DNA of 64,000 nt from Ruegeria sp. ANG-S4. Lineage in GTDB: Bacteria; Pseudomonadota; Alphaproteobacteria; Rhodobacterales; Rhodobacteraceae. Each line of letters begins with the position of its first letter. Position 1 is the first letter of the stretch. The stretch is taken from contig NZ_JWLK01000003.1 of assembly GCF_000814005.1 (NCBI RefSeq), positions 1-64,000 on the forward strand. Reading direction: 5' to 3'. The notes under the pieces are model-generated. The model was not told where the DNA came from. It made no database searches and saw only the letters and a program-made list of their open reading frames with translations. This document shows positions 1 to 64,000 of this stretch, piece by piece. A program made the translations under genes and the position numbers.

Positions 1-24
1 TCAATGGGTCCTGACCCTAGATGA

Positions 25-759
25 TCACGTCTTATCTTTCTTTTGGCACTCAAAGACTACGTCATCCCATAACTCAAATCGCTCCATGTCGGCAGGATGT
101 ATCCAAGTGCTAAGTGGTAATACCTCGCACGTTAGGCCCGCGCGTGCCATTCGGTCCACGATATCTTTTCCATATCTTCTAACGTGATCAAATTGCCCCC
201 ATCTTCTTTCTCTTTCGGCAGGGTCGGTAACGCTTGCGTCTTCATCGGTTACGGCTTCGTCGCGTGCATAGGGGACTTGAATTACCATGCATCCGTCGGG
301 TCGCAAAATCCTGCAAAGTTCCTGATACGCGGCCTGATCATCCACAATATGTTCCATCACATGGGAACATAAAATCAGATCATAACTCTCATCAGCCTCT
401 GGGATATCAGTAATATCACAGTGGAAATCTACGTTTGGTGCCGAATAATCGGTGGTCTTCAAGTCGATCTGCTCTTGTTTCCGAAGCCACCTTTCAATCC
501 CAAAGTCGGGTGCAAAAAGGAGAGTCTTCAGAGGTCCAGAGCGCGTTTCAAGAAACTTCTCGAGCCAAATGACAAGGGCTTTTTGTCGCGTTGATGATCC
601 GCAGAAAGGGCATGCTTCAGAAGGTTTGCTTTTGCTCCACGACCTCATGCACACTGGGCAATCAAAGTCATTACCTTGATATCTGATTAAATTGATCCTT
701 CGATGCAGAGTTCTGTATACCGGCGAAAGAACAGGGAGATAGTAATACGGCGTTGCCAA
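25..759 (-). CDS. SAM-dependent class I methyltransferase with N-terminal Cys cluster
   Basis: A 244-residue protein. Residues about 33-55 hold two CxxC pairs (CPVC and CPFC), suggesting a small zinc-binding ribbon before the catalytic domain. The methyltransferase part shows an acidic loop (DYSAPNVDFHCDITDIP) and the post-motif LILCSHVMEHI, typical of Methyltransf_11 enzymes, followed by LRPDGCMVIQVPY. The family transfers methyl groups from S-adenosylmethionine to many small molecules; the substrate is unknown. Its place at the edge of a polysaccharide locus suggests sugar methylation, which is inference. The first usable start is a TTG at 759, since no ATG lies in frame until residue 38. 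It reads away from the outer-membrane gene block, with about 370 bp between them. Confidence 0.75.
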   Translation of the reverse strand: MATPYYYLPVLSPVYRTLHRRINLIRYQGNDFDCPVCMRSWSKSKPSEACPFCGSSTRQKALVIWLEKFLETRSGPLKTLLFAPDFGIERWLRKQEQIDLKTTDYSAPNVDFHCDITDIPEADESYDLILCSHVMEHIVDDQAAYQELCRILRPDGCMVIQVPYARDEAVTDEDASVTDPAERERRWGQFDHVRRYGKDIVDRMARAGLTCEVLPLSTWIHPADMERFELWDDVVFECQKKDKT

Positions 760-1131
760 CGGTGTACTCCATTTCAGAATCGTTCGGTATGTCGGTCAGC
801 AATACAATGCCCCAACTGTTAAAATGTCCTCGATACCTATGCCAAAATCCTTTTAATTTTGGAAGGGATTTGACCTATCCCCCTGAAATCAGACCATAAG
901 GGATTGGCGACCCGTCTGAGTGCTCTGCTACCCAAGCTTCCGCTGACCTGAGCCCCTGATACGTCTCCAGTTTTTGTGTAGAGTCTGGTTGACCTGCTCC
1001 GCTGAAATGCCTTGGAATTGAGGTTAACCTGTTCTCCAACCGAGGGTAAGAGATTTCGGTAAGGCTGGGCTCTGCTCGTGCTGATCGGGTTCAATTTGAA
1101 TTTTGCCCTAGTATATGCTGAACAGCTCTTG
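760..1131. other. Intergenic stretch with insertion-sequence end remnants
   Basis: No convincing gene is visible here. Two imperfect copies of a short sequence lie 73 bp apart: TGACCTATCCCCCTGA at 871-886 and TGACCTGAGCCCCTGA at 944-959. The second shares GACCTGAGCCCC, in inverted orientation, with the right end of the IS3-family remnant at 47115-47126. This suggests the stretch carries ends of a lost IS3-like element. No transposase coding sequence remains. Confidence 0.35.
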
Positions 1132-2571
1132 TCATGGCCGCCAGGCGAATTCTCGTCCGATCTGGAAAAATGCCAAGGGGCTCGTCGCCCGACCAACCCC
1201 GTCCTCATCGCGGACACTGTAGTTCAGGCCAGCGTTTATGATCCATTGGGATTCAAGCTCATAGCTATATACCGCGTTCAGGTCTGTCCGCTCCACGCGC
1301 GGATCGACTTCAGTGGAATCGGTGAGAATATGTGTTGCACCCAGCCCCAGACGCGAAGACGGGCCGAGGCCCCAGATATAGCCGAAATCGAGAATATACT
1401 CATCACGGAACACTTCGTCGTCCGTAATGACGATATTCCGGTCAAAGAAAATGCGAAGTTCATTTTCACCGAATTCATTCGCATATCTCAACGAACCGAT
1501 CGGTTCTGTTCTACCACCATCTGTATGTGCAAAACCCAGGCTGACCGAAAAGGTGGCCCCCAGAATTTCCCGACTACGACCGATGCGAAACGAATTGAGG
1601 CGCCCGGCCAGCGACAGCTCACTCTCGGCGTCAAAAGTAATCTCGCCATTGGGCATATCATACTCAGCGCCTATTCTTCCGATAAAGCCCGAGGTGAAGT
1701 CATCCCCTGCAATCAGTTCACGCTCATCGATTTCAGTATATCCCAATGCGACGTCGAACCGCGTACGTGCTGAGACCTCCTGAGACAGCCCGAACACAAC
1801 ACTTTTGCTCTTACGGTCGGTTTGATCAGGATTATCTTCCTCGTATCGCTCCGCCCGTATGTCAATCGTAGCGGTCGTGACAGGTGACAGGACAAAGCCA
1901 ATACCCGCGCTCCCACCAATGGTGTCACTGTTAAAAAGATCGGGGCTTGTTTGATCCACATAGTCGAGGTTTTGGGCGTTTATGCGGAAGTTGTAGCTGA
2001 TCAGATCCTGGCGCCCAAAATCCATTTGGAAAACCGAGTTGAACTCTCTGCGGGTCCCATCGCCCGTCAAATCGCCGAAGTCAGAGGGTAAATCGAGCAC
2101 CCCTTCATCATCGATAAAGTCGTTGAGAGATCGAAAAAGCCCGATGTCATAACTGGAAAAGTCAACGCCAAAATCAAGCCCGGCATTGGCTCCCTCCCGA
2201 GCATAGCCGAACTCGAAGATGGAATCACCAATGTCAAAATCGCTATCTTCGTTTGGCAGATCCGTCCATCGCAGAGCAGTGACCGCGTCCAAACTAAGGC
2301 TCTGGATCGGAGTCTCGCTGGAAACCCCAAAGGACAAAATCGTTGAGGAGATTGTTCCGTGGCCTTCTTCCGGAACCTCAAGCCTCAGGTTACGGCCGCT
2401 TTCAAACCTTTGCGCAATCCCCAGAGTCATCTGTGTTCCACCCGGCCCCAGCTCGACAACCTGGGCGTCAGCGCGGTTCTGCAAGTGCAGGACACCACAC
2501 ACAATACCGAACAATATTATCCGCAGAACGAGTTGGTATTTCACCGGCCGGCCACTTTCGCTGTTATTCAA
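1132..2571 (-). CDS. Outer-membrane beta-barrel protein of the polysaccharide locus
   Basis: A 479-residue protein. A hydrophobic N-terminal segment ending near NRADAQVV acts as a Sec signal peptide. The rest is a long series of alternating polar and aromatic strands with acidic loops (for example AERYEEDNPDQTD, DIDERE-type turns and IFFDRNIVITDDEVF), and the chain ends in an aromatic-rich strand. This is the pattern of an outer-membrane barrel of the kind found beside exosortase and EPS genes in proteobacteria. It probably forms or supports the export pore, an inference from its position. Its start overlaps the stop of the upstream Wza-like gene by 8 bp, so the two are translationally coupled. 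The start is TTG at 2571; a GTG at 2544, nearer the signal peptide, is a good alternative. Confidence 0.7.
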   Translation of the reverse strand: MNNSESGRPVKYQLVLRIILFGIVCGVLHLQNRADAQVVELGPGGTQMTLGIAQRFESGRNLRLEVPEEGHGTISSTILSFGVSSETPIQSLSLDAVTALRWTDLPNEDSDFDIGDSIFEFGYAREGANAGLDFGVDFSSYDIGLFRSLNDFIDDEGVLDLPSDFGDLTGDGTRREFNSVFQMDFGRQDLISYNFRINAQNLDYVDQTSPDLFNSDTIGGSAGIGFVLSPVTTATIDIRAERYEEDNPDQTDRKSKSVVFGLSQEVSARTRFDVALGYTEIDERELIAGDDFTSGFIGRIGAEYDMPNGEITFDAESELSLAGRLNSFRIGRSREILGATFSVSLGFAHTDGGRTEPIGSLRYANEFGENELRIFFDRNIVITDDEVFRDEYILDFGYIWGLGPSSRLGLGATHILTDSTEVDPRVERTDLNAVYSYELESQWIINAGLNYSVRDEDGVGRATSPLAFFQIGREFAWRP

Positions 2572-3163
2572 ACAGGCGCCGTTGTGGAATTACAATCACG
2601 TCGCCATCGACTAATTGCGTGTTACCGCCGGTCCCTGTGCCATCCAGCATCGCATCATAATTGAACTGATACACGTTTTCCTTTCCGGTGCTGTCCGTCC
2701 GGCGCAACATGATTCGTTTTGTAGCCGCAAATCTGGAAAATCCACCCATCTCGCCGAAAAACTGAAGAAGTGTTGTCCCGCGCACCGGTGCATGCCTGCC
2801 AGGTGATCCCGCCTCACCGATGACATAGACATCAATCGTACGCTCGGGCAGTGGCTCCCGTGGTACATTGAGCGCCCCAAGAGAGACGAAAACATTGGGT
2901 GGCGAGGCAAAGTTCGGAGCGAGAATCTCGGTGAGCTCATCGCCGACCTGTTCGACGCTCCGCCCGCCCGCACGCAGGGAACCTGCAAGCGGAACATTAA
3001 TTCTACCGTCGGGACGCACCAGAACCTCGCGGTTCAGGCTTTCGTCCTCCAGTACCTCGATACGCAGCGTATCCCCTGCCTGAATACGGTAGCCTTGCGC
3101 CTGAGCCGATACTACAGCTAAGCACATGATGGTCGCAGCGACGAGCGCGAAAACAAATTTCAT
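2564..3163 (-). CDS. Wza-like polysaccharide biosynthesis/export protein
   Basis: A 199-residue periplasmic or outer-membrane protein. Residues 1-23 form a signal peptide ending in SAQAQ. There is no lipobox cysteine, unlike Wza itself. A Poly_export domain follows (GYRIQAGDTLRIEVLEDE, then VLVRPDGRINVPLAG), and then an SLBB-type domain (IDVYVIGEAGSPG to VDGDVIVIPQ). The length matches the short export proteins of EPS/exosortase loci, which lack the long C-terminal helix of Wza. It is the first gene of a two-gene minus-strand operon with the beta-barrel protein, and is divergent from the TPR lipoprotein gene across a 369-bp gap that must hold promoters for both directions. Confidence 0.85.
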   Translation of the reverse strand: MKFVFALVAATIMCLAVVSAQAQGYRIQAGDTLRIEVLEDESLNREVLVRPDGRINVPLAGSLRAGGRSVEQVGDELTEILAPNFASPPNVFVSLGALNVPREPLPERTIDVYVIGEAGSPGRHAPVRGTTLLQFFGEMGGFSRFAATKRIMLRRTDSTGKENVYQFNYDAMLDGTGTGGNTQLVDGDVIVIPQRRLFE

Positions 3164-3532
3164 ATTAAAGCTCTTTCAGTCTTTCCAAAGTCTAGCCTCA
3201 CCTCTTGCCGGGTACTTTATAGCCACTTCCAACAATATCGACCCGCTTTTTTAACTGGGTTTCCAAGTTTTCTTCCAGCCCGTGTGAAAGTTGCTTTCAT
3301 CTGAATGCCCTGAGCAGGGCGCGATTCTCCAAGGAGCGCATTTCAATCAGGACATGCTTCAGTAGAGATGTATCAGTTGCAGAACATTTATAGCGCGACA
3401 GCAGTTTCCGGATTACAAACATGTATTGTTTTTTGATCAACTCGAGGGGTAACATTCGCGCCTTCGAGTTCTAAACTACCAACTCTTTTTACCACTGATA
3501 TCTGGAAAAGTTATCAAGACTTTCTCTGATCC
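3164..3532. other. Divergent intergenic region between export and TPR operons
   Basis: A 369-bp gap between two divergently transcribed operons of the same system, so it should contain both promoters. It is AT-richer than the flanking genes. I see no clear sigma-54 pair or regulator site and do not assign promoter positions. Confidence 0.5.
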
Positions 3533-5974
3533 ATGAGCGAACCAACGTTGCGACATCCCAGGCTTTTACCCCCGTTGCTGATTTGTTTATCCCTGCTGCT
3601 TGCCGGGTGTGAAGACTCTGAGGAACGAGCTGAACGGCATCTTCAGTCAGCCGTTGAACTTCTGGCCGCCGGGGATACCGAGCGTGCGATAGTTGAACTG
3701 CGTAACGTTGTTAAATTCGACGTTGATCACAAAGAGGGCCGTCTGCTTCTTGCGCAAACGCTGGCCAAACAGGGGGATGTTCAGGATTCAATCAGCCAGT
3801 TTCTACGTTTGGCAGAGCAATACCCAGACTTTCTGATCGTCCGCACCGCCTTGACTCGTATGATGCTGGAGATAAACGCTTGGGAAGAGGCCGAGCATCA
3901 TGGGCGGTTTGCCCGGGATCTGGCGTCCGAGGATCCTGATGTTATTTTTCTGAATGCGGTGCTGGATTATCGGGAAAGCCTGCTGACCGGAGACATGTCG
4001 GGGCTGACAAAACCCAGCGCAATCGCCCGGCAGCATGTTGCGATGTCCCCAGACAACCTGTTGGCTTGGCGACTTTTGATAGATCACGCCTTGGCCAAAG
4101 AGGACACAGCAGAAGCCTTGCGTCGGGCAAACCAGGCTTTAACGCACCTGCCTCATGTTTATGAGCTGCATCTTTCAAAACTGCATGTCTTGAGTGAACG
4201 CCGGGATGTGGGCGGGATAAGGGATGCGCTTATGGACATGATGGCGCAATTCCCTCAGGATCCTCAAGCCCGGAACATGTTGCTGTCCTGGTATCTGGAG
4301 CAGAGGGATCTTGAAGGGGCCGAGGCCTATCTGCGTGAGCTGGCAGCGGCACCAGGGGCAGCGGCAGACCAGAACCTGCAGGTTGTCAACTTCCTGAAAC
4401 GGACTCGCGGAAACGAAGCAGCCAGAGCAGAAGTGGACCGTCTTGTCGCGAACGACCCGGAGGCGGTCGAGTATTTGGCGATGCGCGCCGTGCTGGATTT
4501 TGAGGACGGCGAGACAGCTTCTGCAATCTCTCGGATGAAGCAACTGCTGGACGGTGCCGAACCTTCAGAAAACACGTCCAACCTAAAGGTAAACCTGGCT
4601 AGGATGCTGGTCAGCTCGCGGCAGGTACAAGAGGCCCGATCTTGGGTTGATGGCGCTCTGACCGATACCCCTGGCCACGTTGAGGCGCTGAAAATGCGGG
4701 CCGCCTGGCAAATCGAAGACGACCTGCCGGAAGAGGCTATCCTGACCTTGCGCACCGCCCAGGCAAACGCGCCGCGCGATCCCGACATCATGGTTCTTAT
4801 GGGGCAAGCCCATGAGCGTGCGGGGGCTCGTGAACTGGCCGGAGAACGCTACGCTTTGGCGGTCGAAGCCTCGGAGCGTGCTCCGAGTGAGTCTTTGCGC
4901 TATGCGACGTTTCTTCTGCAGGATGGCAGGTTCGATGTAGCAGAGACGGTGCTTGCAGATGCCCTGAAGGTCGCACCCGCACATGTCGATCTGATTGCAA
5001 CCATGGCTGAAGTCCAGCTGCGCAACCAAAACTGGAACCATGTCTCGCGCCTGATCCGGCAACTCAGGGCGCAAGAGCGGCCTTCGGCCGTGGCTGCCGC
5101 CGATCAGATCGAGACTGCCTTTTTACTGCAACAGCGCCGCACCCAAGATGCCCTTGCCTTTCTGGGCGATCTGGCGGCAGCTGACGAGAACAACACCGCA
5201 GCATTGGCTGATCTGATCAACACCCTTGTTCAGAGCGACAACGCCGAACTGGCCCAGGCAATCCTGACCGAAAGGATGCAGCAAGACCCGGACAACGCCA
5301 CCCTGAAGTTCTTTCGTGCCGGGCTGCATATAATCGAGGGTGAAGAAGATTTGGCGGAAGCCGGCTATCGCGGGTTGCTGTCTGAAGACCCTGCTAATTT
5401 CCGGGCATTGCGGCAGCTGAGCCGTTTGTTGGTTGCGCAAGAACGCGAAGAGGACTTGACCAAGGTAATAGACGCCGCGGTCGCCACTCAACCGGGGTCA
5501 CTTTTGCCCCGGTTGCTCAAGGCCGAACAGCTTGAGCGTCTCCAGGATTTCGACGGCGCTATTGAGCTGTATGAAGGCCTTTATGCGGATGACAGCGGAA
5601 ATTTGATCTTTGCAAATAACCTTGCCAGCCTGATCACAACACACCGGGATGATACAACCAGCCTGTCACGGGCCTACACGATTGCAAGGCGATTGCGCGG
5701 GTCCGACGTCCCGGCATTTCAGGATACATACGGCTGGATTGTCTTTCGGCGCGGCAATCATTCAGAGGCGCTGGACCATCTGAAGAACGCAGCTATCGGC
5801 CTGCCAAATAACCCACTGGTACATTATCATCTGGGAGAGGTGTATCTGGCTCTCGGGCGCACCGACGACGCGTACAGAGTGTTAAACAAGGCTCTGACGC
5901 TATCGGCCAACCAGACTTTTCCGCAACTGGAGAGAACCAGGGAAATCCTCAGTACCTTATCTGCGACAGAATAA
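3533..5974 (+). CDS. TPR-repeat lipoprotein of the exosortase/EPS system (PrsT-like)
   Basis: An 813-residue lipoprotein. The N-terminus has a signal peptide with the lipobox LLAGCE, the cysteine becoming residue 1 of the mature protein. Nearly all the rest is tetratricopeptide repeats, seen as periodic A-x-x-L-x-x-G/A helical pairs such as AVELLAAGDTERAIVELRNV and, near the C-terminus, HYHLGEVYLALGRTDDAYRV. Large TPR lipoproteins of this kind (PrsT family) occur beside exosortase genes and are thought to act as scaffolds for export or protein sorting. This one is somewhat shorter than typical PrsT. The next gene downstream is the exosortase, 257 bp away. The exact role is inferred from context. 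Confidence 0.8.
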   Translation: MSEPTLRHPRLLPPLLICLSLLLAGCEDSEERAERHLQSAVELLAAGDTERAIVELRNVVKFDVDHKEGRLLLAQTLAKQGDVQDSISQFLRLAEQYPDFLIVRTALTRMMLEINAWEEAEHHGRFARDLASEDPDVIFLNAVLDYRESLLTGDMSGLTKPSAIARQHVAMSPDNLLAWRLLIDHALAKEDTAEALRRANQALTHLPHVYELHLSKLHVLSERRDVGGIRDALMDMMAQFPQDPQARNMLLSWYLEQRDLEGAEAYLRELAAAPGAAADQNLQVVNFLKRTRGNEAARAEVDRLVANDPEAVEYLAMRAVLDFEDGETASAISRMKQLLDGAEPSENTSNLKVNLARMLVSSRQVQEARSWVDGALTDTPGHVEALKMRAAWQIEDDLPEEAILTLRTAQANAPRDPDIMVLMGQAHERAGARELAGERYALAVEASERAPSESLRYATFLLQDGRFDVAETVLADALKVAPAHVDLIATMAEVQLRNQNWNHVSRLIRQLRAQERPSAVAAADQIETAFLLQQRRTQDALAFLGDLAAADENNTAALADLINTLVQSDNAELAQAILTERMQQDPDNATLKFFRAGLHIIEGEEDLAEAGYRGLLSEDPANFRALRQLSRLLVAQEREEDLTKVIDAAVATQPGSLLPRLLKAEQLERLQDFDGAIELYEGLYADDSGNLIFANNLASLITTHRDDTTSLSRAYTIARRLRGSDVPAFQDTYGWIVFRRGNHSEALDHLKNAAIGLPNNPLVHYHLGEVYLALGRTDDAYRVLNKALTLSANQTFPQLERTREILSTLSATE

Positions 5975-6000
5975 GCACATGCTCATGCCTGAGATGGAAA

Positions 6001-6025
6001 TCACCGCCGATGGCGGTCGCGGTGA
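6001..6025 (+). terminator. Possible hairpin between TPR gene and xrtD
   Basis: TCACCGC at 6001-6007 pairs with GCGGTGA at 6019-6025. An alternative inner hairpin, CCGCC-GAT-GGCGG, sits at 6004-6016. It lies about 27 bp after the TPR gene stop, but no T-run follows, so it may be an attenuator, an mRNA stability element or chance. Confidence 0.25.
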
Positions 6026-6231
6026 AAATTCACGGAGTTGTGTTTCCAGATCCTGACCAATTTTCACTCCTGCTCTACATAATTTCAACAGCACCTAAGG
6101 CCGCCCATCAAAATCGGCGACGGTTTTGTCGGGGTTTCCCCCAAGGATAGACCTGCGCCGGATCATGCATTAAAAGTAAAGAAGCTTCCTGGTGCGAGTT
6201 GTTCGGTTTGGTTGTTGTTTGAAAGAGTGGG

Positions 6232-7815
6232 ATGCGCGGCTATAGTCCAAACAAAGTTCTGACCGATGTGACATCGTCCGAAGGGGTTTTCTGGCTGCTT
6301 CTAATGACACTGGGCGCGGCCGCCTTCTTCTGGGACGGAATCCTGGAACTGATCGACGCATGGAAGCTGCCTGAATACAGCCACGGACCGCTGATCCCCA
6401 TACTTTCCGCGTTACTGTTCCTGAGACAGTTGAAAGGCGTCAATATTGATCACGGGCCGGTCCCCGATCGCTGGCCCGGGTTTGTCCTGCTGATACTTGC
6501 TCTGATGCTGGGAATGATGGGTCGACTGATCGGGATACGCGATTTTGTTGCTTATGCGCTGATCCTCTGGGTTGGCGCCGTTTTGCTGATCAGCTTTGGC
6601 TGGCGCAGGGGAAAGCAATTCTGGCCTCCGGTGCTGCACCTAGTCTATATGCTGCCGCTGATCGGTGCCCTGTATTATGGCGTTTCCACATGGTTACAGC
6701 TGATCTCATCCAAATTGGGTGTCTATTTTCTGGATATTCTACGCGTACCGGTGTTTCTTGACGGCAATATCATTGATCTGGGGGTGTATCGTTTGCATGT
6801 GGCAGAAGCCTGCTCGGGTCTGCGTTATCTCTTCCCGATCCTCAGCTTCTCCTACATTTTTGCGGTCCTTTATAAAGGCCCCACATGGCACAAGGCGGTG
6901 CTGCTGCTTTCGGCTGTCCCAATCACCATAGTCATGAATTCAATCCGTATAGCCGCTGCGGGGCTTATCGTGAATTTCTACGGGATCGGCTATATTGAAG
7001 GGTTTTCACACTTCTTCGAAGGATGGGTGATCTTCATCTGCTGTATAACCGTTCTTTTTGCAATCGCCTGGATTCTGATGCGGTTGCGTAATGAATACTC
7101 AAACTTGACCGAAGCGCTGGACCTGGAAACCGAAGGATTATGGACGCAAGCCAAACGTATCAGGCTGGTCACGCCATCAATTGCGTTGATCAGTGGAACC
7201 ATCCTAGTGGTGAGCCTCAGCGTCTTTTGGCAAATTATACCTGAACGCGAAGCTCCGACTGCGAATCGCTACCCATTCGCGCTGTTCCCCAAGAGGGTCG
7301 ATGCATGGCAGGTCGGCCGCTCCCGGGCGCTGGAGCCCGAGGTCGAACGCATATTGGCCGCTGATGACTATCTTCAGGTGACATTGTCCAGGCCGGACAC
7401 CGTGGCGCCAGTAGACCTCTTCATGGCTTGGTACAAGGATCAGCACACAGGCGGTGTCCACTCGCCCGAGGTCTGTCTGCCGGGTGCGGGATGGGAAATC
7501 GCCTGGTTGGAACGCATAGAATTATCTAATGGCACCGCAAGCTTTCCAGCCAATCGTGCAGTCATACAAAAGGGGCTAGACCGAATGCTGGTCTATTATT
7601 GGTATGAACAGCAGGGGACACGCGTGGCATCCGGGTTCACGGCCAGGCTTCTGTTGACGCTGGGCAAGATAACCAATGGCCGTACAGACAGCGCAATTGT
7701 TCGCCTTATCACTCCGATCATGCAGGGCGAGAGCGAAGCCGCAGCAGAAGAACGGCTGTTGGATAGCTTTCGCGCCACCGAAGGACAACTGAAACGATTT
7801 GTCTCAGGGATATAA
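6232..7815 (+). CDS. xrtD: Exosortase D fused to EpsI domain (VPLPA-CTERM sorting enzyme)
   Basis: A 527-residue inner-membrane protein. Residues about 15-285 hold some eight membrane segments and the exosortase catalytic set: Cys194 in AEACSGLRYLFP, Arg239 in MNSIRIAAAG and His260 in GFSHFFEGW. Residues about 310-527 form an EpsI domain with its hallmark YKDQHTGGVHSPEVCLPGAGW stretch (about 401-421). The exosortase-EpsI fusion of about 500 residues is the form of XrtD in Rhodobacterales, which recognises C-terminal VPLPA signals. A matching substrate is encoded at 41198. The enzyme cleaves the signal in the membrane and is thought to pass the protein on for envelope attachment. The start is ATG at 6232, 257 bp after the TPR gene. 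Confidence 0.9.
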   Translation: MRGYSPNKVLTDVTSSEGVFWLLLMTLGAAAFFWDGILELIDAWKLPEYSHGPLIPILSALLFLRQLKGVNIDHGPVPDRWPGFVLLILALMLGMMGRLIGIRDFVAYALILWVGAVLLISFGWRRGKQFWPPVLHLVYMLPLIGALYYGVSTWLQLISSKLGVYFLDILRVPVFLDGNIIDLGVYRLHVAEACSGLRYLFPILSFSYIFAVLYKGPTWHKAVLLLSAVPITIVMNSIRIAAAGLIVNFYGIGYIEGFSHFFEGWVIFICCITVLFAIAWILMRLRNEYSNLTEALDLETEGLWTQAKRIRLVTPSIALISGTILVVSLSVFWQIIPEREAPTANRYPFALFPKRVDAWQVGRSRALEPEVERILAADDYLQVTLSRPDTVAPVDLFMAWYKDQHTGGVHSPEVCLPGAGWEIAWLERIELSNGTASFPANRAVIQKGLDRMLVYYWYEQQGTRVASGFTARLLLTLGKITNGRTDSAIVRLITPIMQGESEAAAEERLLDSFRATEGQLKRFVSGI

Positions 7816-7967
7816 GACCTTGCAAATTAAAACACGGCTGGGAGCATTGAGGTTAACACGATAGACATGAACTCGCAGCCATTTGCGTGCCAGCCACAAT
7901 TGAACGGTATGCCGCGCGAAACCAAAGCTAATTACGATTAAACAAATCACTATCAGGAATTCACTAC

Positions 7968-8810
7968 ATGTCACAGCCTGTAATCCAGATGGACCCCGAA
8001 ACGCTAAGTCTGTCGACCGAGAGCGCAAAAGCGGCTGCACAACCGTACGCCGAAGCATATCAGAGTGCCCAGCCTTACGCACATGGGTGCATTGATAACT
8101 TCTTGCCACCTGAAATTCTGGAACGCGTGCGCAAGGAACTTGAGGACTTGCCCGAACCTGAATCAAGTTTTGACCGTGCTCAGGAGCGTCTTAAAACCAG
8201 CTATTCACCGGAACGCCTGCTGCCATACACACGCAATCTGTTCTACGTCCTGAACTCTCGGCCTTTCATATTGTTCTTGGAGAAACTGACAGGAATAGAA
8301 GGCCTGATTCCGGATCCGTATTTCATGGGCGGGGGAATTCATAAGGTCGCCAATGGCGGACATCTGGATATTCATGCCGACTTCAATCACCATGGCAAGC
8401 TCAACCTAGAGCGTCGCCTCAACGTACTCATCTACCTGAACCAGGACTGGAAAGAAGAGTGGGGCGGGCAGTTCGAAATCTGGAGCACGGACATGACAGA
8501 GAAAGTCAACGCGTATGTGCCCATCTTTAATCGCATGTGCTGCTTCAGCACCGGTTCCGACACATGGCACGGCAACCCCGAGCCGGTGAACAATCCCAAC
8601 GGTGACCCGCGCATGTCGATCGCGCTCTATTATTTTACCGCGACGTGGGACGACACACGTAAAGGTCACACAACATTGTTCAAACCACGTCCGGGCACCG
8701 CTGATCAATTTGACAAGAAAATTGCCCGCCGGCAGTTCATGGGCAACGTTTTGCCCCCATTCATATACCGGCGTGTTGTCAAATTGCTATCAAAGGTTGG
8801 CTATTTCTAG
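7968..8810 (+). CDS. 2-oxoglutarate/Fe(II)-dependent oxygenase, prolyl 4-hydroxylase-like
   Basis: A 280-residue protein with the metal-binding facial triad in order: His136 and Asp138 in DIHADF, and His201 in TWHGNPEPV. Arg215 in PRMSIALYYF is positioned to bind 2-oxoglutarate. The family hydroxylates proteins or small molecules using 2-oxoglutarate and oxygen. It lies between the exosortase and the flippase on the same strand, 152 bp and 55 bp away, so it may modify a sorted protein, a sugar or a lipid carrier product. The substrate is not evident. No signal peptide is visible, so it should act in the cytoplasm. Confidence 0.8.
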   Translation: MSQPVIQMDPETLSLSTESAKAAAQPYAEAYQSAQPYAHGCIDNFLPPEILERVRKELEDLPEPESSFDRAQERLKTSYSPERLLPYTRNLFYVLNSRPFILFLEKLTGIEGLIPDPYFMGGGIHKVANGGHLDIHADFNHHGKLNLERRLNVLIYLNQDWKEEWGGQFEIWSTDMTEKVNAYVPIFNRMCCFSTGSDTWHGNPEPVNNPNGDPRMSIALYYFTATWDDTRKGHTTLFKPRPGTADQFDKKIARRQFMGNVLPPFIYRRVVKLLSKVGYF

Positions 8811-8865
8811 AGACAAGTCTCGAACCAGAAGCTAGCTGCGTTTTCCAACCGATGAAACTAGACCC

Positions 8866-10284
8866 TTGTCGCGATCAAAGCTCATCATAAGCGCAATACG
8901 CACGCCAGCCAATCAAAGAAGCCTAAAGCAGAAAGTCATGTTGTCCGGCCTTCTTTCTGGGGCAACGTTTATATTTGTATCCGCGCTCAGACTAATATCC
9001 ACAATTATTTTGACCCGGATTTTGGCACCGGACATATTCGGGACCTTCGCAGTTCTCCTTTCTATTCTGTTTGTTCTGACCATGTTTTCCGACCTCGGTA
9101 TAAGGTCACTCATTCTAACCCGTGAAGAATCCGGGCTGGATGTTGACTTTCTGCGGTCTTGCTGGACGCTACAAATCCTGCGCGGCGGTCTGCTTGGCAT
9201 CATTATCTTGATCATTGCAGGGATAATTATCTTACTGCAAAATACCGGAATACTTCTAGAGACCAGTGGTTACGCTGACCCGGTTCTTCCGGCAACGATT
9301 GGCCTCTCTGCCTTAAGCTTTCTCATTCTTGGCTTCGAAATCCCCAATAAATACATCTATGAACGTGAGATGAATTTCGGGATACTGTCTGTCAAAGAGG
9401 TAATATTAGCCATTTTCTCTTTGGTCGTGGTTGTTTCGCTTGCTTTATATTTGAAGAACATCTGGGCCCTGGTGTTTGCCTCCATAATATCTGCAGCAAT
9501 ACAAGTGTTTCTTAGTCTCGTGATGTTTCGCGGCCCCGCGATGCAACTGACCTGGCATAAAGAACATATAAGGGTGATCTTTCTGCGCGCCCGCTGGATC
9601 ATCAGCCATTCTGCCCTGACGGCGATAACGAACGTTGCAGACAGGCTGATAATAGGTGTCTTTGTTTCGGCTAGTGATTTTGGATACTACCATATAGCCA
9701 GGCAGTTGATTGACATGCCGACCTTGCTCCTAAACAAAATCCATTCTCAGGTCGGGCTACAACTGTTCTCGGAAATCCACAAGCATGAGACCCTGGATCA
9801 CTTTCGGGCGGATTACTACAAGTACCGTCAGTTTTTCGACACAGCGTCAATGATCGGCTGCGGCATGCTGTTTGTCCTGGCGCCTTTGCTCATTGAAATC
9901 GTGTATGATGCCCGTTACGAACCTGTGGCACATATTCTCCAAGTTTTGGCCCTTGGCTTGCCGTTAAGTGGTTTTGTCGTTTTGAGAGAAGCGTTTAGCG
10001 CGCAGCGCAGGTTTAAAAAGATGACCGTTCTGAGCATTGTTCAGGCAGCCTCTGTCTGGGTGGGATTACTTCTGGCGCTGCCCGTTTTGCACTCCACGCA
10101 GGCTGCGTTTTGGGTCGTATCTCTGCATCGGACTCCAGAAATATTGCTTCTACTGATCATGGGGCGTCAAGAAAAATGGGTATTGTGGAAGAAGGAGTTT
10201 CGCTATGTTCCTCTGATTTTTGCAGGTATGGGAATAGGATGGTTGATGGACGTTGTAGCTCGAAATCTTCTTTCAATATTCTAA
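8866..10284 (+). CDS. Wzx-like polysaccharide flippase (MOP superfamily)
   Basis: A 472-residue integral membrane protein with about 12-14 hydrophobic segments. Its N-terminal helix pair (SGLLSGATFIFVSALRLIS, then ILAPDIFGTFAVLLSILFV) is characteristic of the oligosaccharide flippase branch of the MOP/MATE superfamily. Such proteins move undecaprenyl-linked repeat units to the periplasmic side. The reading frame begins at a TTG (8866). An ATG at 8938 would remove 24 polar residues and start closer to the first helix, so the start is uncertain. The gene is visibly AT-richer than the PKS/NRPS genes, as flippase and glycosyltransferase genes often are. Confidence 0.85.
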   Translation: MSRSKLIISAIRTPANQRSLKQKVMLSGLLSGATFIFVSALRLISTIILTRILAPDIFGTFAVLLSILFVLTMFSDLGIRSLILTREESGLDVDFLRSCWTLQILRGGLLGIIILIIAGIIILLQNTGILLETSGYADPVLPATIGLSALSFLILGFEIPNKYIYEREMNFGILSVKEVILAIFSLVVVVSLALYLKNIWALVFASIISAAIQVFLSLVMFRGPAMQLTWHKEHIRVIFLRARWIISHSALTAITNVADRLIIGVFVSASDFGYYHIARQLIDMPTLLLNKIHSQVGLQLFSEIHKHETLDHFRADYYKYRQFFDTASMIGCGMLFVLAPLLIEIVYDARYEPVAHILQVLALGLPLSGFVVLREAFSAQRRFKKMTVLSIVQAASVWVGLLLALPVLHSTQAAFWVVSLHRTPEILLLLIMGRQEKWVLWKKEFRYVPLIFAGMGIGWLMDVVARNLLSIF

Positions 10285-10312
10285 GCTATTCAGCACGCCG
10301 AGGTTTTTGACA

Positions 10313-11506
10313 ATGAGAATTGGAATGCTCACCCCATCCTGGCCAGGTGGAGAAACTGCAAACGGAATTACGACTTCAATTTTCAATCTGGAGAAAGGTC
10401 TGTCAAAGACCGGGCATGAGGGTGTCATCCTTACGGGTAGCATTACTTCACCAAGCGAAACCCGAATTATCCCGCTTCCTCAGTTTCGCAAATGGACGGC
10501 AATAGAAAAGGCAAACTGGATGCTTGGCCGGGATATTGCAACAGTGCCCATAACAGCAAACGCCATCTTGACCGCAGCCAAAGAAGCAATTGATCGATTT
10601 GGAATAGAGGTTTTATTGGTTGAAGAAACTCACGGTTTTGCCCAATTCCTTTCGCCGCATTTGAAAGTTCCGGTCGTTGTGGTATTGCATGGCCCTTGGT
10701 TTTTACTTGAAGAACACGTACCAAAGAACTCGCTTATCAGAATAGATTCAGGTCGATCAAAAAGAGAAGGCAAAGGATTAGAGTGCTGTGCTGGCATTAT
10801 TGGCCCTTCGAAAAGTGTGATCGACAAAACGCGCCAAAAATACCGAGTCGAAAATATTCCGACAACCGTCATCCCTAATAGCATACAGTCCGTACCCGAA
10901 TTATCTTACGACGATCTTACACCGAAAGAGACCAAGAGTATTTTGTACGTAGGGCGTTTCGATTCGATTAAAGGTGGCGATGTGATACTGCGCGCCTTTG
11001 ATCGGTTGGTTTCGCTGGGGCAAGATGCTTTTCTCACCTTCGTCGGGCCGGATCAGGGAGTGCGGGGCGCTCAAGGTGAAAGTGTAAGCCTAGAGGACTT
11101 TTGCCAGAGACTGTCCGTTGATGCTCGAAGTCGGATTGTGATCACGGGATCGATTAGTAAATCCGAAGTGCAAAACCTGCGATACACGCATGCTGTGACC
11201 GTGGTTTCTTCAAGATATGAAACCTTTCCATATGCAGTCCTAGAAGCCATGGCCGTTGGTTCTGCAACAATAGCGTCAAGCGTAGGCGGTATCCCGGAAC
11301 TCATGAAAGATGGAGTTACGGGTCGCTTCTTTGCAAACGAAGATGTCGACGCACTCGCGGACATCCTGAATGAATTGTTGAACGATTTGGACCTTTGCAA
11401 ACAGCTTGGCCATGCCGCGCGCGCGCGGGCTATAGACGCATTCAATCCGGAAATCACCGCTCAGAAACTGGTTCGTTTTCTGGAACAGGACGTTTTGAAA
11501 GCCTGA
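10313..11506 (+). CDS. Glycosyltransferase family 4 (GT-B fold)
   Basis: A 397-residue cytoplasmic enzyme. The N-terminal half has a Rossmann-like opening (RIGMLTPSWPGGETANGIT). The C-terminal half has the GT4 signatures ILYVGRFDSIKGGDVILRAF and YETFPYAVLEAMAVGSATIAS, with the EX7E nucleotide-sugar motif. It would transfer a sugar from a nucleotide donor to the growing lipid-linked repeat; donor and acceptor are unknown. ATG at 10313 is preferred over the TTG at 10307 because of a GAGG about 9 bases upstream. It starts 28 bp after the flippase gene. Confidence 0.85.
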   Translation: MRIGMLTPSWPGGETANGITTSIFNLEKGLSKTGHEGVILTGSITSPSETRIIPLPQFRKWTAIEKANWMLGRDIATVPITANAILTAAKEAIDRFGIEVLLVEETHGFAQFLSPHLKVPVVVVLHGPWFLLEEHVPKNSLIRIDSGRSKREGKGLECCAGIIGPSKSVIDKTRQKYRVENIPTTVIPNSIQSVPELSYDDLTPKETKSILYVGRFDSIKGGDVILRAFDRLVSLGQDAFLTFVGPDQGVRGAQGESVSLEDFCQRLSVDARSRIVITGSISKSEVQNLRYTHAVTVVSSRYETFPYAVLEAMAVGSATIASSVGGIPELMKDGVTGRFFANEDVDALADILNELLNDLDLCKQLGHAARARAIDAFNPEITAQKLVRFLEQDVLKA

Positions 11507-11523
11507 TACGGCGCGTGATTGCG

Positions 11524-12552
11524 CTAGGGCGTTTTCGACACGGACTGGACGATCCGATGCAATTCCCGTGAAATGGCTTCGTCAGAAAACTTTTCCCGGG
11601 CATCCGTCCGCGCGCGGTCGGACATCGCATCGCGCAGTGTTTCGGACTCCCACAACCTCTTTATGGCCGCCTGCATGGCCCCGACGTTAAACGGCTCCAC
11701 CAATATGCCGTTTTGCTCATGCTCGATATATCCGTCAGTGCCGGGAGAGCTGGTTGCAACAACTGGAACTCCCAGCCGCATTCCGTTCAGAAACGTCACT
11801 TGTCCCGATGCGCTTTCCAGATTCGAAATTGGTGTGACCGAGAGCCTGCAGGATGCCAGAAGTTCCAGACATTTTTCCTGAGTCAGTCCACTCAGGAATT
11901 CGACATTCGAAGTTTTGGGCAATTCCTTAACAATGCTCGGCTTGCTCACGATCACGGTGCGTATGCCCAGATTGTCCACAGCCTTGATGAGGGTATCAAA
12001 GTCTCTTCCGGCGGATCCCATCGACAGGATATAAGGAGAATCCTTATCCTCGTCGCGTTGGAGGTCAATTTCTCCGCGCTGCAACGGGATGAATACCACG
12101 CGATCTTCCGGTACCCCAAGGACCTCCGCATAGCTGGAAATTTCGGTGGGCGAATGCACGACGTAAGTGTTTATCTGTTCGGAAAACAGCCGAAGCAGCC
12201 GTTTTTTGACACCTTTCGGAAGCGCCCCGAGATTGAAATTGTAAGCGATGATCTTCGGGCGTCCTGCCGAACTGAATGTCAGCCTCTTCAAAACCGCCGC
12301 GCAAAGGGCCAGCTGGGGGAAACAAGTGATGATCCCGTCCGGTCGGTCTATAAAGGCACTACGGACATGCAGCAGATGACTTTTCCACTCCCCCAGGCTG
12401 GTCAATTGAGACCGGCGATGGTGCCAGTCCCCGGGTTTTTGCGCCGGGGCGACCTTCTTGAACTCTATAGTGTCATCCGAGATAAAATCATCCAGCCAAA
12501 CATCGTCCTGACCATCAAAGAACCCCGCAGCAACGACCCAAGTTTTGGACAT
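11524..12552 (-). CDS. Glycosyltransferase (GT4-like)
   Basis: A 342-residue protein read opposite to its neighbours and convergent with the GT4 gene, whose stop is only 17 bp away. It carries the GT-B donor-site pattern YILSMGSAGRDFDTLIKAV and a late NGMRLGVPVVATSSPGTDGYI with GILVEPFN, typical of GT4 enzymes. The N-terminal half is more divergent. ATG at 12552 is preferred over a GTG at 12564. The sugar specificity cannot be told. Confidence 0.75.
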   Translation of the reverse strand: MSKTWVVAAGFFDGQDDVWLDDFISDDTIEFKKVAPAQKPGDWHHRRSQLTSLGEWKSHLLHVRSAFIDRPDGIITCFPQLALCAAVLKRLTFSSAGRPKIIAYNFNLGALPKGVKKRLLRLFSEQINTYVVHSPTEISSYAEVLGVPEDRVVFIPLQRGEIDLQRDEDKDSPYILSMGSAGRDFDTLIKAVDNLGIRTVIVSKPSIVKELPKTSNVEFLSGLTQEKCLELLASCRLSVTPISNLESASGQVTFLNGMRLGVPVVATSSPGTDGYIEHEQNGILVEPFNVGAMQAAIKRLWESETLRDAMSDRARTDAREKFSDEAISRELHRIVQSVSKTP

Positions 12553-13359
12553 AATCCAGCGCACCTATAAAAAACTAATACAGCTTGACCATAGTCTGTC
12601 GTTTGTCCGGTCGTGCCAATACATGATCTTTCCAAAAAGCGACGCTGTGGCACCGAGAACGCTTCACCCAACGCGATACCCAAAGATTCGGCCCGCAAAC
12701 CACTTGGAAGCGGAGCCGATGCCTCAGCCGTCGCACCCATTTTGACTAGGACGTCCGCGTTCCTCCGGCACCACAATCCGGGCGCGCTTAAAGGCTAATC
12801 ATACTGCAGCGGCCCAAGGTTATGCATTGGTTTCAAGTCATTCGGATTGGTTTGCCAATTTCTAGGCAGCTTTATTGATGAACTGCTGATTCTTTGGCAA
12901 AAAGGTCAGAGATTGATACCGAAATCCTTGCGCAGGGTCATCGTAGGGCTTTGTTATTTAATATAAAAATGATCCTCAAACAAATCGAGACCTTCTGTTC
13001 ATTGCAGAATTCTGTCAATTGAATCTGTCGGACAACGTTCCCTGAACCTTGAGGAAAGCGCATCAAAGGGCCACATGGCCGAAGCAGTTCAACCCTTGAT
13101 TGATGCACTCAGAGTGACAGTAAACAATCACGGGTGCGTAGCCCAATTGTAGCGCAATTGAGGCAGAAATTTGTCACTTCCGTAAAATTGTCTCTTTGTA
13201 CTCGCACCGGATGATGTATAAGCTTCGAGATAACGGTAGAGCGTGGGGCGTCGTTTATAGGTCTTGCTTGTTTTATCGAGTCGGAGGGCACGTATTCCGC
13301 CCTTTAATAGTGTAGTGTAATGGTGAACCCATATTATAGTTTTGGGTTTAAAGGTAAAA
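12553..13359. other. 807-bp intergenic region upstream of the priming transferase
   Basis: No gene is supported here; the short open frames have no family features and carry many stops. The right part holds two CAATTG copies 11 bp apart (near 13143-13159), and at 13290-13305 a 16-bp element (ACGTATTCCGCCCTTT) that recurs upstream of the chain-length operon at 42469. The length and the downstream gene suggest a regulatory region for the start of polysaccharide synthesis. Confidence 0.45.
13290..13305 (+). promoter_or_regulatory. Element shared with the 42.4-kb operon (copy A)
   Basis: ACGTATTCCGCCCTTT matches the copy at 42469-42484 at 15 of 16 positions, and both are preceded by GAGGGC (here at 13284-13289). 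It lies about 55 bp before the priming sugar transferase start at 13360. It could be a shared operator or promoter element; no known regulator is recognised. Confidence 0.35.
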
Positions 13360-14052
13360 ATGTCTATTCAAGATGCGCATATAAGCACGAAGACCAAACC
13401 GTTTCGTTCTGTCTTTCGTACAAGTAGCCCTCCAATCAACCCAGCTCTGCTATATAAAAAGGTCTTTAAGCGCCTTTTGGATATAGCGATGGTTTTGGTG
13501 ACATCGCCGATCGTTCTGCCGCTTATTGCCTTGCTTGCGGTTATGGTCGCACTGGATGGGGCCAACCCGTTTTATTGTCAGCGGCGCGTCGGTCGGAATG
13601 GCCGAATTTTCACCATGTGGAAGCTGCGTACGATGGTTCCGAATGCAAAAGCATTGCTGGATGAATATCTGGCTCAGAACATCCTGGCCCGACTAGAATG
13701 GGAACAGACCCAAAAGCTCAAGGATGATCCTCGGATCACTCCATTTGGCCAAATCCTGCGCAAAACGTCACTGGATGAGTTGCCCCAGCTCTGGAACGTT
13801 CTGATGGGCGAAATGAGCTTGGTTGGACCGCGCCCGATGATGCCCGAGCAGCAGAATCTTTATCCTGGTAAGGCCTATTTCTCACTGCGGCCTGGCTTGA
13901 CCGGCTTGTGGCAGGTGTCAGAGCGGAACGCCAGCACATTTGCAAGCCGCGCTGATTTCGACACGTCCTATGCAGAAGATCTGACTTTTAAAACAGATGT
14001 CAGCATTCTTTATGCAACGGTAGGTGTTGTCGTTCGGGCAACCGGGTACTGA
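13360..14052 (+). CDS. Undecaprenyl-phosphate sugar phosphotransferase (EPS priming enzyme)
   Basis: A 230-residue membrane enzyme of the bacterial sugar transferase family (WbaP/ExoY type). One N-terminal membrane helix (about 37-57) is followed by the catalytic core: RRVGRNGRIFTMWKLRTMV, then DPRITPFGQILRKTSLDELPQLWNVL and GEMSLVGPRP, ending in YFSLRPGLTGLWQVSERN. It moves a hexose- or deoxyhexose-1-phosphate from a nucleotide sugar to undecaprenyl phosphate, which starts repeat-unit synthesis. The ATG at 13360, with AAGG about 6 bases upstream, is chosen over a TTG at 13342. The enzyme is of the short ExoY type rather than the long five-helix WbaP type. Confidence 0.9.
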   Translation: MSIQDAHISTKTKPFRSVFRTSSPPINPALLYKKVFKRLLDIAMVLVTSPIVLPLIALLAVMVALDGANPFYCQRRVGRNGRIFTMWKLRTMVPNAKALLDEYLAQNILARLEWEQTQKLKDDPRITPFGQILRKTSLDELPQLWNVLMGEMSLVGPRPMMPEQQNLYPGKAYFSLRPGLTGLWQVSERNASTFASRADFDTSYAEDLTFKTDVSILYATVGVVVRATGY

Positions 14053-14418
14053 CCGCGCACGAGCTTCACTCGCTCAAGACCGGTCTTCTCAAAATGAGCC
14101 ATCGGCAAAAGCTGCTTTCCCAGTTTGCTGTGCCGTTATAAAGGCGGTGTGGCAGCCATCTCTATTCCAAGCCAGAATAAAACTCGGCTTAATGGTGAAC
14201 ATGTCGCCAGATTGTCTACATACCGGAAACGCCCCACGCGTTGGGATCCGAGATACCTTTGAGCCCTCCTGATTCACAGCACACACCCCGTAAAGTGATT
14301 GAAAATCCGAACCAGCGCAGGGATGATTGTGCAAATATAAGGGGCTGCAACACCTCGTCTTCGTACGGTTTCGTTTGGCAATCCCAACTATGCCACCTAA
14401 ACTCAAACCGGTTTATTA
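14053..14418. other. Intergenic region upstream of the PKS/NRPS operon
   Basis: A 366-bp gap before the PKS gene without any supported gene. It likely contains the promoter of the five-gene operon. I see no clear regulator site. Confidence 0.45.
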
Positions 14419-17400
14419 ATGGATGGTTCTACAGTGAATATTTCTGCCAGGGACGGCGACATCGCAATCGTTGGCATGGCTGCGCATTTGCCTGGCGCGT
14501 CTTCGATTGACACCTATTGGTGCAATCTGCGTGCAGGGGTGGAATCTATTCGCCAACTCAGTGGGGAGCAGCTTCTTGCGAATGGCGAAGCTCCGCATCT
14601 GCTTGAGCGGCCTGACTATGTGCCGTTTGCGGCCCCCTTGGACAGATTTGAGGAATTCGATGCCGAGTTCTTTGGCTTGTCTCCAAAAGAAGCCGCCATC
14701 ATGGACCCGCAACATCGTCAATTCCTTGAAGTCGCCTGGGAAGCGCTGGAAAATGCGGGCTATCCGCCGGAGAGTTTTCCCGGACCCATCGGGGTATTCG
14801 CCGGATGCGGCATGGGCAGCTATTTCTATTTCAACGTCTGTTCAAACCGGGATCTGGTTGATGCCGTGGGTATGTTCCTGCTGCGCCATACCGGCAATGA
14901 CAAGGACTTTCTGTCGACCCGGCTGAGCCATATCCTCGACCTCAAGGGGCCGAGCGTGAATGTGCAAACGGCGTGCTCGACCTCATTGGTTGCAGCTCAT
15001 TACGCGACACAGGCGTTGTTGACCGGTGAGTGCGATATGGCGATCGCTGGGGGTGTCACGATCGAACTCCCTCATAATAGGGGTTATGTTTACAAAGAAG
15101 GTGAGGTGCTCTCGCCAGACGGCCATTGCCACGCCTTCGATCACCGCGCGCAAGGTACGGTGTTTGGCTCAGGCGCGGGCGCTGTCATCCTGCGTCGTCT
15201 GTCTGATGCCATTGAGGATGGCGACCATATCTGGGGTGTGATCCGGGGCACCGCCATCAACAATGACGGCGCGGCCAAGGCCGGGTATCTGGCGCCATCC
15301 GTTGATGGTCAGGCTGCCGCGATTTCCGAGGCCCATGTTATGGCCGACGTGAGCCCCGATACGGTGGATTATATCGAATGCCACGGCACCGGTACCTATC
15401 TTGGAGACCCGATCGAAGTGGCCGCGCTGACGCAGGCGTTTTCGGAAACCACACAAGAGACCGGCTTTTGCCGACTGGGCTCGGTCAAAACCAATATCGG
15501 CCATCTGGATACAGCAGCCGGTGTTGCGAGCCTGATCAAAACCTCACTGGCTTTGCACCACAAGCAGATCCCGCCCAGCCTTGGATTTGAAAAGCCCAAC
15601 CCGGCGATCGATTTCGAGAACAGCCCGTTCCGGGTGAATGACACTCTGACCGATTGGGTCTCGCACAAGGGGCCGCGCCGCGCCGGGGTCAATTCTCTGG
15701 GTGTTGGCGGAACCAATGCACATGCCATTCTGGAGGAAGCGCCCGAGCGGGCTGCATCTGAGCCGTCAGATTGGCCGTTTCAAATCCTCACGGTTTCGGC
15801 GCGGGGCAAAAAGGCGCTGGATGCCAACAGCGCGGCGCTGGCCGAGCATCTGCGCGCCAATTCTAATCAGGATTTGGCCGATGTCGCCTGGACGTTGAAA
15901 AACGGGCGCCGCGGGTTTGAAAAGCGGCGTGTGATTGTCGCTGAAACCCATGAGGAAGCCGCCGCGATCCTTGAGGAAAACGATCCGCGCAGGGTGTTCA
16001 CGCATTCGGTGATCTCGGAAACTCCCGAGCATGTGTTCATGTTCCCCGGTGGCGGGGCACAATATGCGGGTATGGCGCGGGATCTCTATGAAACCGAACC
16101 GGTCTTTGCCGAATGGATGGATCGGGGTCTGGATATCCTGCAAGCCAAGCTCGACTATGATATCCGCGCGATCTGGCTGCCTGAGCCGGGGCAGGAAGAG
16201 GCCGCAGGTGAACGGTTGAAGACCCCCTCAGTGCAGCTACCACTGATAATGATCACCGAATATGCGCTGGCGCAGCTCTGGATGGGATGGGGCGTTCAGC
16301 CCACCGCTCTGGTCGGTCATTCGATGGGCGAAAACACCGCCGCTTGCGTGGCGGGCGTGATGTCGTTTGAGGATTGCATCGGTCTGGTGCATCTGCGCGG
16401 GCGTCTGTTTGACACGGTGCCCGCTGGCGGCATGCTGAGTGTCCCCCTGCCCGCCGACGATCTGAGACCGCTGCTAGGAGACGCGCTTGATCTGGGTGCC
16501 GTCAACGCCCCCAGCCTGAGCGTCGCAACCGGACCGCAGGCGGCACTGGACGATCTGGAGGAACGCCTGCGCAATCAAGGTGTCGATTGTCAGCGCATCC
16601 CGATTGATATCGCCGCGCATTCGCGGATGCTGGAGCCGATCCTGCAGGAATTCGGCGATTATCTGCGCTCGATTGACCTGCAGGCGCCACAGATCCCCTT
16701 CCCCTCGAACCGCAGCGGCGACTGGATCACCGAGGCTGATGCCACGAATCCGGACTACTGGGTCGGCCATCTGCGCAACACTGTTCATTTCGCCGATTGC
16801 ATCACCACACTGGCCGAAAACCCCGAGCGCATCTTCATCGAAGTTGGTCCCGGCAAAGCGCTGGCTTCGCTGACCGGGCAGCATGACAAGGTGGACGCCA
16901 ATCAAGTGATCAGCAGCCTGCGGCATCCGAATGATGACGTGGCTGACGATGCTTATTTCATGGCCATGCTGGGCCGTATCTGGGCCTTGGGCGGCACGTT
17001 TGACTGGGAACAGATCTGGGGCGAGGCGCGTCGTAACCGGGTGCCTCTGCCTACCTATGCTTTCCAGCGCTCGCCCTATTTCATCGAACCCGGTAAGACA
17101 CAGGTGGAGACGGCCAGCCAATGGCTGATGCGCACCGAAGATACCGCCGATTGGGGCTATCGCGTCGCCTGGACGCCGAAATACGCGGCCTGCGATGTCG
17201 ATGTCACCGGAGACCTGTCGGAGGCGGCACAGGAAAGCTGGCTGATCTTTGCGGATGAGGCCGGGCTTTGCAACAAGCTGACCGAGCGTCTGAAACAGGC
17301 CGGTCATAAGGTGGTGACGGTCACGCCCGGCGATGCCTTTGCACGCATCAGCGAGGATCACTATCAACTGGCCCCTGAACGCGGGCGCGAAAGCTATGAT

Positions 17401-20400
17401 GCGCTGATCCGCGATCTGGTCGCGCAGGAACGTATCCCAACCCGGATCGTACATGGCTGGCTGCTGACCCAGGCCGAGACCTTCCGCCCCGGCGGCAGCT
17501 TCTTCCACCGCAATCTGGAACAGGGCTTTTACAGCCTGTTCTTCCTGGCGCAGGCCATCGGGGATGAAGATCTGCCGATGCCTCTGCATCTCCATGTCCT
17601 CAGCTCGGGCGCGTTGCAGGTCCGGGATGAGGCCTTGCCCTACCCGGAAAAAGCAACCGTGACCGGCCCGACCCGCGTTATCCCGCGCGAATTCCCCGGC
17701 CTCACCTGTGCGCTGCTGGATATCGACCTGCCGCAAAGCTCGGGCAAACGCCGCGCGCCTGCCCTGCCCGACGGCCTGACCGATCAGGTGCTCGAAGACC
17801 TGATAGCCCCGCCTGCCTCGTTCACGGCGGCGATTCGCGCGGGCAAACGGTTTGAACAGGGATACCGCCCGCAGGCCCTGGCAGAGCCGTCTCTGGATGA
17901 CCTGCCATTGCGCGATGGCGGTACTTATCTGATCACCGGGGGTTTTGGCGGCATTGGCCTGACACTGGCCGAGGCGCTGATTACCAAAGTGAATGCCAAT
18001 ATTGTCCTGCTTGCACGCGGAGACCTGCCGCCGCGTGATCAGTGGGAAAACGTCCTGAACAACTCGGCCCCGCAAGACAGAACGGCCCGCCGCATCCGCG
18101 CCATTGAAAAGCTTGAAGCTGCAGGCGGTAAGGTCCTGCCGATGTCGGTCGATGTCAGCAACGTTGAGGAGATGCGCCAATGCGTTGAAAGCGCGACACA
18201 GGAATTCGGCCAGATCAACGGTGTGATCCATGCGGCTGGCCTGATCGACGATGCGCCGATCATGACCAAGACCATGATGGAGATCGAGGACGTCTTTACG
18301 CCCAAAATTCACGGTACGCAGGTCATCAACCAGATTTTCTCCGACGGATCGCTGGATTGGCTGGTTCTGTTCTCGTCTACCTCGACGGCAACAGCCCCTG
18401 TGGGTCAGGTCGATTATGTGGCCGCCAATGACTATCTGAATGCTTATGCCCGTGCCCGCGCCGGTGACAAAACGCAGGTTCTGTCGGTCAATTGGGGCAT
18501 CTGGGCTGATGTTGGCATGGCCGCCGACGCGATGGAGGCCCGGACCGGATCCGCTGAGCCCGCGCCCGTCACTTCGGCAGATGTGCCAATGCTGGATCAG
18601 GCAACATTCGATGACACCGGAAACCGCCTGCTCTGTGCGACCTATAACGCCCATGATCGATGGTTCCTTAACGATCACCGGACCAAGGCCGGTCACGCTC
18701 TGGTGCCCGGCACCGGCTATCTGGAACTGGCGTCTGAGGCGCTGCGGGTACAGGGCGAAACCGGCCCGTTTGAAATCCGTGATCTGTATTTCCTGCGCCC
18801 CCTTGCGGTGTCGGACAATGAAGATCAGCAGATCCGCCTGCGCTTGCCACGCAGCGATGTCGGCTATGATCTGACGGTTGAGAGCGGATCGGATGACACG
18901 TTCGAACTGAACACACAGGCCAGCCTGTCGCTGCTTCCACTGATCGCACCCGCACCGCTGGATATGGCGGCCATCGCCAGCCGTTGTGGCCCGGCCCATC
19001 AGGCCGAAGGCGCAGGGCGCTTGCGGTCCCTGCAGGAGGCGCATCTGAATTTCGGCCCGCGCTGGCGGGTGCTGACCTCGACCGCGCTGGGGCAGGATGA
19101 AGGTCTCGCTCATCTGGCCCTGCCCGAGGGCCTGCAGTCGGATATCGAGGCAGGCTATCACCTGCACCCTGCCCTGATGGATCTGGCGACGGGATGGGCG
19201 ATGGAGTTGATCGCTGGATATCAGGCTTCTCACCTGTGGGTGCCGGTCTCGTACCGGTCCGTGCGTGTATATGCTCCGCTGCCGGCGCAGATCGTCAGTT
19301 GGGTCCGCAATGCTGACGACAACCGTGCTGAAGGCGAAACTGCCAGTTTCGATGTCACCATCGCCGCACCCGACGGTACGGTCTGCATCGAGGTCGAAGG
19401 CTTCTCGATCCGCCGGATGGAGAATGCGGTGGACTTCGCCTTTACCGAAACCACTCCGGCGGTCACCTCCGAGGTGGACACGCCGCCACCCCTGTCCCCG
19501 GCCGAGGAACGTCTGCGGCACAACCTGTCACAGGGCATTCCGGCATCGGAAGGGCCTGCTTTGTTCTTCAAGGCGCTAACCAGCGGACAATCGCAGATCA
19601 TCCTGTCCTCGCTTGATCTGGAGGGGCTGATTGCACAGGCTGCCGACAGCGGAGCCTCCACCGAAAGCTCGGATCAGAAATTCCAGCGGCCCGAACTGGA
19701 TTCTGACTATGTCGCACCTGAAAACGATATCGAACGCCGTCTTGCCGGGTTCTGGCAGGAGCTTCTGGGCGTGGATGAAATTGGCGTCGAAGACAGTTTC
19801 TTCGATCTGGGCGGTCACTCCCTGATCGCTGTCCGGCTGTTCGCGCAGATCCGTAAAGCCTATAACGTGGACTTCCCGATTTCGGTTCTGTTCGAGGCTC
19901 CGACCATCCGCAAATGCGCCGATCTCATCGCTGCCAGAGGCGTGCCGAAAGACGGCGGGGAAGATACCCCTGCCGAGTCGGCACCGTCCACACCGGAACG
20001 TCGCTTTACCCATCTGGTGCCGATGCATTCCGGCGAAGGCGGGCCCAAGACACCCTTCTTCCTGGTGGCGGGCATGTTTGGCAACGTGCTGAACCTGCGC
20101 CATCTGGCACATCTGGTCGGGACCAACCGGCCATTCTACGGCCTGCAGGCCCGCGGTCTTTATGGGGATGAGGAACCGCATCGTGATCTGCGCGAGGCGG
20201 CCAAGGATTACATCGCTGAAATGCGGCGGGTTCAACCCACTGGGCCCTACATGCTCGGCGGATTCTCGGGCGGCGGGATTACGGCTTATGAAATTGCGCG
20301 CCAACTGACCGAAGCTGGCGAGGAAATCGCCGCGCTTGTGATGTTGGACACGCCGCTGCCGGTACGCCATCCGCTCAGCAAAGCGGATCGCTTGAAGATC

Positions 20401-20862
20401 CAGTTCCAGGAGATGCGCAGCAAAGGTGCCAGGTACCCGATTCAATGGGCCAAGAACCGGATCGCATGGGAAATTCAAAAACGTCAGCCCAAGGAAGAAA
20501 CGTCCGAAACCGGGCAGCAATTCCACGACACCGAGATCGAGGCCGCCTTCATGGAAAGCGTCAACAGCTATCCCTTGCACCCATGGGACGGGCCTCTGAC
20601 CCTTTTCCGCCCGCCTTTGGTCGGGAAATGGGAGCTTGGACTGGGCAAGCTGGTGCATCACGAGCGCTATTATTTGACCCATGACAATGACTGGACGCCC
20701 TGGGCCCCTAATATCGAAGTATTCGAAGTGCCCGGAGATCATGACTCGATGGTTCTTGAGCCAAATGTGCGGGTGCTGGCGGCCCAGATGAAATCCTGTC
20801 TGGAAAACGCAGAGCGCCAGATTGCACGGCCACATCCCATGATACAGGAAGCGGCGGAATAG
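14419..20862 (+). CDS. Type I modular polyketide synthase, KS-AT-KR-DH-ACP-TE
   Basis: A 2147-residue single-module synthase. The ketosynthase (about 13-440) has Cys186 in TACSTS, His322 in ECHGTGT and His362 in NIGHLDT. The acyltransferase (about 535-850) has the FPGGGAQY opening and Ser635 in GHSMGE. The ketoreductase has its NADPH loop at 1173-1180 (TGGFGGIG) and Tyr1333 in VDYVAAND. A double-hotdog dehydratase has His1420 (H-x4-G-x4-P, one residue longer than the usual spacing) and Asp1588 in HPALMD. The carrier protein has Ser1801 in DLGGHSL. A thioesterase has Ser1950 in GGFSGGG and a late GDHDS. No enoylreductase is seen, so the predicted product of one cycle is an alpha,beta-unsaturated acyl group released by the thioesterase. 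It is the first gene of a tight operon; GT2 starts 2 bp after its stop. Confidence 0.9.
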   Translation: MDGSTVNISARDGDIAIVGMAAHLPGASSIDTYWCNLRAGVESIRQLSGEQLLANGEAPHLLERPDYVPFAAPLDRFEEFDAEFFGLSPKEAAIMDPQHRQFLEVAWEALENAGYPPESFPGPIGVFAGCGMGSYFYFNVCSNRDLVDAVGMFLLRHTGNDKDFLSTRLSHILDLKGPSVNVQTACSTSLVAAHYATQALLTGECDMAIAGGVTIELPHNRGYVYKEGEVLSPDGHCHAFDHRAQGTVFGSGAGAVILRRLSDAIEDGDHIWGVIRGTAINNDGAAKAGYLAPSVDGQAAAISEAHVMADVSPDTVDYIECHGTGTYLGDPIEVAALTQAFSETTQETGFCRLGSVKTNIGHLDTAAGVASLIKTSLALHHKQIPPSLGFEKPNPAIDFENSPFRVNDTLTDWVSHKGPRRAGVNSLGVGGTNAHAILEEAPERAASEPSDWPFQILTVSARGKKALDANSAALAEHLRANSNQDLADVAWTLKNGRRGFEKRRVIVAETHEEAAAILEENDPRRVFTHSVISETPEHVFMFPGGGAQYAGMARDLYETEPVFAEWMDRGLDILQAKLDYDIRAIWLPEPGQEEAAGERLKTPSVQLPLIMITEYALAQLWMGWGVQPTALVGHSMGENTAACVAGVMSFEDCIGLVHLRGRLFDTVPAGGMLSVPLPADDLRPLLGDALDLGAVNAPSLSVATGPQAALDDLEERLRNQGVDCQRIPIDIAAHSRMLEPILQEFGDYLRSIDLQAPQIPFPSNRSGDWITEADATNPDYWVGHLRNTVHFADCITTLAENPERIFIEVGPGKALASLTGQHDKVDANQVISSLRHPNDDVADDAYFMAMLGRIWALGGTFDWEQIWGEARRNRVPLPTYAFQRSPYFIEPGKTQVETASQWLMRTEDTADWGYRVAWTPKYAACDVDVTGDLSEAAQESWLIFADEAGLCNKLTERLKQAGHKVVTVTPGDAFARISEDHYQLAPERGRESYDALIRDLVAQERIPTRIVHGWLLTQAETFRPGGSFFHRNLEQGFYSLFFLAQAIGDEDLPMPLHLHVLSSGALQVRDEALPYPEKATVTGPTRVIPREFPGLTCALLDIDLPQSSGKRRAPALPDGLTDQVLEDLIAPPASFTAAIRAGKRFEQGYRPQALAEPSLDDLPLRDGGTYLITGGFGGIGLTLAEALITKVNANIVLLARGDLPPRDQWENVLNNSAPQDRTARRIRAIEKLEAAGGKVLPMSVDVSNVEEMRQCVESATQEFGQINGVIHAAGLIDDAPIMTKTMMEIEDVFTPKIHGTQVINQIFSDGSLDWLVLFSSTSTATAPVGQVDYVAANDYLNAYARARAGDKTQVLSVNWGIWADVGMAADAMEARTGSAEPAPVTSADVPMLDQATFDDTGNRLLCATYNAHDRWFLNDHRTKAGHALVPGTGYLELASEALRVQGETGPFEIRDLYFLRPLAVSDNEDQQIRLRLPRSDVGYDLTVESGSDDTFELNTQASLSLLPLIAPAPLDMAAIASRCGPAHQAEGAGRLRSLQEAHLNFGPRWRVLTSTALGQDEGLAHLALPEGLQSDIEAGYHLHPALMDLATGWAMELIAGYQASHLWVPVSYRSVRVYAPLPAQIVSWVRNADDNRAEGETASFDVTIAAPDGTVCIEVEGFSIRRMENAVDFAFTETTPAVTSEVDTPPPLSPAEERLRHNLSQGIPASEGPALFFKALTSGQSQIILSSLDLEGLIAQAADSGASTESSDQKFQRPELDSDYVAPENDIERRLAGFWQELLGVDEIGVEDSFFDLGGHSLIAVRLFAQIRKAYNVDFPISVLFEAPTIRKCADLIAARGVPKDGGEDTPAESAPSTPERRFTHLVPMHSGEGGPKTPFFLVAGMFGNVLNLRHLAHLVGTNRPFYGLQARGLYGDEEPHRDLREAAKDYIAEMRRVQPTGPYMLGGFSGGGITAYEIARQLTEAGEEIAALVMLDTPLPVRHPLSKADRLKIQFQEMRSKGARYPIQWAKNRIAWEIQKRQPKEETSETGQQFHDTEIEAAFMESVNSYPLHPWDGPLTLFRPPLVGKWELGLGKLVHHERYYLTHDNDWTPWAPNIEVFEVPGDHDSMVLEPNVRVLAAQMKSCLENAERQIARPHPMIQEAAE

Positions 20863-20864
20863 CC

Positions 20865-21875
20865 ATGTCTGAGCCCAAACTTCTGACGGTCATCCTGAAC
20901 TACAAGACGCCGGACATGACCTTGCGCTCGATCGAGGCCGCAAGGCAGGCTATGGACGGCATCGCCGGAGAGATCATCGTTGTGGACAATGACTCACGGG
21001 ATGGTTCTTTCGACGCCATTTCAGCGCATGTTCAGGATCAGGGCTGGGATGAAAACAACCATGTTCGGGTCATCCAGTCGGGCCATAATGGCGGGTTTGG
21101 CGCGGGCAACAACGTGGGCATCCGGGCAGGTCTGTCGGATGGCACGCAGCCAAACTATGTCTACATCCTGAACTCCGACGCCTTTCCGGCCGAGAATGCA
21201 ATCCGGTTGCTGCTGGAACATCTGGAAACCGCACCCGAGGCGGGCTTTGCCGGCAGCTATATCTATGGCGACGACGGTGACCCGCACCTGACCAGCTTTC
21301 GTTTCCCTTCGATTGCAAGTGAATTTGAAAGCGGTATCAACTTTGGCCCTGTTACACGGCTGTTCAAAAACCGGATCGTGCCTATTCCCATCCCGTCCGA
21401 AACCCGCCCGGTCGACTGGCTGGCCGGGGCCAGCCTGCTTATGCGGCAGCGCGTACTGGATGAAATCGGCCTGTTTGACGAGCGGTTCTTTCTGTATTTC
21501 GAGGAAACCGATCTGTGCCGCCGGGCCACCCTGGCCGGATACCGGACCGACTATGTGCGCCCCAGCGAGGTTATGCATATCGGCTCCGTTTCAACCGGCA
21601 TGAAAACATGGCAGCGCGTGCCAACTTATTGGTTTGATTCCCGCCTGCATTATTTCGTCAAAAACCACGGAGCGTTTTATGCCGCCTGCGCCACGTGCGT
21701 GCATTTGATAGGTGGCTTTCTGCATTGGCTGCGTTGCCTGATCACGCGCAAGCGCAGCGGTGTTCCCCCCCATTTTTTGCGTACCTTGGCCTGGCATGAC
21801 CTGACTGCCTGCATGCGCGCGATTTTTCGCAACCGCAAGCAGGACAATTTGCCCAAGCCTGTTATTGGAGAGTAA
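20865..21875 (+). CDS. Glycosyltransferase family 2, rhamnosyltransferase-like
   Basis: A 336-residue GT-A enzyme. It has the GT2 start LLTVILNYKTPDMTLRSI, the donor-binding IIVVDNDSRDGS, the GGFGAGNNVG segment and the NSDAFP metal motif, then FDERFFLYFEETDLCRR with the catalytic ED pair. This pattern is that of the WbbL/RfbN-like rhamnosyltransferase branch. It sits between the PKS and NRPS genes with gaps of 2 bp on each side, so it is co-translated with them. It may glycosylate the PKS/NRPS product, with dTDP-rhamnose from the nearby rfb operon as a plausible donor, or it may be a polysaccharide enzyme captured in the operon. Confidence 0.82.
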   Translation: MSEPKLLTVILNYKTPDMTLRSIEAARQAMDGIAGEIIVVDNDSRDGSFDAISAHVQDQGWDENNHVRVIQSGHNGGFGAGNNVGIRAGLSDGTQPNYVYILNSDAFPAENAIRLLLEHLETAPEAGFAGSYIYGDDGDPHLTSFRFPSIASEFESGINFGPVTRLFKNRIVPIPIPSETRPVDWLAGASLLMRQRVLDEIGLFDERFFLYFEETDLCRRATLAGYRTDYVRPSEVMHIGSVSTGMKTWQRVPTYWFDSRLHYFVKNHGAFYAACATCVHLIGGFLHWLRCLITRKRSGVPPHFLRTLAWHDLTACMRAIFRNRKQDNLPKPVIGE

Positions 21876-21877
21876 CG

Positions 21878-24800
21878 ATGTCGTTCAGCACATTTCTTGC
21901 CGGCCATGAATCCCTTGTCATTCAATGCGGGGAAATGCTGTTGGAGGAGGGGCACAGCATTCAGGGCGTTGCCACTCGCAACAAGGATGTCGAGACATGG
22001 GCCAAATCGCATGAACTGCCCCTCCATGCGCCCGGTCGGGACTTGCCGGACCGGATCGAAGGGGTGTCATTTGATTGGCTGCTCAGCATCGCCAATCTGG
22101 ACCTGTTGCCGCAGACTTTGCTGGACAAGGCCGAAAAGGGTGCTGTCAATTTTCACGACGGTCCCCTGCCCCGCTATGCCGGTCTGAATGCCCCGGTCTG
22201 GGCGATTCTGAATGGTGAGGCACAGCACGGGATTACCTGGCATATGATTTCGGGTGGGGTGGATGAAGGCGGCATCGTTGCCCAGAACCTGTTCGACATC
22301 AGCAGTACCGAAACCGCTCTGACCCTGAACACCAAATGCTATGCAGCAGCCATCGACAGTTTTGGCGATGTGATCCGGGCGCTGGAGGCGGATCAGCCCC
22401 CTGCCCCACAGGACCTGTCGCAGCGCAGTTATTTCGCCAAGAACGACCGCCCCGAGGCCGCGGCCCGGCTGGATTTCGCAAAACCGGCGCATGAACTGGT
22501 CGCACTGGTCCGGGCGCTGGATCATGGGGATTATTGGAACCCGCTCTGCCGACCAAAGGTTGAGCGCGATGGGCAGATCTGGCTGGTCGGCGCGGCCAAG
22601 GTGAGCGATCAGCAATCCGATGCCGCCCCCGGCACCATTCTTGCCAGCAGCCCCGAGAGTGTGACCATTGCTACCGGTGAGGGTGCGATCGAGATCGGCG
22701 ATCTGCGCAACGGTCTGGGTGCGCCTGTACCGACCGATGGCATTTTGAACGGCGGCAGCGCCCTGCCCTCGCTGGCTGCGGAACAGGCGGCTTCGATTGG
22801 TCGGGCCATCGCTGACGCGCTTCCAGCCGAGCCGGAATGGCGCGCCCATCTTGAGGCGCTGCAATCCGTTGAAATTCCCCTGATCAACGCATCGGCACCT
22901 TCCGGCGCACCACGATCGCAGCCATTGCATATGCCGGCGGGCCTTGCCGGCGCCACAGCCAAGGCGGCATTGGCCGCCCTCATGGCACGTCTCGGGGATG
23001 CCTTCACCCTTGACCTGGCACTGCGTCTGAACGAGTCGACGTCGCCCTACCTCAACAGCTGGGTTCCGGTGCGCTTTGACGCCGAACAGACGTTTTCGAA
23101 CGCGCAGGAGAGTTTTGCTCAGACCATCGCGCAGGCCCATGAGCTGGGTCCGTTTGCTGCTGACCTCCCCGCACGCCTGCCCGGTGCGGCACCCTTGCAA
23201 ACACCTGTGGTCGGTCTGTCCGATGACGTATCAGCCGGGCTGATCCCGGGCACAAGCCTGACGCTGGCCACCTCCGGCGAGCAGGCGGTATTGTTTGCCG
23301 ACAGCGGACATATTTCCGAGGCCGCTCTGCACCTCTTTGCTGCACGGATCGAAAGCCTGCTCGTCTCTCTTTCCGACCCGGCCACAATGGGCCTGCCTGT
23401 TGCAGAGCTTTCCATTCTGCCCGAGACGGAACGCGCGCAGATCCTGCAGGACTGGAACAACACGGTCATCGCCTATGACGAAATCGCCTGTGTTCACCAG
23501 CAGTTCGAAGCCCAGGTCGAACGCACCCCGGACGCACCTGCGCTGGTCTTCGAAAACCTCAGCTTTTCCTATGCCGAGCTGAATGCCCTGGCCAATCAGG
23601 TTGCCCATGTCCTGCGTGAGATGGGGGTCGGCCCCGATACGCTTGTGGGGCTGCATGTCAAACGCTCTCCGCTGTTGCTGATCGGGGCGTTGGGGATTCT
23701 GAAGGCGGGCGGGGCTTATGTGCCGATGGACCCGGCCTACCCGGCCGACCGGACGGCTCTGTATCTTGAGGACAGTGGTGCAAAGGTCGTGCTGACGGAA
23801 TCCGCGCTGGCGCAGGACCTGCCCGATCATGGCGCGCAAGCTTTGCTGCTGGACACAGATGAACGGCTGGGAGCAGCCGCGACCGGCAACGTGGACATCG
23901 GCGTGACCTCGGCCAACCTGGCTTATCTGATCTATACCTCGGGCTCGACCGGACGGCCCAAGGGTGTCATGGTCGAACACCGCAACGTGTCAAACTTCTT
24001 CACCGGCATGGACGACCGCATCACCCACGATCCGGCGAGCGTCTGGCTAGCGGTGACCAGCCTGTCTTTCGACATCTCGGTGCTTGAGCTGTTCTGGACG
24101 CTGGCGCGCGGCTTCAAGATCGTTCTCAGCGATGACGAAAACCGCGCCTTGGTGGCCGGAGACACTGCCCCCGGACAATCCATCACCGGCAAGGGAATGG
24201 AATTCAGCCTGTTCTATTGGGGCAATGATGATGGCGTTGGCCGGGACAAGTACAAGCTGCTGCTTGAGGGTGCAAAATTTGCCGACAAGAACGGGTTCTG
24301 TGCCGTCTGGACGCCCGAGCGTCATTTCCACGCCTTTGGCGGCCCCTACCCCAACCCGTCGGTCACCGGAGCCGCTGTGGCCGCTGTGACCGAGAATATC
24401 GGGGTACGCGCGGGCAGCTGCGTCGCGCCGCTGCATCACACGGCACGCATTGCCGAGGAATGGGCGGTGATCGACAATCTGACCAATGGGCGCGCGGCCC
24501 TGGCCATCGCGTCCGGCTGGCAGCCGGATGATTTTGTCCTTAAACCCGAGAACACACCCCCGGAAAACAAACCCGCCATGCTAGAGGCAATCGGAACGCT
24601 GCGCCGGCTCTGGGCCGGGGAAACGGTGGAATTTCCAACCAAATCCGGCGAGATGCATGGCGTTGTCACGCAACCGCGCCCGGTCTCCAAGACCTTGCCC
24701 GTCTGGGTTACGACGGCTGGCAACCCCGATACCTGGCGCGAGGCCGGTGCCATCGGGGCCAATGTTCTGACCCACCTGCTGGGGCAAAGCGTTCAGGAAG

Positions 24801-26497
24801 TTGCCGACAAGATCACCATCTATCAGACGGCCCTGCGCGAGGCGGGTCATGACCCGGATGACCACAAGGTTACCCTGATGCTGCACACCTTTGTCGGAGA
24901 AGACCGCGAAGACGTGCGCGAGATTGCGCGTGAGCCGATGAAGGATTACCTGCGCTCGGCCGCCGGGCTGATCAAGCAATATGCCTGGGCTTTCCCGGCC
25001 TTCAAGAAACCGCAAGGCGTGTCGAACCCGTTCCAGCTGGACCTTGGCAGCCTGTCTGACGAGGAAATGGAAGGTATCCTCGATTTCGCCTTCCTGCGGT
25101 ATTTCGAGGATTCCGGCCTGTTCGGCACGGTCGAAGATTGCCTGAACAGGGTGGAGGAACTGAAACGGATCGGCGTTGATGAGATTGCCTGCCTGATCGA
25201 CTATGGCATCTCGGTGGATCAGGTGATGGAGGGGCTGAAACCTCTGGCCGAGGTTCTGCGGCGTTCAAATCAGGATGTCGGGTTGGCCGAGGATGACTTC
25301 TCGATCGCGGCCCAGATCATCCGCCACAAGGTCAGCCACATGCAATGCACCCCCAGCATGGCACAGATGATCCTCATGAATGACGAGGCGCGGTTTGTGC
25401 TGTCCAAGGTCAATCACATGATGATCGGTGGGGAAGCCCTGCCCGGATCGCTGGTGAAACAGATCAACAAGCTTTCTCCGTCCCATATTGAAAACATGTA
25501 CGGGCCCACGGAAACGACCATCTGGTCCACGACCGAAACCGCCGCGCCCGTGGACGGCGTGGTCAATGTCGGAACCCCGATCGCAAATACGCAGGTCTAT
25601 GTGCTGGATGACGACAAAAACCCAGTCCCCATTGGCGTGGCCGGAGAGCTTTACATCGGCGGCGCGGGCGTGACCCGTGGCTACTGGCAGCGCGAAGACC
25701 TGACAGCCGAGCGCTTCGTCCCCGATCCGTTCTCGGACACGCCCGGCGCAAGACTTTATCGCACCGGGGATCTGGTACGCTGGCGCACAGACGGACGGCT
25801 CGATTTCCTGGGCCGTGCGGATCACCAGATCAAGCTGCGCGGCTACCGTATCGAGCTTGGCGAGATCGAGAGCCTAATCGACGCGCAATCCGGCGTGCGG
25901 CAGTCGGTTGTCATCGCACGGGAAGACACGCCAGGTCTGGTGCAACTGGCGGCCTATATGACGGCCGACCAACCGGTGGACGACAAGGTGCTGCGTCAGA
26001 CCCTATCTGCTCAATTGCCGGAATACATGGTGCCCACGCATTTCATGACGCTGGACAGTTTCCCGCTGACGCCTAACCGCAAAGTCGACCGCAAGGCCCT
26101 GCCCGCCCCGATCGTTCAGAAGCCGCGTGTTGCGGCGTCTGCATCTGCTCCGGCTTCCGGCGATTCAGCCACGCAGAAGATTGCAGCGATCTGGTCGCAA
26201 ATTCTGGGGGTTTCCGACATCAGCGGGCGGGATAATTTCTTTGATCTAGGCGGGCATTCCTTGCTGGCCGTTCAAGTCCATCGAGAAATCCGCAAAGAGC
26301 TGAACGTGCCCGGTCTCAGCATCACCGATATCTTTCGGTTCCCGACCTTGGCAGGCCTGGCCGAAACCGTCGACAAGAAAACCGGGTCGAAACCGGTCGA
26401 GGACAAGGCTGCTCAGCCGTCCCCGGAAAAGGCCGGTCGGCGCAGCGATGCCATGGCCCGACGCCGCGAAATGCGGGCCCGCAGACGGACAGCGTGA
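21878..26497 (+). CDS. NRPS: formyltransferase, degenerate C, adenylation split by luciferase-like monooxygenase, PCP
   Basis: A 1539-residue protein. Residues 1-230 resemble methionyl-tRNA formyltransferase, with Asn91, His93 and Asp129 at the same spacing (2 and 36) as the Fmt catalytic triad. Residues about 280-560 look like part of a condensation domain but lack HHxxxDG. The adenylation domain starts near 565, with A3 (YTSGSTGRPKG) near 686 and A4 SFDIS. It is then interrupted by a flavin-dependent luciferase-like monooxygenase at about 774-1130 (MEFSLFYWGNDD, VWTPERHFHAFGG). The domain resumes to A5 NMYGPTETT (about 1206) and A7/A8 (YRTGDLVR, RGYRIELGEIE). A carrier domain follows with Ser1461 in DLGGHSL. 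My reading of the pocket is D-I-L-Q-M-G-M-I-W-K, close to known glycine codes. Similar A-monooxygenase fusions are known (MupA/Atu3671 family; MtaG-like). No thioesterase is present. Confidence 0.9.
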   Translation: MSFSTFLAGHESLVIQCGEMLLEEGHSIQGVATRNKDVETWAKSHELPLHAPGRDLPDRIEGVSFDWLLSIANLDLLPQTLLDKAEKGAVNFHDGPLPRYAGLNAPVWAILNGEAQHGITWHMISGGVDEGGIVAQNLFDISSTETALTLNTKCYAAAIDSFGDVIRALEADQPPAPQDLSQRSYFAKNDRPEAAARLDFAKPAHELVALVRALDHGDYWNPLCRPKVERDGQIWLVGAAKVSDQQSDAAPGTILASSPESVTIATGEGAIEIGDLRNGLGAPVPTDGILNGGSALPSLAAEQAASIGRAIADALPAEPEWRAHLEALQSVEIPLINASAPSGAPRSQPLHMPAGLAGATAKAALAALMARLGDAFTLDLALRLNESTSPYLNSWVPVRFDAEQTFSNAQESFAQTIAQAHELGPFAADLPARLPGAAPLQTPVVGLSDDVSAGLIPGTSLTLATSGEQAVLFADSGHISEAALHLFAARIESLLVSLSDPATMGLPVAELSILPETERAQILQDWNNTVIAYDEIACVHQQFEAQVERTPDAPALVFENLSFSYAELNALANQVAHVLREMGVGPDTLVGLHVKRSPLLLIGALGILKAGGAYVPMDPAYPADRTALYLEDSGAKVVLTESALAQDLPDHGAQALLLDTDERLGAAATGNVDIGVTSANLAYLIYTSGSTGRPKGVMVEHRNVSNFFTGMDDRITHDPASVWLAVTSLSFDISVLELFWTLARGFKIVLSDDENRALVAGDTAPGQSITGKGMEFSLFYWGNDDGVGRDKYKLLLEGAKFADKNGFCAVWTPERHFHAFGGPYPNPSVTGAAVAAVTENIGVRAGSCVAPLHHTARIAEEWAVIDNLTNGRAALAIASGWQPDDFVLKPENTPPENKPAMLEAIGTLRRLWAGETVEFPTKSGEMHGVVTQPRPVSKTLPVWVTTAGNPDTWREAGAIGANVLTHLLGQSVQEVADKITIYQTALREAGHDPDDHKVTLMLHTFVGEDREDVREIAREPMKDYLRSAAGLIKQYAWAFPAFKKPQGVSNPFQLDLGSLSDEEMEGILDFAFLRYFEDSGLFGTVEDCLNRVEELKRIGVDEIACLIDYGISVDQVMEGLKPLAEVLRRSNQDVGLAEDDFSIAAQIIRHKVSHMQCTPSMAQMILMNDEARFVLSKVNHMMIGGEALPGSLVKQINKLSPSHIENMYGPTETTIWSTTETAAPVDGVVNVGTPIANTQVYVLDDDKNPVPIGVAGELYIGGAGVTRGYWQREDLTAERFVPDPFSDTPGARLYRTGDLVRWRTDGRLDFLGRADHQIKLRGYRIELGEIESLIDAQSGVRQSVVIAREDTPGLVQLAAYMTADQPVDDKVLRQTLSAQLPEYMVPTHFMTLDSFPLTPNRKVDRKALPAPIVQKPRVAASASAPASGDSATQKIAAIWSQILGVSDISGRDNFFDLGGHSLLAVQVHREIRKELNVPGLSITDIFRFPTLAGLAETVDKKTGSKPVEDKAAQPSPEKAGRRSDAMARRREMRARRRTA

Positions 26498-27207
26498 ACA
26501 GGTTTGTGTTGATAAAGGCCGAGCTTAAACAAGATACTCGAGCCCCCAATATTGGTATTGGCGTGACCAATCCCAAGGCCTCAGAAGACACGCTACGGCC
26601 CGAAGAAATGCCCTCGATGGTGCGCGCTGTGGAAAAGTGCACGTTGGAATTTACATCGGGCCGCGTCGCCGCGCGCCAGGCGATGTTAGATATGGGCCAC
26701 GCACCCAAAGCCGTACTGATGGCCCCGGATTGCAGCCCGATCTGGTCGGATTGTCTGGTGGTATCAACTACATATAGTGATGACGTCTGCATTGCAGTCG
26801 TGACCCAGAGCAGTTCCGGGCGCAGCGTCGGTATCGACATCGAGCCCGGAACACCGTTGGACCCCGACCTCGAAGATGTCATCTGCCCCCCCTCTGAGCG
26901 GGCGTGGTTGGACGCGCACTGCGAAGAGCGATGCGGGCACCTAGCTAAGCAGGTCTTTTGCATGAAAGAAAGTTTCTACAAGGCGCTTTACCCACTGACT
27001 GGTCAGGTTCTTAGGCTTGAGGAGGTGGAAGTCAGACTACCGTTTCAGAACATCACAGGCTTTATTCTAAAATCTAGTGATCGTGCCGAAGTCCTACCTA
27101 TCGAAACCAGACTAGGCGCCGTTGCGCATAGTGTTTCCATTTATGCAAGCCTTACGGAAATATCCTGTCCATTCGTTCATAGCACGGCCCCTAATTATGA
27201 AGATTAA
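26494..27207 (+). CDS. 4'-phosphopantetheinyl transferase (EntD/Sfp-type)
   Basis: A 237-residue enzyme that activates carrier domains by transferring phosphopantetheine from coenzyme A to their serine. The two family motifs are visible: VGIDIEP with the metal aspartate and glutamate, and FCMKESFYKALYP matching the W/F-x-x-KE-x-x-K core, in the EntD-like arrangement. The gene begins with GTG at 26494, overlapping the NRPS stop by 4 bp (GTGA), so translation is coupled. A dedicated transferase in the operon implies that Ser1801 of the PKS and Ser1461 of the NRPS are its targets, and that the carrier domains are meant to be active. Confidence 0.9.
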   Translation: MNRFVLIKAELKQDTRAPNIGIGVTNPKASEDTLRPEEMPSMVRAVEKCTLEFTSGRVAARQAMLDMGHAPKAVLMAPDCSPIWSDCLVVSTTYSDDVCIAVVTQSSSGRSVGIDIEPGTPLDPDLEDVICPPSERAWLDAHCEERCGHLAKQVFCMKESFYKALYPLTGQVLRLEEVEVRLPFQNITGFILKSSDRAEVLPIETRLGAVAHSVSIYASLTEISCPFVHSTAPNYED

Positions 27208-28132
27208 ACGCTACATTCCCGCTTTTGCCCTGCTTGCCATAGCCACCGTTGTTGGGCTGGCACGGCTGGGATCAACCAAACCCATGGAGGCCGAAGCCTT
27301 TGATGCCCTCTATGACCTGCCGGCCCCTGCCCCGACCAAACCGCAGAGTGTTTTTCATCTTGGGCACAGCCTTGTGGGGCCCGACATGCCGGCCATGCTG
27401 ACGCAGCTTGCCGGAAAAGACCACGATTACAGCAGTCAACTGGGGTGGGGAACGCCGCTGAAAGCCCATTGGGAACCAGAAGAAACGATCAATGGGTTCG
27501 AGCTTAGAAATTCACCCTCGGACTACGCGGATGCCCAGGAAGCAATCGCCACCGGAGATTACAACACCCTGATCCTGACCGAGATGGTCGAAATCCGGGC
27601 TGCCATCAAATATTTCGACAGCGCAAAATACCTGCATGAATGGGTCCAGCTCGGCAGGCAGTCCAATCCGGATATGCGTGTCTACCTTTACGAAACATGG
27701 CATTCGCTAGACGGTGAAGAAGACTGGCTGGAACGGCTGGACAAGGATTTGGAGCGTTATTGGGAAACAGAAATTCTACGGCGTGCTCTGGCCCACGAAG
27801 ATAACCCGCAACCTGTCTATGTCATCCCCGCCGGTCAAGTTATGTCGCAGTTCGTAAAAGAGATTGAACGGCGCGACGGTGTTGGCTCAATCTCGGGTCG
27901 CAGGGATCTGTTTTCTGACGATATCCACCTCAACGACTACGGTACCTATCTGGTTGCTCTGACCCACTATGCCGTACTCTATCAAAAATCACCGGTTGGG
28001 CTGCCGCATGAGTTGAGCAAGGCCGACGGGACACCTGCAGCCGACCCCGGACCAACGGCTGCCCAACTGATGCAGGAAACAGTCTGGGATGTGGTGAAAT
28101 CATACAGACGGACCGGTGTGTCCCAAGACTGA
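27197..28132 (+). CDS. SGNH/GDSL-like hydrolase, membrane anchored
   Basis: A 311-residue protein starting at ATG 27197 and overlapping the transferase gene by 11 bp. An N-terminal hydrophobic segment (about 6-22) would be a signal or membrane anchor. The mature part opens with FHLGHSLVG, which has the G-x-S of an SGNH block I, and later has DDIHLNDYG, a D-x-x-H pair as in block V. Such folds act as esterases or as O-acyl transfer or removal enzymes on polysaccharides. As the last gene of the PKS/NRPS operon it may transfer or hydrolyse the acyl product in the periplasm, which is inference. A GTG/TTG start upstream at 27122 would add 25 residues and is less likely. Confidence 0.65.
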   Translation: MKIKRYIPAFALLAIATVVGLARLGSTKPMEAEAFDALYDLPAPAPTKPQSVFHLGHSLVGPDMPAMLTQLAGKDHDYSSQLGWGTPLKAHWEPEETINGFELRNSPSDYADAQEAIATGDYNTLILTEMVEIRAAIKYFDSAKYLHEWVQLGRQSNPDMRVYLYETWHSLDGEEDWLERLDKDLERYWETEILRRALAHEDNPQPVYVIPAGQVMSQFVKEIERRDGVGSISGRRDLFSDDIHLNDYGTYLVALTHYAVLYQKSPVGLPHELSKADGTPAADPGPTAAQLMQETVWDVVKSYRRTGVSQD

Positions 28133-28230
28133 ACGGTCTTTGGCCGGTCGTACATCCTGTGACCACAGCACCGGACGGATTGTAAAGCGCTTTGCGCCGA
28201 CAACTGCGATACCCATCAGGGGCTTCTGGC

Positions 28231-29097
28231 TCAATCCAACAAGTTTGTCAGATACGCGCCATATGTGGACTTGGCGAACAGTCGGATCCGCTCTTCCAGG
28301 GCCGCATCATCAATCCAACCGTTTTCCCAGGCAATCTCGTCTAGGCTGCCGGTTTGCATGCCTTGCCGGTCTGTCAGCGTACGCACGAAATTCCCTGCAT
28401 CCAGCAGCGACCCATGCGTACCAGTATCTAGCCAGGCAAAGCCACGACCCATGGTCTGAACATTCAGCAGATCTTCGTTCAGATACATCTCAAGCAATGA
28501 CGTGATCTCAAGCTCGCCACGTTCTGACGGCTGAACCTGACGGGCACGGGCCGGGGCATCCCCGTTTAGGAAATAAAGCCCTGTCACCGCGTAGTTTGAG
28601 GGTGGCTCTTTTGGCTTTTCAATGATACCGCGTACTTTCTGACCTTCGAAATCGACCACGCCATAGCGTTCAGGATCAGCGACGCGATAGGCAAATACGG
28701 TGCCACCGTCCTCTTGCGCATCTGCGGTACGCAGCAAATCCGGCAGACCATGGCCAAAGAAGATATTGTCACCCAGGATCATCGCGGACGGAGCACCCGC
28801 AAGGAAGTCCTCGGCCAAAATATAAGCCTGCGCCAGCCCGTCAGGCGATGGCTGAGTAATCCAAGTGAGCGACAGGCCGTACTGGCTGCCGTCACCCAAC
28901 AGACGCTGAAACTGATCCTGATCCTGTGGCGTCGTGATAATCGCGATCTCGCGGATGTTGGAGAGCATGAGGACGCTGAGCGGATAAAAGATCATCGGCT
29001 TGTCGTAGATCGGCAACAGCTGTTTTGAGACCGCCATGGTGATCGGATAAAGCCGAGTGCCGGACCCACCGGCAAGAATAATACCTTTGCGCTGCAT
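28231..29097 (-). CDS. rfbA: Glucose-1-phosphate thymidylyltransferase
   Basis: A 288-residue enzyme, the usual length for RmlA. It makes dTDP-glucose from dTTP and glucose 1-phosphate, the first step to dTDP-L-rhamnose. The nucleotide-binding signature GIILAGGSGTRLYPIT stands at the N-terminus, followed by KQLLPIYDKPMIFYPLS and LGDNIFFGHGL, and the metal/sugar region EKPKEPPSNYAVTGLYF. It is the last of the four rfb genes on the minus strand, 18 bp after rfbD, and is convergent with the SGNH-like gene. Confidence 0.96.
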   Translation of the reverse strand: MQRKGIILAGGSGTRLYPITMAVSKQLLPIYDKPMIFYPLSVLMLSNIREIAIITTPQDQDQFQRLLGDGSQYGLSLTWITQPSPDGLAQAYILAEDFLAGAPSAMILGDNIFFGHGLPDLLRTADAQEDGGTVFAYRVADPERYGVVDFEGQKVRGIIEKPKEPPSNYAVTGLYFLNGDAPARARQVQPSERGELEITSLLEMYLNEDLLNVQTMGRGFAWLDTGTHGSLLDAGNFVRTLTDRQGMQTGSLDEIAWENGWIDDAALEERIRLFAKSTYGAYLTNLLD

Positions 29098-29115
29098 GAT
29101 CTGTCCTTTCAGGAT

Positions 29116-29979
29116 TCAGCCGCTCGCGACCTTCAATTCAGCCAATACATTGGCCAGACCGATTTTCCAGTCGGGCCGGGTAATTTCGAAGATATCTTTA
29201 AGCCGCGAACACTCCAGACGCGAATTCAGGGGTCTGGGGGCTGGGGTCGGGTAGTCTTTTGTTGGAATGTCTTCGATCTGTGTTGTCAGGCCCGCCTGAG
29301 AGACGATTTCGCGCGCGAAACCTGCCCAACTGACGTCTGGAGCACCGGAATAGTGAAACAGGCCGCCTTCGGCCTGCCGTCCGGTTTTAGCTATGGCTAG
29401 CAACGTGTCAGCTATATCGGCCGCCGGGGTCGGCCCCCCGATCTGATCCGCTATGATGGTCAGCACGTCTCGGGTCTCGGCCAGCCTCAGGATGGTTTTG
29501 ACAAAGTTATGGCCATGCGCTGAAAACACCCAGCTTGTCCGCAGGATCGCAAACCACCCCCCTGCCTGGGCGATCTGTTGCTCTCCCTCCAGCTTGGTCT
29601 GACCGTAAACTCCCAACGGGCTGGCTGGGTCCAGCGGCATTCGGGGATCATCCCCTGTCCCGTCAAAAACATAATCGGTCGAGATATGCAGGAAGGGCAA
29701 ACCTCTTTCTGCTGCGGCGCATGCCATGGCACCTGGCGTATCGCCATTGATCACCTGAGCCAGTTCGGCCTCATCTTCGGCCTTGTCGACCTTCGTATAG
29801 GCCGCGGCATTGATGATCACATCGGTGTCCATGTTTCTGATAGCGTCAGCACAACTCTGCGGATCAGACAGGTCCGCTTGGGAGCGATCCAGCGCCTCAA
29901 TCGTGATGCCATGCGCTGACGCACGTCTGCGCAGTTCCGTGGCCACCTGCCCATTATGGCCGAAGATCAGTGCCTTCAT
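29116..29979 (-). CDS. rfbD: dTDP-4-dehydrorhamnose reductase
   Basis: A 287-residue short-chain-type reductase catalysing the last step to dTDP-L-rhamnose with NAD(P)H. It has the nucleotide-binding loop [12 protein letters not shown], the segment ISTDYVFDG (catalytic Thr), and [10 protein letters not shown] with the Tyr and Lys of the YxxxK pair. Its ATG overlaps the stop of rfbB by 4 bp, so the genes are coupled. Confidence 0.95.
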
Positions 29980-31016
29980 TCAGCGACCCCAAGCCGCTCT
30001 CCCACACCGCTGCGGTCCTGCAGAGCAGCCAGCCATGCGCCGTTGTCCAGATACCATTGAACTGTTTGCTCCAGCCCGGTTTCAGGTGTGTAAGAAGGGC
30101 GCCAGTTCAGTTCTTCCCGGACCCGGGTCGGGTCGATTGCATAGCGACGGTCATGGCCGGGACGGTCGGTGACGAAGGTGATCAGATCGGCATAGGGCAT
30201 TTTGTCGGGCTTCAAACGATCGAGTATTGCGCAGAGCATTTTGACCAGATCGAGATTTGTCATCTCGTTCTCCCCGCCTAAATTATAACTGCGTCCCAGT
30301 TCACCTCTTTCCAACACCACAAGCAGCGCCTCGGCGTGGTCTTCGACATGCAGCCAGTCGCGTATATTTTCCCCCGCCCCGTAGATAGGAATGGGCTTGC
30401 CAGACAACGCATTCAGGATCACGACCGGGATCAGCTTTTCCGGAAACTGATAGGGGCCGTAATTGTTCGAGCAATTGGTAAGCACCACAGGCAGACCATA
30501 GGTTTCGCGCCAGGCCCGGACAAGGTGGTCAGATCCGGCCTTCGAGGCCGAATAAGGCGAATTGGGCTGGTAGGGGCTATCTTCGGTGAAAAGGCCGGTC
30601 TCGCCCAAAGATCCAAAGACCTCATCGGTCGAAATGTGATGAAAGCGGAAGCTCTCGGGGCGGCCAGCATCCATCCAGTAGGCACGCGCCGCCTCCAGCA
30701 GCACATAGGTGCCGGTGATATTGGTGTCGATAAAGGCGGCGGGACCGTCAATAGAACGATCAACATGGCTTTCGGCGGCCAGATGCATGATCGCATCGGG
30801 TTGATGCCTGCGCAGAATGCTGGCCATCGCAGCGGCGTCCCGGATATCGGCGTGCTCAAAGCTATATTCAGGCGCAAGCGCCACCGTGGCAACATTGTCC
30901 AGACAGGCCGCGTAGGTAAGAGCATCGACATTCACAACAGAATGCCCTTCGGCAATCGCGCGGCGGATAACGGCAGAGCCGATAAAACCCGCGCCGCCCG
31001 TGACCAAAATTTTCAT
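29976..31016 (-). CDS. rfbB: dTDP-glucose 4,6-dehydratase
   Basis: A 346-residue NAD-dependent dehydratase that converts dTDP-glucose to dTDP-4-keto-6-deoxyglucose. It has the dinucleotide loop [27 protein letters not shown] with the active-site Thr-Asp-Glu, [10 protein letters not shown] (YxxxK) and [20 protein letters not shown] at 31016 is preferred over a TTG two codons upstream, and it overlaps the rfbC stop by one base. Its product may also feed the nearby DegT-type aminotransferase. Confidence 0.96.
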
Positions 31017-31582
31017 TAACAATCCTCAATCGTAAACGGGGTCTCTGTGTCTTGCAAAAATGGCGCTGATTTATCTTTATCCGACAATTGCGGTTCGACC
31101 ATACCCAACGGCCAATTGATTCCAATATCGGGATCATCCCACCGAATAACGCCTTCTGTTTCCGGAGCGTACGTATTCGAACATTTGTATATGATCTCGG
31201 TATCGGGCTCCAATGTCATGAACCCATGCGCGAAACCCGCAGGTACCAGCAGCATCCGGCCACTCTCGAAACTCAATTCCTCACCGACCCACTGGCCAAA
31301 TGTGGGTGAACCCTTACGGATGTCCACCGCGACATCGAAAAGTCGTCCCCGCCCGCAGCGCACCAGCTTCGCCTGCACTTTTGGCGGCGCTTGGAAATGC
31401 AGGCCGCGTACAGTGCCGACGGCGCAGGACAGGGAATGATTGTCCTGAACGAACACTGTCTTGATACCACCCGCAGCAAAACTATCCTGATTATAGGTTT
31501 CCTCAAAGAACCCGCGAGGATCGGTAAATCGTTTAGGCGTAACCAAAATCACTTCCGGAACAGCAAGACGCGTCAACTTCAT
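31016..31582 (-). CDS. rfbC: dTDP-4-dehydrorhamnose 3,5-epimerase
   Basis: A 188-residue cupin-fold epimerase, the standard RmlC length. It has [13 protein letters not shown], the VRGLHFQ segment with the catalytic histidine, and [15 protein letters not shown], followed by [12 protein letters not shown]. It is the promoter-proximal gene of the rfbC-rfbB-rfbD-rfbA operon. The order C-B-D-A differs from the enteric B-D-A-C order. The gene is divergent from the aminotransferase gene across 354 bp. Confidence 0.95.
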
Positions 31583-31936
31583 AATTTAAATTCTCTTTTC
31601 CCGCGATCCACCGGCGCAATGTCCAAAGATTCTGCCATATCCGTTTGTATTTAGCCAAACCTATGTTTAACGCTCTGGGAATAACAAGTTTAAAACAGGT
31701 CCATTACACGGGCAAAATCCGAGCAAATCAGCTTGGTTACAAAAGTCTGTTATCGCCGCAGTTCAGATATATTTGACAATACGGCACCTCACCGTCTCTT
31801 TTGACAGAAGGGCTTGATTGTCTCGACCCGCACCATTGAAGGCTCAGACATTCACAATTCGTTGTGACCGCAAAGCTTGACCGGGAAGGCAACCTTTGTT
31901 CCAATATATTCGTTCACATCAAAGGTATGGCGAAAA
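31583..31936. other. Divergent promoter region between rfb operon and aminotransferase
   Basis: 354 bp between two divergent units. Two TTGACA hexamers occur near 31775 and 31801 on the plus strand and could be -35 boxes for the aminotransferase operon, but I see no convincing matched -10. The sequence is AT-rich. No gene is supported. Confidence 0.4.
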
Positions 31937-33100
31937 ATGTCTCTTGTCGCACAAAAGACCCTTAGGCCAACCCAACCAAGTGTTTCGCACTCTACAGAGT
32001 TATTTGTAACCCGACCAAATTTACCGCCTTTGGAAAAGGTGGTGCGCCATATGGAGTCGATGTGGGAGTCGCGTATCCTTACCAATAACGGCCCAATCGC
32101 ACGAAAGTTCGAAACCGAACTTGGTGAATATCTGGGCGTCCCCAGCCCTAGGGTTGTCGCCAATTGCACCCTCGGCCTTGTGATTGCACTACGGGCTTTG
32201 GGTGTCACAGGCGAAGTCATAACCTCACCCTTTTCTTTTGTGGCGACGACAAACGCGATCATAATGGCCGGGGCGCAGCCTGTCTTTGCGGATATCGATC
32301 CGGTTACCCTAAATATTTCTCCAAGCGCCGTAGAGCGGCTCATTTCACCAAAGACCGAAGCCGTTCTGGGCATTCACAGCTTTGGCAATCCGTGCAATCT
32401 TGCTGAACTTCATGCTCTTGCAGAACGCCACGGCATCCCCCTTGTCTATGATGCAGCACATGCATTCGGGGTTCGCGTCGGCGCGCGAAGCCTTCTGGAT
32501 TACGGGACCTGTGCAGTCACAAGCTTTCACGCAACCAAAGTGTTCAATACGCTGGAGGGCGGCGCTGTCTTTTCGCGTGATCCTGCGCTCCTGAAGCGCG
32601 TAGATGCTCTGATCAATCATGGCTTCGAAGGCGAAACAAACGTTCTTAATTGGGGAATAAATGCCAAAATGAGCGAATTGCACGCAGCCGTTGGTCTTGA
32701 ACAATTACCTTATGTCACCGGCAACATCAAAGCGCGCGGAAAGCTGGTAAATCAATATATTGACGGTCTGTCCGGGATCGAGGGGCTGAGCTTTGCCCGG
32801 CCACCAGCCGATGTCACGACGAACCACTATTTGTTCCCGGTTATGGTCGACCAGAGCTATCCGTTGTCCCGCGATGCCCTAAACGACTTTCTGGCACAGC
32901 ATAATATCTTTGCCCGACGTTATTTTTACCCGCTTATTTCGGATATGCAGCCCTATCGCGACCTGCCATCGGCAGTTCCACAAACGCTTCCGGTTGCCCA
33001 AGATATTGCGGCGCGCATCCTGTGTTTACCCCTTTTTCCGGAATTGGACCCGACAGACCAGAATTGGGTCATCAGTCTTTTACGAGATCCATCTTGCTGA
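31937..33100 (+). CDS. DegT/DnrJ/EryC1/StrS family sugar aminotransferase
   Basis: A 387-residue PLP enzyme. It has the phosphate-binding and cofactor residues of the family: Asp172 in YDAAHAFG and the Schiff-base Lys201 in SFHATKVFNTLEGG. The family transfers an amino group to a keto-sugar nucleotide. The likely substrate here is dTDP-4-keto-6-deoxyglucose from RfbB next door, giving a 4-amino-4,6-dideoxy sugar, but this rests on neighbourhood. ATG at 31937 is preferred over a TTG at 31877 that would add 20 residues with no family match. The next gene overlaps its end. Confidence 0.85.
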   Translation: MSLVAQKTLRPTQPSVSHSTELFVTRPNLPPLEKVVRHMESMWESRILTNNGPIARKFETELGEYLGVPSPRVVANCTLGLVIALRALGVTGEVITSPFSFVATTNAIIMAGAQPVFADIDPVTLNISPSAVERLISPKTEAVLGIHSFGNPCNLAELHALAERHGIPLVYDAAHAFGVRVGARSLLDYGTCAVTSFHATKVFNTLEGGAVFSRDPALLKRVDALINHGFEGETNVLNWGINAKMSELHAAVGLEQLPYVTGNIKARGKLVNQYIDGLSGIEGLSFARPPADVTTNHYLFPVMVDQSYPLSRDALNDFLAQHNIFARRYFYPLISDMQPYRDLPSAVPQTLPVAQDIAARILCLPLFPELDPTDQNWVISLLRDPSC

Positions 33101-34149
33101 ATTATGCAAAGGTATTGTGGGCCTTTCACCGGTTAAGGTCTGGGCATCGGCCAGACCTCAAGGACATTGCCGTCAAAACCTGGGACCTGTGTGCTGAGGA
33201 AACAACAACCGTGGCACCCGCGATCTATCTGGATGGTACTCTGGATAAAATCAGCGCCTATTCCCCATGGTCCTCTCAGGAATACGAAAAACCCAGAGTG
33301 CTTGGGGGCACGGCGACGCATGCCCGTTCAACAGCATATCTGCTGCGCGATGTCAGAATAAATGGCGCCTGGATTTATAGCGAAGCATTCAAGGCGCAAC
33401 ATGGTTTCGGACCAGACAAGCTGTTCCAGCGTCACCCGAGGGAATTCACAAAGCTGGATCATGTCCACCTAGTATCAAATTCACCTGGCAGCAACTTTTT
33501 TGGCAATTTTCTTCTCGATGAATTCCCGCTGGAACTACTTCCAAAAGCTGGTGACAATAGGATCGGCCTACAGACCAAAGCCTACGAACACGAGGCTGGT
33601 TACCGGGAGATACTGGGATTGCCCCGTCCGCTGCGGGTCGGTCGCGCCCGGTGCCACGAAGTCATCGTCTACAGAGATTTTGCGCAAAACAGCTTGAAAC
33701 AGGGTCGTTATCAGACGCTGCGACAACGCCTGCGTCACTCGATAAATGAAACTGCTTCCGAAAGCTTCAAGCGGGTGTATCTCAAACGCGGTGTAACGGG
33801 CGAAGCTCGCATCGTTGCGAATGAGCATGATCTCGAAGAACATTTGACTAATCTGGGCTTCGATATCGTAGAACCTGCGGTCCTCAGCACCCAAGATGTT
33901 TGCCGCAGAATGATAGACGCAAAACTGGTCATAAGTGTCGAAGGCAGCCATCTTGCACATGCCATCTATACTATGGCTGATGATGCCGCACTTCTTGTTC
34001 TCGAGCCCCCGGATCGCTTTGCGATGCCTTACAAGGATTTCACCGACCGGATGAATATGCGCTTCGCCTTTCTGGTTGGAGACCATGCCCAAAACGGTTT
34101 CAACGTTGATCTTACCGATCTGGATCGTCTGATTGATCTGCTCACATGA
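33094..34149 (+). CDS. Glycosyltransferase family 61 (DUF563)
   Basis: A protein of about 351 residues. The C-terminal half carries the DUF563/GT61 pattern: VYLKRG, later IVEPAVLSTQDV and LVISVEGSHLAHAIYTM, with the central NFLLDEFPLELL region. In bacteria such enzymes add sugars to surface polysaccharides; the donor is unknown. The start is uncertain. A TTG at 33094 overlaps the aminotransferase stop by 7 bp and is chosen here; a GTG at 33022 would overlap by 79 bp. Its stop overlaps the ATG of the next glycosyltransferase by 4 bp. Confidence 0.75.
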   Translation: MLNYAKVLWAFHRLRSGHRPDLKDIAVKTWDLCAEETTTVAPAIYLDGTLDKISAYSPWSSQEYEKPRVLGGTATHARSTAYLLRDVRINGAWIYSEAFKAQHGFGPDKLFQRHPREFTKLDHVHLVSNSPGSNFFGNFLLDEFPLELLPKAGDNRIGLQTKAYEHEAGYREILGLPRPLRVGRARCHEVIVYRDFAQNSLKQGRYQTLRQRLRHSINETASESFKRVYLKRGVTGEARIVANEHDLEEHLTNLGFDIVEPAVLSTQDVCRRMIDAKLVISVEGSHLAHAIYTMADDAALLVLEPPDRFAMPYKDFTDRMNMRFAFLVGDHAQNGFNVDLTDLDRLIDLLT

Positions 34150-35339
34150 CAAAACCACTTCATGCGACGGAATTGATTTTGCTGCCGGTACTAAAGGCCC
34201 ACCGGACCCAGGACGGGCAACTTGTTGTAACGCAAAAATACCTTGATGGCGCGGCTGAATACGCAAAAAACTGGCCTGGGCCCGTAACCAGCCTTTTTGA
34301 GGTGTCTGCGTGGTCATTGACCGACATGGATCAAGTCGATGTCAGTGACATGGTTTTGAATCACAACATCGAATTCCGACCGTCCGACCCGCGCAAGCTG
34401 GCCGACAGGCTGAAGACAGCAGCACTTGTCGTGGGCTTCCTTTCACCATTCGAGCGGGCGACAACCGAGTTGTGTAACAAAATCGGGGTGCCGGTGGTAC
34501 ATGTGTCGGAATACACGCTCAGGACCGAATGGCAGATTATCGACTCCGGTGCCACAAACTCCATTATAAAACTGCGGCAAAAGCTTTGGGCATGGCGGGC
34601 GGCGCGGACCAAGCGATATTTGATACGGTTGTCCGCCGGCCTACAATGCAATGGCACGCCTACCTATGACGCCTACCGAGCGCTTTGTCCGGGTGCATTA
34701 TTATACTTTGATAATCGCGTCAGAAAGTCCGACTTAATTAATTCTTGCTTGCTGCAGAAAAGGGTTGAACGGGTGTTGTCTTCAGGCAAGTTGAGACTGG
34801 TGTTTGGCGGACGTTTCCTTCCCATGAAAGGCGTGATGCACCTTCCAAAAGTTGCACTGGAACTGCGCAAGCTTGGAATACCATTCGAATTGTCAATACA
34901 TGGTGCCGGCAAACAGGAAGCACCACTCAGGCGCGCAATTGAAGAAAATGGCCTGTCCGCTCACGTCTCAATCTTCCCGCCAACGGATTTCCTCACCGGT
35001 TGGGTCCCCGTGCTAAAGGAAAAGTACGATCTTTTCATTTGCTGTCATCTGCAAGGGGACCCATCAAGCACATATTCCGAAACAATGTCCTGCGGATTAC
35101 CGATCGCAGGATACGACAATGAAGCCTTCGCAGGGATTGCCACGCTTTCCGAGGCCGGTTTTCTGGCCCCCTTGGGGGATTATAAGGCGCTTGCGCAAGT
35201 CATTGCCGGGTTGCATGCGGATCGCAATCGCATCGTAGAGGCGGCACAACGCGCGCGCGCGTTCTCGGAACAACATTGTTTCGAAACGACGTTTGAGCGA
35301 CGTACATCCCATTTTTTGCGACTTAGCCGCATTCCATAG
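34146..35339 (+). CDS. Glycosyltransferase family 4-like
   Basis: A 397-residue GT-B enzyme. The donor half shows LRLVFGGRFLPMKGVMHLPK, FELSIHGAGKQEAPLRRAIE and YSETMSCGLPIAGYDNEAF, which carries the family's E-x7-type motif with variation. The N-terminal half has no strong signature. It is the third gene of the aminotransferase operon, coupled to the GT61 gene by an ATGA overlap, so the three probably act on the same sugar branch. Confidence 0.78.
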   Translation: MTKPLHATELILLPVLKAHRTQDGQLVVTQKYLDGAAEYAKNWPGPVTSLFEVSAWSLTDMDQVDVSDMVLNHNIEFRPSDPRKLADRLKTAALVVGFLSPFERATTELCNKIGVPVVHVSEYTLRTEWQIIDSGATNSIIKLRQKLWAWRAARTKRYLIRLSAGLQCNGTPTYDAYRALCPGALLYFDNRVRKSDLINSCLLQKRVERVLSSGKLRLVFGGRFLPMKGVMHLPKVALELRKLGIPFELSIHGAGKQEAPLRRAIEENGLSAHVSIFPPTDFLTGWVPVLKEKYDLFICCHLQGDPSSTYSETMSCGLPIAGYDNEAFAGIATLSEAGFLAPLGDYKALAQVIAGLHADRNRIVEAAQRARAFSEQHCFETTFERRTSHFLRLSRIP

Positions 35340-35408
35340 CTTGTCAAACAGACCCCTCTTTACAAGGCTGCAACCTCTGAAATACGCCAACTTCGATTTC
35401 AGGGTCAG

Positions 35409-36200
35409 CTACGGCCCCGGAAAGAATTCGGATGTGTATCCGCGCAGGTGATAGAACAACAATCCTCGCCACTCATGCGCCCCCTTGTCAGTCAAACGCA
35501 AGCCATCAAGCAGGGCATAACGATAGAACGGATCAAAAGGCGGAATCCATTCAAAATCAATCGGGTATGGGATCGGCTCGAACCCATGCGCGCGAAACAC
35601 CCCGATAATGCGCGGCATGCGATGGGATGGCGCTATGACCCACCAATCCTGATCTCTGTCGTCACCGATCAATGACAGGGCACTGCGCACGCGATCCTGA
35701 GTGGTCATTGTCACGGGGTCGATGGAGATACGGTCGGGTGAAATGCCAAATGCCGTCATGACCCGCTCCATTCCTTCGGCAGGCCGGTATGGAGACGGTG
35801 TGGAACCTGCCCCATCTATCAAAAGTATTTTTGCACTCGGAAAGCGTTTGGCCAGCAATACAGCTATTGGAACCGCCTCCCCTCCATCGCCGAGATCCAT
35901 CAAAGCATTGTTATGGGCCGCGTGTACTTCATTCATGCCACCTCCGAGCACAATCAACCCAAACGGCGGTGACGCGTCCTCCAGAACGATAGGAGGAAAC
36001 CGCGCAACGAGAGGTGCAATCAGCACTTCGCTCAGACTCGTGTAACCCAGAAGTCCAAACCCCGCCACACCCATTGCCAGGCAGATCAGGGCGGTCCTCC
36101 TCCACCAAATCACCAATGCAAAAAGCCCCAGAAAAATGAGGCAAAAGAACATATTCGAAGGTGTTGTAAGAAAATTAATGACAATGATTAGAAAGGTCAT
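35409..36200 (-). CDS. YdcF/SanA-like DUF218 membrane protein
   Basis: A 263-residue protein with two N-terminal membrane helices (about 3-45) and a periplasmic or cytoplasmic DUF218 domain. The domain shows GLIVLGGGM, LLIDGAGSTPSPYRPAEGMERVM and WWVIAPSHRMPRIIGVFRAHG, the usual family order. Members such as ElyC and SanA act in envelope or undecaprenyl-carrier homeostasis; the molecular role is not settled. ATG at 36200 is preferred over a TTG at 36212. It is convergent with the glycosyltransferase operon, 69 bp away. Confidence 0.8.
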   Translation of the reverse strand: MTFLIIVINFLTTPSNMFFCLIFLGLFALVIWWRRTALICLAMGVAGFGLLGYTSLSEVLIAPLVARFPPIVLEDASPPFGLIVLGGGMNEVHAAHNNALMDLGDGGEAVPIAVLLAKRFPSAKILLIDGAGSTPSPYRPAEGMERVMTAFGISPDRISIDPVTMTTQDRVRSALSLIGDDRDQDWWVIAPSHRMPRIIGVFRAHGFEPIPYPIDFEWIPPFDPFYRYALLDGLRLTDKGAHEWRGLLFYHLRGYTSEFFPGP

Positions 36201-36230
36201 ACTCAGTTCCAAATGCGTAATTTGAGTAAA

Positions 36231-36480
36231 TCAGTCTTTATCGTCTTCTGTCACCATAAAGAAATCCATTGCGAACTTTTGACCATTGATCGTCTTGGCA
36301 TCAACGCCCGAGCGGCGACTGGCTTTATCTGGTTGGAGGCTGGTCCATAGTTTCTTCAAAGATACGCTGTATCCCTAGACACACGATCCCGCTCTTGCGG
36401 CCGATCAGGGTGCGCGTATTTACGAATATGCCTCAAGAGAAAAGGCGATTGATCAAGGCATGGATCTACCGGAGCAATGA
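36231..36480. pseudogene. Coding-like gene fragments between DUF218 gene and parB
   Basis: Two short stretches look like protein C-termini. On the minus strand 36231-36359 reads to KTINGQKFAMDFFMVTEDDK, ending in TGA. On the plus strand the frame ending at 36478-36480 reads ARIYEYASREKAIDQG up to a TGA. Neither has a good start or a family I recognise. They are probably debris of genes lost when this backbone was rearranged. Confidence 0.25.
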
Positions 36481-36509
36481 GCAAAGTTCTTATCACTTGT
36501 ATCGAAAAA

Positions 36510-36527
36510 TGTTTCGCTCGCGAAACA
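36510..36527 (+). promoter_or_regulatory. parS-like centromere site 1
   Basis: TGTTTCGCTCGCGAAACA is a palindrome with 8-base arms around two bases. It resembles chromosomal parS (TGTTTCACGTGAAACA) in its outer bases. It abuts the parB stop codon at 36528. A second copy lies at 37633 on the other side of parB. It is the probable binding site of the ParB encoded here. Confidence 0.75.
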
Positions 36528-37553
36528 TCAGTCGGCCTGAGTTTCCAGCCAGATCTTTAACCGGTCAATGAAACCAGCATCCAATTTGTCACCGCTCAGT
36601 ACCAGCTTTTGTCCCCGCTCAATCTGTTGAATACGGATTCCAGCTATGACCTCCGCCGGGTTACTGCTGTTTTCTGCGGCAGGCATTTGTGGCCTCCCAT
36701 TACGCCCTACGTCGGAGATTAGTTCAGCTATCGCCTTGGCTTCGTCATCGGCACTTTCCGGAGGATCGTCGCTCAGCCTTTGCGCAATGCGCGTGCTCAA
36801 ATTCTGATCGTCCTTCAGAGCCTTTGACAAAGCCAATCCCAAACGCTCGGGTATTGAAGCAGCAAACCGCAAATCTTCGTCAAGTGCTTGGTAGATTACT
36901 ATAAATGAGCCAATCTTTGACCGTTTGGCGCGGCTAGCCGTCGAAAACAAACTCCGCAGGGCGCTTCCTTCGTCCGCATAGACCCCCTGCTCGGCCGCCC
37001 GCGCCGCGATCCGGGCGCGTTCGTAATAAGACAGCCCGACGCGGATCTCGTTTTCCTCGACCATCGCCAGATAGGCGTCCGAAGCGCCTTCCGGACGTCT
37101 GTGCAGCGCCTGTACAGTGGCAAAACGATCCTCGTCAGTTTCTGCATGCAGGGTCTTCAATGCGGTCAGGCGGCGCCAGCCAGAGATCAGGCCGAACCGG
37201 CCCTCGGCCAGCTTGACCACTTCAATGGGGGTCTGCTGACCACGCGCGCGAATGCTTTCGATCAGGGCCGTCATCTCGTCCCCATCCACCGCGATCCGGT
37301 CGCGCACCAGATGGGTCTCTTCGATAGCCGTCAGCGGCACCTGCTGCACCAGCCGACCCTCGGCCCGGGCGGTTCGGATTTCGGCACTTAGATCGTCCAC
37401 CGCCGCCTGCAATGCCGTATCACCGGCCACCTGCGCAATGGGGGGTGCGGATTGAACGGGCGGGAACATGGATTTCGTTTCGGGTGCCGTGCCCGGAACT
37501 CCGACAGGCTGGAGATCAGAGCGGGCAGGGGTCAGCCGTTTGCGTTTTGCCAT
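36528..37553 (-). CDS. parB: ParB-family partition protein
   Basis: A 341-residue DNA-binding partition protein. The N-terminal ParB/Srx-like domain includes RDRIAVDGDEMTALIESI, TPIEVVKL and the GWRRLTAL segment that corresponds to the conserved GERR box, with Trp in place of Glu. A helix-turn-helix region follows (ENEIRVGLSYYERARIAARAAEQGVY, given in parts), then a variable C-terminal part for dimerisation. It lies downstream of parA in the same direction, with 121 bp between them. Two parS-like palindromes flank the gene, which fits a self-contained partition cassette. Confidence 0.9.
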   Translation of the reverse strand: MAKRKRLTPARSDLQPVGVPGTAPETKSMFPPVQSAPPIAQVAGDTALQAAVDDLSAEIRTARAEGRLVQQVPLTAIEETHLVRDRIAVDGDEMTALIESIRARGQQTPIEVVKLAEGRFGLISGWRRLTALKTLHAETDEDRFATVQALHRRPEGASDAYLAMVEENEIRVGLSYYERARIAARAAEQGVYADEGSALRSLFSTASRAKRSKIGSFIVIYQALDEDLRFAASIPERLGLALSKALKDDQNLSTRIAQRLSDDPPESADDEAKAIAELISDVGRNGRPQMPAAENSSNPAEVIAGIRIQQIERGQKLVLSGDKLDAGFIDRLKIWLETQAD

Positions 37554-37632
37554 GTCAAATCCTCCTTATCCACCGATCATAGACTCTGTTGTATGCCATC
37601 CGTTTGCCGGTCCGTACGGTGCGGGGCGCGGA

Positions 37633-37650
37633 TGTTTCGCGCACGAAACA
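37633..37650 (+). promoter_or_regulatory. parS-like centromere site 2
   Basis: TGTTTCGCGCACGAAACA has 7-base arms identical to those of the site at 36510 (TGTTTCG/CGAAACA) around a different centre. It lies in the 121-bp gap between parA and parB, so ParB binding here could both seed partition complexes and affect parB expression. Confidence 0.72.
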
Positions 37651-37674
37651 TTCACCGGGGCAGGGCAGGGGGGT

Positions 37675-39081
37675 TCATATCGCCACCTGCGGCTGTTCTT
37701 CAGCCTGCCGCGCAAGCTCTTCGCGCCGCCAGATACCCAGAACCAGCCGCTTGAAGGCGGCATAGGTTTCATCAAAGGTCTCACGGCCCCGCGCATAGGT
37801 CTCGCGGTTGAAATCGCGGTAATCGGCCTCGTAGATGCCGTTCACTTGTTCCCCGGCTTGACCGATCAGCGCGGTAAACTCCTGCCGGTGGGGCGACAGG
37901 GCACCACCCAGATAGGATTGCATCAGCCCGGCGAGTTCCGCCTGCTGGGTGCCGTCATAGCGGGTGATGATGGTGCGTACCTCATCCCATTCAAAGGCCA
38001 TCTCATCGCGCCCCAGTGCACGCGCGGCCACGTTCTCTCCGTCCTCGATCGACTGGAAGGTCGAATGGAGCATGTCAAAAAACCGCCCGGTGGAATCAAA
38101 CTCCAGGAATGAGGCCCCCATGGGCACCAGCAGGATATCCGCCGCCGCCAGCCCGTTGATGGTCAGAAAACCAAGGGCAGGTGGGGTATCGAGGAAGATC
38201 AGATCGTAGTCATCCAGAATACCATCTGTTTCCAGCGCTTCAGTCAGCGCATCCCACAGCTTCCAGCCACGGGCCTGCATCCTCCAGACCGGAATCTGGA
38301 ATTCGGCCCAGTAAAGGTTCAACTGTGCTCCGATCAGATCGATATTGGGCCAGTGCGTTTTCTGGATGAGGTTATCGGCGCGGGTATCAAGCGCCTCCAT
38401 CAGCGTGTCATCGATAGGGTGGGGGGGTTCACCCCGGTCCAGCCGCCCCTGATTTTCGCGGCGCAGATACCCAGCATAGTGACGGGCCAGAAGGGGAAAC
38501 ACCGTCTGCCATTCATCCGCGACTTTGCCGCCAAAGATCGAAGTCATGGACCCTTGGCTGTCCAAATCAATCACCAGCACCTTGTAGCCGTCCAACGCTG
38601 CCGACATGGCCAGATGCGCGCAGGTCGAGGTCTTGCCTACGCCGCCTTTGAAATTTGCAACGGACACCAGTTTGGCTGGCAGCCCTTCAGGACGGTAGGG
38701 GCGGTACTCCTTGGCTTTGGAGCCTTCTGAGGCAAAATACGCGCGTAGCCGCAGCACCTCATCCAGGGTGAACCACTTGGCACCGCCTTCGGATTCGGAC
38801 CGGCCCTGAGGCAGATCTGGATTGGCTTTAAGCACCCGGCGAAAATGGGGGGCGGCAACGGGGATCAGATAGCGGGTGATCTCCCAGGTTGAAAACAGCC
38901 GCAGCTGCCGGTCGTCGCCATCCTTCAGACCCCGGCTGGCGAGATCTTCCCGACCCTGGGCACAGGCGCTGGCGATAGTGGCGAAATTCGCTGTTGTCGA
39001 AGGCGCCCCCAGTTCCATCAGGGCGCCGTCGGGATCGATATTGAAATACGGGGGCAGCCCGTCCTTCGAAGATATAGCCAT
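37675..39081 (-). CDS. parA: ParA-family partition ATPase (plasmid type, with N-terminal extension)
   Basis: A 468-residue Walker-type ATPase that moves plasmid copies apart. The deviant Walker A KGGVGKT is at about 145-151, A' is DLDSQGS and Walker B is LIFLDTPPALG. About 140 residues precede the ATPase domain and probably hold a winged helix for operator binding (the FTLDEVLRLRAYFASEG region), as in type Ia plasmid ParA proteins that autoregulate. ATG at 39081 is chosen over an in-frame ATG at 39153 because family similarity begins near MAISSKDG. The gene is divergent from repA across the origin. Confidence 0.92.
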   Translation of the reverse strand: MAISSKDGLPPYFNIDPDGALMELGAPSTTANFATIASACAQGREDLASRGLKDGDDRQLRLFSTWEITRYLIPVAAPHFRRVLKANPDLPQGRSESEGGAKWFTLDEVLRLRAYFASEGSKAKEYRPYRPEGLPAKLVSVANFKGGVGKTSTCAHLAMSAALDGYKVLVIDLDSQGSMTSIFGGKVADEWQTVFPLLARHYAGYLRRENQGRLDRGEPPHPIDDTLMEALDTRADNLIQKTHWPNIDLIGAQLNLYWAEFQIPVWRMQARGWKLWDALTEALETDGILDDYDLIFLDTPPALGFLTINGLAAADILLVPMGASFLEFDSTGRFFDMLHSTFQSIEDGENVAARALGRDEMAFEWDEVRTIITRYDGTQQAELAGLMQSYLGGALSPHRQEFTALIGQAGEQVNGIYEADYRDFNRETYARGRETFDETYAAFKRLVLGIWRREELARQAEEQPQVAI

Positions 39082-39325
39082 GGTTTTTTGCTCGATGTGC
39101 CGTTTTTTTCTCAGTGTACCACAAAACGCAGCACATGAAAGAACTATCGACATGACCAGATATTTTCTAAGGAAATCAAAGCGCTGAAATCATTGAAAAT
39201 GGCAGATTTTGAAGGGTATCCCATTTTTTTAGTTAGAATATGGTTATTTGTTGGTTAAGGGAGTCATATGACGCCTATAACCCCTTGAAAAATAATATAT
39301 TCATTGGCTCTTTTTGAAGTCTAGT

Positions 39326-39386
39326 GAATCTGAACCCACGATCAAGTGACTCTGAACCCACGATGCTCCGACTCTGAACCCACGAT
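39326..39386 (+). repeat. Three RepA iterons, 22-bp period
   Basis: GAATCTGAACCCACGAT at 39326-39342, then GACTCTGAACCCACGAT at 39348-39364 and 39370-39386. The second and third copies are identical and the first differs by one base. The start-to-start distance is exactly 22 bp, about two helical turns, so bound RepA molecules would lie on one face of the DNA. Confidence 0.88.
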
Positions 39387-39404
39387 CCGGTGCTTTACCA
39401 GGCC

Positions 39405-39413
39405 TGTGGATAA
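39405..39413 (-). promoter_or_regulatory. Consensus DnaA box
   Basis: TGTGGATAA, the exact reverse complement of the consensus TTATCCACA, 18 bp after the last iteron. It should let host DnaA join RepA in opening the origin. Confidence 0.8.
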
Positions 39414-39507
39414 CTTTAGGGTGGGCGTCAATAAAACCACGAAAAAGATTCGGGCAGATCAGGGGCAGAGATATGGGCTGGAGCGTTTCAGTTCAGAGTG
39501 ATTTTTG

Positions 39508-40521
39508 ATGAGCAGGGACATCCCTGCCGGGGCAGGGGGGCTGTTACCGGATCGGTATCCGACCGCGGATTTTTTCGTCTGCGACATCTTCGATGTGCTA
39601 CCCAAGACGGACATGGGGTCGATGGAGCATCCCATGTTTTCGCTATCCACGCGCCCGGATCGGCGCATCCTGAACTATGAGCATAACGGTGTGGAAATCA
39701 CCGTCACGCCCTCAGTGCGGGGGCTGGCGACGATCCATGACAAGGACATCCTGATCTTTTGCATCAGCCAGCTGATGGCGGCGATCAACGCGGGCCGCGC
39801 GGTCAGCCGGGTACTGCACCTCAAGGCACATGACCTGTTGGTGGCGACCAATCGAGAAACCTCGGGCGATGGGTACAAGCGGTTGCGTGAGGCGTTCGAG
39901 CGTCTGGCTGGCACCCGGATCACCACCAACATGGTGACCGGCGGGCTGGAAACGACCACCGGCTTTGGCCTGATCGAAAGCTGGGAGATCGTGCGCCACA
40001 CGCGGGCAGGGCGCATGGTCAGCGTCTCGGTCAAGCTGTCGGACTGGCTGTTCCGGGCAGTGCTTGCGAAATCGGTGCTGACGCTCAGCCGCGATTACTT
40101 CCGCCTGCGCAAACCGCTGGAACGGCGAATCTACGAACTGGCCCGCAAGCATTGCGGCCGACAGCCCGAGTGGCGGGTGTCGGTCGGGACGTTGTTGAAG
40201 AAGTCTGGATCCGCTTCACCCCGCCGGGTGTTCCGCAAGATGCTGCGCGACATGATTTCGGCCGACCACCTGCCGGACTATCATCTGGAGGAGGAACCGG
40301 GTGATATCATCCGCGTCAGCCGCCGCGATGTGGTGGTAGAGCCGGGGCAGGGCCTGACCCTGAAGCCGGAGACGCTGGAGGAAGCCCGCCGTCTTGCCCC
40401 GGATTGGGATGTCTACGCTCTGGAAAGCGACTGGCAAGCTTGGTGGACCCGCAATGGTCGGAGGCCACTGAGGAGCGCGGACAAGGCGTTTCTGGGCTGG
40501 GTCAGAAAAGTGGTGGAGTAA
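39508..40521 (+). CDS. repA: RepA-type replication initiator (RPA family)
   Basis: A 337-residue plasmid initiator of the replication initiator protein A family found on roseobacter and other alphaproteobacterial plasmids. Recognisable parts are FFVCDIFDVLPKTDMGSMEH, the middle region with FCISQLMAAINAGRAVSR, and the winged-helix segment DYFRLRKPLERRIYELARKH. It would bind the iterons just upstream and open the origin. ATG at 39508 is used; a TTG lies one codon before. The organisation (repA divergent from parAB around iterons) matches the RepA group of Rhodobacterales replicons. Confidence 0.9.
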   Translation: MSRDIPAGAGGLLPDRYPTADFFVCDIFDVLPKTDMGSMEHPMFSLSTRPDRRILNYEHNGVEITVTPSVRGLATIHDKDILIFCISQLMAAINAGRAVSRVLHLKAHDLLVATNRETSGDGYKRLREAFERLAGTRITTNMVTGGLETTTGFGLIESWEIVRHTRAGRMVSVSVKLSDWLFRAVLAKSVLTLSRDYFRLRKPLERRIYELARKHCGRQPEWRVSVGTLLKKSGSASPRRVFRKMLRDMISADHLPDYHLEEEPGDIIRVSRRDVVVEPGQGLTLKPETLEEARRLAPDWDVYALESDWQAWWTRNGRRPLRSADKAFLGWVRKVVE

Positions 40522-40527
40522 GGCGCA

Positions 40528-40728
40528 TCAGCGCGCAAGTTTGGCTTTGGGGGCTTTGGTTTTCTGGGTCTTTCTGCAGAATTTTTGTGCAACCGAGGCC
40601 CCGAGCAGGAAAATCATCCCAATGACGGAATAGCTTATCAGCGCAATCCAGAAACCATACCCAAGCAAAAGGCACAGAACGCCCGCAAGCATTCCGGAAA
40701 ACATACCCAACAAGAGTGCCCCGATCAC
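40528..40728 (-). CDS. Small hydrophobic protein of unknown function
   Basis: A predicted 66-residue protein with two membrane helices (GALLLGMFSGMLAGVLCLLL and FWIALISYSVIGMIFLLGA) and a basic tail (KTQKTKAPKAKLAR). The GTG at 40728 has AAGGG 7-8 bases upstream. The open frame continues upstream to 40929 without convincing protein character, so the start is uncertain. It is convergent with repA, with 6 bp between the stops. No family is recognised. Confidence 0.4.
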   Translation of the reverse strand: MIGALLLGMFSGMLAGVLCLLLGYGFWIALISYSVIGMIFLLGASVAQKFCRKTQKTKAPKAKLAR

Positions 40729-41197
40729 CGTGTTGCCCTTTATTTTCGCTTTCGACAGCTTTGCAGCCGATCTTAAAAGGTACTCTAAAACACAGAGATG
40801 TTGAAAAGCCAGTTGGAAACCGTGCCAGCCTTGAACTGGCAAGGGGGCGCTGATTCTGGGCAATACTTTGCGCGTCCGACCGGACTTTGCGTGACAAGTG
40901 ATCTGATGGAAGCCTTTGCCCTGAACCACGGGTTGTCATGGACACCGACAAACACGAGCTCCATTGCGACTCTTAAGCGCCCGGGATCTAGAAGGCTGTT
41001 TGAACGAGATGTCTACGCCCGATGAAGCAGGGTTCAATGGGCGCGAATGATTGGAATCTGTTTCCATTTTTGGGCCAATGAATTGATACACGGAAATTTT
41101 AGGGGCCAAATCAAAGGTAAGTCTTTGCGAAGCAGTCAATCGTCTGCTAAAAATAAAGGCAGGTTAACTATTGCTTTATCGTTAAGGGTTCTGGGCT
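40729..41197. other. Intergenic region upstream of the VPLPA-CTERM gene
   Basis: About 470 bp without a supported gene. The last 40 bases hold TTAAC and TTAAGG segments and an AAGGG that can serve as ribosome site for the start at 41198. Confidence 0.35.
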
Positions 41198-41839
41198 ATG
41201 ATAAGGAAAGTAATGGCAGTTGCATCAACTGTCTTTGTGTTTGCGACAGGCGCGCAAGCCACAACAATTAATCTCACTGGCCACGATGGCGGAGATTTGA
41301 GTGGCACCGGGGTGCAAACCGCTTACTTCAGTGAAGATGGTGTATCCGGCAGCGTTCGAGCGCGCTCGACGTATGATCGGGGTCGCAACGCCCTAATCAC
41401 CGGCAGCTACAGCGGGGTCGGGGTTGATAATGGACGCCGCGGGGATAGTCCGGATATCGACGGGGCCTATGGAAGCGATTGGTTGTCTTTCCGCTTTGAT
41501 ACGGCTGTTAACCTGGTTTCCATCACCTTCGGTCATTTCTTTCCGTATTCGCTGGATTTCGATTGGAGCCAGGGTTTCCACATCGACGACAACGATGACG
41601 CTTGGATCAACGTTCGCGGTGATAATGCTGGATATTCAAGCACGGATCGCCGGACGTTCTTCTTCGGAAATGTTCTGACAAACGGATTCTCGGTTCGTGC
41701 GTTCGAACACAATGATGACTTTGTGGTCGCTAGCTTCACTGTGGCACCTGCACCTGTTCCACTGCCTGCTTCAGCATTGTTGCTGATCGGTGGTCTGGCC
41801 GGGCTTGGTGTCTTGCGCCGCCGCAGACGCGTTAGCTGA
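41198..41839 (+). CDS. VPLPA-CTERM sorting-domain protein (exosortase substrate)
   Basis: A 213-residue secreted protein. Residues 1-21 form a signal peptide ending in TGAQA. The middle is a Gly/Asp/Asn-rich beta-type domain without cysteines. The C-terminus is a textbook sorting signal: VPLPASALLLIGGLAGLGVL, then an Arg cluster (RRRRR). Exosortases of the XrtD kind cut at such motifs and the only exosortase in this window (6232) is of that type. Such proteins are often found in biofilm matrix or at the cell surface; the function is unknown. A second ATG at 41213, with AAGGA 5-6 bases before it, is an alternative start but would lose the positive N-region. Confidence 0.9.
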   Translation: MIRKVMAVASTVFVFATGAQATTINLTGHDGGDLSGTGVQTAYFSEDGVSGSVRARSTYDRGRNALITGSYSGVGVDNGRRGDSPDIDGAYGSDWLSFRFDTAVNLVSITFGHFFPYSLDFDWSQGFHIDDNDDAWINVRGDNAGYSSTDRRTFFFGNVLTNGFSVRAFEHNDDFVVASFTVAPAPVPLPASALLLIGGLAGLGVLRRRRRVS

Positions 41840-41907
41840 CCCGATCTCGCGGGGGGCGATGCACCAAAATGGCCGCGAGTCGCATCTGAGATAGTCTTGA
41901 GCTGCTC

Positions 41908-41941
41908 TTCGCCGTATGGGCCCACAAGCCCATGCGGCGAA
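41908..41941 (+). terminator. Strong hairpin after the VPLPA-CTERM gene
   Basis: The left arm at 41908-41921 pairs with the right arm at 41928-41941 over 14 positions with one G-U-type mismatch and a 6-base loop. It starts 69 bp after the stop codon. There is no T-run, so it may end transcription weakly or protect the mRNA end. Confidence 0.4.
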
Positions 41942-42565
41942 ACGGATTAAAGGATGTCTGAACCAATTCGGAACAGCTTTACGGCCTGTCCCGTTGGAGC
42001 CTGAGGTGGCTTGCTTACTCTTACAACGGTTTCAACCTGAGTAGGCTTATTGTTTCCCTGACCTCGCCAAGCCGTCATAATTGTGGATATTGGGCTTTAA
42101 ATCGGCATAGTTTTGGCGGTCAGATAGCATACCCGTACCAAGCCGCCCCGCCTGCGTCACCTTAAGACCTTCGCCCTGAAGGTTTCTTTATTCTCAGTAA
42201 GATGAAAAGACTTATTATGGAGATTATCTGATTGGCTGGGCTGTTTTGGTATACCCATGTGAAATAGTTTTGTGCGCTCAGGACTTATATGTTTGATCTA
42301 ATTTACATATATTGTTCATGACTTTGCTTTCTCAAAAGCTGATGCAGTCACCAACGCTTGAATTTGTGTTGTAGTAGAATGACTGCAAGGTGGCAGCCTG
42401 TAGTGAGTTGAATCGGAAAGGTAGTGTAGGTAGATGTCGTATCGTCTTCCGACCGAGGGCAGGACATTACGTACTCCGCCCTTTTTACGTAAAATATGGC
42501 GCGCGCCCCGAGAGCGGCCGTGCCAACACAATGACGCCGACGATGCACCGTCGATTGAGGTGTCT
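41942..42565. other. Long leader before the chain-length operon
   Basis: 624 bp with no supported gene before the ATPase start chosen at 42566. It is AT-rich up to about 42370, then GC-rich. It contains the shared element ACGTACTCCGCCCTTT (42469-42484). An open frame runs from 42434 into the ATPase, but its N-terminal 44 residues have no protein family character. Confidence 0.4.
42467..42492 (+). promoter_or_regulatory. Element shared with 13.3-kb region (copy B) inside an inverted repeat
   Basis: ACGTACTCCGCCCTTT at 42469-42484 differs from the 13290 copy at one base. It lies inside an inverted repeat, TTACGTA (42467-42473) and TACGTAA (42486-42492). GAGGGC precedes it at 42455-42460. It may be an operator or promoter controlling the ATPase, chain-length and kinase genes together with the priming transferase. 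Confidence 0.35.
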
Positions 42566-43546
42566 ATGGAATCTCTCCCCCCAGAAAGGGAAATCCGGTG
42601 TGACGCCGGCGACCAAAGTTCAGAAGGACAGCCGAGAAAGCCAGAAGCGTTGAATGCCAAATCGGAATCCGGGCAAGATGATCGTGCAATGTGTAGTTCT
42701 CTGGACATATATACCGACCATTTTGCGCTGAGCGAGCGACCATTTTCGTTGTTGCCGGATCCCGATTTTCTGTATTGGTCCGCGTCCCATCAACGTGCCT
42801 ATACAATGCTGGAATACGGGATATTGACCCGGGCACCGATCACCGTGATCACCGGAGAAGTCGGGACTGGGAAAACCACTTTGCTGCACCATCTGCTAAA
42901 GTCCGTGAGCGACGATGTAACCGTAGGCTTGATTGCGAATGCCCATGGTGATCGTGGGGAACTATTGCGCTGGGTGCTGATGGCCTTGAACCAGCCAGCC
43001 CCCGCTGAGATGAACTATGTCGATTTGTTTTCTGCCTTCCAATCGTTTCTGATTGAAGAATATGCCCGCGGCCATCGGGTCATCCTTATTTTCGATGAAG
43101 CCCAAAACCTGAGCGCAGAATCTCTGGAAGAACTGCGCATGTTCACCAACATCAATTCCAATAAGGATGAACTTCTACAGCTTGTTCTTGTTGGGCAGCC
43201 AGAACTGAGAGACATTATTCATCGCCCTGAAATGCGCCAGTTTGCGCAGCGCGTCGCGTCCAGTTTTCATCTCACTGTTATGGGGGCCAAAACAGTAGGC
43301 AAGTATATTTCACACCGACTGTACGTCGCCGGGGCAGAGCGGAATCTGTTCAGCACCACCGCGATGAAATTGATCCATGACGCAACCGGCGGTGTGCCTC
43401 GTCTGGTCAATCAGCTATGTGATTTGTCGATGGTTTACGCATTTACGCGCGGCAACCAGAGTATCACCCGGCACACGGTTCAACAAGTTCTCGATGACGG
43501 CTCCTTCTTTGCTTCCAGCTTTGATGAAGGTGGTAATTCGCCATGA
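42566..43546 (+). CDS. ExeA/GspA-like AAA ATPase of the EPS/exosortase system
   Basis: A 326-residue ATPase. The core has DIYTDHFALSERPFSLLPDP at its start, Walker A GEVGTGKTT, Walker B RVILIFDEAQNLS and the conserved GQPELRDI stretch, which are the marks of the general-secretion-pathway A-like ATPase found beside chain-length regulators in exosortase/EPS loci. It may drive or sense polymer export. ATG at 42566 has GAGG 5 bases upstream and is chosen; other starts are 42434, which extends over the shared regulatory element, and 42689, just before the conserved core. Its stop overlaps the next gene by 4 bp. Confidence 0.85.
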   Translation: MESLPPEREIRCDAGDQSSEGQPRKPEALNAKSESGQDDRAMCSSLDIYTDHFALSERPFSLLPDPDFLYWSASHQRAYTMLEYGILTRAPITVITGEVGTGKTTLLHHLLKSVSDDVTVGLIANAHGDRGELLRWVLMALNQPAPAEMNYVDLFSAFQSFLIEEYARGHRVILIFDEAQNLSAESLEELRMFTNINSNKDELLQLVLVGQPELRDIIHRPEMRQFAQRVASSFHLTVMGAKTVGKYISHRLYVAGAERNLFSTTAMKLIHDATGGVPRLVNQLCDLSMVYAFTRGNQSITRHTVQQVLDDGSFFASSFDEGGNSP

Positions 43547-45099
43547 TGAACGAGTTCCGGTTTTACCTTTCCCTTTTTATTCGCCGGATACATTTTCTGC
43601 TGCTGATTGTCATCTGCTGTGCGATCGCGGGGCTGGTCGTGGCCTTTACCGCACCGGCTGTTTATAAAGCGCGGGCTCAGTTGGTTGTGGAATCACCCCA
43701 AATTCCAGGGGAACTTGCTTCGACGACGGTGCAGGCAAGTGTTGTTGAAATCCTGGAAGTTATTCAGCAGCGCTTGCTGACCCGAGCCAACCTTCTGGAC
43801 CTGTCGCGACGCTTCAACGTGCACGCGGATCAACCTGATCTTCTTCCGGATGCGATCGTGAACGACATGCGTTCCCGCATTGAAATCCAGCTTCCGTTTC
43901 ATTCCCAGAACCGGGCCTCTTTTGTGGCCGTTACCTTTGCCGCCCCGGACGGTGAGACATCCGCCGCGGTGACGAATGAGCTTGTGACCCAGATCCTGCA
44001 GGAAAACGTAGCAATGCGCACAAATGCGACGGGTCAGACATTGGAGTTCTTTGTGCAGGAAGTAGCGCGTTTGGACGACGAATTAAGCCAGCAGGGAGCT
44101 AAAATACTACAGTTCAAAGAGGCCCATAAAGAGGCCTTGCCAGACAGCCTGGATTATCGCCGCACCCGGCAATCATCACTGCAGGAGCGTATCTTGCAAC
44201 TGGATCGCGAGCTTTCCGGTCTGCGGGATCGGCGCGCGCGCCTGGTTGAAATTTTTGACCGTACCGGAAGATCGGACCTGGCCGGTGAAAGTCTGACACC
44301 CGAACAGCGTCAATTACGGCAGTTGCAGGACGAGCGGGCTTCGGCCCTTGTTATATATTCTCAGGACCACCCCAGGATAAGGTCCCTCGAGGGTCAGATC
44401 GCCGCTTTGGAGGCCGCCAATATCCGATTGGGGCTGGGCACTGAAACGTCGCCGAATATCACGGCCTTTGAGCTGCAACTTTCGGATATCGATGGGCAGA
44501 TTAACTTTATCGAAGAAGAAAAGGCCATCATCATTACTGAGCTCGGCAGTCTTGCAAAATCCATTGACGCGACTCCCTCCAACGCGATTTCCTTGGGGAC
44601 GCTGGAACGAGATTATGAGAATTTGCGCCTGCAATATACGCAAGCGACCGCCAGTTTGGCCGAAGCGCGGACCGGAAACCAGATTGAGGCTCAGTCTCGG
44701 GGTCAGCGAATAACGGTCACCGAGCAAGCTGTCGTGCCGTCCGACCCGGCGGAGCCAAATCGAAAACTCATACTCGCAGCAAGTGTCGCCGGAGGTGTCG
44801 GGTTGGCTGTGAGTTTGTTCCTGGTACTCGAGATTCTCAACAATACTGTCCGCCGGTCAGTTGATCTGGAAAACAGATTTGGTGTTCCGGCCTTTACGAC
44901 GATACCTTACGTTCACACGGCGCGTGAAAGGGCTATGCGTCGAAGCCTGATCGCAATTGGAGCTCTGGCACCCATCGTTGGTTTGGGTGTCGCGCTGTAT
45001 CTCATCCACCTTCACTATTTGCCCATTGATCTTTTTGTCGAAAAGGTCGCAGAAAAACTGGGGATCGGCGGGCTTCTCGACCGCTTTGGGATTGGTTGA
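43543..45099 (+). CDS. Wzz/GumC-type polysaccharide chain-length regulator
   Basis: A 518-residue inner-membrane polysaccharide co-polymerase. The first membrane helix is at about 14-32 (HFLLLIVICCAIAGLVVAF), followed by the Wzz domain with long coiled-coil segments in the periplasm (about 190-410). A second helix follows near 408-430 (ILAASVAGGVGLAVSLFLVL) and a third near 470-490. The family sets polymer length with a partner tyrosine kinase. The next gene encodes that kinase separately, as in the two-protein arrangement of EPS systems. The ATG overlaps the ATPase stop by 4 bp (ATGA). Confidence 0.9.
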   Translation: MMNEFRFYLSLFIRRIHFLLLIVICCAIAGLVVAFTAPAVYKARAQLVVESPQIPGELASTTVQASVVEILEVIQQRLLTRANLLDLSRRFNVHADQPDLLPDAIVNDMRSRIEIQLPFHSQNRASFVAVTFAAPDGETSAAVTNELVTQILQENVAMRTNATGQTLEFFVQEVARLDDELSQQGAKILQFKEAHKEALPDSLDYRRTRQSSLQERILQLDRELSGLRDRRARLVEIFDRTGRSDLAGESLTPEQRQLRQLQDERASALVIYSQDHPRIRSLEGQIAALEAANIRLGLGTETSPNITAFELQLSDIDGQINFIEEEKAIIITELGSLAKSIDATPSNAISLGTLERDYENLRLQYTQATASLAEARTGNQIEAQSRGQRITVTEQAVVPSDPAEPNRKLILAASVAGGVGLAVSLFLVLEILNNTVRRSVDLENRFGVPAFTTIPYVHTARERAMRRSLIAIGALAPIVGLGVALYLIHLHYLPIDLFVEKVAEKLGIGGLLDRFGIG

Positions 45100-45110
45100 A
45101 AGGAACTCTT

Positions 45111-45956
45111 ATGGAACGCATCCAATCCGCAATTCAAAAGGCTCGGGAAGCGCGTCAGGACCAGACGGATATCGTCAGTGCAGCGCAGTCATCGGCTCCG
45201 CGAGTGCCCGAGATGGATCACAAGAGTGAGGCGTCAGTTGCAGATGCCGTCAACCAGCGCTGGAGCGAATTGGACAACATCAGGCTGTCCTCTCACCAAT
45301 TGCAGAAAGCGCGCATTGTTGCGGTAGAGGCCAATAGTCAGGCAGCTTCCTTTGATGTCCTGCGCACCCGGATGTTGCATCAGATGAATGCCAATAACTG
45401 GCGCAGGGTGGCGATTGCATCAGCGGGGGCAGCATGCGGCAAGACCACTCTTTGTCTGAACCTTGCCTTCGGTCTTGCACGCCAGCGCAGCATAAAAGTC
45501 CTGGTGATAGATCTGGACATGCGCCGCCCAACAATCGGGAAGCTGTTGCAACCGGAAATGGACAACAATTTTGCCGATGCCCTGGAAGGCCGCAGCGCTC
45601 CGGAAGCGCATCTGATATGTTATGAGCAAAGACTGGCTTTCGCGACGAATACGAAGCCTGTTGCGAACTCTGCCGAGCTGCTACAGGACAAAGATGCAGC
45701 CCATGTGATTGATGACATGGAAGCGCGCTACCAACCGGATGTCATGCTGTTTGATACGCCTCCCATGTTGGCCTGCGATGACACGATTGCGTTTCTGGAT
45801 CAGATTGATTGCGTTATGCTGGTTGCCGCTGCAGAGAGTACGACCGCAGAGGAAATAACAAAATGCCAGCGCGAGATTTCCGCCCGCAGCAATCTGATGG
45901 GTGTCGTCCTGAACAAGTGCCGATACCTTGAGAAGACAGACAGCTATGGGTACTAA
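45111..45956 (+). CDS. Bacterial tyrosine (BY) kinase, CpsD/CapB-like
   Basis: A 281-residue cytoplasmic kinase. Walker A is ASAGAACGKTT, with Ala-Cys before GKTT; A' is VLVIDLDMRRPTIG and B is VMLFDTPPML. The tail ends in YLEKTDSYGY, a short tyrosine-containing cluster that could be the autophosphorylation site. BY-kinases interact with the cytoplasmic end of the Wzz-like protein and their phosphorylation state controls polymerisation and export. ATG at 45111 has AAGGA about 7 bases upstream and is preferred over a TTG at 45096. Confidence 0.88.
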   Translation: MERIQSAIQKAREARQDQTDIVSAAQSSAPRVPEMDHKSEASVADAVNQRWSELDNIRLSSHQLQKARIVAVEANSQAASFDVLRTRMLHQMNANNWRRVAIASAGAACGKTTLCLNLAFGLARQRSIKVLVIDLDMRRPTIGKLLQPEMDNNFADALEGRSAPEAHLICYEQRLAFATNTKPVANSAELLQDKDAAHVIDDMEARYQPDVMLFDTPPMLACDDTIAFLDQIDCVMLVAAAESTTAEEITKCQREISARSNLMGVVLNKCRYLEKTDSYGY

Positions 45957-46251
45957 AAGGCTAATTGACGACGCCTAGAACCATTTCCAGGGCGGGGTGC
46001 TCACGGCTCCCCGCTGGTTGATAGCTTTTCTTTAAACCCGAGTTAGTGCGCCCTTCTGTGTCGAGCGCCCAGCTTTGACCATCCGCAGCATGGCGCACCC
46101 AATCGGCCAGTTTCTCGTTCGGATCATATTTCGCAACGTCGCGCCATTGGTCCGAGCGACAATGGCGAATACGATGCTTCGGGATGTGAACTCAAAAAAA
46201 GTGGTAACGGCGAGACCTTGTCCGTCATTGGTCCGAGGACAATGGTCGAGC
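45957..46251. pseudogene. Decayed sequence with a coding-like minus-strand fragment
   Basis: On the minus strand, one frame from about 46200 down to a stop at 45961 reads like a real protein ([20 protein letters not shown] and on to a TAG), but it lacks a start and is blocked by a stop just upstream. I do not recognise the family. The area also holds two near-identical palindromic repeats (46143-46166 and 46224-46246). It is probably the remains of a gene broken by insertion of the IS3 element next to it. Confidence 0.35.
46143..46246. repeat. Pair of near-identical imperfect palindromes
   Basis: The unit at 46143-46166 has 7-base arms GCCATTG and CAATGGC around CATTGGTCCGAG-type sequence. 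A second unit at 46224-46246 shares CATTGGTCCGAG and GACAATGG with it and differs by one missing base and two substitutions. Spacing is 81 bp. They lie at the left boundary of the transposase remnant. Confidence 0.4.
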
Positions 46252-47067
46252 ATGCCAAGCGCGCATCTGGTGGAGGTCCATCAGGTGAGCCAGCGTCGGG
46301 CGTGCTCTGCTCTGGACGTGGATCGGTCGACGGTGCGGTATCAGTCGCGCCGGGACGATGACACGGAGCTGCGTAATGCCATGAAGGCGGTCGCCAAGGA
46401 ACGTCGCCGGTTCGGCTATCGGCGGCTGCATGTGATGGTGGAACGGCAGGGCTGGCAAGTGAACCACAAGAAGTTCCGGCGGATCTATCGCGAAGAGAAA
46501 CTGCAAGTGCGTCGCAGGGGCGGACGGAAGCGTGCATTGGGCACACGAAGGCCGATGGTTGTGCCGGATGGGCCTAACCAAAGATGGAGCTTGGACTTCG
46601 TGTCTGACGCGCTAACGGACGGTCGTCGTTTTCGCATGCTGGCCGTGGTGGATGACTATACACGCGAGAATCTCGCGTTGGTCGCCGACACGTCGCTGTC
46701 GGGCTTGCGGGTCACGCGGGAGTTGGACCGGGTCATTTCCGAACGCGGGGCGCCGGGGACAATCGTTTCCGACAACGGCACCGAATTCACCAGCATGGCC
46801 ATCCTGCGGTGGGTTCAGGACACCGGGATTGATTGGCATTATATCGCGCCAGGAAAACCAACCCAGAACGCATTCATCGAAAGCTTCAACGGCAAGCTGC
46901 GTGACGAATGCCTGAATGAAACGCTCTTCAGCCCACCGGCCGAGGCCCGTGAAACGCTGGAAGCATGGCAGGAGGATTACAACCATCAAAGACCACATTC
47001 GGCGTTGGGCAACCTGACACCGATGGAATTTGCAGAGAAAATGGACATGGACAAACTGGCCGCGTAG
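46252..47067 (+). pseudogene. IS3-family transposase OrfB, N-terminally truncated
   Basis: From [18 protein letters not shown] onward the frame is a normal OrfB: the helix-turn-helix [18 protein letters not shown] is followed by the DDE core, with Asp in WSLDFVSD, Asp in IVSDNGTEF and Glu in [18 protein letters not shown]. The C-terminus [15 protein letters not shown] is intact. The region upstream to 46075 is open but does not resemble OrfB, and the usual frameshift partner OrfA is missing. Confidence 0.8.
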
Positions 47068-47127
47068 GGCCATCAAACCAAACCCTAGGACACTCCGAAG
47101 GTTGGAGGAAACTTGGGGCTCAGGTCG
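46252..47127 (+). mobile_element. 5'-truncated IS3-family insertion sequence (IS407-like)
   Basis: The segment carries the orfB transposase to 47067 and the right end, where GGGGCTCAGGTC at 47115-47126 matches, in inverted orientation, an element end at 944-959. No orfA and no left inverted repeat are visible, so the element is truncated on the left and probably immobile. It separates the chain-length operon from galE. Confidence 0.65.
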
Positions 47128-47207
47128 CCAGCTATTGATCCCTAAGTAAAGATATGGGTAACTTTGTTCATTGCTTCTCAGGCAGCATCAAAAACTCAAG
47201 GTATCGA

Positions 47208-48221
47208 TTAATGCTCAAAGCCTGACGGGTTTTTAGACTGCCAGTTCCATGCTGTTCTACATATATCAGTTAAGCCACGCTCAGCGGTCCAATCAAGTAG
47301 CCTTTGTGCTTTGGACACTTCGGCAAAACTACGCGCTACATCGCCTTGGCGCCTTTCCGCGATTTTGAATGGGATTTCTCTGCCTGAGGCCTCCTCGAAC
47401 GCTTTCACCATTTCCAATACAGTTATGCCTGTTCCGGTGCCGACGTTAATGGCTTCGCATCCATGGTTTTCGTGAGCGTATTTGACAGCGGCAAGATGAG
47501 CTACCGCAAGATCATCGATGTGGATATAGTCACGCTCGCCCGTGCCATCTCGAGTTTCATAGTTGCCTCCAAAAATGCTGAGCTCTTTGAGTCTGCCGAC
47601 TGCCACCTGAGAGATGTAGGGCAGCAGATTATTTGGGATCGCGCGCGGATCCTCTCCAATATCGCCAGACTCATCCGCCCCAACTGGGTTAAAATATCGC
47701 AAGAGGACAGCACACGCGTGCGGTCGTGAAGCAATCCAATCGCGGATAATCTCTTCGATAAAGTACTTTGTGCGACCGTACGGGTTGGTGGGGTTTAGTG
47801 GGTGATCTTCGTCATACGGAAGATACTGCGCCTCGCCATAAACCGTGGCAGAAGATGAGAAGACGATACTCTGGCAACCGTGCCGCTGCATGCAGTCCAG
47901 CAGGTTTATGCTGCCCGAAACATTCTGCGCGTAATAGGTCAGTGGTTTTTCGTTGGACTCACCAACCGCTTTTAATCCCGCAAAGTGAATGACCGCGTCG
48001 GGGCGAAATTTTTCAAAGACCTCATCAAGCACATCAGGGGCGCGATAATCACCAACGTGAGTTTTAAAGCTTGAGTTGGATAGTTTCTGGACGCGGCGCA
48101 ACACTTCAGGCGAGCTGTTGGAGAAATTATCTAGCGCCAGTACGTCAATGCCATCTTGTAGCAGTTTTAACAGAGTATGGCTTCCAATGTACCCGGCGCC
48201 GCCGGTCAACAGTACACGCAT
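47208..48221 (-). CDS. galE: UDP-glucose 4-epimerase
   Basis: A 337-residue extended short-chain dehydrogenase, the usual GalE length. It interconverts UDP-glucose and UDP-galactose, supplying galactose for polysaccharide. The NAD loop is TGGAGYIGS, followed by the VIHFAGLKAVGES segment, SSSATVYG with the catalytic Ser, and YGRTKYFIEE with Tyr and Lys. ATG at 48221 is chosen (MRVLLTGG), with an upstream ORF extension to 48254 discarded. It is isolated and points toward the IS remnant. Confidence 0.94.
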   Translation of the reverse strand: MRVLLTGGAGYIGSHTLLKLLQDGIDVLALDNFSNSSPEVLRRVQKLSNSSFKTHVGDYRAPDVLDEVFEKFRPDAVIHFAGLKAVGESNEKPLTYYAQNVSGSINLLDCMQRHGCQSIVFSSSATVYGEAQYLPYDEDHPLNPTNPYGRTKYFIEEIIRDWIASRPHACAVLLRYFNPVGADESGDIGEDPRAIPNNLLPYISQVAVGRLKELSIFGGNYETRDGTGERDYIHIDDLAVAHLAAVKYAHENHGCEAINVGTGTGITVLEMVKAFEEASGREIPFKIAERRQGDVARSFAEVSKAQRLLDWTAERGLTDICRTAWNWQSKNPSGFEH

Positions 48222-49043
48222 ACCACCTAATTCCTTGTCGTCTTGTTGTTGCACGCTTTTCGAGCCAAAGGCGACCCTATACCAACGCAGTCGTGTTAGC
48301 CATCAAATGATTTAGAGCACGAGCGGCTGACCGAAATCGTGGCATCAGGAGCGACTCTGTTTCATTCTGCGCCGCATTCCCCTTACGCAGCACGCAGCAT
48401 TTCTGGATTGACTGGATTTTAATCTCTTTTGTACCTCTGAAGATTGCTTCAGCCCGATCAACAGCGGCTGTCGGTCTGCAACGGATGGGAGCAGTTGGCG
48501 CCTCCCGCTGGTCTACCAATCCAAACTATGGTTTCTTTGCAGAATAATACAGATTGTAGTACCGACAATCTTTCGGACTTGCGACTGGTCGAGCCTCCAA
48601 CTTAAGATTGATTTTGTGAAAGCGCGGCCCACTGGGCCGGCTCCCGGTTTCTGATCGTGAAGAATCACCCGATGCTGAAAGCCCAGTCCAAATCTGTCAC
48701 AACGACCACGCGGCTTGATGAGGATGAATTAGCGTCTCGCAAAAGAGAAGTTCTAGGTGCAATAGCTCTGTTACGGGGACTTTAATTTCTAGCTGTAGAC
48801 ATGTTCGAGACAGAGACTCAGGATTTGGTGTCTTTAGTTGTCTGTATATTCACAAACCATCGCGGGCGGCTTCCCATTCACACGGAGAAGGAGTTTGTGG
48901 AGCTCGCCCACAGAACTCTCGCTGCAACGAATTCCACTAGAAACAGAACAGGTAACCAGAATTTTTTCGTCGGGGGGAGACAAAGCCAGATTTTTCGCAT
49001 ATCCGAGCCGTGAACTAGTCTAAGGGTAGTTTTCCCGGTTTCT
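48222..49043. other. 822-bp intergenic region before the arabinose-lipid operon
   Basis: No gene can be supported. Short open frames on both strands have no family features. A palindrome, CGGCCCA-C-TGGGCCG, lies at 48625-48639. The composition changes several times, which suggests patched or decayed sequence. The right end must hold the promoter for the UbiA-type gene at 49044. Confidence 0.4.
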
Positions 49044-50462
49044 ATGCCCGAAATTCTTGTTGTTGACTTGGATCATACACTCTTGAAAAGCGATATGCTT
49101 TTTGAAAGTTTCTGGTCCGCTTTCAGTCAGGATTGGCGTAGTCCTTTCCTTTCCGCTGCGGCTCTGCTTCAGGGGAAAGCATCTTTGAAGCGATATCTTG
49201 CCGGGTCGGCGCAGGTTGATGTGTCGACACTTCCATATGATGCCGAGGTGATTTCTTACATTGCGACTTGGCGCGACGAAGGTGGGCGTACTGCCCTGGT
49301 TACAGCGTCTGATGAAAAAATTGCTCAGGATATTGGCAATCACCTCATGTTGTTCGACGAAATTCACGGCTCGAACGGCACAGAAAACCTGAAAGGCGAA
49401 CGCAAGGCGCAGTTTTTGAGCGAGGCATATGGCGAGAAGCAATTTTCCTATATGGGCGATTCAGAGGCCGATCTTGCCGTCTGGAAACATGCAAAAAGGG
49501 CAATTACCGTCAACACTCCTAAGTCGGTAAATACACGCGCCGCACAGATAGCCGATGAGATTGAGCATCTTGAGACTCATACGCCTACGATAGGTGCTTA
49601 TCTCAAAGCCATCCGACCCCATCAATGGATTAAGAACGCATTGGTCTTTCTGCCCATGCTAGCGGCACACCAAATTGACGGGCCCAGTTTCCTTGCGTCA
49701 TTGCTGGCCCTCATCGCCTTTAGTCTGGTCGCATCCAGCGTGTATGTTCTGAACGATCTGCTCGACCTAAGTGCAGATCGCGTTCACCCGCGTAAGCGTA
49801 TGAGGCCGTTCGCGGCTGGCATCATTCCGATTGAATCCGGCACATGGATGGTAGTAGGTCTTTTGGCGATAGGAGCGGTTATCGCGGCGTTTTTAGGTCC
49901 TGCCTTCTTGGGCGTCTTGATCGGATATTACGCCTTGACCACAGGTTATTCCCTGTATCTCAAACGACGTACCGTCATTGACATTTGCGTGCTTGCGGGA
50001 CTTTACACGATACGCATCGTGGCAGGTGGGGCTGCCACTGGGATTCCTCTATCCGTTTGGCTCCTTGCGTTTTCGATCTTCTTTTTTCTGTCGTTGGCGG
50101 CGGTAAAACGGCAGGCAGAGCTTGTCGACAGTGTCAAACACGGCAAGCTCGAAGCCTCTGGGCGTGGATATCACGTGGATGATCTGCCTATCATATCGAT
50201 GATTTCCATAAGCGCTGGATATGTCTCTGTGCTTGTTATGGCACTCTATGTGAATTCGCCTGCTGTGATTGAGCTGTATCCTCAACCCAAGGCGCTTTGG
50301 GGTGTATGCTCCATCTTGCTTTATTGGATTACCCGTACCGTTATGATCGCCCATCGCGGCAGGATGCATGACGATCCGGTTGTCTACGCTGCCAAGGATC
50401 ACGTCAGTCAGACTTGTTTCTTGATCATACTGATGTTTGTAATAGCAGGATCGTTTCTTTGA
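49044..50462 (+). CDS. HAD-UbiA fusion, decaprenyl-phosphate phosphoribosyltransferase-like
   Basis: A 472-residue protein. Residues 1-185 are a HAD phosphatase-like domain starting with VVDLDHTLLKSD, which keeps the DxDxT nucleophile. Residues 190-472 form a UbiA membrane prenyltransferase with about eight helices and the signature YVLNDLLDLSADRVHPRKRM. That NDxxDxxxD-x-HPxK pattern is the one of 5-phosphoribosyl-1-pyrophosphate:decaprenyl-phosphate phosphoribosyltransferase (DPPR synthase). The fused HAD domain could remove the 5'-phosphate of the product, combining two steps. It is followed by GtrA-, DprE1- and DprE2-like genes, completing a polyprenyl-phosphoryl-arabinose route. Confidence 0.82.
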   Translation: MPEILVVDLDHTLLKSDMLFESFWSAFSQDWRSPFLSAAALLQGKASLKRYLAGSAQVDVSTLPYDAEVISYIATWRDEGGRTALVTASDEKIAQDIGNHLMLFDEIHGSNGTENLKGERKAQFLSEAYGEKQFSYMGDSEADLAVWKHAKRAITVNTPKSVNTRAAQIADEIEHLETHTPTIGAYLKAIRPHQWIKNALVFLPMLAAHQIDGPSFLASLLALIAFSLVASSVYVLNDLLDLSADRVHPRKRMRPFAAGIIPIESGTWMVVGLLAIGAVIAAFLGPAFLGVLIGYYALTTGYSLYLKRRTVIDICVLAGLYTIRIVAGGAATGIPLSVWLLAFSIFFFLSLAAVKRQAELVDSVKHGKLEASGRGYHVDDLPIISMISISAGYVSVLVMALYVNSPAVIELYPQPKALWGVCSILLYWITRTVMIAHRGRMHDDPVVYAAKDHVSQTCFLIILMFVIAGSFL

Positions 50463-50881
50463 CCCTTCTTGTGCTTGTGCTCCGATACGCAGCTTTTGCT
50501 GTTATTGCGTCCCTCGCGAATTTGGGTGTTCAGCGTTTGGTCCTCACCCAAGGAACCGATGGAAAAACTTTCGCGCTAGCGGTTGGAGCGGGGACGTTTG
50601 TGGGCCTGTTCATCAAATATCTTCTCGACAAAAGATGGATCTTCTACGACTTCGGTTCCGGTGCGAGGGCTCACAGCCAGAAATTTTCCTTTTACACAGC
50701 AATGGGACTGATCACGACGGCGATTTTCTGGGGTGCCGAGACTGTATTCTGGTTGGTCTGGCAAACAGATATCATGCGGGAACTCGGTGCCGTTCTTGGT
50801 CTGAGTATTGGTTATGTTGTGAAATACAATCTCGACAGGCGATTTGTGTTTACCGACAGCCGCCTAGAGGTGACCGCATGA
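50459..50881 (+). CDS. GtrA-family membrane protein
   Basis: A 140-residue protein with four membrane helices and the GtrA pattern: LRYAAFAVIASLANLGVQRL at the start, FIKYLLDKRWIFYDF in the middle, and YVVKYNLDRRFVFTD at the end. GtrA proteins are thought to flip polyprenyl-phosphate-linked sugars across the membrane. Here it may flip the arabinose (or ribose) lipid made by its neighbours. The likely start is a TTG at 50459 overlapping the upstream stop by 4 bp; an upstream frame from 50414 is possible. Its stop overlaps the next ATG. Confidence 0.8.
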   Translation: MTLLVLVLRYAAFAVIASLANLGVQRLVLTQGTDGKTFALAVGAGTFVGLFIKYLLDKRWIFYDFGSGARAHSQKFSFYTAMGLITTAIFWGAETVFWLVWQTDIMRELGAVLGLSIGYVVKYNLDRRFVFTDSRLEVTA

Positions 50882-52203
50882 AACTGTCAGGTTGGGGGCG
50901 TTATCCAATTTTGGAGGCCAACATTCACGCGCCGCGCAACGTGGCCGCGCTGCAGGAGTTTGTACGGTCGGAGCCTACTCTCATAGCGCGCGGCAATGGG
51001 CGTGCCTATGGTGACAGCGCAATCAATTCAGCCGCCACGGTCACAACATGCCACCTGAACCGCATGTTGGCATTCGATCCCGAAACCGGCCAGTTGACGG
51101 CCGAAGCCGGTGTTTTACTCGGCGACATCATCGCTGCCTTTCTTCCGAGGGGCTGGTTTCCCATAGTAACACCCGGCACGAAATTCGTGACGCTTGGCGG
51201 AGCCATTGCAGCGGACGTGCACGGTAAGAACCATCATAAAGACGGTAGCTTCCGGTCCTGCGTCGATTGGATTGACGTCATGGGTGCCTCCGGCTCGGTC
51301 GCTCGCTGCAGTCGTGCGGAAAACCCCATGCTCTTTGAGTATACACTCGGAGGGATGGGCTTGACCGGGATCATCACACAGACCGCGATCCGTTTGCGTC
51401 CTGTGGAAACAGCTTGGATCTGCCAAACCATACACCCTGTGCGGAACTTCAAGGCTGCGATGGATATGTTTGAAGCCAACCAGGGGGCGACATACTCGGT
51501 TGCATGGATTGATTGCTTGGCGGGCGGGGCAGATTTGGGCCGATCACTGGTCATGTTCGGCGAGCATGTACGGCGCGATGATCTTTCCGAAACACATCGT
51601 CAGATGCCTTTCATCGTGCCCAAAAAGCCGAAGCGTAAGGCTCCGTTTGACTTCCCAGGCTTTGTGCTTAACGGGCTTACCGTCCGAACCTTCAACGCGC
51701 TCTACTACCGGGCGGGATCGCGAAAGGCAGGGCAGCAACTTGTCGATTGGGATGCTTACTTCTATCCCCTTGACGCGATCTTGGAGTGGAACCGCATTTA
51801 TGGACGCAAAGGTTTTGCTCAGTTCCAATGTGTATTACCACTGGATTCGTCCGAAGCAGGTCTCTCTGCACTGCTCAAAGTAATCTCCAAGGCACAAGCA
51901 GGGTCGTTCCTCGCTGTTCTGAAGCGATTTGGCGCACAAGACAGCGCGTTTTCCTTCCCAATGGAAGGCTATACCCTGGCGCTTGATTTCCCGATCAACG
52001 CGAAGACGCTACGTCTGCTTACCGAACTTGACCGCATCACTCTTGGACATGGCGGCCGCTTCTATCTGGCCAAGGATAGCCGAATGTCTGCAGAGACCTT
52101 TGCCGCCTCTGATAACAGGATCAAGGCGTTTCGCGCAGAGCGAAAAGATAACAATTGGCGAGACGCTTTCGCGTCTGCGCAATCGGAAAGGCTCGCCCTA
52201 TGA
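50878..52203 (+). CDS. DprE1-like FAD-dependent decaprenylphosphoryl-ribose oxidase
   Basis: A 441-residue flavoprotein. The FAD-binding part has LIARGNGRAYGDSAINS, PIVTPGTKFVTLGGAIAADV with HGKNHHKDGSF, and MLFEYTLGGMGLTGIIT. These are the features of the DprE1 branch of the VAO family; the active-site region NHHKDGSF carries the His-His pair. The family oxidises C2 of polyprenylphosphoryl-ribose to the keto intermediate that DprE2 reduces to arabinose. ATG at 50878 overlaps the GtrA stop (ATGA), and its stop overlaps the next gene in the same way. Confidence 0.85.
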   Translation: MKLSGWGRYPILEANIHAPRNVAALQEFVRSEPTLIARGNGRAYGDSAINSAATVTTCHLNRMLAFDPETGQLTAEAGVLLGDIIAAFLPRGWFPIVTPGTKFVTLGGAIAADVHGKNHHKDGSFRSCVDWIDVMGASGSVARCSRAENPMLFEYTLGGMGLTGIITQTAIRLRPVETAWICQTIHPVRNFKAAMDMFEANQGATYSVAWIDCLAGGADLGRSLVMFGEHVRRDDLSETHRQMPFIVPKKPKRKAPFDFPGFVLNGLTVRTFNALYYRAGSRKAGQQLVDWDAYFYPLDAILEWNRIYGRKGFAQFQCVLPLDSSEAGLSALLKVISKAQAGSFLAVLKRFGAQDSAFSFPMEGYTLALDFPINAKTLRLLTELDRITLGHGGRFYLAKDSRMSAETFAASDNRIKAFRAERKDNNWRDAFASAQSERLAL

Positions 52204-52937
52204 CAAAATCACCTGTTCTGGTCTTGGGCGCGCGCTCTGACATTGGCAAGGCCACGGCTCATGCTTTCGCATCCCTTGGTCATCCGATCCAACTCGCAGC
52301 CCGGCGTGCAGGCACGCTAGAAGCGGATCGGTCAGATATTTCACTTAGGTACAATGTCGAGGTGTCCCTACATGAATTCGACGCCCTCGACATCCAGTCT
52401 CACAACAGCTTCGTTGATCATCTACCGGAATTGCCTGAGGCCGCTGTTTGCGTCGTTGGGTTGATGGGCGACCAGTCGGAAAACGAGCGTGATCTGGAAG
52501 CTGCTACTCGCGTGATGCGCAGCAACTTCGAAGGCCCCGCCAGCATACTCGCGGCTCTTGCCAACTGTTTCGAAGAACGCGGTTACGGAACCCTGGTTGG
52601 TATCAGTTCGGTGGCGGGCGAAAGAGGTCGCGCCACCAATTATGTCTACGGCTCTGCCAAAGCCGGATTCACCGCCTTTCTCTCGGGCTTGCGGAACAGG
52701 CTGGCCCAAAAAGGCGTGCATGTCGTAACCGTTCTGCCGGGCTTCGTTGCCACACAATTGACCGAAGGCATGGACTTGCCCGCCAAACTCACCGCACAGC
52801 CGGAAGAAGTAGGCAAAGCCATCACCCGTGCCGTTGAGAAAAAACAGAACGTAATCTATGTCCGTTCAGTTTGGCGTTTGATCATGATGATCATCCGGAA
52901 TATCCCGGAGAAAACGTTCAATAGAATTAACATATAG
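52200..52937 (+). CDS. DprE2-like short-chain dehydrogenase
   Basis: A 245-residue SDR. The NAD(P)H loop is LVLGARSDIGKATAHAFAS, followed by the catalytic set Ser in GISSVAGERGR and Tyr and Lys in YVYGSAKAGFTAFLSG. The family partner of DprE1 reduces the 2-keto intermediate to polyprenylphosphoryl-arabinose. The last 20 residues form a hydrophobic and basic tail (RLIMMIIRNIPE) as in mycobacterial DprE2. It is the last gene of the coupled four-gene unit. Confidence 0.83.
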   Translation: MTKSPVLVLGARSDIGKATAHAFASLGHPIQLAARRAGTLEADRSDISLRYNVEVSLHEFDALDIQSHNSFVDHLPELPEAAVCVVGLMGDQSENERDLEAATRVMRSNFEGPASILAALANCFEERGYGTLVGISSVAGERGRATNYVYGSAKAGFTAFLSGLRNRLAQKGVHVVTVLPGFVATQLTEGMDLPAKLTAQPEEVGKAITRAVEKKQNVIYVRSVWRLIMMIIRNIPEKTFNRINI

Positions 52938-52982
52938 AAAATTGAATTTCCAATGACTACGTTCGCCTAGAAACGGTATTTC

Positions 52983-53466
52983 TCAGGCGCTATGAGCACT
53001 CCATATGTGACGGGACTTGGCGATTGTGACCAGTTTGCGAGCGACGACCGTGATGATGACTTTGTGAAGTTTGCCTGCATCGCGAAGTCGGTCGGCAAAG
53101 ATTTTCACGACGGGATTGTGATGGCGGGCAACGATAGTGGTGTGGAGCATCACATGCCGCAGAAGCAGTCTCCCACCGCTTATAGCTCGCTTTTCTCTCA
53201 GTGTACCACTTGTCGTGTGCAATCGGAGCAAGGCCAGTCAGAGCTGAGGCCTGTTCTCCTGAGAGATGGCCCAGTTCGGGCATCTCGGCGACCAACATTG
53301 CGCTGGCGACAGGGCCGCTTCCAGGGACGGATCGAAAGAGGGGTGGATCCCGGCAGGGGGCAGGATTGTATATTAAGAGGTGACGGCTCGTCAACGCCAC
53401 ACGCACTGCTTTGGCGCGGAATTCCGGGGTTGGTTTCGGTGCCATGCTGTTTCTCCTTTGTGGCAA
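52983..53466 (-). pseudogene. IS110-family transposase C-terminus joined to an IS3 OrfA start
   Basis: The minus-strand frame opens at 53466-53400 with MAPKPTPEFRAKAVRVALTS, an IS3-type OrfA start, and then changes into an IS110-type transposase C-terminal domain (FRSVPGSGPVASAMLVAEMP, ASALTGLAPIAHDKWY). The IS110 frame shifts, continuing as RHVMLHTTIVARHHNPVVK and ARKLVTIAKS in another frame ending at 52983. Thus at least two different elements were inserted and decayed here. Confidence 0.65.
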
Positions 53467-53799
53467 AATACCAAGTCAAAGGAGCGGAACAATTCAATGA
53501 CAGGTCCAAGCACCTGTAATTGTATCAAGGGTGGAACATCTTTGGGGGTCATCGCGGCAGCATGCGGTCCGCAGACAGGTGCTCGGCGGTAAATACGGTT
53601 GGATGGCTGCGGGCCGTAAGATAGGTGTCCGGCCCATGGCTACCTTTCAGGGTTCGACGTAAAATCATCCGAAGTGTTGGTGCAATCAGGTTCTCTTGCT
53701 CCAGAACCGCGCGTGTCGGGCCTGAAGCCGGCAAGGGTCATTAACAACGCCATTAAAAACGGCTAATCTGAGCCGGAAGACCCCTGAGATATGACCATC

Positions 53800-53965
53800 T
53801 AAGGCCAGGTCGCTAGGAACAGATCAAAGTCATCGTGATCCTTGTGCTTGGGATCAACATAAAGATGATTGCTGGCATATCCGCGGGCGGCACGGGCCGG
53901 ACCCCGAGGCGTGGTCATGGCCAACCTCGCCAGGCTGTAGGGCGTGTTGTCATCGACCACAGCCG
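53800..53965 (-). pseudogene. Unassigned coding-like fragment
   Basis: The minus frame reads DDNTPYSLARLAMTTPRG, then a stretch with VDPKHKDHDDFDLFLATWP before a TAG at about 53800. In-frame stops lie just upstream near 53970. It looks like the C-terminus of a lost gene; I do not recognise it. Confidence 0.25.
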
Positions 53966-54048
53966 TCGAGAATTACTATTTGTTGTTCACGGGAACAGGA
54001 TGTTGCAGGCCAGCCCATAATCTAGGTCGGCCCCTCGCTGATCTAGGA

Positions 54049-54561
54049 TTATCGCGGGCGAACCTGCGCGGGAATCCCGGTCGCCACGGAATATGCAGGT
54101 ACATCCTTTGTGACGACAGCGTTCGCTCCTATCACTGAGTGATCACCAATATGAACCGGGCCCAATACTTTCGCACCAGCCCCGATGTCCACATGCCCAC
54201 CAATGACGGGAAGGCCCTTTTTCCCGGCGACAGCGCCGATAGTCACCTGTTGAAAAAAAATGCAATTAGGGCCAATTTCCGCTTCGGGATGAATAACAAC
54301 CCCGTTTGGATGAGGCAACAGTAACCCACCCCCAAGCCTAGTGGCTTTCGGAATCTCTGCCTGTGTTACAAGAGACCAGAATTGATGGGTAAGGGCCCAT
54401 TTTCTTCGGGCGATCCCTGCCCAGAACGTCTGTGTTTCCATGGCGTGTTGATAACGCCGGATGCTGCGCAGAAATTTGCGGGACGGATCCCAGAATCTTT
54501 GCGGATTTTCCCGCTTCCAATCCGGATCGGATGCAGAAATGCCTGCCTCTAGGTCATTCAT
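54049..54561 (-). CDS. Serine acetyltransferase-like hexapeptide-repeat acyltransferase
   Basis: A 170-residue left-handed beta-helix acetyltransferase. The repeats run through VVIHPEAEIGPNCIFFQQVTIGA, then VIGGHVDIGAGAKVLGPV and HIGDHSVIGANAVVTKDVP, as in CysE. The active-site His-containing loop of CysE corresponds to the LPHPNGVVIHPEA region. It lacks the long N-terminal helical domain of true CysE, so it is more likely a polysaccharide O- or N-acetyltransferase than a cysteine biosynthesis enzyme. It overlaps the WecG-type gene by 4 bp and shares its operon. Confidence 0.78.
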   Translation of the reverse strand: MNDLEAGISASDPDWKRENPQRFWDPSRKFLRSIRRYQHAMETQTFWAGIARRKWALTHQFWSLVTQAEIPKATRLGGGLLLPHPNGVVIHPEAEIGPNCIFFQQVTIGAVAGKKGLPVIGGHVDIGAGAKVLGPVHIGDHSVIGANAVVTKDVPAYSVATGIPAQVRPR

Positions 54562-55325
54562 GAATGAGCCCTGTCCTTAATGGCCTGCCAGATCAACCCC
54601 GGCATAATCGATATGCAACGTGTATAACGCAGAGCCAGGCGACGCGGATTACCCAGCATGCGCCAAACCCATTCCAACGCCAGTTTTCTGACCCATTGCG
54701 GGGCTCGGGTCTGCTGACCGGCAATGAAATCCAAACCGGCTCCTATAGACACGAACCCACACTCAGGTACCTGAGAAATACCGCGCGAGGCAAATATTTC
54801 CTGTTTTGGGGCGCCCAGAGCCAAAAAGCACAGCTTTGCATTGGCGCGGCGCAAAGTTTCCAGATACGTATCCGCGTTTGCTCCGGTCGGATCAAAACCG
54901 AAGGGTGGAGCAATCTGCGCCACGATTTGTAATTTGGGATAATCTTTCCTCAGGCTATCGGCGGCCAGTTGCAGCGTTTCTTCGGTTGCACCCAAAAGGG
55001 CGACCGGAATGTCATGCTCGGTGGCCAAGGCAGCCAAAGGCATAACCAACTCTGATCCCGGGATCAGTTCAATGCGCCTCCCAGCCAGGCGCGAAAGCCA
55101 GACAATCGGGTTTCCATCCGCCACGACATGGCTCTGCGCCATGTACGATCCTAAAAAAACTGGATTTTGGCGCATTTTGACGATGTGATCTAGGTTCAGC
55201 GTTGCGAGCGTAAATCCACGTCCGTCTTGCCAGTGCTCAAGTATGCTTTGAGTAAGCCCTGCATGCGTCGGTTGGTTGACCAAAGCTAAAAAATCCGGGC
55301 GCAATGGAGTTCTCAGTTCAGGCAT
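54558..55325 (-). CDS. WecG/TagA/CpsF family glycosyltransferase
   Basis: A 255-residue GT26 enzyme. The family signature is seen in LNLDHIVKMRQNPVFLGSYM with VVADGNPIVWLSRLAGRR and IPGSELVMPLAALA, then LCFLALGAPKQEIFAS and CGFVSIGAGLDFIAGQQ-type end segment. These enzymes add a sugar such as N-acetylmannosaminuronic acid or GlcNAc to a polyprenyl-diphosphate sugar. ATG at 55325 is preferred; a TTG at 55379 would add 18 residues. Its end overlaps the acetyltransferase start. Confidence 0.88.
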   Translation of the reverse strand: MPELRTPLRPDFLALVNQPTHAGLTQSILEHWQDGRGFTLATLNLDHIVKMRQNPVFLGSYMAQSHVVADGNPIVWLSRLAGRRIELIPGSELVMPLAALATEHDIPVALLGATEETLQLAADSLRKDYPKLQIVAQIAPPFGFDPTGANADTYLETLRRANAKLCFLALGAPKQEIFASRGISQVPECGFVSIGAGLDFIAGQQTRAPQWVRKLALEWVWRMLGNPRRLALRYTRCISIMPGLIWQAIKDRAHS

Positions 55326-55462
55326 CCGAAAGCACTTGCTATAATAAAATCCATATCCTCTTTGATGACCGAGCCACAATCATATGTCCAGAATGGTTAC
55401 AAAACTTATGAATCCTGACGACGTGCGGATGCACCTCAATAGGTTTTGAGTATAGCGATTTT

Positions 55463-56347
55463 ATGCAAGTCCTGGATAAAAATACGACAGGCAATATGCC
55501 CTCTGCGAATAGTGCCGCGGATGCCCTGAGTATCATCATCGCCGCCCATAATGAAGAGTTGTATATCGGTCCTTGTCTTGAGGCTTTGTTGAAGCAACAG
55601 GGTGTAATTGCGTCTTTGACTGTTATTGTTGCCGCAAACGCATGTACTGACCAAACCGAAGATCTTGCACGCGGCTACAGCGGCCGGTTCGCAGATCGGG
55701 GTTGGGGTCTGACAATACTGAGCATTGCGCAGGCAGGCAAAGCGAACGCATTGAATTGTGCAGATCAAGTGGCAATGGACACAGCGCGCATCTATCTGGA
55801 CGCGGATGTCATCTGCAGCCCCGAGTTGCTTGGACAGTTGCAGGAAGCTCTCGGCATTGCTGAACCGACCTATGCGACAGGAACCATACACGTCATGCGC
55901 GCGCAGAGTTGGGTGACCCGTGCATATGCGCGTTTTTGGGTCCGCTTGCCGTTCGTCCAGGACGGCGCGGTTGGAGCCGGGCTTTTTGCTGTGAATGTGG
56001 CGGGCCGTAAACGTTGGGGAGAATTCCCTTCTATTATTTCAGACGATACGTTCGTACGTCTTACATTCGCGCCGCATGAGCGGATCGAGGTCGAAGCCGC
56101 GTATGAATGGCCCATGGTCGAAGGGTTTACAAATCTCGTTCGTGTGCGCCGCCGGCAGGATGCGGGGGTAGACGAGGTGAATCGTCTATACCCTGCGCTT
56201 ATGCAAAACGATCAAAAGGGAAGCTTGTCCAAATCGGATTTATTGAAGCTTTTTTTGCAGCAACCATTCAATTGTGCTGTTTACTTATGCGTGCATCTTG
56301 CGGTTCGACTGCGCAGAGGCGGTGACGAGTGGACGCGTGGCCGTTAA
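55463..56347 (+). CDS. Glycosyltransferase family 2
   Basis: A 294-residue GT-A enzyme. It has the family start LSIIIAAHNEELYIGPCLEALL, a VIVAANACTDQTEDLA segment, the metal-binding YLDADVICS and the FPSIISDDTFVRLTF region with the catalytic Asp pair. A C-terminal hydrophobic stretch (QPFNCAVYLCVHLAVRL) suggests membrane association. It is divergent from the WecG-type gene by about 140 bp. Donor and acceptor are unknown. Confidence 0.82.
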   Translation: MQVLDKNTTGNMPSANSAADALSIIIAAHNEELYIGPCLEALLKQQGVIASLTVIVAANACTDQTEDLARGYSGRFADRGWGLTILSIAQAGKANALNCADQVAMDTARIYLDADVICSPELLGQLQEALGIAEPTYATGTIHVMRAQSWVTRAYARFWVRLPFVQDGAVGAGLFAVNVAGRKRWGEFPSIISDDTFVRLTFAPHERIEVEAAYEWPMVEGFTNLVRVRRRQDAGVDEVNRLYPALMQNDQKGSLSKSDLLKLFLQQPFNCAVYLCVHLAVRLRRGGDEWTRGR

Positions 56348-56603
56348 GATCATTTGAAGACTGATATCATCGGCTCGCGTATGTTTGTCACAACCCTGTT
56401 GGTGTTCCTCTCAAGGCGAATCGGATTTTGAAAGCAATATCCCAGATTGACGGCCCGGATAAATACCGGAATCAGTTGTCAAACCGCCATAGTCGCATAT
56501 GCGGGTGGACATGGCACAGTCTGGAAAAGTGTGGAAAATAAGGATTAGTCTTAAACACCGCGGCAAGTTATGCCTAAATTACCTAATCCGATAGGAGCGT
56601 TCA

Positions 56604-57626
56604 GTGCGTGTTGCTGTTGTTATTCCTTGTTACAAAGTTAAAGCATTTGTTCTTGATGTGATCGATTCAATCGGTCCCGAGGTGGAACGTATTCTTGCTG
56701 TAGATGATTGCTGCCCGGAAGGGTCCGCCGACTTTATCGAAAAGAATGTTACTGACAGTCGTGTTCGAGTCCTTCGCAACCCGGTCAACAAAGGCGTCGG
56801 GGGGGCCGTGATGACTGGGTATCGTGCCGCTCTGGAAGAAGGGCTGGACATCGTGGTCAAGGTCGATGGCGACGGGCAAATGGACCCGTCCCTGATCCCT
56901 TTGTTCATCAGTCCGATCATCGCCGGTGAGGCAGATTATGCAAAGGGCAATCGTTTCTTCTCTGCCGGGGCGGTTCGCAGCATGCCCAAGGTCAGGTTGT
57001 TCGGGAATGCTGCGCTCAGTTTCATGACCAAGCTGTCCAGCGGATATTGGAGCATCTTCGACCCTACCAATGGATACACCGCAATTCATGTACGTGCCTT
57101 GGCGTCCATTGATCTAGACGCGATATCGGAACGTTATTTCTTTGAGACTGACATGCTAATCAGGCTGGGCGATCTGAGGGCTGTGATCATCGATATCCCG
57201 ATGCGGGCCGTGTACGGAGATGAGGTGAGCGGTTTGCATATCCGCCAGATATTTCATGAATTCCTGACAAAGCACATCAAGGCGACGATCCGGCGCTTCA
57301 CGTATCTTTATGTCATGCGCGATTTCAATATAGCATCCCTGAATCTCATCATTGGCAGCCTGCTTATGGTCTTTGGTCTGATATTTGGCAGTATTGAATG
57401 GATCATCTCAATACACAGCGGCGTACCTGCCTCGACCGGTACGGTTATGTTCGCCGTTCTGCCCATCATCGCAGGCCTGCAAATGCTGCTGTTTTTCCTT
57501 GGCTACGACATTAGTGCCGAGCCAAAGCGACCCGTTCAGAAACAAGCGGTGTTGTCTGCGCTTGATCCTGCCGTCGCTAAACCGGATGCACCATCCGAGC
57601 ACACCCTCCGCAAAAATCAGATTTGA
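56604..57626 (+). CDS. GtrB/DPM1-like polyprenyl-phosphate glycosyltransferase
   Basis: A 340-residue enzyme. The N-terminal GT2 domain has VAVVIPCYKVKAFVLDVI, ILAVDDCCPEGSADFIE and VVKVDGDGQMDPSLIPLF with the DxD. Two membrane helices follow at about 240-305, as in GtrB and bacterial dolichol-phosphate-mannose synthases. The family makes polyprenyl-phosphate-linked sugars from nucleotide sugars for use on the outer face. Its start is GTG at 56604. It precedes a small four-helix protein and a large membrane protein, an arrangement like gtrA-gtrB-gtr modules that decorate polysaccharides. Confidence 0.82.
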   Translation: MRVAVVIPCYKVKAFVLDVIDSIGPEVERILAVDDCCPEGSADFIEKNVTDSRVRVLRNPVNKGVGGAVMTGYRAALEEGLDIVVKVDGDGQMDPSLIPLFISPIIAGEADYAKGNRFFSAGAVRSMPKVRLFGNAALSFMTKLSSGYWSIFDPTNGYTAIHVRALASIDLDAISERYFFETDMLIRLGDLRAVIIDIPMRAVYGDEVSGLHIRQIFHEFLTKHIKATIRRFTYLYVMRDFNIASLNLIIGSLLMVFGLIFGSIEWIISIHSGVPASTGTVMFAVLPIIAGLQMLLFFLGYDISAEPKRPVQKQAVLSALDPAVAKPDAPSEHTLRKNQI

Positions 57627-57985
57627 TGAACGCCATGCCTTACGTATTCACCATCCTTGCAGTCATGGGCATCGCGGCCGGGCAGATTTTGTTTAAGATC
57701 GTTGCCTCGCGCATTGATGGCCGACCGCCGCTGATGCTCGTCCAAGACTCTTCATTCATGTGGCCGCTGATCGGATCACTCATGATTTATGCAGGCGCTA
57801 CGGTCTTGTGGATTCTTGCGCTACAGAACCTAGCGTTGTCCCGGGCATATATGTTCATGTCATTGTCATTCATCATAGTGCCGGTCATTTCGGCAATTTT
57901 CTTCAATGAACCGCTGACACCAGGGTTCCTCTTGGGTTTGGGGCTGATTATCGCGGGTGTCACCGTAACTCAGGTGGCGGGCTAG
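57626..57985 (+). CDS. Small EamA/SMR-like four-helix membrane protein
   Basis: A 119-residue protein with four helices, for example YVFTILAVMGIAAGQILFKI and FLLGLGLIIAGVTVTQVAG. This pattern is shared by ArnE/ArnF-type lipid-sugar flippase subunits and SMR transporters. Beside a GtrB-like enzyme the flippase role is more likely than drug efflux. ATG at 57626 overlaps the stop of the upstream gene by one base. The next gene starts 3 bp after its stop. Confidence 0.75.
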   Translation: MNAMPYVFTILAVMGIAAGQILFKIVASRIDGRPPLMLVQDSSFMWPLIGSLMIYAGATVLWILALQNLALSRAYMFMSLSFIIVPVISAIFFNEPLTPGFLLGLGLIIAGVTVTQVAG

Positions 57986-57988
57986 AGC

Positions 57989-59968
57989 ATGTCAACAACG
58001 GCCCCGCATTTCTTTGGCCTGAGAATCCTTCTCCTCTGGCTTGGTTTTTTCGCCGGTTGGAGTGTCGGGTCAATTCCACTCACCCTCATGGGAATGCCTT
58101 TCAGTTCGGTGTGGGTTGCTGCCTTGGCCGGGGTGTTGGGTGCAATCGCTGCCCTGAGGGCGGAAGCCACTTGGACACCGGTCCTGATGACATCAAACCC
58201 CGGGCCCCAGATGTTTCACCCCCCCCCGCGCAGCGTTTTGATCGCCTGTGGAATTGGCGGGTTATGCATGGCCGCTGCTGCCATATATTTTATCCCGACA
58301 AATGATGCGCGACCATTGTGGGCGACAACCCTGGCACTGGCTATTTTTTCGCTTGTTGTAACGCCTCGGGATCACGTTGCCACTGCGGCGCAATACGATC
58401 GGCCGCAGCAAGGTCCGGGTCTTGTGCCATTTTGTCTGCTGGTTGTGCTTATCTGTGGATTGTACGTTCTGATCCTCCGGCCGGATGCAGATGATGCCTT
58501 TTATCTGAATTTGCCGATCGGCATGGTTTTTTCGCAGGGCGGCATGCTGACCACGGATACGATGTACGGGATCGATGCGTGGCCCGTTTTGGGGACAAAT
58601 TACAAAATTGAAGCCCTTCCGACACTTATTGCTGCAATCGCATGGGCAACCGGTCTGCCCGTCGTCATCGTCTCGCATTTTGTGTTGCCGATGATCTGGT
58701 GTGTTGTATTGGCAGCCACCCTAGCGGTCATCGGCTATGGCATGTTCGGGCGCAACTGGTGGGTCTTCGCAGTTCTATCGGTCTTGGCATCCATGATATT
58801 TGCCGGAACATTGCAGAGCTGGGGCGTGCACGGGCTTACGCGCCTTTTCCATGGCAAGGGCCCGCTTATTCTGATTGTGGTGCCGCTTATCGTGTTCACC
58901 GTATGGCGGAGCGATATGTTTGATGTTCGGCCGGGACGGGTCATTCCAATGCTGGCCGGTTTGTCATGTGCAGCACTCGGGCTGACAGCAAATGCCGTCT
59001 ACATTGCGCCACTGGCGCTTGGGTTGGCGCTTGGCGCAGGATGGGTTGCACGGTCAGGACGAGAACCGCGCCGTTTGCTGGTTTTGTCGGCGGCGCTTCC
59101 TGTACTTGCCGCAGGCCTCTGGCTTTTGCTCTTTGACAAACCTGTCAGTGTGCAGGTGGATGGCAATCTTCCCCCGCATGAGGGCCTAGCGCTTTGGGAT
59201 ATGGTGGCCGGAAAACCCAATCTACTGCTTTTGCTTCTGGTTGCCGTCATAGCTGCTGCTGCGGCCTGCTTTCTGCGTGGCGGACGCTGGATTTCCGCCT
59301 TTGTCGTGATGACGCTTTTATTTGTCATCAATCCCTGGGTTTGGCCGGCCTATGATCGTTTTGTAACGGGGGGGCTGAACTTTCGACTATGGTGGGCGAT
59401 CCCGGTCCCCATGATGCTTGCTGCCTTTTTGACTTGGGGCGTCGTCGCGTCGGGGTGGACACGGGCCGGAGTCGCAATTGTTTGTGCAGCTCTGTTGCTT
59501 GCAACCATGACACCATTTGGCCTTATCGGAACGCGCGACACATCTATTTTGCCGTCAATGGTCAAGCTACCTGTGAATGAACAAAAAGTAGCCGCCCATG
59601 TCTTGGCGATTGCAACGCATGAGCACCCGGTACTTGCCGCTGAGCCGGTTGCAGCATTGCTCCCGGGTTTTGAAGGCAGTCCGCCCTTAGTTTACAGCAG
59701 GCGACTGTATTTGGACCAAAGTACGCCGGTTGTTGCCCCGGAACAATTGCGCCCAAGACGTATTCTGTCCAACTGGGTGAATGGTGATGAGGATGCGGAT
59801 GCAATTGCGGTTATTGAAGCCATGCAAACCCTGTGCGTCGACCTTGTCATTCTGTCACCCCCTCAAACCGCGAGTGCGCAGATGCAAGTGCTTAACGATA
59901 TTTCCGCCGCCAGTGTGGCGCAGATTGCGGGGTATCACATCTACAAGATTGATCTGAACTGTGTGTAA
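57989..59968 (+). CDS. Large polytopic membrane protein, possibly GT-C glycosyltransferase
   Basis: A 659-residue protein with roughly 14 membrane segments in two blocks and a soluble C-terminal domain of about 140 residues (from about 520). The first periplasmic loop after the sixth or so helix has ILRPDADDAFYLNLPIGMVF, with a DxDD-type acidic cluster seen in GT-C enzymes that use polyprenyl-phosphate sugars. I do not recognise a specific family. As the third gene of the GtrB/small-flippase unit, it may transfer the lipid-linked sugar to the polymer in the periplasm. An alternative is a polymerase of an unusual family. Confidence 0.7.
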   Translation: MSTTAPHFFGLRILLLWLGFFAGWSVGSIPLTLMGMPFSSVWVAALAGVLGAIAALRAEATWTPVLMTSNPGPQMFHPPPRSVLIACGIGGLCMAAAAIYFIPTNDARPLWATTLALAIFSLVVTPRDHVATAAQYDRPQQGPGLVPFCLLVVLICGLYVLILRPDADDAFYLNLPIGMVFSQGGMLTTDTMYGIDAWPVLGTNYKIEALPTLIAAIAWATGLPVVIVSHFVLPMIWCVVLAATLAVIGYGMFGRNWWVFAVLSVLASMIFAGTLQSWGVHGLTRLFHGKGPLILIVVPLIVFTVWRSDMFDVRPGRVIPMLAGLSCAALGLTANAVYIAPLALGLALGAGWVARSGREPRRLLVLSAALPVLAAGLWLLLFDKPVSVQVDGNLPPHEGLALWDMVAGKPNLLLLLLVAVIAAAAACFLRGGRWISAFVVMTLLFVINPWVWPAYDRFVTGGLNFRLWWAIPVPMMLAAFLTWGVVASGWTRAGVAIVCAALLLATMTPFGLIGTRDTSILPSMVKLPVNEQKVAAHVLAIATHEHPVLAAEPVAALLPGFEGSPPLVYSRRLYLDQSTPVVAPEQLRPRRILSNWVNGDEDADAIAVIEAMQTLCVDLVILSPPQTASAQMQVLNDISAASVAQIAGYHIYKIDLNCV

Positions 59969-60205
59969 AGCATCCGTAAGAGGTGGCCGCGGAAAATCGA
60001 CCCCGTGTTTAAGTTGAATCGCATGACGAAAGATACAATTCAGAATGGCCGGAAGAAAGCAACAATCATCTGACCTCTAAGCGAAGGTCGCATCTCGGAA
60101 GCTATTGTAGGAATTTAGGTAATCTGTTTTGTAACAGAGTGTTCTAAGTGGCTTGGCTTGGAAGGTTGCTGCCCACATGTCCGGGGCCCAAGTGTTGGAG
60201 TTGAA

Positions 60206-61468
60206 GTGGTACAGAAAGTTATAAAGGGTCCAATCGCTTATTTGACCGGAGAATACCCGAAGGTTTCTCATACATTTATCCAACGCGAAGTGATGGCGCT
60301 GCGGGCAAAAGGTGCGGAGGTTTTGACATGCACGGTCAGGCGCCCCCCCCCCAAAGAAATTTCGGGGCCCGAACAGGTCGTCGAGAACGACAATACGTTT
60401 TGCATTCTTCAGGCGGCACAATCTCCGCTCAGGATTCTCCGCACGCATACAAAGCTTTTTACCCGATCCCCTAGTCGTTGGGTCTCGGCGCTTTTATTGG
60501 CCATAAAAACCACATCGCCCGGGCCAAAAGCGCTTTTGTACCAGCTCTTCTATTTTGTCGAAGCCGGAATCTTGGCAGATCATTTGCTGACAAAACATGT
60601 AAAGCACTTGCACAATCATTTTGGCAATTCCAGCTGTACAGTGGCAATGTTGACCAGTGAGCTTTCCGGTATTCCCTACAGTTTCACCATGCACGGCCCC
60701 GCAATTTTCTTTGAGGCCGAGCGTTGGAGAATCGACGAAAAAGTTGCACGTGCCCGGTTTGTATCCTGTATCAGCTACTTTTGTCGTTCGCAGGTCATGC
60801 TGTTTTCCGATCAGCAGCACTGGTCAAAGCTTCGCATTGTTCATTGCGGTGTGGTCGTCGGCGACTATGGCAGCTCTGACGAAAAGCGTTATGGCAAAAA
60901 TGTCCTCTTTATTGGGCGTTTGAGCGCGGTCAAAGGCGCGCCGTTATTGCTTGAAACCTTTGCAAAGGTGCTCCGCGACCATCCCGCTGCGCAACTGACC
61001 ATTGTTGGGGATGGCGATGACAGGGCCGCTTTGGAAGAACACGCTCGTGTCTTAGGTCTGAAAGAGGCCGTGCGCTTTCTGGGGTATTGCAACCAGACAG
61101 AGGTCGCGGATTTGTTGCGACAATCGGATATCCTGGTTTTACCGAGTTTTGCCGAAGGGGTCCCCGTTGTTTTGATGGAAGCCATGGCAAGCCGTATTCC
61201 GGTGATTGCGTCTCAGGTTGCCGGTGTGCCTGAACTGGTGAATGATGGTGTTCACGGGTTCATTACTCCACCAGGAGATCTAAACACTTTGGCGCAGCGC
61301 CTGAACGAACTGCTGTCCAATCCCAAAAGGTGCGAGCAGATGGGTTTGAGCGCGCGCAAGAAAATTGAAGCAGAGTACAATATTGATCTGGAGGCTGGCC
61401 GACTACTGCAATTGTTTTCATCAGATGATCAAACGGAGTTCAGTATTCACAACGCGCGCAGCATCTAG
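60206..61468 (+). CDS. Glycosyltransferase family 4
   Basis: A 420-residue GT-B enzyme. It shows the colanic-acid-type start IAYLTGEYPKVSHTFIQREV, then VLFIGRLSAVKGAPLLLETF and the donor site FAEGVPVVLMEAMASRIPVIA with the E-x7-E pair and GVPELVNDGVHGF. The HFGNSSCTVAML part in the N-terminal half is also typical of this subgroup. GTG at 60206 has GGAG 5 bases upstream and is preferred over a TTG at 60158. It adds a sugar to a lipid-linked intermediate; the donor is unknown. Confidence 0.85.
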   Translation: MVQKVIKGPIAYLTGEYPKVSHTFIQREVMALRAKGAEVLTCTVRRPPPKEISGPEQVVENDNTFCILQAAQSPLRILRTHTKLFTRSPSRWVSALLLAIKTTSPGPKALLYQLFYFVEAGILADHLLTKHVKHLHNHFGNSSCTVAMLTSELSGIPYSFTMHGPAIFFEAERWRIDEKVARARFVSCISYFCRSQVMLFSDQQHWSKLRIVHCGVVVGDYGSSDEKRYGKNVLFIGRLSAVKGAPLLLETFAKVLRDHPAAQLTIVGDGDDRAALEEHARVLGLKEAVRFLGYCNQTEVADLLRQSDILVLPSFAEGVPVVLMEAMASRIPVIASQVAGVPELVNDGVHGFITPPGDLNTLAQRLNELLSNPKRCEQMGLSARKKIEAEYNIDLEAGRLLQLFSSDDQTEFSIHNARSI

Positions 61469-61726
61469 AGACTCGGCAGGCGTAGGTTTCCTGCTTCGTG
61501 GGGTTTTGTCGTAAACGATAAGCGCGAGATGACATTTCGTATCAGGATCAGTGGCGATATTGGGGCCATAGACATGAAATGTCGCTTTTACTACAAACTA
61601 CAACACAAAATTACCTAACGTGGATGATCTGCGAAATTTAACGGAACTGAGCGCTAAAGCATAACCGTTTTGAGGACTATCCCGTGCCCTTTGAAGGGGC
61701 GAATGCTACTTGTCAGGGTTAAATTG

Positions 61727-62707
61727 ATGCAGAAGACTTCCTCTATCGGTGTTGTCGTCATTGGCCGAAACGAAGGCCAGCGCCTTATTGGTTGCCTGCA
61801 GAGTTTACCCGAGGATGTCGCCGGGGTGGTCTATGTCGATTCCGGGTCTACAGATGACAGCGTGAAACATGCAAAGCTTGCCGGGGCTCACGTCGTTGAG
61901 CTTGATCTTTCCATCCCTTTCACCGCAGCCCGCGCACGAAACGCAGGTTTTGAAGCGCTTGAACTCTGCCACGATGTTGAGTTGGTCCAGTTTGTCGACG
62001 GCGATTGCAGCCTGCAACCCGGCTGGCTGGAGACGGCCCGCAGATTTCTTTCCGACAACCCCGATGTCGCTGTGGTGTGCGGGCGACGAAAGGAGCAACA
62101 TCCGGATCACTCTGTTTACAACCGACTTTGCGATTGGGAATGGAATACGCCTATAGGGGAGGCAGACGCCTGTGGCGGGGATTCTGTGATGCGCATTTCG
62201 GCCTTTCGCGATGCGGGGGGTTTTCGGGAAGACCTGATTGCCGGGGAAGAGCCGGAACTCTGTGTAAGGCTGCGCTCTCGGAGGTGGAAAGTCTGGCGGC
62301 TCGATGCCGATATGACCCTGCATGACGCGGCAATGATTCGATTTTCCCAATGGTGGAGGCGGTCACGCCGCAGTGGTCATGCTTTTGCGGAAGGGGCCTA
62401 TCTTCATGGCTCTTTGGCAGAGCGCCACAATCTTGATGCCCTGCGGCGTATACTCATATGGGGAGTATTCATGCCGCTCGCGATTATCCTGTTTTCGATT
62501 GCTTTTAGCCCTTGGTGGGCGGTTGCCGCCGTTGTTTATCCTACACAATTAATGAGACTGTCCGCGCGATATGGTATATACAGGAAAGGCAGTTGGGAAA
62601 TTGCCTTCTTCTTGACGCTGGGCAAGTTCCCGGAAGCGATTGGGGCTGTAGAATTCTATTGGCACCGCTTTCGCGGCGTGTCGCCTCGACTGATTGAATA
62701 CAAGTAA
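61727..62707 (+). CDS. Glycosyltransferase family 2, membrane associated
   Basis: A 326-residue GT2. It has the start IGVVVIGRNEGQRLIGCL, VVYVDSGSTDDSVKHAK, the LVQFVDGDCSLQPGW metal motif and GGFREDLIAGEEPELCVRLR with the catalytic acidic residue. A C-terminal region with membrane helices follows (MPLAIILFSIAFSPWWAVAA). This is the pattern of ExoA- or HpnI-like enzymes at the inner face of the membrane. ATG at 61727 is chosen over an upstream start at 61670. About 260 bp separate it from the GT4 gene. Confidence 0.83.
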   Translation: MQKTSSIGVVVIGRNEGQRLIGCLQSLPEDVAGVVYVDSGSTDDSVKHAKLAGAHVVELDLSIPFTAARARNAGFEALELCHDVELVQFVDGDCSLQPGWLETARRFLSDNPDVAVVCGRRKEQHPDHSVYNRLCDWEWNTPIGEADACGGDSVMRISAFRDAGGFREDLIAGEEPELCVRLRSRRWKVWRLDADMTLHDAAMIRFSQWWRRSRRSGHAFAEGAYLHGSLAERHNLDALRRILIWGVFMPLAIILFSIAFSPWWAVAAVVYPTQLMRLSARYGIYRKGSWEIAFFLTLGKFPEAIGAVEFYWHRFRGVSPRLIEYK

Positions 62708-63080
62708 TATAGCAAACTCTGCGAATTTCCGCCTAAACGGCGGCGTCTATCCATAGCTGCTTGAAACCCCATCAGTTTTAAATTTGATAAGGTGCAGCAC
62801 TCACACACGCGGCGTTAAGTGGGCCAGAAAGGCAAAATTATAGCGTAACAAGTACTGCAGACAATGTGTTCGACACTCACCGGGGTCAACGGATTGTTGC
62901 AAGGTAAAACCAGCAATCAAAACATCGAGGTTAACTTAAACTCTGCTTAAAATTTAGTTGGCAGATTTAGATGTTTTGTTGCTTGACCATATTACAGCCT
63001 TATTTGGGCCTTCTTCAGGTCGCGAGATAGCAACAATTGTCGCTTAACTGCGATATTAATGAACGAATGGGCAGAGCTTC
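62708..63080. other. Promoter region of the PA14-domain gene
   Basis: A 373-bp region without a supported gene, AT-rich in its second half. It contains a perfect CtrA-type box (62936-62950) about 130 bp before the start of the PA14 gene. Confidence 0.5.
62936..62950 (+). promoter_or_regulatory. CtrA-type binding site (TTAA-N7-TTAA)
   Basis: TTAAACTCTGCTTAA has two TTAA half-sites at 62936-62939 and 62947-62950 with exactly seven bases between. This is the consensus of the CtrA response regulator, which in roseobacters controls motility and attachment-related genes. It is preceded by another TTAA (62931-62934). It lies 131 bp upstream of the ATG of the PA14 gene. Confidence 0.5.
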
Positions 63081-64000
63081 ATGATGGGTCTTTTTGCACA
63101 GTACTTCACTTTGGGAAGCGGAATCTCGTCTCTGAGTGAGATTGATTTCACCGGCACACCTGATGCGACGGGTGTCGTAGACTCGCTGGATACGTATCTC
63201 AGCACCGGCGGAATGTGGCGTGATGGACCGCGCGACAAGTTCGCAGCGTCTCATGTTGGCGACTTAAATGTCTATGAAGATGGGGAATATACCTTTTACC
63301 TGACGTCGGACGACGGCTCGGCCCTCTATATTGACGGGAAACTGGTCATCTCGAATGACGGGCTGCATGCGGCGAGAGAGCAGGACGTCACTCTGAATCT
63401 TGCCGCTGGTGCCCATAAAATAGAAATTTTCTACTTTGAGAACAAAGGTCTTTCCACTCTGCAGCTGGAGTGGGTGGGGCCTGACAGCAATGGTCGGCGC
63501 GAGGTCATTTCGGGCGACAGCCTGAGCCACACTGTTGCAGGTGAAGACGATTCTGACGACACGTCTGCAGATAATGGCGGTTCCACGCCGGATACGCCTG
63601 ATGATGGCGATACCGTTGTAGATAATGGCGGTTCCACACCCGACACGCCCGATAGTGGTGATACCGATACGGGCAGCGGTTCCACGCCGGATACGCCTGA
63701 TGATGGCCCCACCAAGACCAATCAGGGGCTGTTGGCACGAGGTTTCGTCATACCTGCGGCAACCACCTCGCTGACGCAAATCGACTTTGAGGCGGATTCT
63801 GCGGCGACGTTCCAAACAACCGAGCTGAATTCCCGCTTCCGTTTTGATCCATTCTGGAAGAATGGCCCTTCGGATTATTTTGCCGTGCAGTACGCAGGCG
63901 ATCTGAATGTCGCGACAGGTGGGAAGTACACCTTTTACCTGACGTCGGATGACGGCTCGGCCCTCTATGTTGACGGACAGTTGGTCATTGATAACGACGG
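63081..64000 (+). CDS. PA14-domain repeat protein, adhesin-like (incomplete at right edge)
   Basis: The frame starts at ATG 63081 (a second ATG follows at once) and is open to the end of the window, 306 codons so far. A PA14-type domain (about 1-150) has GLFAQYFTLGSGISSLSEID and TFYLTSDDGSALYIDGKLVI. An acidic, Thr/Pro-rich linker with three GGSTPDTPDDG-type repeats (about 165-212) leads to a second PA14 domain in which TFYLTSDDGSALYVDGQLVI recurs. PA14 domains bind carbohydrates, and strings of them occur in large calcium-dependent secreted adhesins. No signal peptide is seen, which fits type I secretion through a C-terminal signal beyond the window. Confidence 0.85.
   Translation, partial: MMGLFAQYFTLGSGISSLSEIDFTGTPDATGVVDSLDTYLSTGGMWRDGPRDKFAASHVGDLNVYEDGEYTFYLTSDDGSALYIDGKLVISNDGLHAAREQDVTLNLAAGAHKIEIFYFENKGLSTLQLEWVGPDSNGRREVISGDSLSHTVAGEDDSDDTSADNGGSTPDTPDDGDTVVDNGGSTPDTPDSGDTDTGSGSTPDTPDDGPTKTNQGLLARGFVIPAATTSLTQIDFEADSAATFQTTELNSRFRFDPFWKNGPSDYFAVQYAGDLNVATGGKYTFYLTSDDGSALYVDGQLVIDND

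Follow-up and report, generated by a model that had tools for sequence, protein, structure and literature searches.

A PKS/NRPS operon in a polysaccharide locus of a Ruegeria plasmid, probably a decoration module of a Wzx/Wzy-type surface polysaccharide

The five-gene PKS/NRPS operon described here probably serves to decorate a surface polysaccharide of the Wzx/Wzy type: it would supply a glycine-primed NRPS-PKS acyl group, for which a sulfotransferase appears to be the alternative in related loci, as judged from sequence comparison. Because the operon lies inside a polysaccharide locus in many marine bacteria and is inherited with a putative polymer-building enzyme, decoration of the coat appears more likely than synthesis of a free drug-like compound. 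The window, i.e. the whole stretch of DNA analyzed, spans 64,000 nucleotides of contig NZ_JWLK01000003.1 of Ruegeria sp. ANG-S4.

Operon organization and plasmid setting

The operon, its immediate neighbors and the replication initiator are located as follows.

13342..14052, forward strand: Bac_transf priming sugar transferase (PF02397), upstream of the operon
14419..20862, forward strand: type I PKS (2147 aa; Pfam domains)
PKS domains: KS 14458-15732, AT 16033-16875, KR 17920-18510, DH 18586-19431, ACP 19738-19929, TE 20098-20862
20865..21875, forward strand: gt2A, family 2 glycosyltransferase between PKS and NRPS (336 aa; PF00535, Glycos_transf_2)
21878..26497, forward strand: NRPS (1539 aa; Formyl_trans_N/_C, AMP-binding split around TIGR04020, PP-binding)
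NRPS domains: formyltransferase (F) 22073-22753, adenylation (A) N-part 23504-24145, luciferase-like monooxygenase 24203-25255, A C-part 25292-26083, PCP 26174-26368
26494..27207, forward strand: 4'-phosphopantetheinyl transferase, PPTase (237 aa; 4PPT_N PF17837 and ACPS PF01648)
27197..28132, forward strand: SGNH-like protein with an N-terminal membrane segment (311 aa; probable start at 27197)
28231..31582, reverse strand: dTDP-rhamnose operon rfbA, D, B, C, downstream (local neighbor, not a conserved partner)
39505-40521: RPA replication initiator

Open frames and domain matches bear out the preliminary description of these five genes as one operon joined by 2-bp gaps or short overlaps, the first two junctions being gaps of 2 bp each, the third a 4-bp overlap and the fourth a short overlap. 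The last of these depends on the start chosen for the SGNH-like gene, whose open frame spans 27122-28132 and for which the in-frame ATG at 27197 is preferred, giving an 11-bp overlap with the PPTase gene; the name of this protein is based on motifs read by eye and a DUF4886 match below its cut-off (20.3 vs 26.7 bits). The PKS-GT2-NRPS order was found again in scores of loci, and conservation extends to the catalytic residues checked, so the operon is not a chance arrangement. Its position between the priming sugar transferase and the dTDP-rhamnose operon, also described earlier, is borne out by the Bac_transf gene upstream and rfbA/D/B/C downstream.

The plasmid setting proposed at the same time is likewise upheld by the RPA initiator, by ParA/ParB-like genes in the window (ParB_N being matched only below cut-off) and by a relative on a 787-kb Ruegeria conchae plasmid, which matches 89% of the operon at 83.4% identity and is the closest plasmid record. 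Nine of the 17 plasmid records with 80% cover were examined, two of the nine lacking annotation. The window combines the rfb operon with an RPA family initiator, and we take an rfb operon on a RepA-type plasmid to define the roseobacter biofilm (rhamnose) plasmid family.

Distribution and co-location with polysaccharide genes

Of the 292 Rhodobacterales genomes sampled, 124, or about four in ten, encode a full-length NRPS. Carriers were defined by an NRPS row of at least 1595 bits and include three contig-edge pieces (G202, G230, G272), while one genome (G140) was counted as a non-carrier despite matching the NRPS alignment (A1) at E 6.5e-61. A class-wide survey at E 1e-250 returned 7 of 385 genomes, five of them in the family of the window, so within that sample it rarely occurs beyond the order. 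Relatives were located on plasmids of Paracoccus, Shinella, Aminobacter, Rhizobium and Methylobacterium, on a Hydrogenophaga contig (L022) and on megabase-size contigs (e.g. L033); the operon is thus confined neither to roseobacters nor to plasmids.

Neighboring genes were compared over 90 loci, the fetched relatives' loci corresponding to the best 80 of 568 relatives, and were grouped into clusters that are network communities obtained with a crude ORF caller. PKS and NRPS are both present in 81/90 loci, the PPTase cluster in 52/90 and the SGNH-like cluster in 26/90. For gt2A, a minus-strand shadow frame hid the gene in some loci, and the count to use is therefore that of a six-frame HMM search (82 of 89 fetched loci). 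The other polysaccharide genes of the window, several of which belong to recurrent clusters, are the following.

8866..10284, forward strand: Wzx flippase (PF13440; cluster 5, 43/90 loci)
10307..11506, forward strand: GT4 glycosyltransferase
43543..45099, forward strand: Wzz-like chain-length protein (PF02706)
45096..45956, forward strand: ParA/tyrosine-kinase-like ATPase adjoining Wzz (presumably BY-kinase-like; cluster 12, 24/90 loci)
54558..55379, reverse strand: WecG/TagA/CpsF glycosyltransferase (PF03808; cluster 10, 30/90 loci)
55463..56347, forward strand: GT2b glycosyltransferase of the conserved locus (cluster 6, 41/90 loci)
60158..61468, forward strand: GT4a glycosyltransferase of the conserved locus (cluster 4, 43/90 loci)
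61670..62707, forward strand: GT2c glycosyltransferase of the conserved locus (cluster 9, 36/90 loci)

A DegT aminotransferase is also present in the window, and Gfo/Idh genes occur in related loci.

Co-location was quantified in 30 of the 124 carriers, chosen from high scorers and mostly on long contigs. In 28 of them the NRPS has a PF13440 Wzx gene within 20 kb (chance expectation 0.46), the remaining two (G076, G077) showing no PF13440 gene within 30 kb, and a Bac_transf gene lies within the same distance in 22 (chance expectation 0.81). Gene order varies, the PKS being divergent from the NRPS in L010-L012, while the EPS partners remain; 8/90 loci lack all of 15 EPS-type clusters, a count made without a chance control. 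Beyond the window, then, the operon is not found alone in many genomes: its EPS link is seen in the 28/30 Wzx genes and in a WaaL/Wzy-like protein in 124/124 carriers, and both counts support the earlier proposal of a product attached to, or made along with, the polysaccharide. Of the co-occurrence suggested with the priming transferase and the rfb genes, the former part stood (22/30) and the latter did not, rfb clusters being present in 5/90 loci (with flanks of about 10 kb per side for contigs). A general rhamnose link was rejected on this count and, with no conserved dTDP-rhamnose link, the rhamnosylated lipid that had also been suggested is unsupported as a general product.

Co-inheritance with a WaaL/Wzy-like protein

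The WaaL/Wzy-like protein is encoded by all 124 carriers and by 34 of the 168 non-carriers (Fisher 3e-51, uncorrected for kinship). At a score of at least 540 bits it is found in 103 carriers and one non-carrier, a comparison in which non-carrier proteins score lower by construction, since only 16 loci, all from carriers, went into the alignment used (A2). Within the genus of the window it accompanies the main NRPS type in 8/8 genomes, versus 0/46 of the others. In the genome of the window the gene lies on a separate 5.9-kb contig; in 6/8 carriers of the genus it shares the NRPS contig, at distances of up to about 265 kb. Some of the agreement within the genus may therefore be due to hitchhiking on a plasmid. 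The protein has no Pfam match and its model gave no Foldseek match at E 0.001, while structure alignment (VIA-align) of the model placed WaaL 7tpg_B on top (Z 17.1, 337 residues), followed by FtsW (8.4). It is a candidate for the polymer-building enzyme of the polysaccharide. The NRPS architecture itself is not confined to polysaccharide loci, since two genomes of the same genus (G698, G703) encode a diverged NRPS of the same architecture without the polymerase, and another diverged form in Aliiroseovarius (L014) adjoins a 9-kb NRPS/PKS, with no sugar genes.

A sulfotransferase in the corresponding slot

Loci were fetched for 27 of the 34 polymerase-positive non-carriers, the other seven having no listed place. 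A sulfotransferase lies beside GT2c in 13 of these 27 loci, in 12 of them also beside gt2A, and is lacking from that position in the remaining 14. The same HMM, which was built from four non-carrier proteins and would miss an unrelated sulfotransferase in carriers, detected none in 89 PKS/NRPS loci (Fisher 4e-10). In a tree of 75 leaves, for which carriers were subsampled at random and GT2b and GT2c were the sole outgroups, the gt2A proteins of carriers and non-carriers cluster apart from GT2b and GT2c (support 0.66). The best reading of this pattern is that related polysaccharides would use sulfate where carriers use an acyl group.

Domains and catalytic residues of the NRPS and PKS

The NRPS consists of a formyltransferase, the remnant of a C domain, an A domain and a PCP; a luciferase-like monooxygenase is inserted into the A domain, between motifs A4 and A5. 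The monooxygenase, absent from the preliminary description, corresponds to NRPS residues 776-1126 and matches TIGR04020 (MupA/Atu3671 luciferase-like monooxygenase) with 484.5 bits against a cut-off of 244.45; its closest solved relative is PuwE (6ket). In the F domain, N91, H93 and D129, which we take to be the catalytic Asn, His and Asp, are kept in 85 of 86 alignment rows, the remaining row being a gap. Among solved structures, this domain is nearer to ArnA, a sugar N-formyltransferase (73 bits), than to LgrA (23 bits). No condensation family was among the Pfam hits of the NRPS; the C-domain remnant lies between F and A, and from residue 471 onward the sequence aligns with the region of LgrA that links C and A. 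The ten-residue code of the A domain is DILQMGMIWK in the window, with D, I, L, Q, G, M, W and K invariant across 86 rows, and reads as glycine-type under the code positions and glycine reading that we assume. The best solved matches of the A domain are 5u89 and LgrA module 2, presumably both glycine A domains. The formyl-aminoacyl group guessed at in the preliminary description fits the F domain and the glycine-type code.

The PKS has the architecture KS-AT-KR-DH-ACP-TE, with no separate enoyl reductase domain among its Pfam hits. The Cys/His/His of KS, Ser of AT, Ser-Tyr-Asn of KR, His/Asp of DH, Ser of ACP and Ser of TE are kept in 79/79 homologues and the TE His in 78/79 (one gap), while the cofactor glycines of KR differ in a few rows. 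The closest solved KS-AT structures are 8xjy and 8xjz, the latter also containing a peptide synthetase; searches by sequence at E 0.01 and 1 returned no solved relatives of the GT2 or the SGNH-like protein.

Proposed mechanism

In the proposed pathway, the PPTase would arm both ACP and PCP, the A domain would load glycine onto the PCP, the F domain would formylate the nitrogen of the bound glycine and the monooxygenase would hydroxylate its alpha carbon. Lacking a functional C domain, the NRPS would be limited to chain initiation, and its N-formyl-(alpha-hydroxy)glycyl product would therefore pass to the ketosynthase of the PKS; one malonyl unit would be added, and the product would be reduced by KR and dehydrated by DH. 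The TE would release or transfer the resulting short unsaturated acyl group, directly or through an unseen partner; a dedicated conserved acyltransferase to sugar was not found, and the TE may simply hydrolyze the product. The acceptor would be a sugar handled by the neighboring GT2, after which Wzx would flip the unit and the polymerase join the repeats. A group predicted from this pathway is 4-formamido-4-hydroxybut-2-enoyl, which corresponds to a free acid C5H7NO4 and would add 127.03 Da for each ester or amide; loss of formamide from it could give 4-oxobut-2-enoyl (+82.0 Da). An N-hydroxy-N-formyl (hydroxamate) outcome of the formyl and oxygenase activities is a chemical alternative, and an oxime is possible by analogy with necroxime, as presented in an excerpt of PMC7318616. 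An oxazole as in conglobatin was rejected, there being no CongE/OzmP-like gene among the five of the operon.

A bolder version, which we consider rather doubtful, is that the repeats of a widespread marine surface polysaccharide carry a reactive unsaturated acyl group bearing an N-acyl hemiaminal or aldehyde, through which the coat could cross-link itself or bind surfaces, and that some lineages replace this group by sulfate on the same sugar. If true, glycans would have a decoration of a new class, derived from natural-product machinery.

Alternative explanations

An antiSMASH-style reading as a hybrid NRPS/PKS would have the operon make a small molecule that is secreted in free form, such as a signal, a siderophore-like compound or an antibiotic, its genes merely riding in a polysaccharide locus. 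Such clusters are listed as secondary-metabolite BGCs in relatives (excerpts of PMC10608839 and PMC4062626), the TE is intact, the diverged NRPS form exists without the polymerase, and a TolC-family gene (L010) or a type I secretion pair (L011) occurs near the operon in single loci. We nevertheless consider this explanation unlikely, given the WaaL/Wzy-like protein in every carrier, the EPS neighbors kept under several gene orders, the sulfotransferase swap, and the content of 20 annotated recurrent neighbor clusters, which hold no exporter but Wzx and no receptor, regulator or resistance gene.

The sulfotransferase swap also suits a decoration rather than an anchor, and thus speaks against the PKS making a lipid or anchor that builds or holds the polysaccharide, with the NRPS adding a link. 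The presence of PKS and TE inside a polysaccharide locus, and the capacity of a single-module PKS to work iteratively, would suit such a role, which has reportedly been proposed for the rkp genes of Sinorhizobium. However, the locus encodes a Bac_transf and a Wzx of its own, i.e. an undecaprenyl-type route, the NRPS shows no condensation family among its Pfam hits and, lacking a separate enoyl reductase among those of the PKS, an iterative product would be a polyene; we hold this reading to be very improbable. Equally hard to credit are two independent decorations, in which the F domain would act on an amino sugar, or the NRPS would give plain N-formylglycine, and the PKS acyl group would be separate. 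The ArnA-like F domain, the DegT aminotransferase and the Gfo/Idh genes are in keeping with this, but F, A and PCP form a single chain and the PKS and NRPS travel together (81/90 loci).

Comparison with known systems

A hybrid NRPS-like/T1PKS cluster reported as a BGC in Rhodoalgimonas, Marimonas, Lentibacter and Aquicoccus, in an excerpt that lists it without mention of a polysaccharide link (PMC10608839), very likely consists of the same genes as the operon. Aquicoccus porphyridii L1 8-17 and a Lentibacter MAG are among the loci compared here (L024 and L035, respectively). In Phaeobacter inhibens T5, a PKS gene and an NRPS gene are numbered two locus tags apart (Inhi_1972 and Inhi_1974; PMC4062626) and may correspond to this operon. 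No title among the matches listed in the open-licence literature described a PKS/NRPS-decorated polysaccharide. Clusters of this kind, which appear in surveys as cryptic secondary metabolites, are present in 124 of 292 sampled genomes, in that sample always with a WaaL/Wzy-like protein. Should the module decorate the coat, some of the hybrid NRPS/PKS clusters counted in marine Rhodobacterales would be surface or biofilm parts, not chemical weapons. The sulfotransferase swap would offer a way to study why marine surface glycans vary in charge and stickiness.

The myxothiazol and melithiazol modules, MtaG and MelG, and SolF belong to free-natural-product assembly lines, unlike the role proposed for the operon. 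With the operon NRPS, these modules and solanimycin SolF share a flavin monooxygenase inside a glycine A domain and, for myxothiazol and melithiazol, the oxygenase is inserted between a4 and a5 and hydroxylates glycine at the alpha position, according to an excerpt of PMC10204066. For CongA of conglobatin, glycine loading is predicted, with N-formylglycine passed to the PKS (excerpt of PMC4504003). The formylating NRPS starters LgrA and CongA/OzmO (conglobatin, oxazolomycin) have the F-A-PCP starter of the operon NRPS, from which they differ in that the operon has a monooxygenase in the A domain, a polysaccharide setting and no CongE/OzmP-type gene among its five.

In the RkpA region of the Sinorhizobium K antigen, synthase-type enzymes likewise lie in a locus for a surface polymer, here a capsule, but are believed to serve a lipid. 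In the Dlt system, teichoic acid receives D-alanine by way of an adenylation enzyme of NRPS-like type and a carrier protein. Dlt and the proposed role of the operon are alike in that NRPS-type machinery acylates a surface polymer, but in Dlt a single amino acid is transferred, by a membrane acyltransferase dedicated to it, whereas the NRPS-PKS line of the operon would build the group.

The operon and its surroundings

The five genes of the operon were confirmed at window positions 14419-28132, joined by 2-bp gaps and short overlaps. They run in the order PKS, GT2, NRPS, PPTase, SGNH-like. The PKS has the domain order KS-AT-KR-DH-ACP-TE, and the NRPS comprises a formyltransferase (F), a C-domain remnant, an A domain interrupted by a TIGR04020 luciferase-like monooxygenase (LLM), and a PCP; the remaining genes encode a GT2 (gt2A), a PPTase and an SGNH-like protein with below-cut-off similarity to DUF4886. 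A Bac_transf priming transferase lies upstream and rfbA-D-B-C downstream on the opposite strand. Elsewhere in the window are Wzx, Wzz, a BY-kinase-like ATPase, WecG, several GT2 and GT4 genes, and a block of genes for plasmid replication and partition. Further features are:

6232-7815: XrtD, VPLPA-CTERM exosortase, adjoining the polysaccharide genes (622.7 bits, over the cut-off of 400)
49044-52937: UbiA/HAD protein, GtrA-like protein, DprE1-like FAD oxidase (391.5 bits, under the cut-off of 500) and DprE2-like SDR (196.8 bits, under the cut-off of 250)
57989-59968: DUF6077 protein, 659 aa, between glycosyltransferases

XrtD is also annotated close to the locus in two relatives (L007 and L014). 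The UbiA-GtrA-DprE1/DprE2-like set, on the same plasmid, may be a pathway to an arabinofuranose donor like that of mycobacteria, and L008 has a similar UbiA-GtrA-FAD-SDR set; the DUF6077 protein could, at a guess, be a membrane glycosyltransferase. Contig C4 of the window's genome (G000; 5.9 kb, L096 1-5899) carries the genome's WaaL/Wzy-like gene, an acyltransferase-like ORF and a long SGNH-containing ORF; judged by eye, the SGNH portion is similar to the SGNH gene of the operon.

Conservation of the NRPS and PKS

The monooxygenase is inserted into the A domain after the SFDIS (A4) and before the NMYGPTE (A5) motif. The ten specificity positions of the A domain, placed by the usual numbering, read DILQMGMIWK, presumably a glycine code; among 86 homologues this code occurs in 50, DILQLGMIWK in 22 and DILQFGMIWK in 9, the other five deviating at one or two variable positions. 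By sequence, the best solved A domains are 5u89 and LgrA module 2, both presumably glycine domains. Of the 86 homologues, 85 retain the F-domain N, H and D as well as the PCP serine, and the one deviation is a gap. A Pfam search found no condensation family in the NRPS, so that, judged from its sequence, it should only start a chain. All 79 PKS homologues share the KS Cys and both KS His, the AT Ser, the KR Ser-Tyr-Asn, the DH His and Asp, the ACP Ser and the TE Ser, and 78 also have the TE His. In a few the KR cofactor motif varies, with Ala replacing one glycine in 6 and Asp replacing another in 2, so the KR of these proteins may be weak. The nearest solved KS-AT are in 8xjy and 8xjz, the latter also containing a peptide synthetase.

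Association with polysaccharide genes

Among 72,556 plasmids, 17 records matched at least 80% of the NRPS. Nine were examined, seven of them annotated (L012 and L015 are not); the PKS lies beside or close to the NRPS in all seven, and glycosyltransferase, flippase, sugar transferase or polysaccharide export genes surround the operon in six, the exception being Aliiroseovarius L014. The window, these nine plasmids and the best 80 of 568 relatives among matched stretches in a genome-contig scan gave 90 loci, whose open frames were clustered de novo. Operon genes were recovered as NRPS (86), PKS (85), PPTase (52) and SGNH (26), and neighbours as Wzx (43), GT4a (43), GT2b (41), Wzz-like (40), WaaL/Wzy-like (37), GT2c (36), WecG (30), BY-kinase-like (24) and Bac_transf (15). 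Gene order varies, the PKS being divergent from the NRPS in L010-L012. Of 15 EPS-type clusters, 82 loci contain one or more and 63 contain three or more; because the clusters were derived from these very loci, the counts describe the set and do not test it. A large protein (cluster 13; L028 2-2386 and other loci) recurs near the operon in 19 of the 90 loci; it has a weak RTX-repeat match (20.5 bits, cut-off 23) and is perhaps a secreted polysaccharide-active protein.

Co-location was assessed against chance in 30 chosen carriers (genomes with a full-length NRPS), with the expectation derived from copy number and genome size. In 28 genomes a Wzx gene (PF13440; 46 matches in total) is no more than 20 kb from the NRPS, versus 0.46 expected (21 within 10 kb), and in 22 the same holds for Bac_transf (81 matches), versus 0.81 expected (8 within 10 kb). 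The exopolysaccharide link proposed in the preliminary description is supported by the kind of test suggested there; the proposed dTDP-rhamnose link is local to the window, rfb genes occurring in 5 of the 90 loci.

Of 292 genomes of the order, 124 encode a full-length NRPS (at least 1595 bits). A search with an alignment from 16 carrier loci found the multi-pass WaaL/Wzy-like (cluster-8) protein in 158 genomes, comprising every one of the 124 carriers and 34 of the 168 non-carriers, counts uncorrected for kinship. Most non-carriers have a form of the protein that scores lower: a threshold of 540 bits retains 103 carriers and one non-carrier (G140) and drops 21 carriers. Both genes lie on one contig at most 40 kb apart in 105 of the 124 carriers and the cluster-8 gene is elsewhere in 18; for the one remaining, G230, its place is not listed. 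Among 54 genomes of the window's genus there are ten NRPS matches, eight of the main type (at least 2280 bits) and two diverged (G698 and G703, about 1600 bits), and the cluster-8 protein occurs in exactly the eight. This patchy pattern within one genus reduces the kinship concern without removing it, because in six of the eight the two genes are on the same contig, so that these genomes may have a plasmid in common. The diverged F-A-LLM-PCP protein (L014 15007-28746; G698:C29:77452; G703:C130:15945) perhaps represents a separate system; G698 and G703 have no WaaL/Wzy-like gene, and in L014 it adjoins a 9-kb NRPS/PKS, with XrtD further on.

No Pfam family was found for the cluster-8 protein, and Foldseek gave no match to a family member's structure model (mean pLDDT 82) at E 0.001. 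VIA-align ranked WaaL O-antigen ligase highest (Z 17.1, 337 residues, 4.9 A), followed by FtsW (8.4) and RodA (8.1), which fits a putative polymerase or ligase of the WaaL/Wzy/SEDS group.

A proposed shared decoration position

From the 34 cluster-8-positive non-carriers, 27 loci were taken, 20 of them with a gt2A homologue. A sulfotransferase, called by Pfam PF00685 in four loci and elsewhere with an HMM made from these four proteins, directly adjoins GT2c in 13 loci and gt2A too in 12 of these; it lies farther away in L109 and was not found in the other 13. The same HMM found none in 89 PKS/NRPS loci (Fisher 4e-10). In a subsampled tree (75 leaves), gt2A from both kinds of locus clusters apart from GT2b and GT2c (support 0.664), and is therefore probably the same enzyme in both. 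We read this as one decoration position that holds either sulfate or the PKS/NRPS product and that some strains leave without both, and consider it likely that the operon decorates this polysaccharide.

Comparison with known systems

An earlier study very likely listed the operon genes as a hybrid BGC (PMC10608839), and another noted PKS and NRPS genes in Phaeobacter (PMC4062626); the passages on these genes in the two accounts draw no link to a polysaccharide, nor did any title listed in searches of the open-licence literature. The glycine A domains of the solanimycin, myxothiazol and melithiazol systems contain flavin monooxygenase domains that have been connected with alpha-hydroxylation; those of the last two sit between a4 and a5, and cleavage follows (PMC10204066). 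The conglobatin starter is an F-A-PCP module predicted to hand N-formylglycine to a PKS (PMC4504003), and in necroximes a glycine start and an oxygenase lead to an oxime (PMC7318616). Because of these precedents, the most likely group would be a C4 acyl built from N-formyl-alpha-hydroxyglycine and one malonyl unit, its exact structure being proposed with low confidence. Unusual N-acyl groups are known on marine bacterial glycans (PMC3210612).
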